NCBI GenBank assembly: GCA_963682025.1
Contig: OY821517.1
Span: forward strand, 293,895,670-293,959,669
Direction of reading: 5' to 3'
Source: Cordilura impudica
Taxonomy: Eukaryota; Arthropoda; Insecta; Diptera; Scathophagidae
Length of the DNA: 64,000 bases
Under the pieces are notes generated by a model, which was given only the letters and a program-made list of their open reading frames with translations, made no database searches and had not been told where the DNA came from. The position numbers were made by a program, and so were the translations under genes. This document shows positions 1 through 64,000 of the stretch, piece after piece (within the stretch, counting starts at the first letter, position 1; every line of letters begins with the position of its first letter).

Positions 1-1760
1 AATAAAAATTAAATTGGGACAGGACGACATTTGATAGCCTTCACCAAAACAGTTTAGGAAGATTGTACTATTATTTTTTATACAACTCATATGCAACTAT
101 TTAATATATTAATATCCTTAAAACAAAACAAACTAAAATTTAAAATATTTTATTAATTTTTACAATATTTGATCAAAAAAAATTATAGAAACAGATTCAC
201 ACGAATAAAACGATTCAGCACATTTTCATGTTCTAGTTTTCACACATCTCTTTATCTTGTTTATTTTCGATCAGAAAAACTTTAGCTTGGTATTTGTAAA
301 GAAAAAGTTTTAAAAAATTCTTGCTTTCATATTATAAACTGACAGAAAAAATTCACTTTTGCCAAGGAAGTTTTAATCAGATGGTAACAAAGGTAAAGTA
401 TTTGTCCAATCACGCTAAGTGGTTTAGCGATAATGGACTGGCCATCACAAACACCCTCTCCTTGTTTCTAAAATTTTTATTTTTGACAATTGAATCAGGG
501 GCCATTCGTTAATGGGTTAAGTGTTTATCTTATGAGCACTTATTGGTGTTGTCAAATACAGCTGTTGGCTTTACAGCTGCGAAATCTGTTTTAAGCGTTC
601 CAAAATTGGATGAAAATTGTTAAACTTAAATGGAAATTAAATTAATCAGAAATTAAATGAAAATTTAGCATGAATTTAACAGGTGTTTTACATGAAACAT
701 GCCATATACTGCTTTATCTGTAATGTCCAGTTAATAACAAAAAAAAAAAAATCTAAAAAAATTACTATTTTTGAAATTTAAGATTGAAATTGAGTTTACT
801 TGCCGAATTTTATTTTAACTTCTAACTTGCTTAAAATGGTACATTTAAATATGGAATACCAATTTTGATTCTGCAGCATTAAATTTATGAGTAACAGAGG
901 GGGCGGAGAAATCTTGGAATCTGGGAAAACTTTCTGAAAAGCTGTGCTGTTTTTGAGAAATTAAATTCTGAAAATATGGCAGGTTTTCATTCAGTATATG
1001 AAATTTTTCTATTGGATATATACGTCAGAATATTGGAATTTTCAATTATTAAACCATTATTCATCTGGATTTTTCAATTTGAAAAATTACTCAGAATCTT
1101 GGAATATCATTTTTTTATAAAAATTTTTATAGAGAACCGCCCTCATTACCCATGAAACTGAAACCAAAACGAATTTTTTAAACACCAAAAAGAAAATTGT
1201 TTCACTTTCATGGGAATGTGAATTACAGAACACGGGCGAATATATAGTACAATTTTCGAAAACGAATTGTGTTTCCGTATCTGGCAGAAATGTTATAAAT
1301 GAAAATGTACTTAAAATCTGAATATCAGAATATGAGAATTTTAATAAAGAACACATATGCTAGAATTTAAGAATTTATTTTAAGAAAAATGATACAGAAT
1401 CTTGGAATATCTTTTTCTCAAAAGTTATTGAGAATATATTTATAACAAACATAACTCTCAGAACCAAAGTTTTTTTTTTAAAGAAAGTTGAAGACGATTC
1501 AATACAGGAAGCAAAGTATGCAAACATTAAAAATGTGTTTGTAATTTATTTAGAATTATTGAAAGAATTTCAGAAATATAAAGTACGGGTTATATATTAG
1601 AAAATGACGTTGATATATGATTAAATATTCTCTTAGTGTTTTCGCTATTAATGAAACTAAATAATGAAATCTTAAATTACCAGGAAGAAACTACCGATGG
1701 GTTAAAAAATAAAGCACTGGAACGGTTTGAACAAGTTGTGTCAAATGTAAAACAATTAAA
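1..1760. other. AT-rich flank without a recognised gene
   Basis: No reading frame here looks like a protein, and the short ORFs are Phe/Ile/Lys/Ser-rich as expected of AT-rich noncoding DNA. The motif TCAGAATcTTGGAAT recurs loosely around 1025-1400, which may be a decayed repeat. A segment near 212-250 is an imperfect inverted match to 5098-5136. Confidence 0.5.
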
Positions 1761-2504
1761 ACAAGTAAGAAAATTATAATCGGTCTAGACCGACTATACG
1801 AAACCCTATACCATGGTTTAGAGACCCTATCTCTTCGGTCCAGCTAATTGGATATAGAAAATAAGCATAAAACAAATTTGAGTGGCATTGTTATTAATTT
1901 TTTTTTGGCTGCAGATATGAAAAAGTTCATAGCGGATGCTATATTTACATGGGGACTGGGTCGAAAAATGGATCGATCCTGACCATATTTAGTAGTCACT
2001 TATATTTTGAAAAAATATATACAAACAAAATTTAAGAAAAATCCGTGCAATATTTTTGTTTTTTGATAGATTTAAGTGAAGATCGGGAAGCAGCTCTATA
2101 TGGGGCCTATGACTAAGAATTATCCTATAGGGATTATTTTTGAAGACTTACAAACCCAATTTGACTGAGATCTATATGATAATTTGGATCTTATGGCAGT
2201 TTATGTCGATTTCATAGGTGTCATTTGTATGGGGACTAGGCCTGAACATGGACCGAATTTCACCAATGATGAAAGCTTATATACCAAATCTTATCAAAAT
2301 ATATTCATATTTGTGACCTGTAGTTTGATTACAAGGTTTACATGGACACACAGACGGACGGACGGACATCGCTAAAATGACTCAGAAAGTGATTCTGAGT
2401 TGATCGGTATAATAAAGGATGGGTCTAGGTCAAATATTTTTGGTAGTTACAAACGGCAGCACAAAGTCATTATACCCAAACCACATAGTGGTAGAGGGTA
2501 TAAA
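1761..2504 (+). mobile_element. INE-1/Helentron-like nonautonomous element, copy A
   Basis: This is one of at least six long copies of a 740-790 bp family in the window. It opens with ACAAGTAAGAAAATTATA, then a near-perfect palindrome built on CGGTCTAGACCG, and closes with CACATAGTGG..GGGTATAA. A GACGGACGGACGGACAT tract lies near the closing end. There are no terminal inverted repeats. Subterminal palindromes, GTCCGTC tracts and a TATACCC/GGGTATA end are known features of Drosophila INE-1 and of Helentron-associated interspersed elements. The class is inferred from that likeness; the short ORFs inside are not conserved as proteins. Confidence 0.65.
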
Positions 2505-3835
2505 AAGGAAAATATATAAAAAGCACTGACATAGCACTTCCTATGAATGCCTTGCCAGTGTTTGATTTACAAAAATAACAATTGTTTATGCAATCAAAAA
2601 TATAAAAAAAAAAAAAAAATTGGTAAAGCACTTGTTTGAAACGCTTCAGAATACGTATAGAAGCCAAACACTTTTTATGTCTTTTCGGAAATAATATTTT
2701 CTGGCAATATTTTATGATAATTCACCACCTATGACAATAATAATAAATATTAAAAATAATAAAAATGTGTTTAGTTTTAAACAATAAAAATATTTAGAAT
2801 TCGACATATTCTAAAGGGGAAACAATATAATCTTGTGCCGTCCCTAAATCTAAAATGAATTTTTTTTCATAAAATCAAAATATTAAAGTTTTTAAATTAA
2901 TATTTTTGAAAAATGTCAAAAACACTTGGTCTTGTTTGGAGTTGAATATTGCGAAGTAGGAAGTAAATTATTTATATGTATATAGGAGTTGGTTATTAAA
3001 AATACTTTTCGTTTACTATTTTTATTATTCTCTATGAACATTTTTTACTATAAAAAAGACATAAAATACAAAAATTGGTAAAATACAACATATGCGAGTG
3101 TGAAAATGAAGTTTTGAGAAAAACGCATTTAAAGTTTCATAACGCATTATCACTTTGAACACACCTTCAGTTGGGAGATGCGATTTGGTATGGTTAGTTA
3201 TGATTGGGTGCCGACTTTGGTGACGCCATGCCTATGTGGTGACGTATTTTTTTTTCGCTTTTAGTGTGACAATACAATACAATACGAAAAATAAATCTAA
3301 ACCTGCCAGCAAGAAAAAAAAATTGAAGCACCGGATCACGAGAAAAAGAAAGCTGAAGTCAAAGCGCCGAAAAAAGAAAAAACTGAAATTGTCAATGGGA
3401 AGAAAATTGAAGTACCAGATCACGAAACACCGAAAAAAAGTAAAAACTCCAAAAAAATTCGAAGACTGACGAAAAAAAAAATAATTTAAAACCAAAAAAT
3501 CAAAAAAAAAAAAAAATAAATTTTGTTTTTCTCATTTTTTATCGATTTTCCCAAGTTCGTTTTGTACGTTTTTATGGGGTAAATAAGTTTTTATTAGAAA
3601 TCTAACTCATTTCATCTTATTCTACACCCTTTTAGGTACCAGAATCCACTCTTAAGTCCAAACCCGTTTTTTGACACACTAGGTCCCTTTTCTCGGAGAA
3701 GGTCACATATTTCAAAAACTTCTCATACCAATGAACTGATAGCATTTATATTACAATTTAAAAAAAACCCTGTTGGATTTTTCTTGTAGTGAAAATACTA
3801 TGATATATTCTTAATAGAGTTAGGGACTCGTACTT
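2505..3835. other. AT-rich intergenic DNA
   Basis: No recognised gene or element apart from a short Lys-rich open frame near 3307-3489, listed separately. Homopolymer runs of A and T are frequent. Confidence 0.4.
3307..3489 (+). pseudogene. Lys/Glu-rich coding relic with a repeated IExPDHE motif
   Basis: One forward frame reads about 60 codons with a repeated motif, IEAPDHE then IEVPDHE, separated by Lys/Glu-rich sequence, and ends in TAA. A one-base shift in the A9 run at 3312-3320 separates it from the longer overlapping frame, so that longer frame is probably not the meaningful one. The repeated motif suggests a captured gene fragment or decayed exon, but no family is recognised. Low-complexity Lys frames also arise by chance in A-rich DNA. 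Confidence 0.25.
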
Positions 3836-4618
3836 AATTATACCCTATACCACTATGTGGTTTGGGTATAATGACTTTGTGCTGCTGTTTGTAACAACCA
3901 AAAATATTTGACCTAGACCCATCTTTAATTATACCGTTCGAATCAGAATCACTTTCTGAGTTGATTTAACAATGTCCGTCCGTCCGTCCGTCCGTCTGTG
4001 TGTCCATGTAAAGCTTGTAATCAAACTGCAGGTCGTAAATATGAATATATTTTGATGAAATTTGGTATATAAGCTTTTATCGGCCATGGGATGAACGCTA
4101 TTGAAATTGGTGAGAATCGGTCCATGTTCAGACCTAGCCCCCATACAAATTACCCATATGAAATCGACATAAATTGCCATAAGATGCAAATTGTCATATA
4201 GATCTTACTCAAATTGGGTTTGTATGCGTTCATTACATCCACTAATGAGTAGTCCAAAAATGATCCCTTTGACCCCATATAGAGCTGCTTCCCGATCTTC
4301 ACTTAAATCTATTAAAAAACAAAAATATTGCACTGATTCTTCTCAAATTTTGTTTGTACATATTTTTGCAAAATACAAGAGACTTTACCAAACATGATCA
4401 GGATCGGCCCATTTTTGGACCTAGTCCCTTTATAGATATAGCATCCGATATGAACTTTTTCATATCTGCAGCCAAAAAAATTAATAAAATCCCACTCAAA
4501 TTTGGTTTTTGCTTATTTTCAATGTCCAGTTAGTTGGGCCTAAGAGATAGGGTTTCTAAACTCATGGTATAGGGTATCGTATAGTCGGTCTAGACCGACT
4601 ATAATTTTCTTACTTGTT
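3836..4618 (-). mobile_element. INE-1/Helentron-like nonautonomous element, copy B
   Basis: Inverted copy of the family: it begins with ATTATACCC..CACTATGTGG and ends with the palindrome AGTCGGTCTAGACCGACT followed by ATAATTTTCTTACTTGT. A fourfold GTCC tract lies at about 3974-3992. It is very close to the copy at 20756-21527, so the two are probably recent relatives. No coding capacity is supported. Confidence 0.65.
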
Positions 4619-6193
4619 TTTAAATGAGTTCGGCTTCTATACGTATTCTATGATTAATATTAAATAATCGACCGGCTAAATTTTTTTTAAATTACCGAGT
4701 CAAGGTTTTTTAGAGATCTTATTTTTATGTTCAATCTATCGACTCGAATAATATAATTAATAGATTTTCTCTTCATTATAAAAACTGCAAAAAAAAAATT
4801 TTAATTTTTGTAGTTAAAGTTCTCTATTTTCTGTTTGGCAAACACTTTGCCAACGTTTCAAAATATAATTGGCTAAACCCAGATCGGTGTTATTATTTTG
4901 AAGCTAGGGAGCACTTGTAACGTTTTTGTTCTCACAATAAACACATATTTTTTTTGAAATCAAATTCACGTTCTGCAATTCACGCGTTTTTATATCATAC
5001 TTTAATACTTTAATTTATGTTCTGAATATCGATTCGTTTTCAATCCTCTCTAATTAATTTCACTTATGTTCTTGTCATATAAAACAATATGGAAAAAAAG
5101 ATGCGAAAGTGAAACACGAAAATGTACTGAATCGTTGCCTTTCATGTGGAAGTGAAAGTCAGAACATGCTTGAAAAAGATGAAAGGCATTACTCATGAAT
5201 TGTATAAAGTGTTTTTGTTGCCATCGGATTAAAGCAAAAAGTGTTATTTCGCCTGTTTTTTTTTAATGAAAATATAGCAATTTTAAAGTTTATTTTGAAT
5301 CCTTTTTTCTTTGTGTAAATACTTGCAAAATTTTATTGACTTTGGTAAAATTTATATAAAAAAAAAAAATTCTGGATATCAAATATCTTTTTAATTTATA
5401 TTATATTACTTTCTAATCGAAAATAAATGATTATATAACATGTGGAAGTGAAAGCTGGAATACAAAAATATGCCATGAATTTCATAAATTTCTTGAAAAA
5501 ATTATTTCCCAAAGAAAAGTTATACAAATATCAAGGCTTTTATTGTTAATGGACATATTTGCATTAAAATTAGCTAAAGTTTCTGCACATTTTCGGATAG
5601 GGCTTCATCAAACATTTCTTTTTAATTCTATCATTGTCTCAACAGTCTAAAATACCACTTTAAGGGAAACAGTTTCCAGCACTAAGAACTTATACCATCG
5701 TAAAAATTTTCGAATTGCTCAAATGATCTATATCAGAAAGTTTATTCCAAAGATACAAATTAATTTAAGTTTTTGTTTAAATAAGAGTTAAAATTTTTCA
5801 TTTAAAAATGTAAGTTTTAGTCCATTTGAAGCTTTAAATTATTAAAATACGAATTTTTGAAATTATATATATTTTTTTTAATAAATATCTTTTTTTACAT
5901 TAAATAATAAATAACTCAATTATGAATTATTAAATGATTTAGTTTAATTTGGGGAACATAGAATTTAGTTATCAAATTTATACACAAACATTATACCTAA
6001 ATTTATAACGAAGCATTTTAGGTTTTTGAAAAAAGGAGAGGCGAGAAAAGGACACAACCTACAAACTTTGATATCTAAAGTTGCTGTAATAAATTTTTTG
6101 GTTTTTTTTTGTCTAAATTATAATGTATGAGTATGTAAAAAATAAAGAACTTTTGTTTGTTGTTTTTTTTTCTAGATATTTTTCTTTAACAAT
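4619..6193. other. Downstream flank of the host gene
   Basis: AT-rich noncoding DNA below the stop codon of the minus-strand host gene; its nearest part should contain the 3' UTR. On the minus strand an AATAAA overlaps the stop codon, and I could not choose a convincing downstream polyadenylation site. The segment near 5098-5136 is an imperfect inverted match to 212-250. Confidence 0.4.
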
Positions 6194-7244
6194 TTATTGT
6201 TTACGTTTTTTAACTTCTACTTTAGAGACGGTGGTGGCAACCTTACCCAACTCTTGGTTTAAATACTTCAGTCGTGCTCTTGTTAGGGGAGGTGAAACGC
6301 ATGCTGCAGATCTGTGTGGCTTAAGGTGTTCGTAAGTAGAGGAGGAGGAGTTGGTTATTTGTGCTTTCTTGGTTAAAGCCGTAGTAATGTTGTCGCAACT
6401 ATCCCTTGAAAGTCGGCCACTTTTACGAGTTTTTCTTGATGGTTTTAGGGAAGTATTCGTGGTTGATGATGACGCATCTGCTGATAAATCTTCTTGGCTA
6501 ATTTTACGTTTACGTTTATTTATTTGCTGTTTGACTTTGCCATCAACAGCATCTCCAATTAATGGTGCTTGTCTATTAACTGCGTGCTGCAATTTGTCTT
6601 TGGCTATCGAGGAAGCCAACTGTACAATATTGATGATTTTTGATTTGGCACCGCCTAATTTTCTACGAGATTTTGCCTTCGTTACGCCCGACACCGGTGA
6701 GTTTTTTAAGATATCCGCCGTTTTTGCTGGTAGTTTGCTCATATTAACATTTACCTCTACATCAGGTGTTATTGAATTTTGCTTCTTTTTGGCGTTTGCC
6801 GTCAACATTAGACGTCTTGTACTACGAGTTGTCTTGATTATATCTTGGGTGATACTTTTGGCTGGCAACAATGATTTATTGGAGTTTTTTTGGTTCTGAC
6901 GTATAAACAGCTCTTTAACAGGTAGATTAATTGAAGAGTTTGCCTTTTTATTGGTACTATTGAAGTTGGCAGCAGATGTCGAATTTCCAGCATTATTGCC
7001 CACAATATTAGTGGTAGTGTCGACGGAATCTTTTGCTTTGCGCGTCATTCGTGTACTTTTTGTTTTCGTTAATTCTAAATGGCCTGCTTCTTCTACCACG
7101 GTTGATGCTGAACGTCCCATAACTTTGCCAGAGGTTATCCTCTTCTTTGATTGTATATTTACCAGATTCTTCATTTGGGCTACCAAACAAACAAATGCAG
7201 ATTGATGATTTGGAGTTGTTGGCGATGAGGACAAGAACATTGAA
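6194..7244 (-). CDS. Host gene, last coding exon (exon 4): basic Ser/Thr/Lys-rich C-terminal region
   Basis: This minus-strand exon encodes about 349 residues and ends in TAA. The start is set by a strong splice acceptor: a pyrimidine tract ending TTTTATTCTCAG lies just upstream at 7245-7262. The longer open frame to 7330 only reads through the intron's poly-T, and its apparent hydrophobic N-terminus is an artefact. One leading base completes a split codon, matching the phase-2 donor of exon 3. The protein is rich in Lys/Arg, Ser and Thr, with basic clusters such as RKTRKSGR, KRKRK and a terminal VKKRKQ. That composition suits a nuclear or chromatin-associated protein, but no domain is recognised. 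It is the most convincing host coding block here: long, of mixed composition and not repeated elsewhere in the window. Confidence 0.75.
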
Positions 7245-8166
7245 CTGAGAATAAAAAAAGAGATCACAATTTTTTTTTTAAATTTCATTATTTTCATTAT
7301 AAAAAAAAAAAAAAAGATTTCCGATCTCACTTTGCTGCGGTGTTTTCTTTAAATTTTTATGTTTCAATTTTCATATATAAATATCGTGAAATTGACCTCA
7401 ATAGTTTGATATTAAAAAAAACACGAAAAATAAAAACATTCAATAATAACAATAAATGTTATAAAGAAAACTTTTTTATTTAAATATAACACAATTTACA
7501 AAGTTGACTAAAAATAAATTCGAAAAGTCAAATTAAGTGTTTTATCTGACTATAGGAAGTAAGAATAAATTGCAACGTTGTTGGCGATATATGAAATCAC
7601 TCAGAATTAATAAACTTTATTAAAAGCGGAATATTTAAAAAGGAAGCCAATTTGACATTTAAATCACAATATTTTGTTTTTTAAATAAAAACTCTTTTGG
7701 TCCATTTGCAAGATCACACATCCATGTGGTCGCAATATCTATAGAGACAGGTAAAACCCATTTGCAACTGTTTTTAAGAACATATCATTTGTCACCCCCT
7801 AAATTAAGCTTTGTGTTTATTTTATGACAATACCGGCTCTAGCCACAACCGCCAGTGAGTTGGAACGTTTTTTTTTTTACTTTTTTTTTCAATATTCAAT
7901 ATACATACGTACACCTAAAATTTAAACTGTCGTACTAAACATGTGGTCTAAAATTAGGTGTTGAAAAAAAAAACTCTACATACATTTTTAAAATAATCTG
8001 CAGTTATGACAATTTAAAAGTTTTTTTTTTTTTAATTTGGCGCCAATGGAAAGCTCTTATAAAAACAACTGCTAAAATAAATATTCTAAAAAAAATACAT
8101 AAACGATTTTAAAGTACGTTAGTTTCCCTTAAAAAAAAAATGTATTTAAAAACAAATGAATTTGAA
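7245..8166. other. Host gene intron 3, proximal part
   Basis: AT-rich intronic DNA with long A and T runs between the exon 4 acceptor and the first repeat in the intron. No further exon with paired splice signals was seen. Confidence 0.45.
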
Positions 8167-8857
8167 AACAAATTATAGTCGGTCCAGACCGCCTATACGA
8201 TACCCTATGCCATGCTTTTAGAGACCCTATCTCTTAGGCCCAACTAATTGGATATAGAAAAATAAGCATAAACCAAATTTGAGTGCCATTATTATTATTT
8301 TTTTTTCCTTTGAATATGAAAAAGTTCATATCGGATGCTATATTTATATGGGGACTAGGTCGAAAAAGGGACCGATCCTGACCGTATTCGGTAAGGTCAC
8401 TTATTTTTTTGCAAAAACATATACAAACCAAATTTGAGAAAAATCTGTGCAATAGTTTTGTTTTTTGATAGATTTAAGTGAAGATCGGGAAGCAGCTTTA
8501 TTTGACTAAGAATTGTCCATAGGGTTTATTTTTGGACTACTGATTAATGGATGTAATAAACACACACAAATCCAATTTGACCGAGATTCTATATGATAAT
8601 TTGGATCACATGGCAATTTAAGTCGATTTCATAGGTGTCATTTGTATGGTGACTATGTCTGAACATGCACCGCTTTTCGCCAATTTGAAAAGCTGATAGA
8701 AGCTTACATACCAAATTTAATCACAATATGTTCACATTTGCAATCTGTAGTTACAATGTTTACATGGACAGACGGACGGACGGACATCGCTAAATCGACT
8801 CAGAAAGTGATTCTCAAATATTTTTGGTAGTTACAAACATCAGCACAAAGTCAATAT
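8167..8857 (+). mobile_element. INE-1/Helentron-like element, copy C, left part (split by a LINE)
   Basis: It starts at AAATTATAGTCGGTCCAGACC, having lost the usual ACAAGTAAG, and runs through the GACGGACGGACGGACAT tract to CAGCACAAAGTCAATAT. The remaining end of the element resumes at 9592. The palindrome carries two changes, so this copy looks older than copies B and D. Confidence 0.65.
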
Positions 8858-9591
8858 TCAACAACTCTCCCAAGACGTCATTTTCTTATAATACCATAAT
8901 ACCATAAATGTACTTAACGATGTCAAATATCTCGGAGTTGTGTTTGACAAAAAGCTTACATTTAAACAACATATTATGGCTACGTGCCAAAAAGCTATAA
9001 AATCATTTAAAGCATTAAGGCCACCCAAAAAGAAAAATCTACTCTTAAAATGTGTTATAAGGCCAATATTAACATACGCGTGTCCTATTTGGAGTGAGGC
9101 TGCCAACTGCCACCTAAAACGCTTACAAATTATAGAAAACAAACGTCTTAAAATGATAAATAAAAAGCCCTGGAGGTATCCTACAAATTTCCTTCATGAA
9201 GAAACAGGTTATGAAAAAATTATCGATTTCATAACAAGGATTAATACCAATTACTTTGCCAAAATTTAAAATTCCTCTTACCCACTGATAAGAGGATGTA
9301 GAGAAATAACGTAAAATCACAAATCACCAAATTGAAAATTATTATTTCTAATAAACTTCCTGTAAGCACATAAATATTTTCAGATAGTATTTGAATCTAT
9401 TAAATCATATAAAGGTTTTTTCTTCCCATTTTCCTTTAAAAATCATTAAAAAGTAAAATAAAAACTATTTAAAATCTTTAGATCCTATATATTATCTGTT
9501 GCAATATCTATATGTAAAGATAAGATCTCATATGTAAATATCAAATTTGTTCAAATATGTAAATAAAGGAAGAATATATAATTGAAATTGA
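8858..9591 (+). mobile_element. 5'-truncated Jockey-clade LINE, copy 3
   Basis: A 734-bp fragment matching the 3' end of the two full-length Jockey copies at 27.7 and 34.2 kb. It has the end of the reverse transcriptase ORF (MFDKKLTFKQHIMATCQKA onward, 8940-9269), a small in-frame deletion after KALRP, and the same 3' UTR ending AAATAAAGGAAGAATATATAA. It is flanked by a perfect 13-bp target duplication, ACAAAGTCAATAT, at 8845-8857 and 9592-9604, which lies inside the INE-1-like copy C. 5' truncation with a target duplication is the usual outcome of target-primed reverse transcription. Confidence 0.85.
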
Positions 9592-9632
9592 ACAAAGTCA
9601 ATATACCCAAACCGCATAGTGGTATAGGGTAT
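9592..9632 (+). mobile_element. INE-1/Helentron-like element, copy C, right part
   Basis: The last 41 bases of copy C, containing TATACCCAAACCGCATAGTGG and GGTATAGGGTATAA. They follow the second copy of the LINE's target duplication. Joined to the part ending at 8857, with one duplication removed, they restore the element's normal end. Confidence 0.75.
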
Positions 9633-9688
9633 AATAAAAAAAAATATTTATTTATTTATTTACACTATATTCTACAAATCAATTTGTA

Positions 9689-10957
9689 AAGGGTCCGCCA
9701 TTTAACGTTTTTTTTTAACTAGTGCTTATTTCGTGAATGGTAACACTTAGCTCATGTCTGATTTGACAGATAATTAGTTGTATCCTTCCGCTGAACGAAT
9801 ATGGTTGTGTATACGCTTGAACAACGCTGGGAAATATTGCGACATTACTTTGAAAATCATGGTAATGTTGCAGAATGTGTGCGAAAATTGCGTACGGATT
9901 TTGGAAGAAGAGAAGCACCGTCATCTCCGTATGTTCGTTATCTTGTGAAAAAAGTGAAACAAACTGGCATCCTCATCGATAAACCAAAGCGTGAAAAGCC
10001 AAAAACAGTGCGTACACCCGAGAATATTGCTGCTGTGGTAGAAAGTGTGCGTGAAGCGCCATCAACATCAATTCACCGTCGTTCTCAAGAATTGAACATT
10101 TCGGAGGCATCATTGAGACGAATTTTGCATAAAGACCTTGGTATGCCGCCATACAAAGTCCAATTGGTTCAGGAGTTGAAGCCAACTGACCATTCAATGC
10201 GTTTTCGCTTCGCTAAGTGGGCCTGCGATCGACTTACAGAAGATGCCGATTTTGCCAAAAAAAAATCATCTTTTCAGATGAAGATCATTTTGATCTTGGC
10301 GGGTATGTAAACAAGCAAAATTGTCGCATTTGGGGCACAAAAAAAACCGCACGCATACATTGAAAAGCCGATACACCCAAAACGAGTCACGGTTTGGTGC
10401 GGATTTTGGTCCAGAGGCATAATTGGGCCATTTTTCTTCGAAAATGAGCAAGGAGTGGCCGTTACAGTCAATGGCGATCGTTATCGGGCCATGTTGAACG
10501 AAGAGGAAGATATTGGCAACATTTGGTTTCAACAGGACGGCGCTACGTGCCACACAGCCGAAGCTACACTCGAAGTTTTGCGCCCTGTTTTTGAAAATCG
10601 CATTATCAGCCGCAGAGCTGATGTCGTTTGGCCATTCGGAGCTGCGATTTGACACCGTTGGACTATTATTTGTGGGGTGCCCTCAAAGATAAGTGTTACG
10701 CCAACAAGCCAGAGACAATTGGACAATATTCGTGAAGCCATTGGTGAAATACAGCTGCACACAATCGATAATGTGCTTAAAAATTGGACCGATCGTGTAG
10801 GCTACTGCATGGCCAGCCGAGGCAGCCATATGAATGAAATTATTTTCCATTATTAACCGGAAGGATTGTACTTTCAAATAAAAAAAGAAATTTGAGATAA
10901 TATTCAGTAGTTTTTTTTATACATTTTCAAAAAAAAAAAGTTATTTGGCGGACCCTT
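9689..10957 (+). mobile_element. DD41D mariner-like element (rosa-type), decayed copy
   Basis: A 1269-bp element with inverted ends: AAGGGTCCGCCATTTAAC at the left, and AAGGGTCCGCCAAATAAC read inward from the right, each followed by a T run. TA duplications lie at 9687-9688 and 10958-10959. These are hallmarks of the Tc1/mariner superfamily. Its terminal repeats differ from those of the second mariner at 25.4 kb, so the two are different subfamilies with related transposases. Confidence 0.85.
9801..10855 (+). pseudogene. DD41D mariner transposase, frameshifted
   Basis: Starts at ATG (MVVYTLEQRWEILRHYF) with an N-terminal helix-turn-helix region and the RRSQELNIS segment, similar throughout to the intact transposase at 25496. 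The frame is broken near 10255-10262 in an A run, near 10340 in another A run, near 10630 (WPFGAAI then stop) and near 10728. A short deletion follows RAMLNE. All three catalytic aspartates remain across the broken frames: FSDED, FQQDGATCHT and TPLDYYLWG. The spacing from the second to the third is 41 residues, which identifies the DD41D (rosa) group. The C-terminus SHMNEIIFHY and TAA stop are intact. It cannot make a full transposase. Confidence 0.85.
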
Positions 10958-11090
10958 TAGAATATACAAGAGCAGGGCTCTAATTCCCGCAGTTGTGATC
11001 GAAATAATTTCGTATCGGAATTAATTTCGATAGTTCGAAATTTTCTGATGATGGCACTCGTTAAGAATCGAAACGATTTTATGTTTCAGT

Positions 11091-11749
11091 CAAGGTTCAG
11101 AAAATACACACATGAAACACACAATGTTCTGTTCAAAAGCAGCCAACACATATCTTTATTTTCATATCAATTATGTGCGTTTCTAAATATTCTACGGTGC
11201 CCAACACAATCATGACTGTGTTCGTTTTAATATTTCATTATTTACACGAACATTTTTGTATCACATACTTTTTGTTTCAATCACACATAAAGCACACATT
11301 TTTGAGTGTTGCTTTATTTGAAGTTCATGTTCTTAAACACGACTTAAAATATAACTGAACTCGAACCTGTTTATTGTACATGTTCTGTTTTTTCTTACTA
11401 CACGAGCCACAACACGACTTAAAATATAACTGAACTCGAACCTGTTTATTGTACATGTTCTGTGTTTTTTTTTCAGTACACGTACCAGAACATGAACTTC
11501 AAATAAAGCAACACTCAAAAATGTGTGCTTTATGTGTGATTGAAACAAAAAGTATGTGATACAAAAATGTTCGTGTAAATAACGAAATATTAAAACGAAC
11601 ACAGTCATGGTTGTGTTGGGCACCGAAGAAAATTTAAAAACAAACATAATTGGTATGAAAATAAAAATATGTGTGTGTTGGTCTAAGTTATGTTTGTTTA
11701 CATATATGTACGAGTTTTTTATTTAGTGTGTGTTTTTTTCTGAACTCTG
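11091..11749. mobile_element. Palindromic hAT-type MITE nested in the Harbinger
   Basis: 659 bp with ends CAAGGTTCAGAAAA and, read inward from the other side, CAGAGTTCAGAAAA. The 8-bp target duplication GTTTCAGT lies at 11083-11090 and 11750-11757; eight bases plus a CA(G)nG end indicates hAT. The element is one long palindrome: about 11160-11340 is the near-perfect reverse complement of about 11480-11645. The centre holds a duplicated unit of about 70 bp containing TATAACTGAACTCGAACC. The ORFs inside are products of the palindrome and not genes. A related half-copy lies at 43654-43917. Confidence 0.85.
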
Positions 11750-11913
11750 GTTTCAGTGTTATAACAAAAATCTTAAGAAGTTACACAACACTGTACAAAT
11801 GTAAAGGACTAATAAAAAAAAGGCAAACAAAAACATATGTTTAATTGTTCAACAACCACAAGCAAATTTTCAAAGTGCAAAAATATTTTAAAAACTAATT
11901 TAGACAAAAAAAA

Positions 11914-12021
11914 ATGGATTCAAGTTTCTTTTTTCATTCCTCATCATGCGACTCTGACGAAGAGCAAGATTTGAATAAAATTAGAAAGAAAATTCATGAT
12001 TCCACGATTTGGAGTCTTTAG
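11914..12021 (+). pseudogene. Harbinger transposase, N-terminal fragment
   Basis: A 35-codon frame beginning MDSSFFFHSSSCDSDEEQDL and ending STIWSL-stop. The Ser/acidic start followed by a basic IRKKIHDST segment resembles the N-termini of insect Harbinger transposases, though this is a short match made from memory. The DDE domain is missing. The 3' part overlaps the opposite-strand Myb fragment, so the deletion junction lies at roughly 11985-12010. Confidence 0.5.
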
Positions 12022-12265
12022 ATGGACGCCCAGAAAAATTTAACTTGGTCGTCAATTTCTCCCAAAGTCTGTTGGCTGTTGCTTTGCCTTGTGCGCAATT
12101 TGGCAAAATACCTTTGGCCAAGTCCGAGTGCTCTGCCATAAACTCAGCAAGTGCCTGCTTTTGCGTTGAATTTATTTTTGTTATTTTTGACCTAAAATTA
12201 TTTATCAACTCGATAGATAATTTGCTATCGTCTAAAATGTCGTACGGTTGCGTTTGAGTACTCAC
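11981..12265 (-). pseudogene. Harbinger Myb/SANT-like DNA-binding protein, 3'-truncated
   Basis: A 94-residue minus-strand frame starting MSTQTQPYDILDDSKLS. Residues about 30-90 fit the zeste-type Myb/SANT-like fold: STQKQALAEFMAEHSDLAKG, then KATANRLWEKLTTKLNFSG and SKSW. Harbinger elements carry such a Myb-like partner that takes the transposase to the nucleus and DNA. The frame ends right after SKSWNHEFSF, about where the third helix should be completed, because it has been joined to the transposase fragment. The ends and CAG duplications place it inside the Harbinger, so a host gene is unlikely. Confidence 0.6.
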
Positions 12266-12399
12266 TCGTTATCGAGTAACATCATTCGAAATTTCCATAC
12301 TTGTTACTCGATAGCGGCTGAGAGCATCCCAAAAGAAAAAATTTCGAACGTTCGAGTAGAATTTCGATCGCTATCGACTCCGAGAATTAGAGCCCAGAC

Positions 12400-12893
12400 C
12401 TGCACTTTAATTTATATTTTCTAAATTTCTAAATGTTTGTGAATCGGAATTGATTTTTTCTGAATTTTTAATGGAATTAAATAAATTTCAATTGATATAA
12501 TCTGAATTTTAAATGATATTTGGTTTTCTCGATTAAATTGAAAAATCTTAAATCTGCTCTCATCTGTAAATAAGACACTGTTCGTTTTTATGAATAAATA
12601 CTCCTTTTTCGATTAAATTGTGCTTAACTTCTTCGTGCTAATCAGGAACTAGCAAATAGTTTTAAGGTATATTTCCATGCCAATTTTTTCTACAATTTCT
12701 GCTGCTACATGTGTAGAGGTGATTTTGAGAATCCTTCTACTTTTCTTCACATGTCTGTTCACCTTTATAGTCAGCTTTCGAGCAGTACCAATATGGGAAA
12801 ATTTTAGAAAATTCTTGACCGCCATTAAAAAGCTTAATGATGAATCGCAACCTTCTTACAATTTCATTAATTTGTGGTGAAGATTATTTGTTT
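12400..12893 (-). pseudogene. Tc1-like transposase relic
   Basis: Read on the minus strand, broken frames give STHVAAEIVEKIGMEIYLKT, then NSVLFTDESRFKIF. The latter matches the first catalytic motif of Tc1-type transposases (VLFSDESRF). Several stops and frameshifts interrupt it, and no terminal repeats were found. The plus-strand frame at 12677-12880 is its antisense shadow. Confidence 0.45.
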
Positions 12894-13239
12894 AATGCAA
12901 CTCTAATATTATATTTCTTTCATCTGCATGTTTTCCCATTTTAACAGTCTTTTGATTACGACAGAAGAAACTGAAATTCATAATGGTACTTTTCTGAAAC
13001 CTGGTAATAACTTACTACTCAAAACTTTGAGTTATCAAAGAAAATATGGTTGTGTGAATAATTTTGTCCCAATTGAAATGGATCAAATATATAATTACCA
13101 ATAATGTTTTAATGTTTAATTAATGTTTGATTAATATTTGGTGTAAACAACATATGGCCATAGATTTAATTCTATATGTACAAAACGAAGAAAATTAATT
13201 CAAATTAAAGTTATTTCTTTTTAAACTTTTTCTTTTAAC

Positions 13240-13550
13240 AATACTCTCTGTCTGTCTGTCCTGGGCAACCCCATTCCCCCTTCTCCAATTGATCTGAAAC
13301 CTGGCCCATAGTTTTGTTGCGACAATAGATTAATTTTGGGGTAGTCATGCACAGTCACGCATAGTCACGGAGTGATCTAAATGTCTTTACCCTCGTTCGA
13401 TCGATCTGAAACTTGGTCCATACACTGGGTGTGAAAAAAGATTAACTTTGACTTAGACACGCACAGTCACGCATAGTCACGGAGTGTTTTAAAACCCATT
13501 TCCCCGTGTCCGATCGATCTGAAACTTGGTCAACAGACTTGTTACCAAAT
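13240..13550. repeat. Tandem repeat, about 110-125 bp unit, roughly 2.5 copies
   Basis: Units share CGATCTGAAACtTGGtCC, then GATTAAcTTTG, then CACAGTCACGCATAGTCACG and GAGTG, seen at about 13290-13375 and 13396-13480, with a partial third unit to 13550. A short TCTGTCTGTCTGTC run precedes it. The array lies in the intron between exons 3 and 4 of the host gene. Confidence 0.6.
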
Positions 13551-13737
13551 ATTAATTTTAAAATAGATTTAATAATAGAGCTTTAATAAAAACTTTGTTT
13601 TTATGGGTTAGATTACTAATTATATGTTCTGAGCAATGAACTTCTACGTAATAAATGATTTTTTCTAGCTTTGTTTCCTTAAGATTTCTTTTACACCACT
13701 ATCGGGCTGATTTAAGTATAAACATATGTATATTTAC

Positions 13738-13965
13738 CTTGGCTTTGGTTTATACATTCCATAATATTCTTTATTTTCTTGTTCGTCTTGAATATCACCA
13801 TCTTCATCAGTATTATCATCTTGTAATTCTTGCTGCTGCTGCTGCTGCTGTCGATACTTCTTTCTATTATTAACATCACAGTTTGATTTTAAAATAAATT
13901 CAGTTTTTTTAGTGGCAAAATTTGCTTTGGGAAAACGCAATGAACTGCCACGAGATTTGCTACCA
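13738..13965 (-). CDS. Host gene, internal exon 3: polyglutamine and acidic segment
   Basis: A 228-bp minus-strand exon bounded by a TTTTCAG acceptor (AG at 13967-13966) and a GTAAAT donor (from 13737). It carries one leading and two trailing bases, so both junctions are phase 2 and agree with exons 2 and 4. It encodes GSKSRGSSLRFPKANFATKK, then a run of seven Gln and an acidic segment with DDNTDEDGDIQDEQE, ending MYKPKP. The paired splice sites and the non-repetitive sequence separate it from the surrounding transposons. A copia element begins 10 bp upstream of the acceptor. No family is recognised. Confidence 0.65.
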
Positions 13966-13975
13966 CTGAAAATGT

Positions 13976-14120
13976 TGTTGAAATTGTTTATAATGAATTA
14001 AAACTTGATATATTGTTATATTATAACTATTCTATTAATCATGTTAGTTTTCTGTTTTGAACTGAAATGTCTTATTTACTATATTTTTTCTTCACTTCAA
14101 TAAAAACAATTAATTCAATA
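13976..14120 (+). repeat. copia 5' LTR
   Basis: Begins TGTTGAAATTGTTTATAATG and ends AACAATTAATTCAATA. It matches the right LTR apart from a short indel region near its start and scattered substitutions. At about 145 bp it is shorter than the Drosophila copia LTR. Confidence 0.85.
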
Positions 14121-14135
14121 GGTTATGGGACCAGC
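14121..14135 (+). promoter_or_regulatory. copia primer-binding site (half-tRNA type)
   Basis: GGTTATGGGACCAGC directly abuts the LTR. It closely resembles the Drosophila copia site (GGTTATGGGCCCAG), which pairs with an internally cleaved initiator methionine tRNA. Confidence 0.75.
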
Positions 14136-14330
14136 TCCTTAGAAAAATATTTCAAATAAATAAAAAAAAAAATAGATTGTGAAATCATTAAAAAAAAAAA
14201 GGATAAATTCGTGGAATTATTGAAGTCGTTAAATAAAACAAAAAGCGGTATTTTATTTTTAATAGTGTGATCGAGCCAATCAAGAAAATAAATTCAAGAA
14301 AAATATCAAAAAGATATTCAAGAATACAAA

Positions 14331-15051
14331 ATGGAATTTTCAAAAACATTGAAACCATTATCTGGTGAGTCTGACTGGCCAATTTGGAAAAGGAAGATAA
14401 GAGATCTCCTTGAATTCTATGACGGTGCTCTAGATGTAGTAGACAACAGTCTTACAAAGCCAGAACCCATAGAAACTGGTGCCACAGATGAGCAAATCAA
14501 GGAACACAAAAAGCAAGCTGAATTATACCGAAAAGCAAACTGCTGTGCAAAAAGCCTTATAACTACTACAATAACAGATGAAATCTATCAAAAGGTGATA
14601 GATAAAGCATCTGCTTATGATATGTGGAAAGCGTTAAATCAACAATTTGAAGCAACTTCAAAAGATCAATTGTACAAGATGTGCAATGATTTATTTTCGT
14701 TTAAGTGGAGTGAAGATAATGATGTTTCTTCTCATGTTTCAACATTAAGAAGTCTTTGGGGAGAAATCAACAACGGATTACGTATGAAAGGAGAAAATAC
14801 ATTGCCAGAATTATTAATTGTTTGCAAAATTTTAAATGTTCTGCCAAGCTCTTTTGAGATGTTCAAATCAAGTTGGATGATGCTTACGAGGGATGCAAAT
14901 AAATCGTTGGACGAACTAATTATGCAATTGTGTTTGTATGAACGAAATTTCAAAAAGAGTGATAATATTAGTTCTAGTCAAGAAGCTTTGACAATTAATC
15001 AAAAAAAAAAGTGCTAGAGGCAAGTTTAATAATAAATTAAATAAAAAAAAT
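14331..15051 (+). pseudogene. copia gag region
   Basis: From ATG at 14331 (MEFSKTLKPLSGESDWPIWK) a capsid-like domain of about 225 residues runs open to a frameshift in the A run at 15001-15010. The zinc knuckle CHYCKKRGHWLKEC follows in another frame from 15058. The family role is virus-like particle assembly and RNA packaging. The single frameshift separates capsid from the knuckle and polymerase parts. Confidence 0.8.
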
Positions 15052-15054
15052 GAT

Positions 15055-18000
15055 ATGTGCCATTATTGCAAAAAGAGAGGTCATTGGTTAAAAGAATGTC
15101 GCAAGTGGATAGCTGATGGCTGCCCTAACAAGTTAAGGTCAACCATTTCAAATTCAAGCCATTCAAATGTTGCTCTTCATTCAGTATCTAGTGAATTAAA
15201 TGCAGCTATATCAAGCATAGATTGGTGGGTGGATAATGGAGCTACCAGACACGTTACGAATTCTTGTGAATTTTATGATGAATATGAAAAGTTTAATGAG
15301 CCTCATACCATTCAAGCAGCTGGTAAAGAAGTATTGAAAGCTCTAGGAAAAGGCACAATTAAAGTTATATCCAAAGTTAACAATAATAATCTAAAAATGG
15401 AATTGAAGGATGTGTGGTATGTACCAGGTATAAGTAGAAATCTATTTTCGGTATTAGCCGCACATGACAGAAATTCTTCAAGTGAATTTAAGTCTACAAG
15501 AACTAAATGTTATATGAAAGTTAATGATAATGTCATATTATGTGGAAATCGTTTTGCAAATGGATCGTTATATAAAATTAATTTTACACCTATAACTCCA
15601 AATCAAAAAGTTAACTCAGCAGTTGACAGTTCAATGTTGCAGCTATACCATGAAAGGTGGGGACATCAAGATAAAAATCATGTTAAGAGGAAACTTGAAA
15701 AGGAAATGGGCATTATAGTCAAATATCAGAATGACTTGTGTGAGCCTTGTATCTATGGAAAAGCATGCAGATTACCATTTGGAAGACGTCATACAGCCAG
15801 CAACAGCTCCAGGTGAGGTTATAAGTACAGACGTGTGTGGTCCTTTTCCTCCTTCCTTTAAAGGTTTTAAATACTTAATTGTATATAAAGATGATTACAC
15901 CAAATACAGATATGGTTATGTAGTAAAAAACAAATCTGATGTAAGGGATACCTTAGTGGAAATGCTAGCACATGCTAAAAGTCAAGGTCATACTATTAAA
16001 ACATTGCTCAGTGACAATGGTGGAGAATTTACAAATGCTGCTGTTAAGAAGATATTATCGCAGAATGGAATAAATCAAAAATTGACTGCTCCATATACTC
16101 CTCAACAGAATGGTAGCGCTGAAAGAGAGAACAGAACAATTGTAGAGATTTCAAGGACTTTCAAATATTCAAATTCCGAAGTTGTATTTCCAGAATTTTT
16201 ATGGGCTGAGTTTACAAAAACAGCTATTTACATTCTTAACAGAACTGGGAAATCATCAGTTGCAGATGTTAGTCCTCATGAATTATGGCGTGACAAGAAG
16301 CCTAGAATACGTCACCTACGCATAATTGGTTCTACTTGCTATGTTCATGTTCCTAGTCAAAAACGTAGAAAAATGGATAAGAAAGCTGAAAAGGGTTACC
16401 TTATTTGATATGACGGTGATGAGAGATATAGAGTCTACATTAAAAAAGGAAACAAAGTTCAAGTTTCAAGAGACTTCAAATTTGTTGAAAATGTCGATGA
16501 TTATGTTGACAGAAATTGTGATCAGTTCAAAGAGCAATCTAATAAAATTAAGAGTGCAACAAAATCTGATACAAAAGATAATGTAACAATAAGCTGTAAA
16601 CAAAATTATGACGCAGATAATTTGGGAGATAATAACGAAAGCTTAACAGAAGACTTTGAGGGTTTTGAAGAATCGTCTTTAGATGAAGCGATGCAAGATG
16701 CTGAATCGCAATGTGAAGAAGTTCAAGAAGAAGATGTAGTGAAAGATGCCGAACTACAAAATGATGAATTTCGAAGAGGTAATGTAGTTCAAGATGCAAA
16801 ACTGCAACATGGTAAACGTCAAAGAGAGAATTCCGATAAAAGTGATGAAGAAGATGAACCAAATACAAAACGTCTAAGAAATCGTACCATCCTTATTAAG
16901 AATTCAATTCATAATGATTTTTTAATGATGTCGCAAGAATTTGTAAATAAGATTTCTACTCCAACATCATATGCAGAAGCTATTGAAAGTAGTCAAAAAG
17001 AAGAATGGGTTAAAGCTATGAAATCAGAAATAAATTCTTTAAAGGATAACCAAACATGGGTACTAACAGAATTACCAAAAGGAACAATTGCTCTTCCAGG
17101 AAAATGAGTTTTCAGAATAAAAACAAATTCTGACGGTAGCGTTGACAAGTATAAGGCAAGACTTGTGATCAAAGGGTTTAAACAGAAAAAAGGAGTTGAC
17201 TACGATCAAACTTTTACCCCAGTTGCCAAGATGTCAACTATTCGATCACTGTTAAGTATTGCCGCTACTGAAAATTTACATTTAGCACAATTTGATGTGT
17301 CCACAGCCTTTTTATATGGTGAGTTAGAAGAAAATATATACATGAAAAAACCAGAAGGATTTAGTGATCGCACAAACAAAGTTTGTCATTTGAAACGAAG
17401 TTTGTACGGTTTGAAACAAGCGCCTAGATGCTGGAATGCTCGCATGGGAAAATTCTTGCAAAGACTTGATTTTCAAACAAGCTCAGCTAATACTTGTTTA
17501 TATGTAAGGGAGAAAAATGGAAATAAGTTGATTCTAGCTCTCTGTGTAGATGCCGGTTTGGTTGCTGCTTCCGAAATTAAAGATTTAAATGAATTTTGAA
17601 AATAACTTAAATCAGAGTTTAAAATCGTATATAAAGATGCAAATTATTTTCTTGGCTTGGAAATAGAGAAAAGTGCTGAACATATCAAGATATCTCAAAA
17701 AGCCTATGCAAAGAAAATACTGGAACGATTTAATTTCTCGGAATGTCGACCTGTTTCAACACCAATGTAAAAGGTTGGAACTAATACAAAAAAAAGCAGG
17801 GAAAGAAATAGACTTTCCATACAGACAAGCAGTTGGTGCTCTAATGTACCTTATGTTAGGAACTAGACCAGACTTGGCGTATGCCGTTGGTTTTCTGTCA
17901 AGATCTCTAGAAAATCCTACTACAGAAGATGTCCTACGTGTCAAACGTGTATTCAGATATATTTCTAGGACATTAAATATTGGCATTGTTTATAAAAAGA

Positions 18001-18383
18001 AAGGACCGAAGATGCTAGAGTGTTTTAGTCATGCTGATTTTGGTGGATGTATGAGTACAGGGCGTTCTACATCCGGTGTTGTTGTTTGTTATGCTGGTGG
18101 AGCAATATCCTGGTTAAGTCAGAGACAAACTATGGTATCAACATCAACAACTGAAGCAGAAATTGTAGCTGCTAACGAAGCCGCAAAAGAAATAATTTGG
18201 CTAAAACGACTCTATGGGGATGTTACAAATTTTAACAAAATTCCTGTAATACAAATTGACAATACTGCAGCTATTCGTTTAGCTCAAAATCCCGAGTTTC
18301 ATAAAAGGACGAAACATATTGCATTGAAGCATTATTTTATAAGAGAAAAAGTTACAGAGGGTCATTTGTTAGTGATCGTTTAA
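15055..18383 (+). pseudogene. copia pol region: protease, integrase, reverse transcriptase, RNase H
   Basis: In order: zinc knuckle; protease motif VDNGATRH, where Ser is usual instead of Asn; integrase HHCC zinc site (HERWGH..CEPC) and an intact integrase triad in DVCGP, SDNGGEF and ERENR; reverse transcriptase from about 16990; RNase H from about 18020 (HADFGG, STTEAE, IDNTAA). Breaks: a frameshift near 15790, TGA codons at 16406 and 17105, a stop at 17597 and a frameshift near 17765. The active site usually read YVDD is CVDA here, which removes a catalytic aspartate. Confidence 0.85.
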
Positions 18384-18414
18384 ATATTAGTTAATTCATT
18401 TAAACAAGGGACAG

Positions 18415-18553
18415 TGTTGAAATTGTTTATAATGAACTTGTTATATTGTTATATTATAACTATTCTATTAATCATGTTAGTTTTCTGTTTTGATCTGAAA
18501 TGTCTTATTTACTATATTTGCTCTTCACTTCAATAAAAACAATTAATTCAATA
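18415..18553 (+). repeat. copia 3' LTR
   Basis: Begins TGTTGAAATTGTTTATAATG after the purine tract and ends TTAATTCAATA before the AATGT target duplication. It carries AATAAA in CAATAAAAACAATT, as does the left copy. Confidence 0.85.
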
Positions 18554-18558
18554 AATGT

Positions 18559-19030
18559 ATATTTAAGATTAAAAATTGTATATGCTCATTAATTAATTTG
18601 TCCATTTGTAATCCAAGTAACATGAAATAATTCCTTGTTTTTTTCATTCAAAATTCACTTCAACTTGAATAATATTTGTATTTGTTAATTTATCGATAGT
18701 CTTAGCTGCAATTTGACCTAATGACACCAATATTTTAATTATTCAAAATGAAAAAAAAAAAAAAAATCGAATGGTCTCGAAAAATTTTAATAAAGAAAAT
18801 GGATTTCATATGTCATGATATTACACGTGCTAAGGAGCCATGAGCGCGAAAATAGCATAAGTGTAAAAATTAAGATTTTGTAGGACAATGTTTTTTTTTT
18901 TATTATCTTTACTTTATCTTTAGTATGTAAACACAGATGCAGAACACGCGTTTTGAAGGGACTACGCTTTTTGAACCTTCAACACGGCCAGTAACATAGC
19001 ATACGTTTATGTATTTTATATTTTATAATA
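18559..19030. other. Host intron segment
   Basis: AT-rich intronic DNA. It contains CAGAACACGCGTTTT at 18940-18954, whose exact inverse is at 26987-27001. No coding sequence was recognised. Confidence 0.4.
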
Positions 19031-19388
19031 TCTATAATATTAATAGGCTAGACGATTCCTTGTGACTGATGTTTAGTTCTACCGTTTTATCCCGATTTTG
19101 ACCAAACGTATATTGTTTGAAATGTATTTCTCTTCAGCCGTTTTACAGATTTTTTAATTTTTTCCTTTGTTTTGAGTAAATTGCATTTAAAGTTGCTACT
19201 AACACATACATAAAATAATACAATGCTATGTGTGTGTTTATTAAATTTGTTAATGTGTTTGTAAAAAAAATGAGTTTGTTTTTTGTGTTGATTTGTGAAT
19301 TGGCTATAATTGATTAGGGTTTTTATTTAATGAAAAAATAAAATTTCCTAGAATTTGCGCTCGAATTTCGAGGTCTGGAATCTGCTAG
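19031..19388 (+). mobile_element. Nonautonomous Helitron, copy 1
   Basis: 358 bp starting TCTATAATATTAATAGGC and ending CTAG, with an upstream hairpin CTCGAATTTCGAG (6-bp stem) 12 bases before the CTAG. TC at the start, a short hairpin and CTRR at the end define Helitrons. The flanks are A and T, the preferred A-T insertion site. Two other copies lie at 49323-49689 and 56917-57272. Confidence 0.75.
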
Positions 19389-19645
19389 TATATTTTATTT
19401 TTCTTTCTCGGCCTTTCTTTTTGCTATTTCTACACTCAATATTTCCTTTTCCGCGAGTCTTGCTCAGGCAATCGCCGTGTTAAGTCGTTTTTCTAGTTGT
19501 GTGCACATAATTCAATAAACCGGTTATCACGTTAACATACTCTCAAAAAAAAAACTTATATTCTCTTTATAAAAAAAAAAAATAATACTTTTTTTTTCTG
19601 AAAGTATAAAATACTCCATCTTTTCAAGGGTTGAGCCACCCGAAA

Positions 19646-21647
19646 ATGAATGGTTCTTATCCCCTAAACCATAATCGGTTCAGGGAACTCGGTTCCAACG
19701 AAGACTTATCGCGAAGCAAACGCTTTCGCGATGGTGAATTCATTTCTCTCCCAGAAATAAGACAATGCGACGATCATATTCCACGTTATCTTGTCATATC
19801 AACCAATATAAATAAGGAATTAACATCAAAACCGATTTCAGCATATAATGTTTTTCAAATAGAAAAGGGTTTAAATTTTATCTCAAAAGAATACACTGAT
19901 GTAGTTGAACTCAAATCAGGCGATCTCCTTATAAAAACCAAAAACCTAAAGGCTGCCGAAAAATTTAGGAAAGCAAATTACATTGACACAATTCAAGTTT
20001 CAATTACTTACCATAAAGCCCTTAATTATGTACAAGGCAAAATTTTCTAAAAAAAAATTATATATTTGTCGGAAGATGAATTAATTGAAGGCCTAAAAGA
20101 TCAAAAAGTTGTCGAAATCAGGAAAATAATGAAGAAAGAAGATGATAAGCTCGTACCAACAGGAGCAGCAGTTATAACTTTTGATCTGATAAGACATCCT
20201 GAATACCTTAAGCTTGGCTGGGAATGAGTTAAAATTAATGAATACATCCCAAACCCTATGAGATGCAAAAACTGCCAAAAGTTAGGACACACGAAAAATC
20301 GTTGCAAAAATCCAGAACTATGCAGAGAATTTGGAGAAATAACACCACATAACCCTTGCAGCAAGAAGTTTTGCGTAAATTGTAGTGTCGAAACTCATGC
20401 CTCATATGAATCTACATGTCCATCTTTTCTAAAACACAAGGCTGTTCTAAAGATTAAAATAGACAAAAGATGTACTATCAGGGAAGCCTGGAAAACTTAC
20501 AACTTAAATCCAGAATCACATCAAATATTCACAAAAAATAACCCTAAACCTACATTTGCAAACATTACCAAAAGTACAAAAAATGTAACATTCGAAAAAG
20601 AAAAACAGTTAAAAAATGATAAAACAACTATTGAAATCAACAACAGAACTATTTTAAATCAAGAAAAAGTAAAACAAAAAACTCAAAAAGAAATAATACA
20701 ACATACAAGAACAACAACAGACAAACCAGAAGGAAAAAAATCAAATTCAACAACAACAAGTAAGAAAATTATAGTCGGTCTAGACCGACTATACGATACC
20801 CTATACCATGCGTTTAGAGACCCTATCTCTTAGGCCCAACTAACTGGACATAGAAAATAAGCAAAAACCAAATTTGAGTGGGATTTTTATTAATTTTTTT
20901 GGCTGCAGATATGAAAAAGTTCATATCGGATGCTGTATCTATATAGGGACTTGGTCCAAAAATGGACCGATCCTGATCATGTTTGGTAAAGTCTCTTGTA
21001 TTTTGCAAAAATATATACAAACAAAATTTGAGAAGAATCAGTGCAATATTTTTGTTTTTTAATAGATTTAAGTGAAGATCGGGAAGCAGCTCTATATGGG
21101 GTCAAAGGGATCATTTTTGGACTACTCATTAATGGATGTAATGAACGCATACAAACCCAATTTGAGTAAGATCTATATGACAATTTGGATCTTATGGCAA
21201 TTTATGTCGATTTCATATGGGTAATTTGTATGGGGGCTAGGTCTGAACATGGACCGATTCTCACCAATTTCAATAGCGTTCATCCTATGGCCGATAAAAG
21301 CTTATGTACCAAATTTCGTCAAAATACATTCATATTTGCGACCTGCAGTTTGATTACAAGCTTTACATGGACACACAGACGGACGGACGGACATTGTTAA
21401 ATCAACTCAGAAAGTGATTCTGATTCGATCGGTATAATTAAAGATGGGTCTAGGTCAAATATTTTTGGTTGTTACAAACAGCAGCACAAAGTCATTATAC
21501 CCAAACCACATAGTGGTATAGGGTATAAAAACTGACAACATTAAACACCCGCTAGAAAATACAAATCACTCTACAATGGAAATTGACAGCGAAACAGAAA
21601 CTAATCTATCAACACCAAAAAGAACATCACAAACCCTTGATACATAA
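19646..21647 (+). pseudogene. I-like LINE ORF1 (gag-like), interrupted
   Basis: Read from ATG at 19646 (MNGSYPLNHNRFRELGSNED). Two in-frame stops (20048 and about 20225) lie in otherwise continuous coding sequence. A knuckle CKNCQKLGHTKNRC is followed by degenerate ones in which a ligand Cys is replaced (CREFGE). A Lys/Thr-rich tail runs to 20755. After the inserted repeat the same ORF finishes at 21528-21647, ending TSQTLDT-stop. The family role is RNA binding in the retrotransposition particle. Confidence 0.7.
20756..21527 (+). mobile_element. INE-1/Helentron-like element inside the LINE's ORF1
   Basis: About 770 bp from ACAAGTAAGAAAATTATAGT through the palindrome AGTCGGTCTAGACCGACT to GGTATAGGGTATAA. 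The host ORF1 is readable on both sides, so the inserted boundaries are well fixed. No target duplication is visible, in keeping with rolling-circle-type insertion. This copy is the near mirror of copy B at 3836-4618. Confidence 0.75.
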
Positions 21648-21779
21648 TCTCCTGGAAATTACCTATCCCCATACTCTAAAGCAATTTATTATGACATTAA
21701 AAGCCAAATGGGAAAAGAAAAAACAAAATCTCAAAATGATGAAAAAAATTAAACATCTTCCTTATTTTTTATTTTCTAT

Positions 21780-24700
21780 ATGAATATAGGACTAGATCTC
21801 TCTATAATTCAGTGGAACATCCAAGGTTTTTTAAATAACAAGTTTGCTTTGGAAATACTAATAAAGAAACATAAGCCAAACATAATAATTCTACAAGAAA
21901 CTCACATAATAAAAAAAAATAAAAATCTCTAACACATTCGGGCATAGCAATTCATATAAAGAGTTCGCTAAATGTCACTCAACACATAACATCCACAGGG
22001 GATCTCCTTTATCAAACATTAACCCTTCGTGGAGCAGAAAGTTTACATATTACAAATATTTATAAAGAAACAAATGTATCAATAAATCAAGGACTAATAA
22101 GCTCCATACCTCTATTCGATTCTAACCATCATTTGATATGTGGAGACCTTAACACACAAAACACAATATGGTGTTCCCAATACACTTCACAAGCCGGAAA
22201 CTCATGGGAGTTTTTTGCAAACGAAAGAAATCTAACTTTTTTAAATGATGGATCTCCTACACTATTAAGCACTAGACATACATTCACAGCGATAGACGTC
22301 TCAATGGCTACAGTTGGTTTAGCTCTCTCTCTAAGCTGGCAGTGTTTTGATCGTGGAATGAGTGACCACTTCCCAATTTTTATGCAGAAAGTGAACAACA
22401 ACAATTACACAAAAAAACAAGTCAGAAAATTTAATGATAAAAGTGCGGACTGGGTTTCTTTCTCTAAATGCACGACTGAATTATCTAACTCTACACCTTT
22501 CTCCGATAACATCAACAAAGAAGCAGCAGTACTAGGTAAAATTATAAGAAGCTCAGCAAACAAAACAATGCCGATAAGTCAAGGCCCGAAACAAAACAAC
22601 CAAAACAACCCGCTATGGTTCAACACTCACATTGCAATGCTTATTAAAGAAAAAAACAAAGCCTGGAAGCTTTTTAGAAGAAGAAACACTCTTATCACAT
22701 GCTGTAAATTATAGGAAAAATTGTGCATTAGTGCGCAAAGCCTGCAGAGAAGCCAAACGAAAAACTTGGGAAAACTTTTTAAATTCAATCAACCCCCAAG
22801 CAGACTCTAGAACATTGTGGAATAAAGTAAGAAAAATAACGTCATCCAGGTCAATCGGGTTTCCTCCAATTTATCAAGAAAATCAAATTTTATCGCACCC
22901 TCAAGAGATAGGAGATGCATTTGCAAAATCGTGGTGTTCAATAGGTTCCAACAATTCGTTTAGTTCCACAATTATACAAGAAAAAAATCAGCTGAACATT
23001 GATCTTCTTAGCAACAATTCTAACGAAATTCTCAGTTTAAATGAACCAATATCCAAAATTGATTTAAAAAATGCACTGCAAAAATGTAAGGGGTCAACAC
23101 CAGGCTTGGATAAAATCAGCTACGCAATGATAAAGAACTCCTCAATAACTTTCAAATCAAGACTTTGCAAATTATATACCAATATTTTGACTAAAGGAAT
23201 ATACCCCCATGCATGGAAACATGCAGCTTTATCACCAATTCCAAAACCTGGAAAAAACTTAAATAGCATCGAGGGATATAGACCAATCTCACTGTTGTCC
23301 GTCATATCGAAGGTGTTAGACAAAATCATTTCACAACGATTGTGGAAACACTGCCAAGCCAGTATAGTAAATGAACAGCATGCATACCTACCCAACAGAG
23401 GAGTATTCACATTAGTTCACCAAATTGAGAGTAAAATAAAGGAAAATGTAGGAAAAAACAAACACTCGGTCATTTTGTCAGAAGATCTGGAAAAAGCATT
23501 TGACAAAGTTGTCAATTTCGTTGTTATACAAGAATTACACAAATGGGGTGTACCAAAAAATTTATTAAAACTTGTGCATTCTTTTCTTTCACATAGGAAA
23601 ATATCAGTAAGAGTAGATGGTTTTCTATCTAAGGCATGCAGATTAGATAATGGAGTCCCACAGGGCTCTCCACTTTCTGTGGTACTGTACACAGCATACG
23701 TAAACTCATTATTAGTAAAATTTAAAAGACTCAATGGCATTGACCACATATCGATATACGCAGACAACATATTTGTCATAACTTCAGGCACACATAATGA
23801 AATCGCTACATCTCTAAATCCGTGCGATTTAGAAATAAACGAATGGACAAATAATACAGGAGCATCTATCCCTATAAACAAATGTGAAATAATTCATGTT
23901 TGCAAAAAATACAAATGTAATTTAACACCCTTTCATAAAAGAGGACAAAATATCCCAACAAAGTCCGAATTGAGAATCCTCGGTATAACATTTACAAAAA
24001 TATTCTTTGGAACAAACATATACAGAACAACATCGATAAATTAAAAAGAACCAACAATCTTTTAAAAATAGTTTGTACCAAACAGAAAGGTCCTCATATG
24101 GAAACTGCAATTTCAATTTGCCGCACGTTGACAGAGGGCATTATTCAGCACTGTATGTATAACAATGTATGGCTGGACAACAAAAACAAACATAAACAAG
24201 ATAAACGCCAGCATAAACAGATGTTTTCGCACAGCTACATGCATTCTTCAGGCAACTCCTATTGATGCGTTAAGAATAGAAGCCAAAATAAATGACTTCG
24301 AAACCATCTTAAAAAGACAATCCATCAAGCTATTAGCTAAAGGGATAACTAACATCAACCACGGCTTATACGAGCAGATTTAGAAATGTATGGACCTGGA
24401 GGAATTACCCTATCCTTGTAGTATAAAACACATAATAAATTATGCCAAGGAAATGCAGATACCACTTCCATCTCGATCAAGTATTACAACAACAAAAAAT
24501 CCATCTAATGCCAAATTAGTCATTAATACTACACTTAACTCTATTAAAAAAGATGGAATTAATCCAGATATTTTCCAGCAACTGTACTTAAGAGAAAAGG
24601 AAAAATATAATACTAACACCACAATATTTACCGATGGGTCTTTTTCTAATGGAAACACCTCATATGCTGTCATTGAACAAAACAATGAAAACTTCGAAAC

Positions 24701-25382
24701 CATTAAACAATCTATTCTTCCTAATCATACAGGCATTTTCGCAGCCGAACTAGCAGCCATAAGGCACGCTGTATGCTATGCATCAAAAAAACGAGAAAAA
24801 TCTTTGATATGTACTGACAGTCTTAGTGCAGTCAAATCACTAAAACTTGATAGTGAAAGCAGAAAATTTGTACTCGGTAATTCCATACTGCTTAATGAAA
24901 TTATTATCCTTTGGATTCCAGGACACGTAGAGATCAAAGGTAACGAATCTGCTGACAAAGCTGCTAAAAATGCAAACAATGATCCATTAATTACAGAAGT
25001 ACCACCGTTTGTGCCTGTGATATCAAACTTCCATAAATACCTTCAACTAGAGCTCCAACAACAACGATGGAGTACATCAAACAACTTTTTAAAAGCTCAC
25101 AACAGCAGTACGTCACGACCTTCTTACAATAAACACTTCAGCAGGAAAGACTGCATCACAATAGCCAGAATCAGAGTTGGAACAACAATATTTAGCACAC
25201 AACATTTTTTTGAAAGAACGCAACGTAGGCAATGTGAAAATTGCTCAGAGGAACTTACAATAAGTCACATCTTCAAAGATTGTCCCATAAGCTCAACAAA
25301 TGAACCACTTGAAGAAGTACTCAACTGCAATAACAAGAACACAGTAAAAAAAATTAAGAATATCCTTAGATCTGCCAATGTA
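21780..25382 (+). pseudogene. I-like LINE ORF2: endonuclease, reverse transcriptase, RNase H
   Basis: Begins at ATG 21780 (MNIGLDLSIIQWNIQGFLNN). Endonuclease motifs: LQETH, CGDLNTQN and SDHFPI, with a break near 21910-21950. The reverse transcriptase lies at about 23040-24044, with GYRPISLLS, LSEDLEKAFDK and GVPQGSPLS, but the active site reads YADN where YADD is expected. After frameshifts around 24044-24390, RNase H runs from about 24620: FTDGS, AELAAI, CTDSLSAVKS and GNESADKA. The last codons were cut by the mariner at 25383; removing it and one TA gives a stop four codons later, at 26700. Confidence 0.8.
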
Positions 25383-26688
25383 ACGGGTGATTTTTTTGAG
25401 GTTAGGATTTTCATGCATTAGTATTTGACAGATCACGTGGGATTTCAGACATGGTGTCAAAGAGAAAGATGCTCAGTATGCTTTGACATTTCATCATGAA
25501 TAGACTTACTAACGAGCAACGCTTGCAAATCATTGAATTTTATTACCAAAATCAGTGTTCGGTTCGAAATGTGTTTCGCGCTTTACGTCCGATTTATGGT
25601 CTACATAATCGACCAAGTGAGCAAACAATTAATGCGATTGTGACCAAGTTTCGCACTCAGTTTACTTTATTGGACATTAAACCAACCACACGAATGCGTG
25701 CAGTGCGTACAGAAGAGAATATTGCGTCTGTTTCTGAGAGTGTTACTGAAGACCGTGAAATGTCGATTCGTCGCCGTTCGCAGCAATTGGGTTTGTGTTA
25801 TTCGACCACATGGAAGATTTTACGCAAAGATCTTGGTGTAAAACCGTATAAAATACAGCTCGTGCAAGAACTGAAGCCGAACGATCTGCCACAACGTCTA
25901 ATTTTCAGTGAATGGGCCCTAGAAAAGTTGGCAGAAAATCCGCTTTTTTATCGACAAATTTTGTTCAGCGATGAGGCTCATTTCTGGTTGAATGGCTTCG
26001 TAAATAAGCAAAATTGCCGTATTTGGAGTGAAGAGCAACCAGAAGCCGTTCAAGAACTGCCCATGCATCCCGAAAAATGCACTGTTTGGTGTGGTTTGTA
26101 CGCTGGTGGAATCATTGGACCGTATTTTTTCAAAGATGCTGTTGGACGCAACGTTACGGTGAATGGCGATCGCTATCGTTCGATGCTAACAAACTTTTTG
26201 TTGCCAAAAATGGAAGAACTGAACTTGGTTGACATGTGGTTTCAACAAGATGGCGCTACATGCCACACAGCTCGCGATTCTATGGCCATTTTGAGGGAAA
26301 ACTTCGGAGAACAATTCATCTCAAGAAATGGACCGGTAAGTTGGCCACCAAGATCATGCGATTTGACGCCTTTAGACTATTTTTTGTGGGGCTACGTCAA
26401 GTCTAAAGTCTACAGAAATAAGCCAGCAACTATTCCAGCTTTGGAAGACAACATTTCCGAAGAAATTCGGGCTATTCCGGCCGAAATGCTCGAAAAAGTT
26501 GCCCAAAATTGGACTTTCCGAATGGACCACCTAAGACGCAGCCGCGGTCAATATTTAAATGAAATTATCTTCAAAAAGTAAATGTCATGGACCAATCTAA
26601 CGTTTCAAATAAAGAACCGATGAGATTTTGCAAATTTTATGCGTTTTTTTTTAAAAAAAAGTTATCAAGCTCTTAAAAAATCACCCGT
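25383..26688 (+). mobile_element. DD41D mariner-like element with an intact transposase gene
   Basis: 1306 bp with inverted ends beginning ACGGGTGATTTTTT on both sides, the match continuing imperfectly for about 28 bp. TA duplications lie at 25381-25382 and 26689-26690. It sits in the final codons of the I-like ORF2. The coding frame is unbroken, so this is the least decayed DNA transposon in the window. Confidence 0.9.
25496..26581 (+). CDS. DD41D (rosa-type) mariner transposase, intact
   Basis: 361 residues from ATG at 25496 (MNRLTNEQRLQIIEFYYQNQ) to TAA, a usual length for mariner transposases. Residues 1-55 form the first helix-turn-helix; a second DNA-binding region near 88-112 contains RRRSQQLGL. 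The catalytic aspartates are Asp159 (ILFSDEAHFW), Asp252 (WFQQDGATCHT) and Asp294 (TPLDYFLWGY), with 41 residues between the second and third. DD41D is the signature of the rosa group described in flies. The family cuts and pastes DNA at TA dinucleotides. All key residues are present, so activity is possible, but it is not shown here. Confidence 0.9.
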   Translation: MNRLTNEQRLQIIEFYYQNQCSVRNVFRALRPIYGLHNRPSEQTINAIVTKFRTQFTLLDIKPTTRMRAVRTEENIASVSESVTEDREMSIRRRSQQLGLCYSTTWKILRKDLGVKPYKIQLVQELKPNDLPQRLIFSEWALEKLAENPLFYRQILFSDEAHFWLNGFVNKQNCRIWSEEQPEAVQELPMHPEKCTVWCGLYAGGIIGPYFFKDAVGRNVTVNGDRYRSMLTNFLLPKMEELNLVDMWFQQDGATCHTARDSMAILRENFGEQFISRNGPVSWPPRSCDLTPLDYFLWGYVKSKVYRNKPATIPALEDNISEEIRAIPAEMLEKVAQNWTFRMDHLRRSRGQYLNEIIFKK

Positions 26689-26792
26689 TATTAAAAAATA
26701 TATAGTGTAATGGCCTAGTAGCCCACACTATTTCTTCTTTGTATTTTATAAATTTATCTTTATATAATACTTTCAATAAATAAATAAATAAA

Positions 26793-27732
26793 TTTCCTTT
26801 TCCGTGTACAACTTTATGTTTTTTATTTTTTCTATTAGATTTTCATTCAAATAACGTATAACGCTTGCAAAAGTTGAAAGTTGGTGAACTTTTTTCATCA
26901 TGCGCTTTGTGTATCTCACTTTATGAAAATACACCACTTAAACTTTTTTTGACAGTAGTCCAAAAAGCGTTGAAGCGTTGAACCGTAAAACGCGTGTTCT
27001 GTACCTTATGAATGTGCACTCAAGGTAAAATTAGTTTGGAATTTTGATAAATGACGCAAATCATCGCAAATTATTGGGTTTTTATCAAAAAACAAAAAGC
27101 GAATACATATAATGTCACTTCAAGATATTTTCGCGGTTATGGCTCAATAGATTTAATTTTGATTAAAAATATTTAATTGTGCAAAAGGGGCTACCGCTAT
27201 CACTTTCTGGACTTAATTTAATGACTCATAAAATATCCTTATATATATTTTTCTTATTAATTTCGCATTTAAGAATGTTTATAAAATATTAACAAAAACT
27301 TTTAAAAAAGAATAAAATAAAGTGACTCTAATTTAACACTTTGAAAATGATAACATTTAGAAATCATATTTGAGTTTTGAGAAGTGAAGTTTTTTTTTTT
27401 TTGCTTGGAAGGCCATTTAAAATTCACTTTTTAGGTTCACTTACAGTTCATAAGTAACTGTAATTCATAAGGGCCTTAGAAATGGTAAAATTTGAGAGTG
27501 GAGAAGTTATTTTTTTTCTTTGAGTGCGGAAAACTGTGAAATACATTTTTATTTAATTAAAATTAATTTTAAATCGTGTTAGCCTTTCACAACGTACATA
27601 TATTATCAATATTTAATAATAATTTTACTTTAAATTGGATTCTGAAAGTAAAGTACATGAAAATATTATTACGACTTTTTAATAAAAATGGGCTTTTTTT
27701 TAACAATCAGGCAAAACTTTCTCGGGTTATTA
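26793..27732. other. Host intron segment
   Basis: AT-rich DNA with no convincing frame. It includes AAAACGCGTGTTCTG at 26987-27001, the inverse of 18940-18954. The last 14 bases (27719-27732) are the left target duplication of the Jockey element that follows. Confidence 0.4.
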
Positions 27733-27909
27733 GAGTTCGAATCTAACTCTCTTTACGAACGGTCGTGTAAAAAATCAAAGCGCTTAGAGTACAACTATTT
27801 AAAATTAAAAACAAGTGTTTATTTTTGTTTTTGCAATTGCCTATTCTTGATCTCATTTGAACTCACGTGGTAGACAATCCAGCTTTAAAACAGGAATAAA
27901 AATTTTGCG

Positions 27910-29073
27910 ATGGCCCGAGGGGCCAAATCTTCATCAAAAAGAAAGCTTGTGAATAAGATGACAAAACTTCCTCCGGGTTTTGTTAACCCGAACATGGCGT
28001 CAACTTCAAGCAACAGATTTAGCCTGCTTGCTGGCCTCAATGATATGGACGTAACTCCCGTATCAAATATTAACGATGTTAAGGAACACAAACCTCCACC
28101 CATTGTTGTAGAAGCTAACGCTTCATTTACAGAAATACAAAAGCTGCTTGGTAAGGATTGCATTTTCAAACGTACTTCAATTAGTACCAAAATTTTTGCT
28201 CCTAGTAATAAAATGTACGAATGCTACAAGCAAATACTTAAAGAGAATAAGATGGAGTTTCATTCTTATGGCTCCAAAGAAAATAGGTTATACACCACCT
28301 TTTTACACGGTTTACCCCGCATAAGCTCTGAGGAAATCTCCAAGGAGCTAAAAAACTACAACCTATCCCCCTCTTCCGTAACTGAAATAACCACCAAATT
28401 CAGTTCAAACAATAATGCAGTTTATAAAGTTCAATTTGTTCGTAAAAATTTTAATCCAACTGCTTTAAAAAATGTACGAACAATTTCTAATATTATAATT
28501 TCTTGGAAAAAATATAAATCGAAATCCAAGAACAAACCAACTCAATGCTGGAACTGCTTGATGTATGGCCACGGCGGCGAACATTGCCATCGAAGTGCTG
28601 CGTGTATGATATGTGCAGAACAACATCATACAAGTGTGTGTCCGTTTAACACAAATGAAAAAAGACCAGCTGTTTTTACATGCTTTAATTGCAAAAAACA
28701 AGGAAAAGAAAGAACTGATCACTCTGCAAACGATATCAACTGTCCGTTACGTTCTCTCTATTTGGAAACTAGAACAAGAGTTACTTCTAAAAGTCCGAAT
28801 AAAAGCAGACAACAACAAAATAACTCATTTCAATTTAATGTGCGAGATTTTCCTAACTTAAGAAACAACAACACAAATTGTAACAATAACATCAATAATA
28901 ACAGCAAAGCTACATATGCTAATCAGCTGAAAAAAAACAACGATTTATTTAGCATTGATGAGCTTTTTGATATTTTCACTACAGCTATGGATGATTTGCA
29001 TAGGTGCACTTCAAAAGTACAACAAATCAAAGTTGTAATGTCAATGGTAAAATACGCCCATGGATTATACTAA
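27910..29073 (+). CDS. Jockey-clade ORF1 (gag-like zinc-knuckle protein), open
   Basis: 387 residues from MARGAKSSSKRKLVNKMTKL to GLY-stop. The central part (about 80-200) resembles the domain found next to zinc fingers in Jockey-type ORF1 proteins. Zinc knuckles: Cys213, Cys216, His221 and Cys226; then CMICAEQHHTSVC from Cys232; then a third from Cys258 to Cys278. An Asn-rich stretch follows, then FSIDELFDIFTTAMDDLHRC. The family role is RNA binding and nuclear or telomere-directed delivery of the element. The stop overlaps the ORF2 start by 14 bases in another frame. Confidence 0.85.
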   Translation: MARGAKSSSKRKLVNKMTKLPPGFVNPNMASTSSNRFSLLAGLNDMDVTPVSNINDVKEHKPPPIVVEANASFTEIQKLLGKDCIFKRTSISTKIFAPSNKMYECYKQILKENKMEFHSYGSKENRLYTTFLHGLPRISSEEISKELKNYNLSPSSVTEITTKFSSNNNAVYKVQFVRKNFNPTALKNVRTISNIIISWKKYKSKSKNKPTQCWNCLMYGHGGEHCHRSAACMICAEQHHTSVCPFNTNEKRPAVFTCFNCKKQGKERTDHSANDINCPLRSLYLETRTRVTSKSPNKSRQQQNNSFQFNVRDFPNLRNNNTNCNNNINNNSKATYANQLKKNNDLFSIDELFDIFTTAMDDLHRCTSKVQQIKVVMSMVKYAHGLY

Positions 29074-31687
29074 TATTTTAAACGAATTCAAAATGCTTCA
29101 CTTGAATGCTAATGGCATTTCAAACTTTTCTAAATTAAAACAATTTGAGATACTAATTGAACGAGAAAATATTAAAATAGCGTCTTTGAATGAAACATTT
29201 TTTTCAGAAAATCATAGACCCTATTTTAAAAATTATTATTTATATAGAAGTGACAGAACAGATGCAAGAGGAGGAGGAGTAGCTCTGTTAATTCATAAAT
29301 CTGTTGCTCATAAAAACCTCTTTATATCAAACACTTCATCAATCGAAAACATCTCAATTGAAGTTATTATAAATAATAGACCTATTGTTGTATCTTCGTT
29401 ATATTCACCAAGATATACCCATAACTTCTGTGCTGATATCTTGAACCTAACACCTTCCACCAAAGAATACATAGTTTTTGGTGACCTAAATGCCAAACAT
29501 TGCTCTTGGAATTGCCGTTCAAATAATACTGCAGGAATCGCACTGAACAATATACAGCAATCAAGCAATTTTTTTATACACTATCCTAATAGTCCAACCC
29601 TATTCCCCCATCAACACAATCGGGAAGCATCTACAGTCGATATTATTTTAAGCAATACCGCTTTAAATATAGACGTAAAGACAATGGATTACGAAATACC
29701 ATCAGACCATCGCCCCATTATGTGTACACTTAAAAGATCAGTGGCCTCACAGGTGGACCTCAACTATTATGATTATAGTGCAACCAACTGGAACATTTAT
29801 ATGAATTTTTTAGAAAATAAAATCTCGTTAAATTCGGATATATACAATACCAAGGCAGTAATTGATCAGGAAATACAAAAATTTATAAATGTAGTTTTTG
29901 AAGCAAGGGATGCGTCTACACCTAAAATAACTCAACAAAATAATTTCACATTACCAGAAAGTACTGTGAAATATATTAAACTAAGACGAAGCTTTAAAAG
30001 AAAAAGCCAACGATGTTCAAATATAGCCGAGCAAACTTTTTATAATCAATGTACTAAGTTTCTAAGTAACATGATTGATAAAAGTATTAATTCGGAACGC
30101 AATAAGAAATGGTGTCAATTATTATCCAATTTAAAACCAGGTGATAAATCATTTTGGAGAATAAGCAGGAACTTGCGAGGAAAAGGAAAAAATCAAATCT
30201 CTCACCTTGAGGTTGGAAATACAAGGATAACATTTGATAAGGACAAGGCTGAAGTCCTGGCAAATACATTTGTCAAAGCAAATAACCTCACTTCAAATTA
30301 CAACCACTCAGCTGATATAGTAATAAATACAACAGTAAATAATTTTTAGAAGGAAAATCCCAGTTCTGAGTCAGCAATTTATACATCTCTAGAAGAAGTA
30401 ATGAATATTGTCTCATCAATAAAACCCTCAAAATCTCCTGGTTTTGACAATGTTCCCAACCTGCTCTTAAAGAAACTACCACTCAAAGCTCTAAAATTAC
30501 TGGTTATAATATTTAACAGCTGCATCAAACTCAACTATTTCCCAAACCATTTCAAAAATGCTAAGGTTATAGCTGTCAATAAACCTAATAAGCCAAAAAA
30601 TTAAGTAACTTAGGTAAAATATTTGAAAAAATACTACATTCTCGTCTTAGTGAATTTGTAACGACCAATTCTATTGTTGCTAAAGAACAATTTGGATTTA
30701 AAAAGGGCATAGCACTACTCACCAAATAAACAGAATTAAAAATCAAATAATCAGCAATAAAAACAATAAACGTTCAACGGGTCTAATATTGTTGGATATC
30801 GAAAAAGCGTTTGGCATAATGGCCTAGTATTTAAACTTCTTGATGCAAATATACCAAAATATTTATGCAAACTTATTTCAGATTTCATTCACGGCAGAAG
30901 CTTTAAAGTTGCGATTAATAATGAAACATCATCTCCAAAAACCATTACCACAGGGTTACCTCAAGGATCAGTCTTGTCGCCATTGCTTTACTCGATATAT
31001 ACATCCGATTTCAAAGTTCCGAAATATATGAAAGTTGCTTACTACGCAGATGATACTGCGTTAATTTCTTCAAACAAACTTACAAGTGCACTCCTGAAGA
31101 AAATGGAAAAGGGACTTGTTAATTGCAGTAAATATTTCCACAAATGGAAAATTAAAATTAATCCAAACAAGACCCAAGCAATTATTTTTCCGTTCAACAA
31201 ATCTCCCAAAAGACTGCCAAGACGTCATCTTCATATTGGAAATAATACCATAAATGTACTTAATCATGTCAACTATCTCGGAGTTGTCTTGGACAAAAAG
31301 CTTACTTTTAAACAACATATTATGGCTACGTGTCAAAAAGCTATAAAATCATTTAAAGCATTATGGCCACTACTAAATAGAAGGTCATTTCTAAACCCCA
31401 AAAACAAAAATCTACTCTTCAAAAGTGTTATAAGGCCGATATTAACATACGCGTGTCCTATTTGGAGTGACGCTGCCAACTGCCACCTAAAACGCTTACA
31501 AATTATACAAAACAAATGTCTTAAAATGATAAATAAAAAGCCCTGGAGGTATCCTACAAATCTTCTTCATGAAGAAACAGGTTATGAAAAAATTATCGAT
31601 TTCATAACAAGGATTAACAATAATTACTTTGCCAAAATTGAAAATTCCTCTTACCCACTGATAAGAGAATGTAGAGAAATAACGTAA
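29060..31687 (+). pseudogene. Jockey-clade ORF2, endonuclease and reverse transcriptase, broken
   Basis: Starts MDYTNILNEFKMLHLNANGI. Endonuclease motifs: SLNETF, VFGDLNAKHCSW and SDHRPI. An in-frame TAG at 30347 replaces the Lys codon of copy 2. About 35 bp are missing near 30600 (the segment before SNLGKIFEKI), and further small losses occur near 30710 and 30813, the latter in the first catalytic region (LDIEKAF). The YADDTALISS site is intact at about 31040. The C-terminal knuckle-like region and stop agree with copy 2. Confidence 0.85.
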
Positions 31688-32010
31688 AATTAAAAAGAAA
31701 TCACCAAATTGAAAATTATATGCGTATAGAGGTCTATTATTTCTAATAAACCTTCTATAAGCATATAAATATTTTCAGATAGTATTTGAATTTATTAAAT
31801 CATATAAAGGTTTTTTCCTCCCATTTTCCTTTAAAAATCATTAAAAAATAAAATAAAAACTATTTAATGTCTTTAGATCCTATATATTATTTGTTGCAAT
31901 ATCTATATGTAAAGATAAGATCTCATATGTAAATATCAAATTTGTTAAAATATGTAAATAAAGAATGTATAATTAAAAAAAAAAAAAAATTTGAAATTCT
32001 CGGGTTATTA

Positions 32011-32411
32011 AGAATTATAACGAACGTCTTACTTACTGTTAAGAGAAGCCCGGATTGGTAGAAAAAATCGGTTATATTAACCCTAAACAGGTTAGGTAAA
32101 AATCCGAATATTTCGCATAAAAAACAGCTCAAAAAATTAATGGCACAGCCTTTCAAACGAAAATTGAAAAAAGGACCAGGGTTCAAATCAAATATCAATA
32201 CGGCATTATGGACGGTGGATTTTACGTAGCTAGAGGGAATGTCCGTGAACTATTTGAGACACAAAAAAGTGTTTCGTTTGATAGGCTTTTTGTATTTTGC
32301 TATTTGTAGTGGTGTGACAATGGTACGAATACAAGGGTGGTCCCAGAACAACCTGATCAGAGTTTGAACTGGCAACCTTATAAAACATATCTTCTAAGTT
32401 TCAAGGCGCCC
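32011..32411. other. Host intron segment beside the Transib relic
   Basis: No gene recognised. GGGTGGTCC at 32336-32344 has its inverse GGACCACCC near 32479-32487, inside the Transib leader, giving a small inverted pair. The sequence GGCGCC immediately precedes the Transib end. Confidence 0.35.
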
Positions 32412-33905
32412 CACAGTGTTCGATTTTCAAAATTAGGAGGACAAAACCCCAAAAATAAATTATAAAAAAGAAAAAAACGGACCACCCTATCATAAAAAGG
32501 AATGTCCAGTTAAGATTTTTTTTATTGCTTTTAGTTGGAATTTAATATTATAAGCATATAACGGTATTAAGAATGATAATGAAAGGTTACAAAAGAAAAA
32601 CAATTAATTTAGTTCGAAAATAACTCTAACTCTAAACTGCCTCCGCTGAACAATCTTTTTTAATCAACATGGCGTCTTCCACAATTTCTCGTAACGAACT
32701 TTTTAACGTATGGCTATCAACTGCCAAGAAATCGACCATAAATTCGACTTTATTTCATCAAATTTCGTTGGAAGTTCAACAACCATAATACAATATGATA
32801 AATTAAAGTCTTTAGTATCAATATATGCAACAAATTCCAAAAAAAGATGGATAAAGGCTAATAGAACAAAACCTCGATTTCTCCATGATAATAACGATTG
32901 GCTAGCTGTTTTAATAGAATATTCTTATTTTACAATAAATTCTACACAACAAAATAATGCTGTGGGCAGGCCAAAAAAAAAAAAAATTTGAAGATTGTAG
33001 CCAAAGAAGCAAGAACAGGAAAGCAGCAGAGTTGACTACTACCGTGGATAATGATCAGCTGGTGAAAAAAAAAATGCGATACGCTGGAAAGCGTAATTCA
33101 GCTGGAATAGTAAAAGAATTAGCTTTGACTTCACCACAAAGAGGTACTGCCATAAAAAAACCAAGGTCAAAAACTGAGGAAGGAAAAGGCCTTTCAGCGG
33201 ATGAAGCTCTGGCGATGATTTTGGATTTGGATTTATCCACAAACAAGTATCGAACACTTAATCAACATACAAAGCGTCTTAATCGAGCCTTATATGAATT
33301 AGTTAAGAACTCAAAAGAGCTGTGCTACCCACAAAACATGACAGTAACCGAGTCTTATGCAGAAATAGAATTGCAGTCGTTAATAGACCACACGATTTTA
33401 AGGTTGTGCGCGTGTTACAGTGACTTTATAATGAGTCAAATGGGCACATGCGGAGAAATATATGCATTGTTCAAATGGGAATGTGATGGAGCTAATCAAA
33501 GTCTTTATAAACAAAAGTGGCTAGAGGAAGGCAGTAGTGATGAAAATTTGTTTAGCATTTCTTTAGTACCCATAAAAATGTATTTAATTAATGAAAATGA
33601 AGAGAAAACTGTTATTTATGAAAACACATCACCCAATTCTTCACGCTATTGTCGACCAATTAAATTAATATTTGCAAAGGAGACTACTGATTTGATAAAA
33701 AGCGAGGTAGAAAGTATTAAGGAAAAATGGTATTCACTATACTGTTTGCATAAAACCAAAATTAGTTTTATGCAACCTTTAAAAATGGCTCGGTGAAAAA
33801 AGATTTGCCAACAATGAATTGCTGGAGTCTGCGGTTGATGGCTCTTTTAACCAAGCTATTGAATATCCTGGGAAAATTTATCGAACTAAAACGATATTAT
33901 GTTGA
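32412..33905 (+). mobile_element. Transib-superfamily (RAG1-related) DNA transposon, deletion relic
   Basis: The left end is placed at CACAGTG (32412-32418), followed by a 22-bp spacer and ACAAAACCC (32441-32449). That layout parallels a 23-type recombination signal and published Transib termini. GC-rich CGCCC lies just outside, as is usual for Transib targets. The coding relic begins about 250 bp inward. No matching right end was found up to 34224 or after 38556, so the element is truncated or rearranged there. Confidence 0.55.
32669..33905 (+). pseudogene. Transib transposase, N-terminal part with first catalytic region, internally deleted
   Basis: Possible start MASSTISRNELFNVWLSTAK, then frameshifts into 32710-32991 and, at an A run, into 32957-33796. 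Transib-like features: VGRPKKK..FEDCSQRSKNRKAAEL near 32955-33035; FKWECDGANQSLYKQKW, where the Asp fits the first catalytic Asp of RAG1/Transib (RAG1 SCDGMGD); LFSISLVPIKMYL; and TSPNSSRYCRPIKLIFAKET, which parallels RAG1 core sequence around its CCKPL motif. The frame then jumps to a short C-terminus (WLGEKRFANNELLESAVDGS to TILC-stop at 33903). The second Asp and final Glu regions are absent. Assigned from remembered motifs, so a search is needed to confirm. Confidence 0.6.
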
Positions 33906-34241
33906 GAAATAAAAACAATTTTTCCCAAATTTGTTGTTTTCTTTGCCGCCTCATAACACCGATTTATAAATTAAAGAATGCTTACAAAAGAATTCTTCCA
34001 TTCCTAAAGTATCTACGTTTTTGGGCCTGATCTTACATCATGTCATTACAGTAATTCGCCTGTTGAATGGTACAAGCAAAAAATAATTTCAATTTCTTAA
34101 CAAGATATACGATTCCCCCACCAGCTCGGTACTAAAAGGTTCATAGACAGATATTGGGCTCTTGCAAAACAAGAAAGTTTATGAAGACCACAAACACCAA
34201 ACTTTTTGCTCGGATACGATATTTTTCCAGCAAAGGGATTC
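33906..34241. other. Segment between the Transib relic and Jockey copy 2
   Basis: No feature recognised. A minus-strand frame of about 55 codons is open here and across the pre-insertion site after 38555, but it has no recognisable motif. The last 17 bases (34225-34241) are the left target duplication of the next LINE. Confidence 0.35.
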
Positions 34242-34417
34242 AGTTCGAATCTAATTCTCTTTACGAACGGTCGTGTAAATAATTAAAGCGCATAGAGTAC
34301 AACTATTTAAAATTAATAACAAGTGTATATTTTTGTTTTTGCAATTGCCTATTCTTGATCTCATTTGAACTCACGTGGTAGTCAATTCAGCTTAAAACAG
34401 GAATAAAAAATCTAGCG

Positions 34418-35578
34418 ATGGCCCGAGGGGCCAAATCTTCATCAAAAAGAAAGCTCCTTGCCAACAAGAAGATGACAAAACTTCCTCCGGGTTTTAACCC
34501 GAACATCGCGTCAACTTCAAGCAACAGATTTAGCCTGCTTGCTGGCCTTAATGATATGGACGTCACTCCTGTATCAAATATTAACGAGGTTAAACAACAC
34601 AAACCTCCACCTATTGTTGTTGAAGCTAACGCCTCATTTACAGAAATACAAAAACTACTTGGTAAAGATTGTATTTTCAAACGTACTTCAATTGGTACTA
34701 AAATTTTTGCTCCAAGTAAAGAAATGTTCGAATGCTACAAGCAAATTCTTAAAGAGAGTAAGTTGGAGTTTCACTCTTATGGCTCCAAAGATAATAGGTT
34801 ATATACCACTTTTTTACACGGTTTACCCCGCATAAAAACTGAGGACATCACCGCAGAGCTAAAAAACTACAACCTGTCCCCTTCTTCCGTAGCTGAAATA
34901 GTCACCAAATTCAGTTCGAACAACAATGCAGTTTACAAAGTTCAATTTGTACGTAAAAATTTTAACCCAACTGCCTTAAGAAACGTAAGAACAATTTCAA
35001 ATATAATAATTTCCTGGAAAAAATACAAATCTAGATCCAGAAATAAACCAACTCAATGCTGGAACTGCTTAATGTATGGCCATGGCGGTGAACATTGTCA
35101 TCGTAGTGCTGCCTGTATGATATATGCAGAACAACATCATACAAGTGTGTGTCCGTTTAACACAAACGAAAAAAGACCAGCTGTTTTTACATGCTTTAAT
35201 TGCAAAAAACAAGGAAAAGAGAGAACTGATCACTCTGCAAACGATATCAACTGTCCGTTACGTTCTCTCTATTTGGAAACTAGAACAAGAGTTACTTCTA
35301 AAAATCCGAATAAAAGCAGACAACAAAATAACTCATTTCAATTTAATGTGGGAGATTTCCCTAATTTAAGAAACAACAACACAAATTGTAACAATAACAT
35401 CAATAATAACAGCAAAGCTACATATGCTAACCAGCTGAAAACAAACGATTTATTTAGCATTGATGAGCTTTTTGATATTTTCACTACAGCTATGGATGAT
35501 TTGCATAGGTGCACTTCAAAAGTACAACAAATCAAAGTTGTAATGTCAATGGTAAAATACGCCCATGGATTATACTAA
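34418..35578 (+). CDS. Jockey-clade ORF1 (gag-like), open, one knuckle ligand changed
   Basis: 386 residues, MARGAKSSSKRKLLANKKMT onward, collinear with the copy 1 ORF1. The second zinc knuckle reads CMIYAEQHH where copy 1 has CMICAEQHH, so one Cys ligand is lost although the frame is open. It overlaps the ORF2 start by 14 bases, as in copy 1. Confidence 0.85.
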   Translation: MARGAKSSSKRKLLANKKMTKLPPGFNPNIASTSSNRFSLLAGLNDMDVTPVSNINEVKQHKPPPIVVEANASFTEIQKLLGKDCIFKRTSIGTKIFAPSKEMFECYKQILKESKLEFHSYGSKDNRLYTTFLHGLPRIKTEDITAELKNYNLSPSSVAEIVTKFSSNNNAVYKVQFVRKNFNPTALRNVRTISNIIISWKKYKSRSRNKPTQCWNCLMYGHGGEHCHRSAACMIYAEQHHTSVCPFNTNEKRPAVFTCFNCKKQGKERTDHSANDINCPLRSLYLETRTRVTSKNPNKSRQQNNSFQFNVGDFPNLRNNNTNCNNNINNNSKATYANQLKTNDLFSIDELFDIFTTAMDDLHRCTSKVQQIKVVMSMVKYAHGLY

Positions 35579-38232
35579 TATTTTAAACGAATTCAAAATG
35601 CTTCACTTGAATGCTAATGGCATTTCAAACTTTTCTAAATTAAAACAATTTGAGATACTAATTGAACGAGAAAATATTAAAATAGCGTCTTTGAATGAAA
35701 CTTTTTTTTCAGAAAATCATAGACCCTATTTTAAAAATTATTATTTATATAGAAGTAACAGAACAGATGCAAGAGGAGGAGGAGTAGCTCTGTTAATTCA
35801 TAAATCTGTCGCTCATAAAAACCTCTTTATATCAAACACATCATCAATCGAAAACACCTCAATTGAAGTTATTATAAATAATAGACCTATTGTTGTATCT
35901 TCGTTATATTCACCAAGATATACTCATAACTTCTGTGCTGATATCTTGAACCTAACACCTTCCACCAAAGAATATATAGTTTTTGGTGACCTAAATGCCA
36001 AACATTGTTCTTGGAATTGCCGTTCAAATAATACTGCAGGAATTGCACTCAACAACCTACAGCAATCAAGCAATTTTTTCATTCACTACCCTAATAGACC
36101 AACCCTATTCCCCCATCAACACAATCGCGAAGCATCCACAGTCGATATTATTTTAAGCAATTCCGCTTTAGATATAGACGTAAAAACAATGGATTACGAA
36201 ATACCATCAGACCATCGCCCCATAATATGTACACTTAAAAGATCAACGGCCTTGCAGGTTGACCACAATTATTATGATTATAGTGCAACTAACTGGAACA
36301 TTTTTATGAATTTTTTAGACAATAAAATCACGTTATATTCGGATATATACAATACCAAGGTAGTTATTGATCAGGAAATCCAAAAATTCATAAATGTAGT
36401 TTTCGAAGCAAGGGATGTGTCCACACCTAAAATAACTCAACAAAATAATTACACATTACCAGAAAGTACTGTAAAATATATTAAACTAAGAAGAAGCTTT
36501 AAAAGAAAAAGCCAACGATCTTCAAATATAGCCGAGCAAACTTTTTATAATCAATACTAAGTTTCTAAGTAACATGATTGATAAAAGTATTAATTCGGAG
36601 CGCAATAAGAAATGGTCTCAATTATTATCCAATTTAAAACCAGGTGATAAATCATTTTGGAAAATAAGCAGGAACTTGCGAGGAAAAGGAAAAAATCAAA
36701 TCGCTCACTTTAAAGTTGGAAATAAAAAAATAACATCTGATAAGGACAAGGCTGAAGTCCTGGCAAATACATTTGTCCAAGCAAATAACCTCACTTCGAA
36801 CTATAACCACTCGGCAGATACACTAATAAATACAACAGTAAATAATTTTAAAAAGGAAAATCCCAGTTCTGAATCTGCAATTTATACATCTCTTGAAGAA
36901 GTAATGAATATTGTCTCATCAATAAAACCCTCAAAATCTCCTGGTTTTGACAATGTTCCCAACCTGCTCTTAAAGAAACTACCACTCAAAGCTCTAAAAT
37001 TACTGGTTATAATATTTAACAGCTGCATCAAACTCAACTATTTCCCAAACCATTTCAAAAATGCTAAGGTTATAGCCATAAACAAACCTAGTAAGCCAAA
37101 AAATAACCCAAACAGCTACAGACCTATTAGTCTATTAAGTAACTTAGGTAAAATATTTGAAAAAATACTACATTCTCGTCTTAGTGAATTTGTAACGACC
37201 AATTCTATTGTTGCCAAAGAACAATTTGGATTTAAAAAAGGGCATAGCACTACGCACCAAATAAACAGAATTAAAAATCAAATAACCACAAATAAAAACA
37301 ATAAACGTTCAACGGGTCTAATATTGTTAGATATTGAAAAAGCGTTTGACACCGTTTGGCATAATGGCCTCTTATTTAAACTTCTTGATGCAAATATACC
37401 AAAATATTTATGCAAACTTATTTCAGATTTCATTCACGGCAGAAACTTTAAAGTTGCGATTAATAATGAAACATCATCTCCAAAAACCATTACCACAGGG
37501 TTACCTCAAGGATCTGTCTTGTCGCCATTGCTTTACTCGATATATACATCCGATTTTAAAGTCCCAAAATATATGAAAATTGCTTATTACGCAGATGATA
37601 CTGCGTTAATTTCTTCAAACAAACTTACAAGCGCACTCCTGAAGAAAATGGAAAAGGGACTTGTAAATTGCAGTAAATATTTTCACAAATGGAAAATCAA
37701 AATTAATCCAAACAAGACCCAAGCAATAATTTTTCCATTCAACAAATCTCCCAAAAGACTGCCAAGACGTCATCCTCTTATTGGAAATAATACCATAAAT
37801 GTACTTAACGAGGTCAAATATCTCGGAGTTGTCTTGGACAAAAAGCTTACATTTAAACAACATATTATGGCTACGTGTCAAAAAGCTATAAAATCATTTA
37901 AAGCATTATGGCCACTACTAAATAGAAGGTCATTTCTAAACCCCAAAAACAAAAATCTACTCTTCAAAAGTGTTATAAGGCCGATATTAACGTACGCGTG
38001 TCCTATTTGGAGTGACGCTGCCAACTGCCACCTAAAACGCTTACAAATTATACAAAACAAATGTCTTAAAATGATAAATAAAAAGCCCTGGAGGTATCCT
38101 ACAAATCTTCTTCATGAAGAAACAGGTTATGAAAAAATTATCGATTTCATAACAAGGATCAACAACAATTATTTTGCCAAAATTGAAAATTCCTCTTACG
38201 CACTGATAAGAGAATGTAGAGAAGTAACGTAA
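35565..38232 (+). pseudogene. Jockey-clade ORF2, endonuclease and reverse transcriptase, single frameshift
   Basis: The endonuclease half runs 35565-36560 (SLNETF, VFGDLNAKHCSW, SDHRPI). Copy 1 has AATGTACTAAG where this copy has AATACTAAG, a two-base loss at about 36555 that breaks the frame. From 36574 the rest is open for 552 residues: SYRPISLLSNLGK, LLDIEKAFDTVWHNG, TTGLPQGSVLSP, YYADDTALISS and a C-terminal CHLKRLQIIQNKC region. All catalytic aspartates remain. The family role is nicking DNA and copying the element's RNA at the nick. Confidence 0.9.
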
Positions 38233-38555
38233 AATTAAAAAGAAATCACCAAATTGAAAATTATATGCTTATAGTGGTCTATTATTTCTAATAAACCTTC
38301 TATAAGCATATAAATATTTTCAGATAGTATTTGAATTTATTAAATCATATAAAGGTTTTTTCCCTCCCATTTTTCTTTAAAAATCATTAAAAAATAAAAT
38401 AAAAACTATTTAATCTCTTTAGATCATATATATTATTTGTTGTAATATCTATGTTAAGATAAGATCTCATATGTAAATATCAAAATTTGTTAAAATATGT
38501 AAATAAAGGAAGAATATTTAATTGAAAAAATTGAAAAATTCCAGCAAAGGGATTC

Positions 38556-39207
38556 CTGGAAGTAGTACAAGAGCGCTTATGGGAGGTATTCCGGAAAAAA
38601 ATTTATATTTTCGTACAAAACAATTAATTTTGTAAAATAATTGCATACAATATGTTCATTTAAAGAACATTCACATCAATTATTTGTGTTTTTTTTTTAT
38701 TAAAATCGGTGTTTCTTTTAAAAGTTAAAGCGATTTATTTATGTTATATTTATGTGTGCAATTTGTGGGTCATTTTAAAGACGCATTATCGGTTTAATTT
38801 AAGATCACTTAATAACTTCAGGCTTAAATTAAAGCCTCTCCTTTTAGATATTGCATTAATAAAATTAGTTTAAAAGGGACGAAGGAAGAAGAATAAAATA
38901 AATTAATAAATTTTGAGAAAAAATTCCTCAGAATATAAGTAGGTATATCAGCAGGAAAGCATAAATGTCTAAGGATTTTGTTTTTGTATGTACGTAAAAG
39001 TTGTCAGAAATTGTGGGCTTTCGTATAAATGTTATTGCTTTAAATGTGATTACGAGTTGGAGCAGTATAAGCCGCCAATTACCTCTGTACTTGAACTTCG
39101 GCTAAAATCTCGGCTGGCTTTTTCTTAAACAAGTAAATATATTAGAATTTCGTTTTAAATTTCTTTCAAATTTTGTAATTTCATAATATCAAAACTTGAT
39201 CACTCAC
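38556..39207. other. Host gene intron 2, 5' end
   Basis: AT-rich intronic DNA from the LINE target site to the exon 2 donor. No element recognised. Confidence 0.4.
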
Positions 39208-39440
39208 CTCTTCCACGGTGTTGTGGGAGCTGTACGTATTGGTTTAAAATGGCACATTTCCTTATGGAGGCTATCAGTACTGCTGGCATGTTGTCTATCC
39301 TCCGGGCAACGATGCAGAGTGGTGGGTGCAATGGTGTGTAGTTTCGATAGTGAACAAGATGAATATTTATTGCGTACTAAAGAAAACGAGGATGTCGATG
39401 CAGAATTAGTAGTAGTTGCTGCCGAAGTGGTTGCCGGCTG
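39208..39440 (-). CDS. Host gene, exon 2 (5' limit uncertain)
   Basis: A minus-strand open stretch of about 77 codons, Ser/Thr-rich then His/Cys/Lys-containing, ending FKPIRTAPTTPWK and a strong donor, AAGAG|GTGAGTG at 39208/39207. Two trailing bases make it phase 2, matching exon 3. Upstream the frame meets a TAA about 10 bases before TTTAAAG, so an acceptor is needed near 39441; the candidate AG there has a poor pyrimidine tract. The plus-strand frame here is its antisense. Confidence 0.5.
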
Positions 39441-39474
39441 CTTTAAACAATATTATTTGATGATGAGGTTGACA

Positions 39475-39674
39475 NNNNNNNNNNNNNNNNNNNNNNNNNN
39501 NNNNNNNNNNNNNNNNNNNNNNNNNNNNNNNNNNNNNNNNNNNNNNNNNNNNNNNNNNNNNNNNNNNNNNNNNNNNNNNNNNNNNNNNNNNNNNNNNNNN
39601 NNNNNNNNNNNNNNNNNNNNNNNNNNNNNNNNNNNNNNNNNNNNNNNNNNNNNNNNNNNNNNNNNNNNNNNNNN
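39475..39674. other. Assembly gap of 200 N
   Basis: Exactly 200 unknown bases, a typical placeholder length. It interrupts the host gene between exons 1 and 2, so the exon 1 donor and any intron are hidden. Confidence 0.95.
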
Positions 39675-40009
39675 TGCACCGAATCCTTAAGAGTTTGTAT
39701 GAAGTTTGTGGTCTTGGTGGAATTTTCAGCTTTTAAGGAATGAGTTGCTGTTTTTAAAGAGTTATTTGAAGTATTGTTGCTTTTGTTGTCATTTTTATAA
39801 TTTTGATGATGTTGACTGTATGAATTGTTGGTACTGGACGTAGTAGATGAATTGTGGTTGGTGTTGTTGATTAAAGATTTTGGTGTACCCACCGCCGCCG
39901 ATACATTTGTGTTCGAGGTCAAGGTTGATTTTTTTGCTGTGGCCGTATTGCCACTATTATGTAGTGTACTACTATAAGCTGTGGTCTGTCCCGGTGTGGC
40001 AACCAACAT
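39675..40009 (-). CDS. Host gene, first coding exon, truncated by the gap
   Basis: Starts at ATG (40009-40007), giving MLVATPGQTTAYSSTLHNSG, and stays open for 111 codons into the gap. It is rich in Ser, Thr and Asn (NNTNHNSSTTSSTNNS), as in many disordered fly N-termini. Another ATG lies 7 bases upstream in a different frame, in weaker context. Codons are mixed and not repeat-derived. Linkage to exons 2-4 is inferred from strand, order and matching phases. No domain is recognised. Confidence 0.55.
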
Positions 40010-42060
40010 GATGGCATGAGTTTTAATATTTTAAACTATATTTATTCACTAAATACGCATGATGTTTAGTCTGTTTTGCCTTTAAATAATAGAGAAATAT
40101 ATTTAAATTGTACCGAAAGATCAATTCTTTATTCTATTTCACTTCGTTATGTTCACCAAAAAAATTGTCTTCTTTCATTGAAATTTTGTGTGTAAAAAAA
40201 CATTGTGTTGTAAAAAACAAGACACAATACACCTACACCCCCACTATGCAGACTCCCTCTTTGAAGCTATAACCCAATACGTACGCATTTACCCATTTAT
40301 CAGGGATGACAAAATATGTATTATCCTCAATTTGGTACTTAATACAATCATTGCATTATTAGATTTTTGGTAGGTACTAATATTTTGTAAAGTACAAACG
40401 AAATCTATGAAATTCAATTGAATGCATAAAAACTTCAAAAATTTTAAACACGAAAAACATTTTCATCTTCATAAAAATAATAAAACCCCAAATTATTTTC
40501 CAATAAACAATATTTAAAAGACTTCTACAGAGAATTTATATTCGGAGGTAAAAAATAAAAAAAGTATTAGACTAATTTTACTCTAAAAAAAATTTAATTC
40601 TACAAATATATGTGTAAGGTAGAATATTTCCTGAAGCCCTCTAAGGACTCTTTCACACAGAAATATTATGATTCAAAGCTTAAGGAAAAATATCAGTTAA
40701 TATGAATATTGTTATGCAGCAGGTTATGATCTGGGTATATTTCTATCGAGAAAAACTTACTTCCTGATTTTTTTTAGATTCTGAGCATATTTGTTTTTAC
40801 TAAGTTCTTATTAGAAATTGTTCTTTGAATTACTATTATTAGGATGGGTTTTTGAAAAAAAAGTATATTGCACTTGATAACTTACTTTTTTTTTAATATT
40901 TTAGTTCTGGTTCTGTTGTGCTCCAAATTGTAATTTATAGGCCGTTATAAACGGAATCAAGTTGTTTATCTAGAAGGTTTTATGGATAAGGAAATATATA
41001 TTTAAGTGATAAATTAAATTTTAGTTAAGGACAATATATATTTCGGACCAACAGATTTGTTGAGATCATATAGTATATAAATATTGGTCCTTTGAGGGAT
41101 ATATTTATTCCCGTTTCTATTCATTAATATATGAAGATTTTCACATCATTTTTTTTTCCCAACTTTTTATCTTAAAAATATTTCAATCGCACAAACAAAT
41201 TTTCGTTTTCAAAAGAACCTTCTGGATTCTAAAATGCATAACAAAAAGGGGATATTTACCCAAAATTTACCCAAAGCTGACAGGTAGTCTCACATACACT
41301 ATAATCGTTCTATTTATTTTAAACCATTTTCTTTTAAAAACTTTACACAGTTCTTTGAAGTAAGCCGGAACCGGTTTTTCTAAAAAAAAGAACGAATCAC
41401 TTGCTCTTTATTCCAACTTTAATTGAAATTATTTACGTTGATAAAACTATCCTTTAATTTAGCAAAAATAATTCATTCATAATTTAATTTCACATTATAA
41501 GGCAAAAATTGTTTTACGTCCTTTTTCACTCCACTTTACTATTGCTTCTTATACTACCACATACGATGTTTATTATCCATTCCTTTATTCTACTTTCATT
41601 TACACTACTACAAATTTGTGGTTTTACGTTATTCTTGTTCTTCTTTGTTTTCATTAAAAAAAAATGTTTATGCAAAGTTCTTTTTTTTTCATACATTTAG
41701 TTTTAAAAATTACCTCTAATTAGTTGTTTCACTCAGAAATTCATATATATTTTGTAAAGTTAGTTAATTTAATACATTTTCTGCAAAATATTTTAATTTT
41801 TTCTACACTTTTTTAATTGATTTACAAAAAACAAGGTAGAATACAAATGTGAATAGAGTGTATGCTTTATTTTTTTCATTCGTTTTAGTTAATATAACAG
41901 CTGATACTACTACACATATAAAATAAAATGTGAAGTACTGCCAAATTTTATTGAACACAAAAGTGATGCCAAGTTTTTAAAATTGAAATAAATAGCAATA
42001 TTTTTTGCAAAGGCCTAAAAGAGTGCAATGAAACTTGAAATGTAAACTTACAGCAACACT
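40010..42060. other. Upstream DNA of the host gene (5' UTR/promoter region expected)
   Basis: AT-rich, with no repeat family recognised from elsewhere in the window. The promoter should lie in the first part, but I could not pick a reliable TATA or initiator. Frames at 40188 and 41509 are short, hydrophobic and AT-driven. Confidence 0.4.
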
Positions 42061-42064
42061 TTAA

Positions 42065-42564
42065 AGCTGCGTTCACACTATGTGTTTTGCTTGTGTTTTT
42101 CTTATTTTTTTAGCACGTGCAATTTGTACACATAGTGTGAACCCTTTCAAAAATTGTTTATGTACAACATATTCGGCAAGACATATGTTAATTTTTCAAT
42201 TAGAGCAGGTTCTATTTTGGCATGACAACCATATGAAAATACAACAGTTCTTGTGGCGAAAGAAAAACAGAGTAAATTATAAAGATAAATATTGAAAGAA
42301 AAATAAATTGTTTAATATTAATTAACAATTAAAAAATATATAAAATATATAACTTTCTTTTTAACACTAATTTTTTGTAAATTCCCAAATTAAATCAGCT
42401 GTTGTTTACATTTAGAGGTTATGTCATACAGAAATACATATGTACGTTTGAACGCAAAAATGATGAATTGTATGTAAAACGCCAATTTTGACACACACGC
42501 GGAATTACGTATGGATCGTAAAACTGAATTTACATATGGAAAATACACATAGTGTAAACGCACC
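42065..42564. mobile_element. TTAA-flanked MITE (piggyBac-like duplication)
   Basis: 500 bp with terminal inverted repeats AGCTGCGTTCACACTATGTG at the left, and GGTGCGTTTACACTATGTG read inward from the right. TTAA lies on both sides (42061-42064 and 42565-42568). TTAA duplications with short terminal repeats suggest piggyBac-driven mobilisation. No coding sequence inside. Confidence 0.7.
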
Positions 42565-42573
42565 TTAAGTATA

Positions 42574-43365
42574 ACAAGTAAGAAAATTATAGTCGGTCTA
42601 GACCGGCTATACGATACCCTATACCATGCGTTTAGAGACCCTATCTCTCAGGACCAACTAACTGGATATAGAAAATAAGCATAAACCAAATTTGAGTGGG
42701 ATTTTAATTAATTTTTTCGGCTGCAGATATGAAAAAGTTCATATCGGATGCTATATCTATATGGGAACTAGGCCCAAAAATGGACCGATCCTAACCATGT
42801 TTGGTGAAGTCTCTTGTATTTTGCAAAAATATATACAAACAAAATTTGAGAAGAATCAGTGCAATATTTTTGTTTTTTGATAGATTTAAGTGAAGATCGG
42901 GATGCAGCTCTATATGGGGCCTATGACTAAGAGTTGTCCAATAGGGATCATTTTTGGACTACTGATTAATGGATGTAATATATACATACAAACCCAATTT
43001 GACTAAGATTTGTATGATAATTTGGATCTTATGGCAATATATGTTGATTTCATAGGGGTCATTTGTATGGGGGCTAGGTCTGAACATGGACCGATTCTCA
43101 CCAATTTCAATAGCGTCTATCCCATGGCCGATAAAAGATCAAATACCAAATTTCGTCAAAATATATTCATATTTGCGATCTGCAGTTTGATTACAAGTTT
43201 TACATGGAAACACAGACGGACGGACGGACATCGTTAAATCGAATCAGATAGTGATTCTGATTCGATCGGTATAATTAAAGATGGGTGTAGGTCAAATATT
43301 TTTGGTTGTTACAAACAGCAGCACAAAGTCATTATACCCAAACTACATAGTGGGATAGGGTATAA
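42574..43365 (+). mobile_element. INE-1/Helentron-like element, copy D
   Basis: About 790 bp from ACAAGTAAGAAAATTATAGT and the palindrome TCGGTCTAGACCGG to GGATAGGGTATAA, directly beside the TTAA MITE. The GACGGACGGACGGACAT tract is at about 43216. Confidence 0.7.
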
Positions 43366-43653
43366 ATATAAAGTCTGGTAACAAATTATCATATGAAATT
43401 ATACCAACTTGCCGAGCTCAGACCTCGTTCAGTTTTTTTTTTAAATTTATATATATAAAAATAAATATGAATATTTAAATAAAATTCATTAAATTGTGAA
43501 TTTTTAAATAAAATTCCTTAAATTTCGTTATAAATACACAGAAGATATATAACTGGGTCTGTTAATAAATAATTTCATAAGAGCCTAAAGGTATGCTTAT
43601 AAATTTTAGCATAGTATAGTTTTTTATTTGAAGCTTAAATATGTGTTTTGTGC
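43366..43653. other. AT-rich spacer
   Basis: No gene or repeat recognised; short A/T-rich direct repeats (TAAATAAAATTC) occur at 43475-43510. Confidence 0.35.
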
Positions 43654-43917
43654 AAGGTTCAGAAAATACACACATCAAACACTCAATGTTCTGTTCTAAA
43701 ACAACCAACACATATTTTTAATTTCATGTCAATTATGTGTGTTTCTAAATTTTGTACTTTGCCGAACACAATCATGAATGTGTTTCGTTTTAATACTTGA
43801 TTGTGAACACGACCATGTTTCTATCAACTATTGTTTTATTCGAACACACACAAACCACACAGTTTTGAGTGTAGCTTTATTTTCAGTTCGTGTTCCTGAA
43901 CGCGTACAGCTAAAAAT
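43654..43917 (+). mobile_element. Half copy of the palindromic hAT MITE
   Basis: Starts CAAGGTTCAGAAAATACACA, like the left end at 11091, and follows the same arm through GAACACAATCATGA and GAGTGTaGCTTTATTTtcAG to the arm's tip. The second arm is missing and no 8-bp duplication could be paired. Confidence 0.6.
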
Positions 43918-44289
43918 TAAAGCATTATCCACTCACGATCGAAAAAAAGTAATAGTTTGAATTTTAAACTTAAGATTTACACTGATTTCTCCAAGTGCTT
44001 TTTAATTCACAGCTGCAAACTATTTTGTAAACAGAATCATACGTTAGACAACAACAAAATCTAAATTGAATATCTCGGTCGTTAATGTATACCAACAAAG
44101 TTAATGTATACCAAGAAAGTGTTGTTGCTCTGTGGTTTGGCGTAACCAAGAAAAAAACAACAAAAAACGAAAAAGACAAAATTGTTCGTGTATTTTGTAT
44201 ATATTTCGTGTATATTTCTTTATTTGATTTATTTAATTTAATTAAAAAATGTATATACATATTTTTTATTTTATAAAGCAACATTGTTG

Positions 44290-44755
44290 ATGGATAAAAA
44301 ATATTTATAAAAATGTATCAATATATTAGGCAACATGTTACTTCTGAGTTCACCGCAACCAGATTGTTTTGCACATCCTCATATTATATGATTATATGAA
44401 CGCGTCCCACACGCGTTCGAATACCTTGGAAATATCTAGAGCAACCTCTTTACGTTCACCAAACTTGTGAATGGGTCGACTCCAATGCTCAGAAAGAAAA
44501 TGTAACAAAAAGCACCATAATGTCGATAATTAAACATCCTTTCCATCACCTTTGAGAGCGCACAGCAGATTGCAATGGGACGTTAATTTTCAGGGTTATT
44601 AGTCTCACTCCTTTTAGGGATTCGTTGAACATTAACAACATTGACAAAAGGGAAACAAAAGCTGAAAAGATTAGCTTCAGCAACAGTGCTAGAATGCCAT
44701 CTGGCGCCATAGACTTATTTACGTTGAGATCGGAACCCATTATTTGCTAAGGCCA
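44290..44755 (-). pseudogene. LINE reverse transcriptase relic
   Basis: Minus-strand fragments in shifting frames: NKSMAPDGILALLLKLI, IPKRSETNNPEN, PIAICCALSKVMERMF, and farther on a degenerate DISKxFERVWD-like stretch. Their order matches finger and palm regions of a non-LTR reverse transcriptase (APGPDGIP, YRPIS, ALDISKAFDRVWH). It is a short decayed fragment; the clade is unresolved. Confidence 0.5.
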
Positions 44756-44956
44756 AGATATTTTTTTTAAATAAATTTTACCGACAACGAGTTTTTCTAT
44801 TAAACTCGATGAAACCGCTATTTAGAATTTTAATTCGGTTCATTTTTTAATTAACCCTTAAGTGCTCTTGGGATCAAAATAATCCATTGTGATATATCTT
44901 TGGTGCAATTATCTGCTTATTGCTCACAAATATAAATTAATTAACTTTTAACCAAA

Positions 44957-47900
44957 TTTTATACCCTCCACTCCAGTGTGCAGAGGTTATATATAAGTTT
45001 GTCATTCCGTTTGTAATAATTAGAAAAAAAATTTTGGACCCCATAACATGTACATATATATTTGTGATCCTTATAACAACCGGAGTTGATGTAGCGATGT
45101 CCGTCTGTCCGTCTGTGGAAATCACGATGACGGCATCAATCGGGCAGCTAGGGTGCTCGTTGACATAAAAAATGATTCACTAACATCCTGAAAAGTTTGC
45201 TATTTAAAATCGTCCAAATCGGTTGATTAGGGCCCGAGATTTGAATGAAGAACTAAAAAAAGTCTTGAAAAAATATAATTTTCTATGTTGTTCTTGTCAC
45301 GATCACGCCCTCAATAGTGCAGCTACAGTGATCATTTTTAGTGAGAATGATTCACCAAATTCATGGGAAGATTTCTGTTTCAAAAATCATTAAAATCGGT
45401 GGAACAGGTCCAGGGAAATCTCTGAAAAAGTAAAAAAAAAAAAATGAAAAATATGATGTTTCTATATTGTTCTTGTTGTTATTCTAAATGTTGTGTTGTT
45501 ATCATAGACTCATGGACTTGTTGTTTTTGTGGTCGTTGTGGTAATAATATAATAAAAACTAACCCTTTGTACATTTTTTTATTAATTCTGGTAGAAAAAT
45601 TTTAAAGTTTCCATTGTTTTGGCATCACTCTAAAAATTTGTTAGATCATTTCTGTTATTACCACGAGCCTGCCTGCAAAATTTCAGACCGAATGGCTCAC
45701 GGGAAATTGGTTAAAATCGATCCAAAATTTTTTCGATAAGCAGACACTACGAGTTAATATAAAGGGAGTAAAAATTCACCAACATCTTAAGCAAATAATG
45801 CTAAAATTCCTAGTTGTTAATAAAAAAAAAAATGTAAATATAGCGAAAAAAAATTTATGTATAAATTTATTTATAAATTTATATAAACATATTAAATAAT
45901 ACAAATAATATACATATATTATATATGTATATCCATAACAACTGCATATTAGAAATAAGTCGGTATATTATTTTATTTACATAAAATTCTGCAATATTTT
46001 GTTAAGAGGAAAATACATTTCTTTTGCATTAACAGAGTGTCACTTCATTTTGCTCAGCGTGACTATGCCACAATAGATGGCGCCACAATTTTTGTTTGTT
46101 CTAATTAGCTTTGCAATAGTTATTTCTATTTTAACATGAATGTTAATATTTTCAACTGGATATCATATAGAACAATGTTCAGAGTATACACGGGCTGGTC
46201 TTTTATTTCATACGTATTTTCATTATTCTTTTACAAATATGAACATAAGTTTGGCATATTAACTTTTTGTTGTCTTTACAAAATAGAGTTACCGAGTTCA
46301 TCAATGAGTTTTTTGCTTTCAAAACAATTCTACATAGTTATATAGAATTATTAATCTGCTTTACCTACAAAATATCTGATTGCGATTACATCTAATTTTT
46401 AAAAATTGTTTATAATTACTAAAGCGTTATTATACACATAAATACAAAATTGCACTTTTTAAATTTTCCATTCAAATTTAAGAACATATCAATTCTAAAA
46501 ACTGGAATTAAAAATTTCCAATTATAAATTACAATTAATTGAATTTCAGAAAATCATATCAAAACGTCGGAAATTATAATTTTAAATTTAGAAGACATCA
46601 ATTGCATCTTTAATATATAAATTTTATTCGTTAAACACAAATTGAAATTCCAAAAAAAAAAAAAAAAACACCAAATACCTATGTTTACATTTAAAAAATT
46701 TTTACATTTAAAAAAAATATTGACATTCAGGAGAAATTAATAGCTTTTCAGTTTCGCGATTCAGTAACTTCTTTTAACGATAGTCGAATCGTTAAAAAAT
46801 GAAAATTGCAAAATTATCAGTAAAATTTTTAAACGATATTCGCTATTGTTAAAGTCAGCTGTTGTTGTTATCTAAACGACAACCATTTTTGTGTTGTTTA
46901 TTCAATCAATAAAAACTTAAATTTTTAGGTTGAAATGTCGTCGTACATAAATAAAAATCATAAAATAGTGAAAATATTTTGCTTTAATTAAAAAACTTTT
47001 TTATATAAATAAAAAAATTAAATAGCATATTCAATTCATTATTTCATTTTCAAATAAATACACAGAAATATTAGTAAAAAAATAAAGATAATAAACATCA
47101 ACATAAAATCATCCTGTCAAACACGAAGTAATTTGTTTTCTTTTATTCTTCTTATGTTTTTCGCTTATTTTGACAGAGATGCCATTCGTTTACAATTTAA
47201 ATAAATAGAAAAATAGATTTGTCGACTGTCGTTAAGATGTATGTACTTAGTGAATCACTTAATCCTCAGTGCAAACAACAATAGCTGTCGATATATTTTG
47301 CGATTGTCGGATCGTTGAAATTTACAGAATCACACTACAGAAAACATTGATTTAAATTCAATGAATTTCAGAAAACGTCAAATGATATTTAAGAATTGCG
47401 AACATAAAAACTGTTACATAAATAAACGCAATTTGATGAGAATGTTATTTTTTATATATAAATTTTCACAATTTTTTTTGGATGAAAATTTGAAGTTTTT
47501 CAGAAAATAATAATAATAATAAATTCCCGTCGTTCCTATAAGGAGCATAGGGCCATGAAATAAAGAGAACAAATTATTTTATTTAAAATGTTTGGGACAT
47601 TTGGTTTTTTGCGTTTGGCATCCCTAATTTGAATATTTATTATTAAAAATTTATTCTCTATGTTTTCCAAATATGGCAATATTTTAATAAAAAAATTGAG
47701 AGAGTTTTTTTTTGGATATTATTTTGTTACTCCATCCGACCTATATGGCCGCAATGAAGAAATATTTGGCCAGTTAAAAGAAACTATACAGCCATCTCCA
47801 ATTAGCACGATTTAGTGCATATAGCTACCCACAACACAACCATTACCTTTGCAATGGAGGTTAGAGCGAGCTATTTAATTAACAAAAACTAAATTAAACG

Positions 47901-48112
47901 AGAAGTTATGTCATATAACCGGAAACGCATGCATATAGGTATATAACCTAAATGCATGTCGATCAGCAACCACGATGAAAAGACGAAAACCAACCCAAAG
48001 AATTTGCTGAAATAATTTGATATTAAGTTTAACAAATTGTTTATCAAGACTCAAACCGATGTGGAGGGTATCAAAGATTCGGCACACCCAGTTTTTAACA
48101 CTCTTACTTGTT
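44957..48112 (+). mobile_element. 3.1-kb INE-1/Helentron-like element, second family, copy X
   Basis: Begins TTTTATACCCTCCACTCCAG and ends with GTGGAGGGTATCAAAGATTC, then CACTCTTACTTGTTT. It shares the TATACCC start, GTCCGTCTGTCC tract and CTTACTTGTT end with the 0.75-kb family, but differs in between. A near-identical copy lies in inverted orientation at 50929-54044. No coding frame is shared or convincing. A short insertion at about 47510-47562 is absent from the other copy. Confidence 0.6.
47508..47562 (-). mobile_element. Tiny 5'-truncated LINE tail inside copy X
   Basis: About 53 bases present in copy X but not in copy Y. Read on the minus strand it gives GGAACGACGGGAATTTATTA followed by ATT repeats, the form of a non-LTR 3' end with a (TAA/ATT)n tail. 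AAATAA flanks could be its duplication. Confidence 0.45.
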
Positions 48113-48619
48113 TCATTTCTCTTCTTTCAAAAATCAAAGCCCAAGTAGTATCTGAGATTCACTGCTTCCTCTTCTTCAATTTGAACCCTATGTGCTCTTC
48201 AGCGGCAGTTATATAGCATTCGTTTACGTTTTTTCAGGCGAAAGTGAGATTTGTTTGTGTGGTTTCTAGACCTGTGCTTAGTGCATCAGAATTGTTGTTC
48301 CTTGTTGTTGGATTTACGACAGAGAAGGTGGTGGTCACTAGAGCAATCGGCGTTACGCTTATTACCAATATCTTAGTCCTCATATAAAGCTGCACCCATA
48401 AAAAAAATTTTCCAACCGAATTGTTTTAATTTTGAACAACAATATTTTCGATTGCATCAACCGAAATTTAATAACAGGTAATTATTTTCTATGCTGATAA
48501 AATTTTTACTATTAAGGCAACAGAATCTCAATCCTAATCAACCCAAAATTCGGTTATCGACTTCATCGTAATTCGGTTGGTAAAAAATTCGGTAGCCGCA
48601 ATGAATCCGTTTCTGTGTG
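48113..48619. other. Spacer between inverted repeats, left part
   Basis: No recognised gene. AATTCGGTTG/CAACCGAATT-like motifs recur loosely (about 48410-48590). Confidence 0.3.
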
Positions 48620-48907
48620 TGCTTTCCGATCATCACTTAAATCTATCAAAAAAAAATTATTACACAAATTTTTCGCTAATATGTTTCGCTTTGTATATGT
48701 TTTTGCAAAAAACAAGTGACTTTACCAAATATAGTTCATTTTCCGATCTAGTTTTTATATAAATATAGCATCCGATATGAACTTTTTCAGATCTGCAGCC
48801 CAACAAAATTAATAAAAATTCCACCCAGGTTTTGTTTATGCTTATTTTCTATACCCAATTAGTTGGACCTAAGATTAGTTCTCTAGACCGAGTATGATTC
48901 TTACTTT
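48620..48907 (-). mobile_element. Truncated INE-1/Helentron-like element
   Basis: Matches the inner half of copy B: CTTTCCGATCATCACTTAAATC, TTTTTGCAAAAAACAAGTGAC, GCATCCGATATGAACTTTTTC, AATTAGTTGGACCTAAGA, then a degenerate end (TCTAGACCGAGTATGATTC). The half with the GTCCGTC tract is missing. Confidence 0.6.
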
Positions 48908-49322
48908 TTTTATTTCTAAATTGGCAATACTAGTTTATTTGCTAATTATTTTACTAATTAGTTGTAACGAGCCTAGGCGCCCGTTGAAAATTATGAAAAT
49001 ACTTTTGTAATAAAATGCTCTTTTTCAACCATTCGATATATAAGCGATTTTATCATCCCAGCAAATCCTTACGTTTTTCAAACCCTCAATCCTAAAAATA
49101 TGGGATATTGTAGCAATATTTCAATCATTTTGCCCTACGGCGATTACTTTTCGATATAAGCGATTTTACCGCGAAATGTAAAATTTTCCGCTCTGGAAAC
49201 CCTAAAAATAATTAGTCCACAATGCGAATGGGGCGTTCCAAATAGGGGAAAACTACAACCATTTTTCTTTAAGATGGTTAGTTTTCGATTTTATGAAATT
49301 ACCATAATAAATATGATACAAT

Positions 49323-49689
49323 TCTATAATATTAATAGGCTAGGCGATTTCTTGTGACCGATGTTTTGTTCCACCGTTTTATCCCGATTTTGACCAAACG
49401 TATATTATTTGAAAGATTTTTCTTTTTAGCCGTTTTGCAGATTTAAAGATTTGTAAAATTGTTCCGTTATTTTGAGTAAATTGCATTTAAAGTTGCTACT
49501 AACACATACATAAAATTATACATATACTATGTGTGTTTTATTAAATTTGTTAATGTGTCTGTTAATGATTTTGTTATCTTCATTCATAATAATAATAAAC
49601 CATAAAAGTGTAGGTTTTTGAATTGGCTAAGTTTAAAAATAAAACTGCCTAGAAATTGCACTCGAATTTCGAGCGCTGGAATCTGCTAG
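49323..49689 (+). mobile_element. Nonautonomous Helitron, copy 2
   Basis: 367 bp, TCTATAATATTAATAGGC to TCTGCTAG, with hairpin CTCGAATTTCGAG before the end and a T after CTAG. Collinear with copy 1 at 19031, apart from small indels. Confidence 0.75.
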
Positions 49690-50928
49690 TAAGTGATAAT
49701 TAGTCATACGTCTACGTACAGTGTTACACGTTCTTCGTACGTAGCGATGAGCGTAACTAATTATAAAAGTTTATAATTCCGTTTATAAATCATTAATATT
49801 TTAATTTTTATTTTAAAGAGTCTCATTACTAAATTTTTTATTGTCATATCAAAAACATGACATTATCAGCTTTAACCACAATCAAATCGATATTTGTGGT
49901 TTTCCTTTATGCTGCCTGCTTACTTGTGTTTTACATCTTTTTTTGCACTGTTTGATTTCAAATCTATAGTTTATGTTGAATCCAATAATTACAAATGTTG
50001 CCATTAATGTGCGTAGTCCATTGTGCATGCGTTTTATAAAATTATTTGAATATTGAATTTGCGGTTAGAAAATGATGTTTGTTTTTGTCAGTTGACTTAA
50101 TAAAATATAATATTAGCTAGCGATTGATAAAGTTTATGGTATGTCAAGACCAACCAAAATGCACCCCATTTAACAAATTTTTGTTCAGATGCAAAATTAA
50201 ACCAACTGTATGTCAGTTTCTATTCACAAAAACAAAAATTGTGTTAATTTAGTTTCTAAATATGTATTTTGTATCAAAAATTAATCAGTTTTCTACTTTT
50301 AAATATTATCTTAATAGCCTAGGGTTTCTGAAAAAAATAATATGACCCCATTATCCCTTTTGGACTTGGGGTCACATTTAACGTTAAGCCATTCCTTGCC
50401 GAGGCCAAACTTGGAATTTTGGCATATTAAAAAAAAGTAAATACCTAAAAATAATGCATTGTTCCAGTAAACTAGATTAAACCCTTATTGTTGGTTGGGA
50501 AATAAAATTCTGTTATCGAAAATTCATTCGTCCAGAAAATTTTAAAAATAATGATTTAAACGATTTTGTGCCCCAGAAAATTTAAAATTTTTTCAGCTGT
50601 ATTTCTGCAGAATTTTTATTTTTTCCACCATCGGCCTGGGAATCTGATGAAGATTTTAAAAAGCGTTACAATTTCTGCACGGAATTATTTGTAGTAAATG
50701 ATACTGCCTAAAGAAGCGTTAAATTCATAAAAGATTTTAATAAAGTGCTAACAAATAATAAAGAAGAAAGGCAGGTTTTACTCCAGATAATATAATCATA
50801 CAAAAAACAATATCCCTCCCGTACAAAGTCAAGTTTAATTTCACAAGTTCGGTTATAGTTCAACAATGTTCTTATTTTATTTAGAAAAATATAGATAGTT
50901 TTTAAAAATAAAATAATTTTATAATAGA
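49690..50928. other. Spacer between inverted repeats, right part
   Basis: AT-rich, with no gene recognised. An imperfect palindrome of about 75 bp lies at 49696-49768 (ATAATTAGTCATACG..TACGTAC and its partner). Confidence 0.35.
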
Positions 50929-53900
50929 ACAAGTAAGAGTGTTAAATTCGGCTGTGCCGAATCTTTGATACCCTCCACCTCGGTTTGAGTTTTGATAATA
51001 AATGTAAATGAAAAAGTAAACAATTTGTTAAACTTAATATCAAATTATTTCAGCAAATTCTTTGGGTTGGTTTTCGTCTTTTCATCGTGGTTGCTGATCG
51101 GCATGCATTTAGGTTATATACCTACATGCATGCGTTTCCGGTTATATGACATAACTGCTCGTTTAATTTAGTTTTTGCTAATTAAATAGCTCGCTCTAAC
51201 CTCCATTGCAAAGGTAATGGTTGTGTTGGGTGGCTATATGCATTAAATCGTGCTAATTGGAGATGGGTGTATAGTTTCTTTAACTGGCCAAATATTTCTC
51301 CTTTGCGGCCATATAGGTCGGATGGAGTAACAAAATAATAACAAAAAAAACTCTCTAAATTTTTTTATTAAAATATTGCCATATTTGGAAAACATAGAGA
51401 ATAAATTTTTAATAATAAATATTCAAATTAGGGATGCCAAACGCAAAAAACCAAATGTCCCAAACATTTTAAATAAAATAATTTGTTCTCTTTATTTTCT
51501 GAAAAACAAATTTTCATCCAAAAAAAATTGTGAAAATTTATATATAAAAAATAACATTCTCATCAAATTGCGTTTATTTATGTAACAGTTTTTATGTTCG
51601 CAATTCTTAAATATTATTTGACGTTTTCTAAAATTCATTGAATTTAAATCAATGTTTTCTGTAATCCGATTCTGTAAATTTCAACGATCCGACAATCGCA
51701 AAATATATCGACAGTTATTGTTATTTGCACTGAGGATTAAGTGATTCACTAAGTACATACATCTTAACGACAGTCGACAAATCTATTTTTCTATTTATTT
51801 AAATTGTAAACGAGTGGCATCTCTGTCAAAATAAGCGAAAAACATAAGAAGAATAAAAGAAAACAAATTACTTCGTGTTTGACAGGATGATTTTATGTTG
51901 ATGTTTATTATCTTTATTTTTTTACTAATATTTCTGTGTATTTATTTGAAAATGAAATAATGAATTGAATATGCTATTTAATTTTTTTTATTTATATAAA
52001 AAAGTTTTTTAATTAAAGCAAAATATTTTCACTATTTTATGATTTTTATTTATGTATGACGACATTTCAACCTAAAAATTTAAGTATTTATTGATTGAAT
52101 AAACAACACGAAAATGGTTGTCGTTTAGATAACAACAACAGCTGACTTTAACAATAGCGAATATCGTTTAAAAATTTTACTGATAATTTTGCAATTTTCA
52201 TTTTTTAACGATTCGACTATCGTTAAAAGAAGTTACTGAATCGCGAAACTGAAAAGCTATTAATTTCTCCTGAATGTCAATATTTTTATTAAATGTAAAA
52301 ATTTTTTAAATGTAAACATAGGTATTTGGTGTTTTTTTTTTTTGGAATTTCAATTTGTGTTTAACGAATAAAATTTATATATTAAAGATGCAATTGATGT
52401 CTTCTAAATTTAAAATTATAATTTCCGACGTTTTGATATGATTTTCTGAAATTCAATTAATTGTAATTTATAATTGGAAATTTTTAATTCCAGTTTTTAG
52501 AATTGATATGTTCTTAAATTTGAATGGAAAATTTAAAAAGTGCAATTTTGTATTTATGTGTATAATAACGCTTTAGTAATTATAAACAATTTTTAAAAAT
52601 TAGATGTAATCGCAATCAGATATTTTGTAGGTAAAGCAGATTAATAATTCTATATAACTATGTAGAACTGTTTTGAAAGCAAAAAACTCATTGATGAACT
52701 CGGTAACTCTATTTTGTAAAGACAACAAAAAGTTAATATGCCAAACTTATGTTCACATTTTTAAAAGAATAATGAAAATACGTATGAAATAAAAGACCAG
52801 CCCGTGCATACTCTTAACATTGTTCTAGATGATATCCAGTTGAAAATATTAACATTCATGTTAAAATAGAAATAACTATTGCAAAGCTAATTAGAACAAA
52901 CAAAAATTGTGGCGCCATCTACTGTGGCATAGTCACGCTGAGCAAAATGAAGTGACACTCTGTTAATGCAAAAGAAATGTATTTTCCTCTCAACAAAATA
53001 TTGCAGAATTTTATGTAAATAAAATAATATACCGACTTATTTCTAACATGCAGTTGTTATGGATATACATAAATATAATATATGTACATATATTATTTGT
53101 ATTAGTTAATATGTTTATATAAATTTATAAATAAATTTATACATAAATTTTTTTTGCTATATTTACATTGTTTTTTTTTTTATTAACAACTAGGAATTTT
53201 AGCATTATTTGCTTTAGATGCTGGTGAATTTTTACTCCCTTTATATTAACTCGTAGTGTCTGCTTGTCGAAAAAATTTTGGATCGATTTTAACCAATTTC
53301 CCGTGAGCCATTCGGTCTGAAATTTTGCAGGCAGGCTCGTGGTAATAACAGAAATGATCTAACAAATTTTTAGAGTGATGCCAAAACAATGGAAACTTTC
53401 AAATTTTTCTACCAAAGTTAATAAAAAAATGTACAAAGGGTTAGTTTTTATTATATTGTTACCACAACGACCACAAAAACAACAAGTCCAGCTATGATAA
53501 CAACACAACATTTAGAATAACAACAAGAACAATATAGAAACATCATATTTTTAATTTTTTTTTTACTTTTTCAGAGATGTCCCTGGACCCGTTCCACCGA
53601 TTTTAATGATTTTTAAAACAGAAATCTTCCCATGAATTTGGTGAATCATTCTCACTAAAAATGATCACTGTAGCTGCACTATTGAGGGCGTGATCGTGAC
53701 AAGAACAACATAGAAAATTATATTTTTTCAAGACTTTTTTTAGTTCTTCATTCAAATCTCGGGCCCTAATCAACCGATTTGGACGATTTTAAATAGCAAA
53801 CTTTTCAGGATGTTAGTGAATCATTTTTTATGTCAACGAGCACCCTAGCTGCCCGATTGATGCCGTCATCGTGATTTCCACAGCCGGACAGACGGACGGA

Positions 53901-54044
53901 CGGACATCGCTTTATCAACTCCGGTTGTTATAAGGATCACAAATATATACATTTTATGGGGTCCAAAATTTTTTTTCTAATTATTACAAACGGAATGCCA
54001 AACTAATATATACCCTCTGCACACTGGAGTGGAGGGTATAAAAA
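50929..54044 (-). mobile_element. 3.1-kb INE-1/Helentron-like element, second family, copy Y
   Basis: Starts ACAAGTAAGAGTGTTAAATT and ends ACTGGAGTGGAGGGTATAAAA, the reverse of copy X along nearly its whole length. At the X insertion point it reads straight through, so Y shows the older state there. ORFs such as 51376-51585 have no counterpart that reads as protein in X. Confidence 0.6.
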
Positions 54045-55010
54045 TAAGTTTACGAGAAAAATATCGGACTATTGACAAGAACGTTATGCACGTAATGACA
54101 AACGCAGATGATGATCTTGCCAGAGAAGACAAAATCGCATCTGGGACTAACCGAACTAAGGATCTATATAGTATAACCAGAAAACTTACACAGAAGAACT
54201 TCACAACGAACTGAAGGAAGTTTCAATGTAGAAACTGGAGTGGTATCACACTCATTAACATAACAACAAACAAAGTAATATCTTGGATTATAAACAAAAA
54301 GCTCTCGGCTGCATTCGACCCCGATCTTCGCAACGAGTAAGCTGGTTTTCCTGCACAGACCATGTTAACAGGCTCCGGATCATTATATAATAGAACAGTC
54401 TGTTGAATGGAGCTCCCCTCTGTACCTAGCCTTCATTGACTTCGAGTAGGCTTTTGATACCCTCTCACACTCAGCAATTTGAAATGCCCTTGCTTGTAAA
54501 GGCACATCCACCAAGATAATATTATTAATTAAAGCCCTCTATATTAATGTAAGTTGTAGGGTGATACATGAAGGCTGCGTTAGTGATAGATTTACCGTTA
54601 ATACTGGCGTGAGGCTGGGTTGCATTCTATCTGCTTTTCAACATAGTCTTACACAATACCATGAATAGAGGAACCCGAGAGGAAAGAGTAATTTCGTGGG
54701 GGTTTTCATAGAAGGCTAGAGGATCTCGACTACGCTGATGACATCTGTCTGCTCTAACATAACTACAACAACATGGCGGCAAAGATCAATGCAGTACAGA
54801 AACAAGCAGGAAAAGCGGATAAACATAGCAAAGACCAAGGTAATGCGTATAAACTCCTCAAACAATATAACGTTCTCCATAGAAGATGTCCCCAAATTCA
54901 GCTACTTAGGCAGTATATTAACTGTGACGGGTGGTTCCAGTGACGATGTACAGAACCGCATTAATCTTATCAAGCTATCATTAGGCGTCTTAAATCCCGC
55001 CTAGTATATC
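54045..55010 (+). pseudogene. RTE/R4-like LINE reverse transcriptase relic
   Basis: Broken frames carry, in order: GITLINITTNKVISWIINKK, FIDFE followed by AFDTLSHSAIWNAL, VNTGVRLGCILSA, LDYADDICLL (about 54726-54755) and KTKVMRINSSNNITF..FSYLGSILT. These are reverse transcriptase palm and thumb motifs. The active site YADD is still readable, but stops and shifts are frequent. A hAT element interrupts it; the reading resumes at about 56850 (NIFNSCIKSVLLYGC). Confidence 0.65.
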
Positions 55011-55159
55011 CAAATACTCGATTATTTTGCTATCCGGGTAATCGAGTAATGTTATTTTTAATACCCGGGTAACCGGGTATTAAGCAAAAAAAAACCGCAT
55101 AATATTTTTAGAAAAAAAAAGAGCAAGTATTTAAATAGTTAATTTTTTATTAAAAAAAA

Positions 55160-56462
55160 TATTTAAGAAATACTAGTCCATCTAAGGTTTCCATTTTTAA
55201 TTGATTGCGCACCTTAGTTAAAAAGCTAGATGCTACTGAAGAAACTCTTTCACTCGATGTTGAGGTTGGTTGAATGGTAAGTAAAGCCTGGTACAATTTT
55301 TCTGTATGAAATCGCCTTTTTCCACGATTTACTTCGACCAACATAGTTCCTTTTCCAACGATGATATTCTGCTGCCCTCTTGTGGGACCGTTATAATCGA
55401 ATTGATGGTTTTTTGCATTTCATCCAAAGTAGATACTTCAGGTTCTGAATCAGTTTCTTCTCTGTTTTTAATTTCAACTTGCTTATCAGATTCATGAAAC
55501 AATCTTTCAATTGTCTCTTTTGCTAACGACTTTACTGAATATTTTGAAGAATACGTGAAATAGTTATTAGTCTGCGAATTAGGATAGATACCACTTTGCA
55601 AAAAAAAAAAAAAAAACAATAAAGATATAATATCTTTATTTCAACTTTCATTAATTCTTATTTTTAGGGCATGAAACGTTTCATTTGCTAGTTCTTTATC
55701 AACCTGTTGCATTTTACTGATAAGAAATATGAAAACCCCCTCGGTAATAAGTAAGTTGCTGTCTTTTTTTACTTAATTCTTTGACCGCAAGCTCTATAGG
55801 CCCGAGAACCTGCGATATTTCCTTTAAAACATCGATATTTGCATTATAAAATTGTTCTTGACCTAGTTCAATTAAGGCTGTATTTATACAGTTACTAAAT
55901 TTTAAAAAACGATTTATCATAGGAAGCATGGAATTGCAGCGAGTCTTGCAATCGAGTAACAAGCGAAGTTTTTGCCTTCTTGCACAAATACATGTTTTTG
56001 CAAATTACTTCTTCTTACAGCTGACTTTTTAAAAAATTTTATTATTTTTCAAGTCTCCGCTATAACGACTTCAATATCATTACGGACTTCGGGAATGTCA
56101 CTTATAGTTTCATCTTCAAAATTCAAATTGGAGTCAGAAACAAATAAATCAACGTGCCCAATATTATCACTTTCATCAGAATAGCCATCATTGTCTTGGA
56201 ATTCTTCATTTGAATCATCGTCTTCAGCAGCAACATCTTTTGACTCGAATTTTTTTTTATAAAATACATCAAGGACACCAAGATGGATGCCATGGTTATA
56301 ACACAGTTGAGAAAATGCTTGAATTTTTTTTCCATATTTCACCACAACTGAAGCATCATCATGGGTCGATGCGACAACTTCTGAATTCATATCGATTCCA
56401 AAATCCACAAGCCTGTCTTTGACTAGCTTTATCACAAGAACCCTCGATAGGTACCAGGCCAA
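55160..56462 (-). pseudogene. hAT transposase relic
   Basis: Minus-strand fragments in order: VASTHDDASVVVKYGKKIQA and QLCYNHGIHLGVLDVFYKKK (catalytic-domain region), an acidic stretch, LLDCKTRCNSMLPMINRFLK, IGPIELAVKELSKK-like sequence, then the C-terminal dimerisation region LYQALLTIQPTSTSSERVSS..FLTKVRNQL and ALVFLKYFF-like sequence. The last matches the conserved hAT C-terminus (TSTSSERVFS). At least four frames are needed to read it, and an A-rich stretch interrupts it near 55600. Confidence 0.75.
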
Positions 56463-56577
56463 GAACGCTAGTTCCGGCTTCTTACAAAACCTCGTATAGC
56501 TTCAGATAATGCTATTCCTCTAACAATATTGTCATAACAAATAATATTATCATAACTTTACTCAGGTAAATGGTTTA

Positions 56578-56745
56578 TTTTGGTAATGAGCGTGATTTCA
56601 ACAGACAGACGGACATCGCTATATCGACTCGAGCTGTTATAAGGATCAAAAATATATATGGGGTCGCAAATGCATTTTTCGATGCGTTGCAAATGGAATG
56701 ACAAACTGATATATACCCTCTTCACATTGGCGTGGAGGGTATAAA
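56578..56745 (-). mobile_element. Fragment of the 3.1-kb INE-1-like family
   Basis: Contains ACAGACAGACGGACATCGCT, TTATAAGGATC, ATGGGGTC and TGGAGGGTATAAAA, the order seen at the right end of copy Y (53880-54044), but diverged. Confidence 0.65.
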
Positions 56746-56916
56746 AATCAAATACAAGCCCGAGTATAATTATCGTATTTACCCGGCAAATCGAGTAATC
56801 GAAAAAAGCAATAAAATTCCGAGTACCCGGTGTCCTCATTTATCAAGAAGAACCAATATTAACATATTCAATTCTTGTATTAAATCAGTACTTCTCTATG
56901 GATGCGACCGAAGCCG

Positions 56917-57272
56917 CTAGAGATACCAAACGAAAGGCTGTGGAGTGAAATAAATGCAATTATTATAATAAAATTCTTTTGCGTTATTGTCGTTATTGCT
57001 TTATGTCCAAAATTATTTTTCAATTCAATAGGGTTTTTCATATACAATATTTGCAAACATATTAACAAGTTTAATAAACACACACACAGCATTGTATAAT
57101 TTTATGGATGTGTTAGTAGCAACTTTAATTAATTTTAGTAAACCAATCTGTAAATTTGATGGACAACTAAAAATAAATTCCTTTCAAATGAGGTATGTTT
57201 GGTCCAAATCGGTTAAAAACTGACAAAGTTACATCGGTCACAAGAAATCGCCTTGCCTATTAATATTATAGA
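56917..57272 (-). mobile_element. Nonautonomous Helitron, copy 3
   Basis: On the minus strand it starts A|TCTATAATATTAATAGGCAA (57272) and continues as copies 1 and 2 (CGATTTCTTGTGACCGATG). A CTAG at 56917-56920 gives 356 bp, very near the 358 and 367 bp of the others. The terminal hairpin is not preserved. It interrupts the LINE relic. Confidence 0.6.
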
Positions 57273-58480
57273 TTTGAATTTAAAAATTTTGTGTTTCATT
57301 ATTGAATGAACTCAAGCATATTTTCATTGCACGCTCCTGTTGCCTTTGGGAAATATTACAAAATCAAAAAAGGTTTTCTACTTAAGATTGTTTATTACAT
57401 TTGTATTAACAACAGCAACAACAACAACATTAAGTAGATGAAGCAACACTCTACACACTTATTGAAAAGCTCATATATTCATTTGTCCTGACTGTTTGTT
57501 TTCCTTCCATTCATTTATCCTTCCATTCATACTTGTTACGAGTTAAAACTCTCATACATTTGATTTTTGTTTTCTGTTTTTTTGTTCAATCTGTTTTTGT
57601 GTTTGGAGCATTATAGAAAGATGGCGCCTGCTGTGTAGAAAATTGATCGAAGTATTCCCTGCCGTTTGAACTATGATGCGATATGTCATCATATATCGTT
57701 TGTACGATATGCTGTATTTTTGCTTGTGCCATTTTTTTCTACCCAGCCTGTTAAATGTTGCCATCGAATGTGCTTCTTTATTCAAAGGTGGTTTTTGGTG
57801 AATTTCATTGGATCTTTTGATATTAGTTTTTATGCATTTTTTGTTATTGTTTATTTTTCATTTTTTCGTGTAGTTGTTTATCATTGATTATGTTGACCAG
57901 TGGTCATTTAGTATATCCATAATGTACAATTTTTGGTAGCGCCATTCAAATTTAATTTCAAATTTATTACATTGGTATTTGTGCAAATGCCACCACAGTT
58001 AGAAGGTTTTCAATTTGCAATTTTTGTGTATTTATGGGGCCTTCGAATAATAATAATAAATCAGTGCTCGCTGCACAGAAATATGTACATACATACTGTC
58101 AATACATACATGCATACCAGCGACTAAGAGAATCAGAAAAAAATTTTGAACGACAAATATTTATAATAAACAAACGGATCCCATCGAACTTTGTTTCGAC
58201 CTAGCCTATGTTGGTAAATAAATAGTTTGTGCGTGGAGTTAAACAACAAATATTTTCACAATGACATTAATATTATGTATTCACTTTGTATGACAACTCC
58301 GATTTTGCTTATATTTAAATGAATACTCCCATTCAGAATCTATGAACTCACACAAAGTTTCAAGTCACCAAATATCATAGTATTTCATATATTTTACTTT
58401 GTAAGGCATATGCCACACCCACTGGTACGATAAAACCCAGTATGTTCCTTCTAATCAGGAAGTAAATGTCTTAGGTACCG
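57273..58480. other. AT-rich DNA without a recognised feature
   Basis: Contains an AACAACAACAACA run near 57413. ORFs around 57666-57887 are Phe-rich and have no motif. Nothing else can be supported. Confidence 0.35.
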
Positions 58481-58489
58481 TTAAGGAAA

Positions 58490-59823
58490 AAACGAAGTTG
58501 TGATAAAATTAAGTGAGAGTTGCTCATGTATTCTCCATGTATTGAACAATTATACTTTTTTCCATGTGTTCCTTTTACGCAAGCTCAAAGGCAAACACAA
58601 TTACAAACTGGATTTTCTGATTGGAAAAATGTGTCATATCGAATTCAATGGCATGACAATAATGCAACGCACCGGGTATGTGTACAAACACTGATAAGTA
58701 GACGAATTCACGGACGAATCGATGCCTTTTTGTAAATTACATTCAAAAAAGAAAGATATAGTTTATCATCCCGTGGATTAGCATTTCGTGAAGATAATGA
58801 ATTTCTTGGTTCTCAACATAATGTCAACTATTTGGGAATTTTCGAGTTAATCGCGGAGTTCGACCCGTTCCTTACGGGCAAGGAACGCGGAACTTATTGA
58901 AATATTGGGAAATAATGTTTTAAAATTTATTGTTAATAAAATTACTGAAGTCAAATATTTCCCAATCGTCGATTCGACACCAGAAACCAGAAAATAGATC
59001 GAATCAATAGTGTTTCTACAAAAAAACACTATTGAACTTCGACGGGCAGTCGATTTCTTAAAATCGCTTTTATTTGAAGATTACGACATAAAGGCAAATG
59101 AGAACACTGTTATCCAATACAGTGATGAAAATTGGCATAAGCGAAGAAGTAAACCGCATCGCGATAACTGATTTGCGGAAGACGATGTTCACAGATTAAA
59201 AAAGAAGTTAAGAATTAAAACTTATTTGCCTGTAGTCGACATCTTGTGTACAGAGTTGTCACGGCGACTAGAAGCTTATCGGGAAATCAATACTTTGTTT
59301 CGATTTCTAACAGATTTCTCGACCAAGTCCAACGATAATATTAGAGAGGCTTGTACAAAGTTTAGCGAAAATTATTCCGAGGACATTGAACTTGATTTTA
59401 TAGACGAGATAGTTCAGTTCAAGTACTTCATCTTACAATTAGAGGATGACGGAAAAAATTAAATTGTACCTGGCGAGGAATCATATAAATTTATTTTTGG
59501 TAGCATATAATGACATCGTTGCAAATATATAGACGTCTGATGATTTCAAACGCCACTGGTGAAAGCAACTCTTCGAAATTAAAACAAATGAAGAACTATC
59601 TTCATTCATCAACGTCTCAGAACATTTTAAATTCACTGGCGTTAATGGAGATTGAAAACGATATATTGGAAAAGGTTAACTTTCAAGATGTTTCAATCGA
59701 TTTTGTATCTAAAAATCATGTGAGTCCGATCACAGGGGAGATGTGTAAACATCTAGTAAGTAAAAATTTTTTATGGCACCGTTTTAAAATCAAACAGAAA
59801 GCGTCATCTATGTATCACTTATA
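58490..59823 (+). pseudogene. hAT transposase relic of the DUF4371/ZMYM-like type
   Basis: Broken plus-strand frames give, in order: TGFSDWKNVSYRIQWHDN (a zinc-finger/TTF-like region), RGLAFREDNEFLGSQHNVNY and LGIFELIAEFDPFL (DUF4371 start), VKYFPIVDSTPETRK (catalytic Asp region, usually SVDSTPD), then LPVVDILCTELSRRLEAYRE (open 59226-59462), and a C-terminal RRLMISNATGESNSSKLKQM with LALMEIENDILEKV (open 59510-59824). This order fits hAT-like transposases seen in many animals. Stops and shifts make it inactive; the ends were not found. Confidence 0.65.
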
Positions 59824-59879
59824 GCAATCAACTGCAGGGCTCTGCTAATATATAAATATTTATTATTAGTTATTATTTC

Positions 59880-60370
59880 AACCGGTAATTTTTAATTTTT
59901 CGTTTTCTATTTTTCATTTTTCATTTTTTATTTTTCATTTTTTATTTTTCGTTTTTTATTTTTCATTTTAATTTTTTATTTTTCATTTTTCATTTTTTAT
60001 TCTGCGTTTTTCATTTTTTATTTTTCATCTTTTATTTTTTTTTTATTTTTAATTTTTCGTTTTTCATTTTTTATTTTTCATTTTTTATTTTTAATTTTTT
60101 ATTTTTCAGTTTTCATTTTTAATTTTTTTTTATTTTTCGTTTTTCATTTTTCATTTCTCATTTTTAATTTTTTATTTTTCATTTTTATTTTTAATTTTTT
60201 ATTTTTAATTTTTAATTTTTTTTTTAATTTTTAAAATTTTATTGTTCAGTTTTCATTTTTTATTTTTAATTTTTCAGTTTTCGTTTTTCTTTTTTCATTT
60301 TTCATCTTTTATTTTTCATTTTCATTTTTTATTTTTCATTTTTATTTTTCATTTTGTATTTTTTGTTTTT
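59880..60370. repeat. AT-rich minisatellite based on TTTTTCATTTTTTATT
   Basis: About 490 bp made almost entirely of 6-13 base variants such as TTTTTCAT, TTTTTTAT, TTTTTCGT and TTTTTAAT on one strand, giving a strong T bias. Confidence 0.85.
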
Positions 60371-60639
60371 CTTTTTCAAACATAATTTTTTCACCAATAC
60401 AATCATAAGTCACACCGATTATGTCTTACGGCTCACATGTGACACTGTTCTTGTGATTGTATTGTGACATAGAAATTCACCCCCTGCGCGTATAGATGTT
60501 TACACATCAAAAAGTAAAACGATTTAGTAAAAAATACGCATATATTCCATTCATTTGTCAATTTTTTTTTATTGGTTAGGGTGATGTCATACCCCCTTAA
60601 TGTAACAAAAAAGCTTAAAAAGCATAAAAGCATAAATAA

Positions 60640-60885
60640 AATAATGACGGACAGAGAGGCAGACAGACGGACGGACAGATATAGCTAAATCGACTCAAAA
60701 ACTGATTCTGATTCGAGTTTGAACAATTCTAGATTTTGAAAGATTTCTAAATTATTAGGCATTGTTAATTATTATGTGCCACTGCTAGCCTCTGAACTTA
60801 GTTACTTCCAATCTTTACTTAAATGTGTCAAAAATAAAAATATTGCAGAATTTTATCGCAAATTTGATCATGATCGGTCCAATAT
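60640..60885. mobile_element. INE-1/Helentron-like fragments
   Basis: 60645-60720 has GACAGACGGACGGACAGATA and AAATCGACTCAaAAacTGATTCTGATTCGA in forward orientation. 60800-60885 has TCTTTACTTAAATgTgTCAAAAAtaAAAATATTGCA and CATGATCGGTCCA in reverse orientation. They look like remnants of two old copies. Confidence 0.5.
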
Positions 60886-60888
60886 AAA

Positions 60889-61645
60889 ACAAGTAAGAAA
60901 ATGATCGGTACCCTATACCATGTGTGTGGAGAAAGGTCTTTGGTCCAACTAAATGGATATAGAAAATAAGCATAAACCAAATTTGAATGGCATTGTTATT
61001 AACTTTTTTGCCTACTGGTGTGAAAAGGTTCATATCGGATGCTATATTTATATGGGAACGAGGTCGAAAAATGGACCGATCCTCGCATTATTTCATTAAG
61101 GCACTCATTTTTGCAAAAACATATACAAACCAAATAGGAGAAAAATCTATGGAATATATTTGTTTTTTTTTTATAGATTTAAATGAAGATCGGGTAGTAA
61201 CTTTTTATGGGAGCTATGACTAAGAATAATTCTATAGAGTTTATTTGTAGGCTAATAATTCATTAGTATAATAGATACACATACACCAAATTTTACTAAA
61301 TTCTAAAAGATAATTTGGACCTTGGGCCAATTTTAGTCGATCACATAGGGGCCATTTTTACAGGGCCAGTTTTGAACATGAAGCGATTTTCACCAATTGC
61401 AATATAGATCCTTCTACGACTGATAAAAGCTTATATATAAAATGTCATCAAAATATAGATATATTCATATTTGCGGCCTGTATGGTGAATAAAAAGTTTA
61501 CAAGAACACCCAGACAGACGGACATACGCACAGACAGACGGACGGACGGACGGATATATCTAAATCGGCTTATAAAGTGATCGATCGGTAAATAAAAGAT
61601 AGTTTTAGTTCAAATAATTTTGGTAGTTAGAAACATCAGTACAAA
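60889..61645 (+). mobile_element. INE-1/Helentron-like element, copy E (split by copy F)
   Basis: Starts ACAAGTAAGAAAATGATCGGTA, having lost the palindrome, and carries an expanded GACGGACGGACGGACGG tract near 61539. It breaks off after CATCAGTACAAA; its last bases reappear at 62375-62412. It is diverged from the other copies. Confidence 0.65.
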
Positions 61646-62374
61646 ACAAGTAAGATAATTATAGTAGGTCTAGACCGACTATACGATACCCTATACAATG
61701 GTTTAGAGACCCTATCTCTTCAATTGGATATATAAAATAAGCATAAATCAAAATTGAGTGTTATTAATTTTTTAGGCTGCAGGTATGAAAAAGTTCATAT
61801 CGGGTGCTATATTTACATGGGGACTAGGTCGAAAAATGGACCGATCCTGACCATATTTGGTAAAGTCACTTATATTTTGAAAAAATATGTACAAACCAAA
61901 TTTGGAAAAAATCTGTGGAATATTTTTGTTTTTTGATAGATTTAAGTGAAGATCGGGAAGCAGTTCAATATGGGGCCTATGACTAAGAATTGACTAAGAA
62001 TTGAGATCTATATGATAATTTGGATCTTATGGCAATTTATATCGATTTCATAGGGGTCATTTGTATAGAGACTAGGTCTGAACATGGACCGAATTTAACC
62101 AATTTCAATAGCGTTCATCTTATGGCCGATAGAAGCTTATATATCAAATTTCATTGAAGTATATTTATATTTGCGACCTGTAGTTTGTTGCAAGGTTTAC
62201 ATGGACACACAGACGGACGGACGGATGGACGGACGGACATCGCTAAATCGACTCAGAAAGTGATTCTGAGTCGATCGGTATAATAAAAGATGGGTCTAGG
62301 TCAAATATTTTTGGTAGTTACAAACAGCAGCACAAAGTCATTGTACCCAAACCACATAGTGGTATAGGGTATAA
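61646..62374 (+). mobile_element. INE-1/Helentron-like element, copy F, nested in copy E
   Basis: A full copy from ACAAGTAAGATAATTATAGT through TAGACCGACTATACGATACC to TGGTATAGGGTATAA. The GGACGGACGGATGGACGGAC tract is at about 62214. Its position inside copy E gives relative ages: F is younger. Confidence 0.7.
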
Positions 62375-62412
62375 TCATTATACCTTGCCCTCATAGTGGT
62401 ATAGGGTGTAAA
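62375..62412 (+). mobile_element. Terminal piece of copy E
   Basis: TCATTATACCTTGCCCTCAT then AGTGGTATAGGGTGTAAA, the normal end of the family, displaced by copy F. Confidence 0.6.
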
Positions 62413-63099
62413 GAGATATGTAATTTTTAATATGTAATTTTTCACATCAGCAACTCTATATAAATTGAGTTGAACTTATAACGCTTTCTCTAAACTGATC
62501 GCATAGTTGATCTAGATCCACTATATTTTTCTTACTAGTTGTATATGTATTGATTTGTAGCTTACTATTTACAAAAATATATCCGTTTTATGAGGTTGTC
62601 ATTATTGACAAACCACTGATTTGTTGTGGTCACTTTGTTTTAAAGCAATATCAGAATTTCAGGAAGTGTCGTTTCTGCAAGTCTGCAGACAATCTGACTG
62701 CGAACCTAAATTCTACATCATATAAAAAGAGAAACCGAATCGATTTCAAATATTTTTCTGGGCCCCTTTAACAAAATATTTATATATATAGAAATTCTAA
62801 ACTAATCGGTTGGCTCTTTTCATAGATATAGATCTAGTCCAGTGGTCGGCAATGCGATCCATTTGTATCTTTTGCACCCTAGACCCTAAATTATTCCAGG
62901 TTCTGTATTATGTTCGTCATAAACATAAGTAAAGAAGATGGAAAAACAAGTTTTATGTCCTCAAGGCCTAAAATTTCCCTATCTGCAAAAGGGTTTATCA
63001 ATAATTTCGATTGCCTAAGACCGTTCTAGTTGTTTTAAAGTCGGAATCTGTCAGTATATTCAGTCTACCTAATTAGAAACGTTATGGTATGCCAATTTA
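62413..63099. other. DNA without a recognised gene
   Basis: Near 62500-62540 GATCTAGATCCACTATATTT and TTCTTACTAGTTG resemble the palindromic end of the INE-1-like family in degenerate form. The short frame at 62550-62771 has no motif. Confidence 0.35.
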
Positions 63100-63720
63100 C
63101 CCCACAATAGGATTCAGGTACCATCTAACACATAGCGGAGGCAAATCTTGGCAGTTAGTTCGTGATCTCATTCTCCTCTAGTCCGCGATGCCCTTGAATC
63201 CAGAATAGAACTCCACGACGAAACACTCCACTGAATGTTTATATGTATATTTCCATGAGGACAGCGCTAGAAGTGCTGCCTGGATATCAGAAGAAATTTG
63301 CCTATATAAATATAAGCCTGAAATACAGAGAGCCCTATGTGCAATGGTTCGGCAATTCTGGTATTTGAACAAATAATACCTACCCGGGCATTCATTTTCG
63401 TACTGTAAGTAAACCACTCTGATTTACTGGGTATGATGATCGTAATATTCTTTCCAAATCGAAGCTTAGCGTTAATGGATCCAAACGCAGGTCCAATTTA
63501 TCCTTACTTCCCAATAAACGAAACATGTTAGATATTCTGAGTGTCAAAAATTAAGCCTACTAGCAACCAAGACTGCTGAAATATTAATGAAGATGTTTAG
63601 AGAAGTGAGTCGGATGATGAGCAATGCCGGATAGGTTGTTATGTCACCCTCAATCAGTAAGCATAAAAAGCAGCAAAAAGCTTTGTTTGATGAGTCTGTC
63701 ACTTACTAACCTGTTTGCAT
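63100..63720 (-). pseudogene. LINE RNase H relic
   Basis: On the minus strand, CRTIAHRALCISGLYLYRQI then SSDIQAALLALSSW resembles the SDSQAALKALSS segment of LINE RNase H domains. In another frame VLFWIQGHRGLEENEITN resembles WVPGHRGIEGNEIAD. Order and spacing fit. It is heavily decayed, and sequence nearer 63500-63720 is less certain. Confidence 0.5.
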
Positions 63721-64000
63721 GTCCCTCTTAGTAGATTTCTTCTGCAGCTTCTTCCATAGCAGATGTGTGTAAAAAAATCATGTCTTCGTAAGTGAATAAT
63801 GCGGTCGCAGCTCCTTAAAGAATATTTGAGTCCACAATTTCTGTAACAACTATGTGGAAGGCAGATGATGCCATACAGGTTGCTAAAAGGATTGTCTCCA
63901 CCGTACAATCCAGCTTTAGCAGCCAAATGTTTTTTACTATCTTAGTCAATTTCTTTCCCAATAAATAAACATTAACCCTTTCAGAATGGATGTATGCAAT
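63721..64000. other. Window end, unassigned
   Basis: A Cys/His-containing minus-strand frame (63699-63926) has no recognisable spacing of zinc ligands. Nothing else can be supported. Confidence 0.3.

Follow-up and report, generated by a model that had tools for sequence, protein, structure and literature searches.

Transib transposons are thought to be the ancestor of RAG1, the enzyme that cuts antibody genes, and the Transib families with symmetric spacers were reportedly defined by Kapitonov and Jurka in 2005. A review gives such families symmetric spacers of 20-22 bp, with RSS-like parts at their ends (PMC8355894). A close known counterpart is Hztransib of Helicoverpa zea, represented in the PDB by 6pqn and five further entries, for which two papers describe, respectively, inverted repeats with a 5-bp GC-rich target duplication, GCTCG (PMC1852546), and a DDE triad formed by D126, D225 and E436 (PMC6941560). 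Here we show that a Transib family in the genome of the fly Cordilura impudica has as its real left terminus CACAGTG followed by 22 bp and a nonamer-like sequence, ACAAAACCC. RSS-like Transib ends are already published and this family adds to them, as one more family with V(D)J-signal-like ends on both sides that is present in many copies, with intact duplications, in one genome; it supports the published link from Transib to RAG and does not extend it.

The copy analysed here lies at 32412-33774 on the forward strand of a stretch of 64,000 nucleotides (the window), and DNA comparison with its relatives identifies it as the left half of an element of about 2.7 kb. What remains of its transposase is the N-terminal half (32651-33739, forward strand), which is interrupted by two frameshifts, so that frame 2 gives way at about 32725-32797 to frame 1, which is read up to 32982 and followed by frame 2 once more. 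The frame at 33041-33739 carries ECDG, with the first catalytic Asp, together with SSRYCRPIKLIFAKET, and the relic reaches upstream of it to about 32651; the second and third catalytic residues are absent. An earlier note on this DNA had described the frame as Transib/RAG1-like on the strength of motifs that include ECDG. Searches with the translation bear out its identity as a Transib transposase, with a match to the HzTransib structure 6pqn at E=3.4e-20, and the Hztransib transposase is homologous both to the relic and to a relative elsewhere in the genome, L025. The relation to RAG1 holds as it does for any Transib, but RAG1 itself stayed below significance for the window piece: the ECDG and CRP motifs of the relic align with RAG1 in the PDB at E=0.39, and the score for the Pfam RAG1 profile is 14.7 bits, below its cut-off of 25.

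Protein searches with the relic returned five homologues in one case and 14 in another, and it is to the N-terminal half only of these 14 proteins, five of which exceed 600 aa, that the relic aligns. The best homologue (P0001) is 58% identical, and the nearest with a named source, from Rhagoletis pomonella (P0002), is 50-52% identical. When the window was searched by tblastn with P0001-P0015, matches below E=0.05 were confined to 32651-33790, and no credible later part of a Transib transposase was found in the whole window; weaker scattered matches, the strongest of them at 6876-7136 with E=0.074, were regarded as chance and not as Transib pieces. Transib relatives were looked for in phage, viral-contig and genome-contig collections and none was found there.

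The left terminus itself occupies 32412-32449 on the forward strand. Its heptamer, at 32412-32418, is the sole exact CACAGTG in the window when both strands are counted, against a shuffling expectation of 3.24, and exactly 22 bp after it stands ACAAAACCC, one change away from ACAAAAACC, as the earlier note had reported. Simulated DNA of the local dinucleotide make-up, 10 Mb in all and with spacings of 20-24 bp allowed, contained no exact heptamer accompanied by a nonamer with at most one mismatch; a heptamer and nonamer with one mismatch in each occurred at 0.0008 per 600 bp, and the figure for one plus two mismatches was 0.008. Only a single end is present in the window, where our search for a Transib right end, like that of the earlier note, found nothing convincing, and this could be held to favour a chance match, the Transib relic having another left end or none. 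We consider that reading exceedingly improbable, both because a motif of this kind near the gene, with one mismatch in each part, has a likelihood of less than 0.001 by chance and because of what the rest of the genome contains. The genome from which the window comes (1,486,481,460 bases in 855 contigs) was searched with 32000-32640, a query that includes 412 bp of flank upstream of the heptamer. When the best 40 of 519 candidates were scored there were 48 matches including the window itself, of which 17 non-window matches start exactly at 32412, 11 start within 9 bp of it (32403-32421), 16 are internal Transib pieces and three are not Transib (two lie in the upstream repeat, and one is a mariner copy, L065, that overruns 32412 by 9 bp and whose sequence there is mariner). 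Among the matches listed from these best 40 of 519 candidates, no Transib family match begins upstream of 32403. Since the family matches start at 32412 despite the upstream flank in the query, this position is the left boundary of the family, and relatives with paired ends and 5-bp duplications at the same boundary also argue against a coincidence.

Twenty Transib relatives were fetched for an analysis of their ends, and 13 have a recognisable right end. These two-ended relatives range from 1262 to 4319 bp, with seven at 2.66-2.87 kb, and nine of them retain CAC at both ends. Perfect 5-bp duplications accompany seven of these nine (GATCG, CATCG, CGTCG twice, CGTTG, CAAAG and CGCCG), the remaining two are one base off, and none is present in the four two-ended relatives with a damaged left tip. 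What the earlier note had proposed as an RSS-like element end is confirmed by these boundaries, paired ends and duplications, and neither of the two outcomes that the note had named as refuting its reading was observed. Like Hztransib, the C. impudica relatives have inverted repeats and 5-bp GC-rich duplications, although Hztransib is 3518 bp long against about 2.7 kb for this family, and the window copy is a dead half element. Two of the relatives, L020 (1618 bp) and L022 (1262 bp), are internally deleted and retain their two termini, flanked by perfect duplications (CGTTG and CAAAG, respectively); they are presumably non-autonomous copies that moved.

The exact heptamer is found at the left end of 9 and at the right end of 11 of the 13 two-ended relatives, and is the commonest heptamer at both ends of the family. 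The majority left end reads CACAGTG, 22 bp and ACAAAACCC, the majority right end CACAGTG, 22 bp and ACAAAATTA, and the two agree at 7/7 bases of the heptamer, 19/22 of the spacer and 6/9 of the nonamer. Their alignment runs out at 35-36 bp, within the nonamer, and about 35 bp of 32412-32449 is the terminal inverted repeat that relatives also have on their right side. When the heptamer was left out of the search pattern, so that it consisted of spacer and nonamer, and three mismatches were allowed, 25 right ends and 24 left ends were found, 18 of the latter, the window's own included, being preceded by an exact CACAGTG; reversed-pattern controls of this search gave no left or right ends. Two others of these 18 (L058 and L060) have one common flank and may be a duplicated place. 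The end of a Transib family can in this way be read precisely from the copies in one genome.

Set beside the V(D)J signal, the left end has the exact CACAGTG and eight of nine nonamer bases, with a spacer of 22 rather than 23, but the right-end nonamer keeps only six of nine. Likened by description to the symmetric-spacer Transib families, the C. impudica family has a heptamer, a 22-bp spacer and a nonamer-like part at both ends, and is without the 12/23 asymmetry. It is a tentative and unlikely proposition that the left end, with its exact CACAGTG, 22-bp spacer and ACAAAA core, is near enough to a 23-type signal for vertebrate RAG1/RAG2 to bind or nick it; if true, the family would offer a natural substrate that bridges Transib ends and V(D)J signals.

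Compared with its relatives the window copy is without about 280 bp of leader, the gap falling at 32629-32634 and amounting to 277-291 bp against L016, L017, L019, L020, L026 and L027 and to less against L011 and L014. A further 44 bp are missing after about 33727, a frame-breaking deletion. DNA homology to the family then stops at 33774, and the 1.1-1.24 kb that follow in L011, L014, L015, L016 and L017 are absent. At the break the window copy reads TTTTATGCA, and relatives continue there with TGATTGATGGA, which encodes CMIDGK with the second catalytic Asp; MIDGK is read in L014 and in the DNA of L011 and L016, and L017 has GTTGAT there. The later core is retained in L025, which matches 6pqn at E=2.7e-86 over chain residues 17-464 and has the third catalytic residue, Glu; L014 has Asn at the first catalytic position. 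Relatives of about 2.7 kb show a Transib frame only, and none of the 13 two-ended relatives showed a full-length open frame, the longest being 460 aa (L025). A near-perfect 30-bp palindrome lies at 33746-33775 in Transib coding sequence, just upstream of the second catalytic Asp; it was considered as a mark of the break and rejected, and it belongs to the Transib family, since the same bases are normal coding sequence in four relatives.

The longest frame of the relic is a 285-codon open frame (32939-33796) that is open across the DNA-binding half, a feature that would fit selection for a domesticated DNA-binding protein of Transib origin. Two frameshifts, however, disrupt the start of the transposase, its end has suffered the 44-bp frame-breaking deletion and the addition of a foreign tail, and the family's other copies are broken and scattered, so that we regard domestication as very unlikely. 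The window copy is dead, and would be a neutral relic without function.

According to the earlier note, the rest of the catalytic core had been deleted and a short C-terminus joined on, with a right boundary at 33905. The core does stop, and a foreign coding piece does follow, but the piece is not of Transib nature and the boundary does not hold, as 33775 to about 33953 (forward strand) is the 3' part of a mariner, comprising the transposase C-terminus and the 3' end with a partly deleted terminal repeat. This assignment of the joined piece follows from its DNA homology to two loci, L034 and L036, and from motifs read by eye. Taken by itself, the stretch at 33783-33905 could be mistaken for Transib's own C-terminus in an internally deleted copy, being coding-like, on the same strand and directly after the relic, in a family in which internal deletions are known from L020 and L022, with both ends. 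Against this, the C-termini of the longer Transib proteins give no match, the relatives read MIDGK, normal Transib core, after 33774, and the stretch belongs to another, far more numerous repeat with a mariner frame; the likelihood of an own C-terminus is remote in the extreme. The DNA of 33781-33946 was found at 35 other places, unrelated to Transib, when the best 40 of 2935 candidates were scored, and four further matches from the same best 40 of 2935 cover 33953-34169.

The mariner interpretation extends to the other side of the Transib copy. The host mariner keeps its left end and leader at 32330-32411 (forward strand), which begin with TA and CAAGGGTGGTCCCAGAACAACC and run to GTTTCAAGGCGCC, where they are cut by Transib; the leader alone as query gave 39 other scored matches (best 40 of 391 candidates). 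L034 has on one strand, in order, the leader (86% identical to 32367-32410), a mariner frame and a stretch matching 33782-33943, and L036 has the same order, with a leader 92% identical to 32374-32410. The frame of L034 matches PF01359 at 25.6 bits (cut-off 24), SETMAR at E=1.9e-6 and Mos1 at E=4e-4, which, with the TA insertion site, likens the element to the DD34D Tc1/mariner group, although the window copy differs in being broken by Transib and by deletion. Window 32330-32361 recurs, as its reverse complement, in the right terminal repeats of L040, L032 and others. Since L034 and L036 carry both flanking pieces in order and these repeats match 32330-32361, the Transib copy sits inside the mariner. 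At the point of entry L034, L036 and L065 read an uninterrupted GGCGCCACG, where the window has GGCGCCC and then CACAGTG; base 32411 is C in the window and A in these three uninterrupted leaders. Protein searches with the window's C-terminal piece gave no mariner match (two chance matches, at E=1.4 and above), and the mariner identity therefore rests on its DNA relatives; the C-terminal frame of L040 likewise gave a chance Pfam match only and no mariner. The mariner motif was found at two loci (L001 and L002) in a genome-contig collection and at none in a viral-contig collection.

The mariner was itself inserted in a repeat. TA at 32330-32331 and at 33954-33955 are the mariner insertion-site dinucleotides, and the older repeat that was the target continues at 33954-34169. 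Its uninterrupted relative L035 is without mariner and aligns in one run to 32001-32051, 32313-32331 and 33953-34169, the middle piece being only 19 bp long (E=1.7).

The mariner end also bears on a different reading of the terminus, in which the RSS-like site would be the middle of a MITE bounded by a 10-bp inverted repeat, AGGGTGGTCC at 32334 and GGACCACCCT at 32479. The core of each arm is single in the window, the arms are 144 bp apart, and none of 20 simulated windows contained a comparable GC-rich pair. Yet the left arm belongs to the terminal repeat of the mariner and the right arm is present in the leader of four of the six Transib relatives checked, so that the arms come from different elements and a MITE is scarcely credible. 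When inverted repeats were counted with no GC floor, the window had 16664 and the simulation 39; this count was discarded as an artefact that presumably stems from the assembly gap at 39475-39674, a run of 200 N.

We are highly confident that a Transib whose relatives share RSS-like inverted-repeat ends of about 35 bp inserted in the mariner leader, and that deletion then lost its right half. According to this account, the older repeat would have come first and the mariner would have inserted into it at TA. A cut-and-paste Transib, ending in the inverted repeat of about 35 bp that comprises CACAGTG, a spacer of 22 bp and a nonamer of ACAAAA type, would then have entered the mariner leader at a GC-rich site, CGCC-C/A. 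By analogy with HzTransib as the literature describes it, cleavage by the transposase would fall 5' of the heptamer, with hairpinned flanks and 5-bp duplications as the outcome; CGCCC at 32407-32411, beside the Transib terminus, is a candidate left copy of the target duplication, its right copy having been lost. Later a single deletion may have begun 8-10 bases ahead of the second catalytic Asp codon and ended among the codons for the C-terminus of the host mariner. It would have taken about 1.1-1.2 kb of Transib with its right end, the right copy of the duplication and some 0.9 kb of mariner, and it would be because of this loss that the window has no Transib right end. The small deletions and frameshifts would have come after the large deletion, and two LINE copies of one family lie on either side, LINE B having inserted downstream at 34225-34241. 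The joined C-terminus of a relic can, as here, come from the element into which it jumped.

The two LINE copies flank the Transib/mariner nest on the same strand. LINE A (27733-31998, forward strand) has endonuclease and reverse transcriptase frames and a duplication, CTCGGGTTATTA, at 27721-27732 and 31999-32010; LINE B (34242-38538, forward strand) is 93.5% identical to it and has a 17-bp duplication at 34225-34241 and 38539-38555. A third, partial copy (3' part) lies at 8867-9587. Two more Tc1/mariner-like transposase frames are present at 9700-10960 and 25380-26690, with an N-terminal PF16087 (DUF4817) and apparent inverted ends, AAAGGGTCCGCCA and AACGGGTGATTTTTT; one of these frames is open over 364 codons (25487-26581). 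A short-LTR retroelement at 13976-18553 has 145-bp direct repeats that are 93% identical and start with TGTTGAAATTG, and gag- and pol-like frames, read by eye, between them. A repeat of about 780 bp, ending in CACATAGTGGTATAGGGTATAAA, is present in at least six copies on both strands of the window (1754-2504, 3835-4621, 8170-8857, 20752-21531, 42567-43368 and 61641-62375), which are 72-97% identical. Finally, 44957-48112 and 50928-54043 are 94% identical copies of a 3.1-kb repeat, inverted relative to each other and beginning with TTTTATACCCTCCACTCCAGTGTGCAGAGG.
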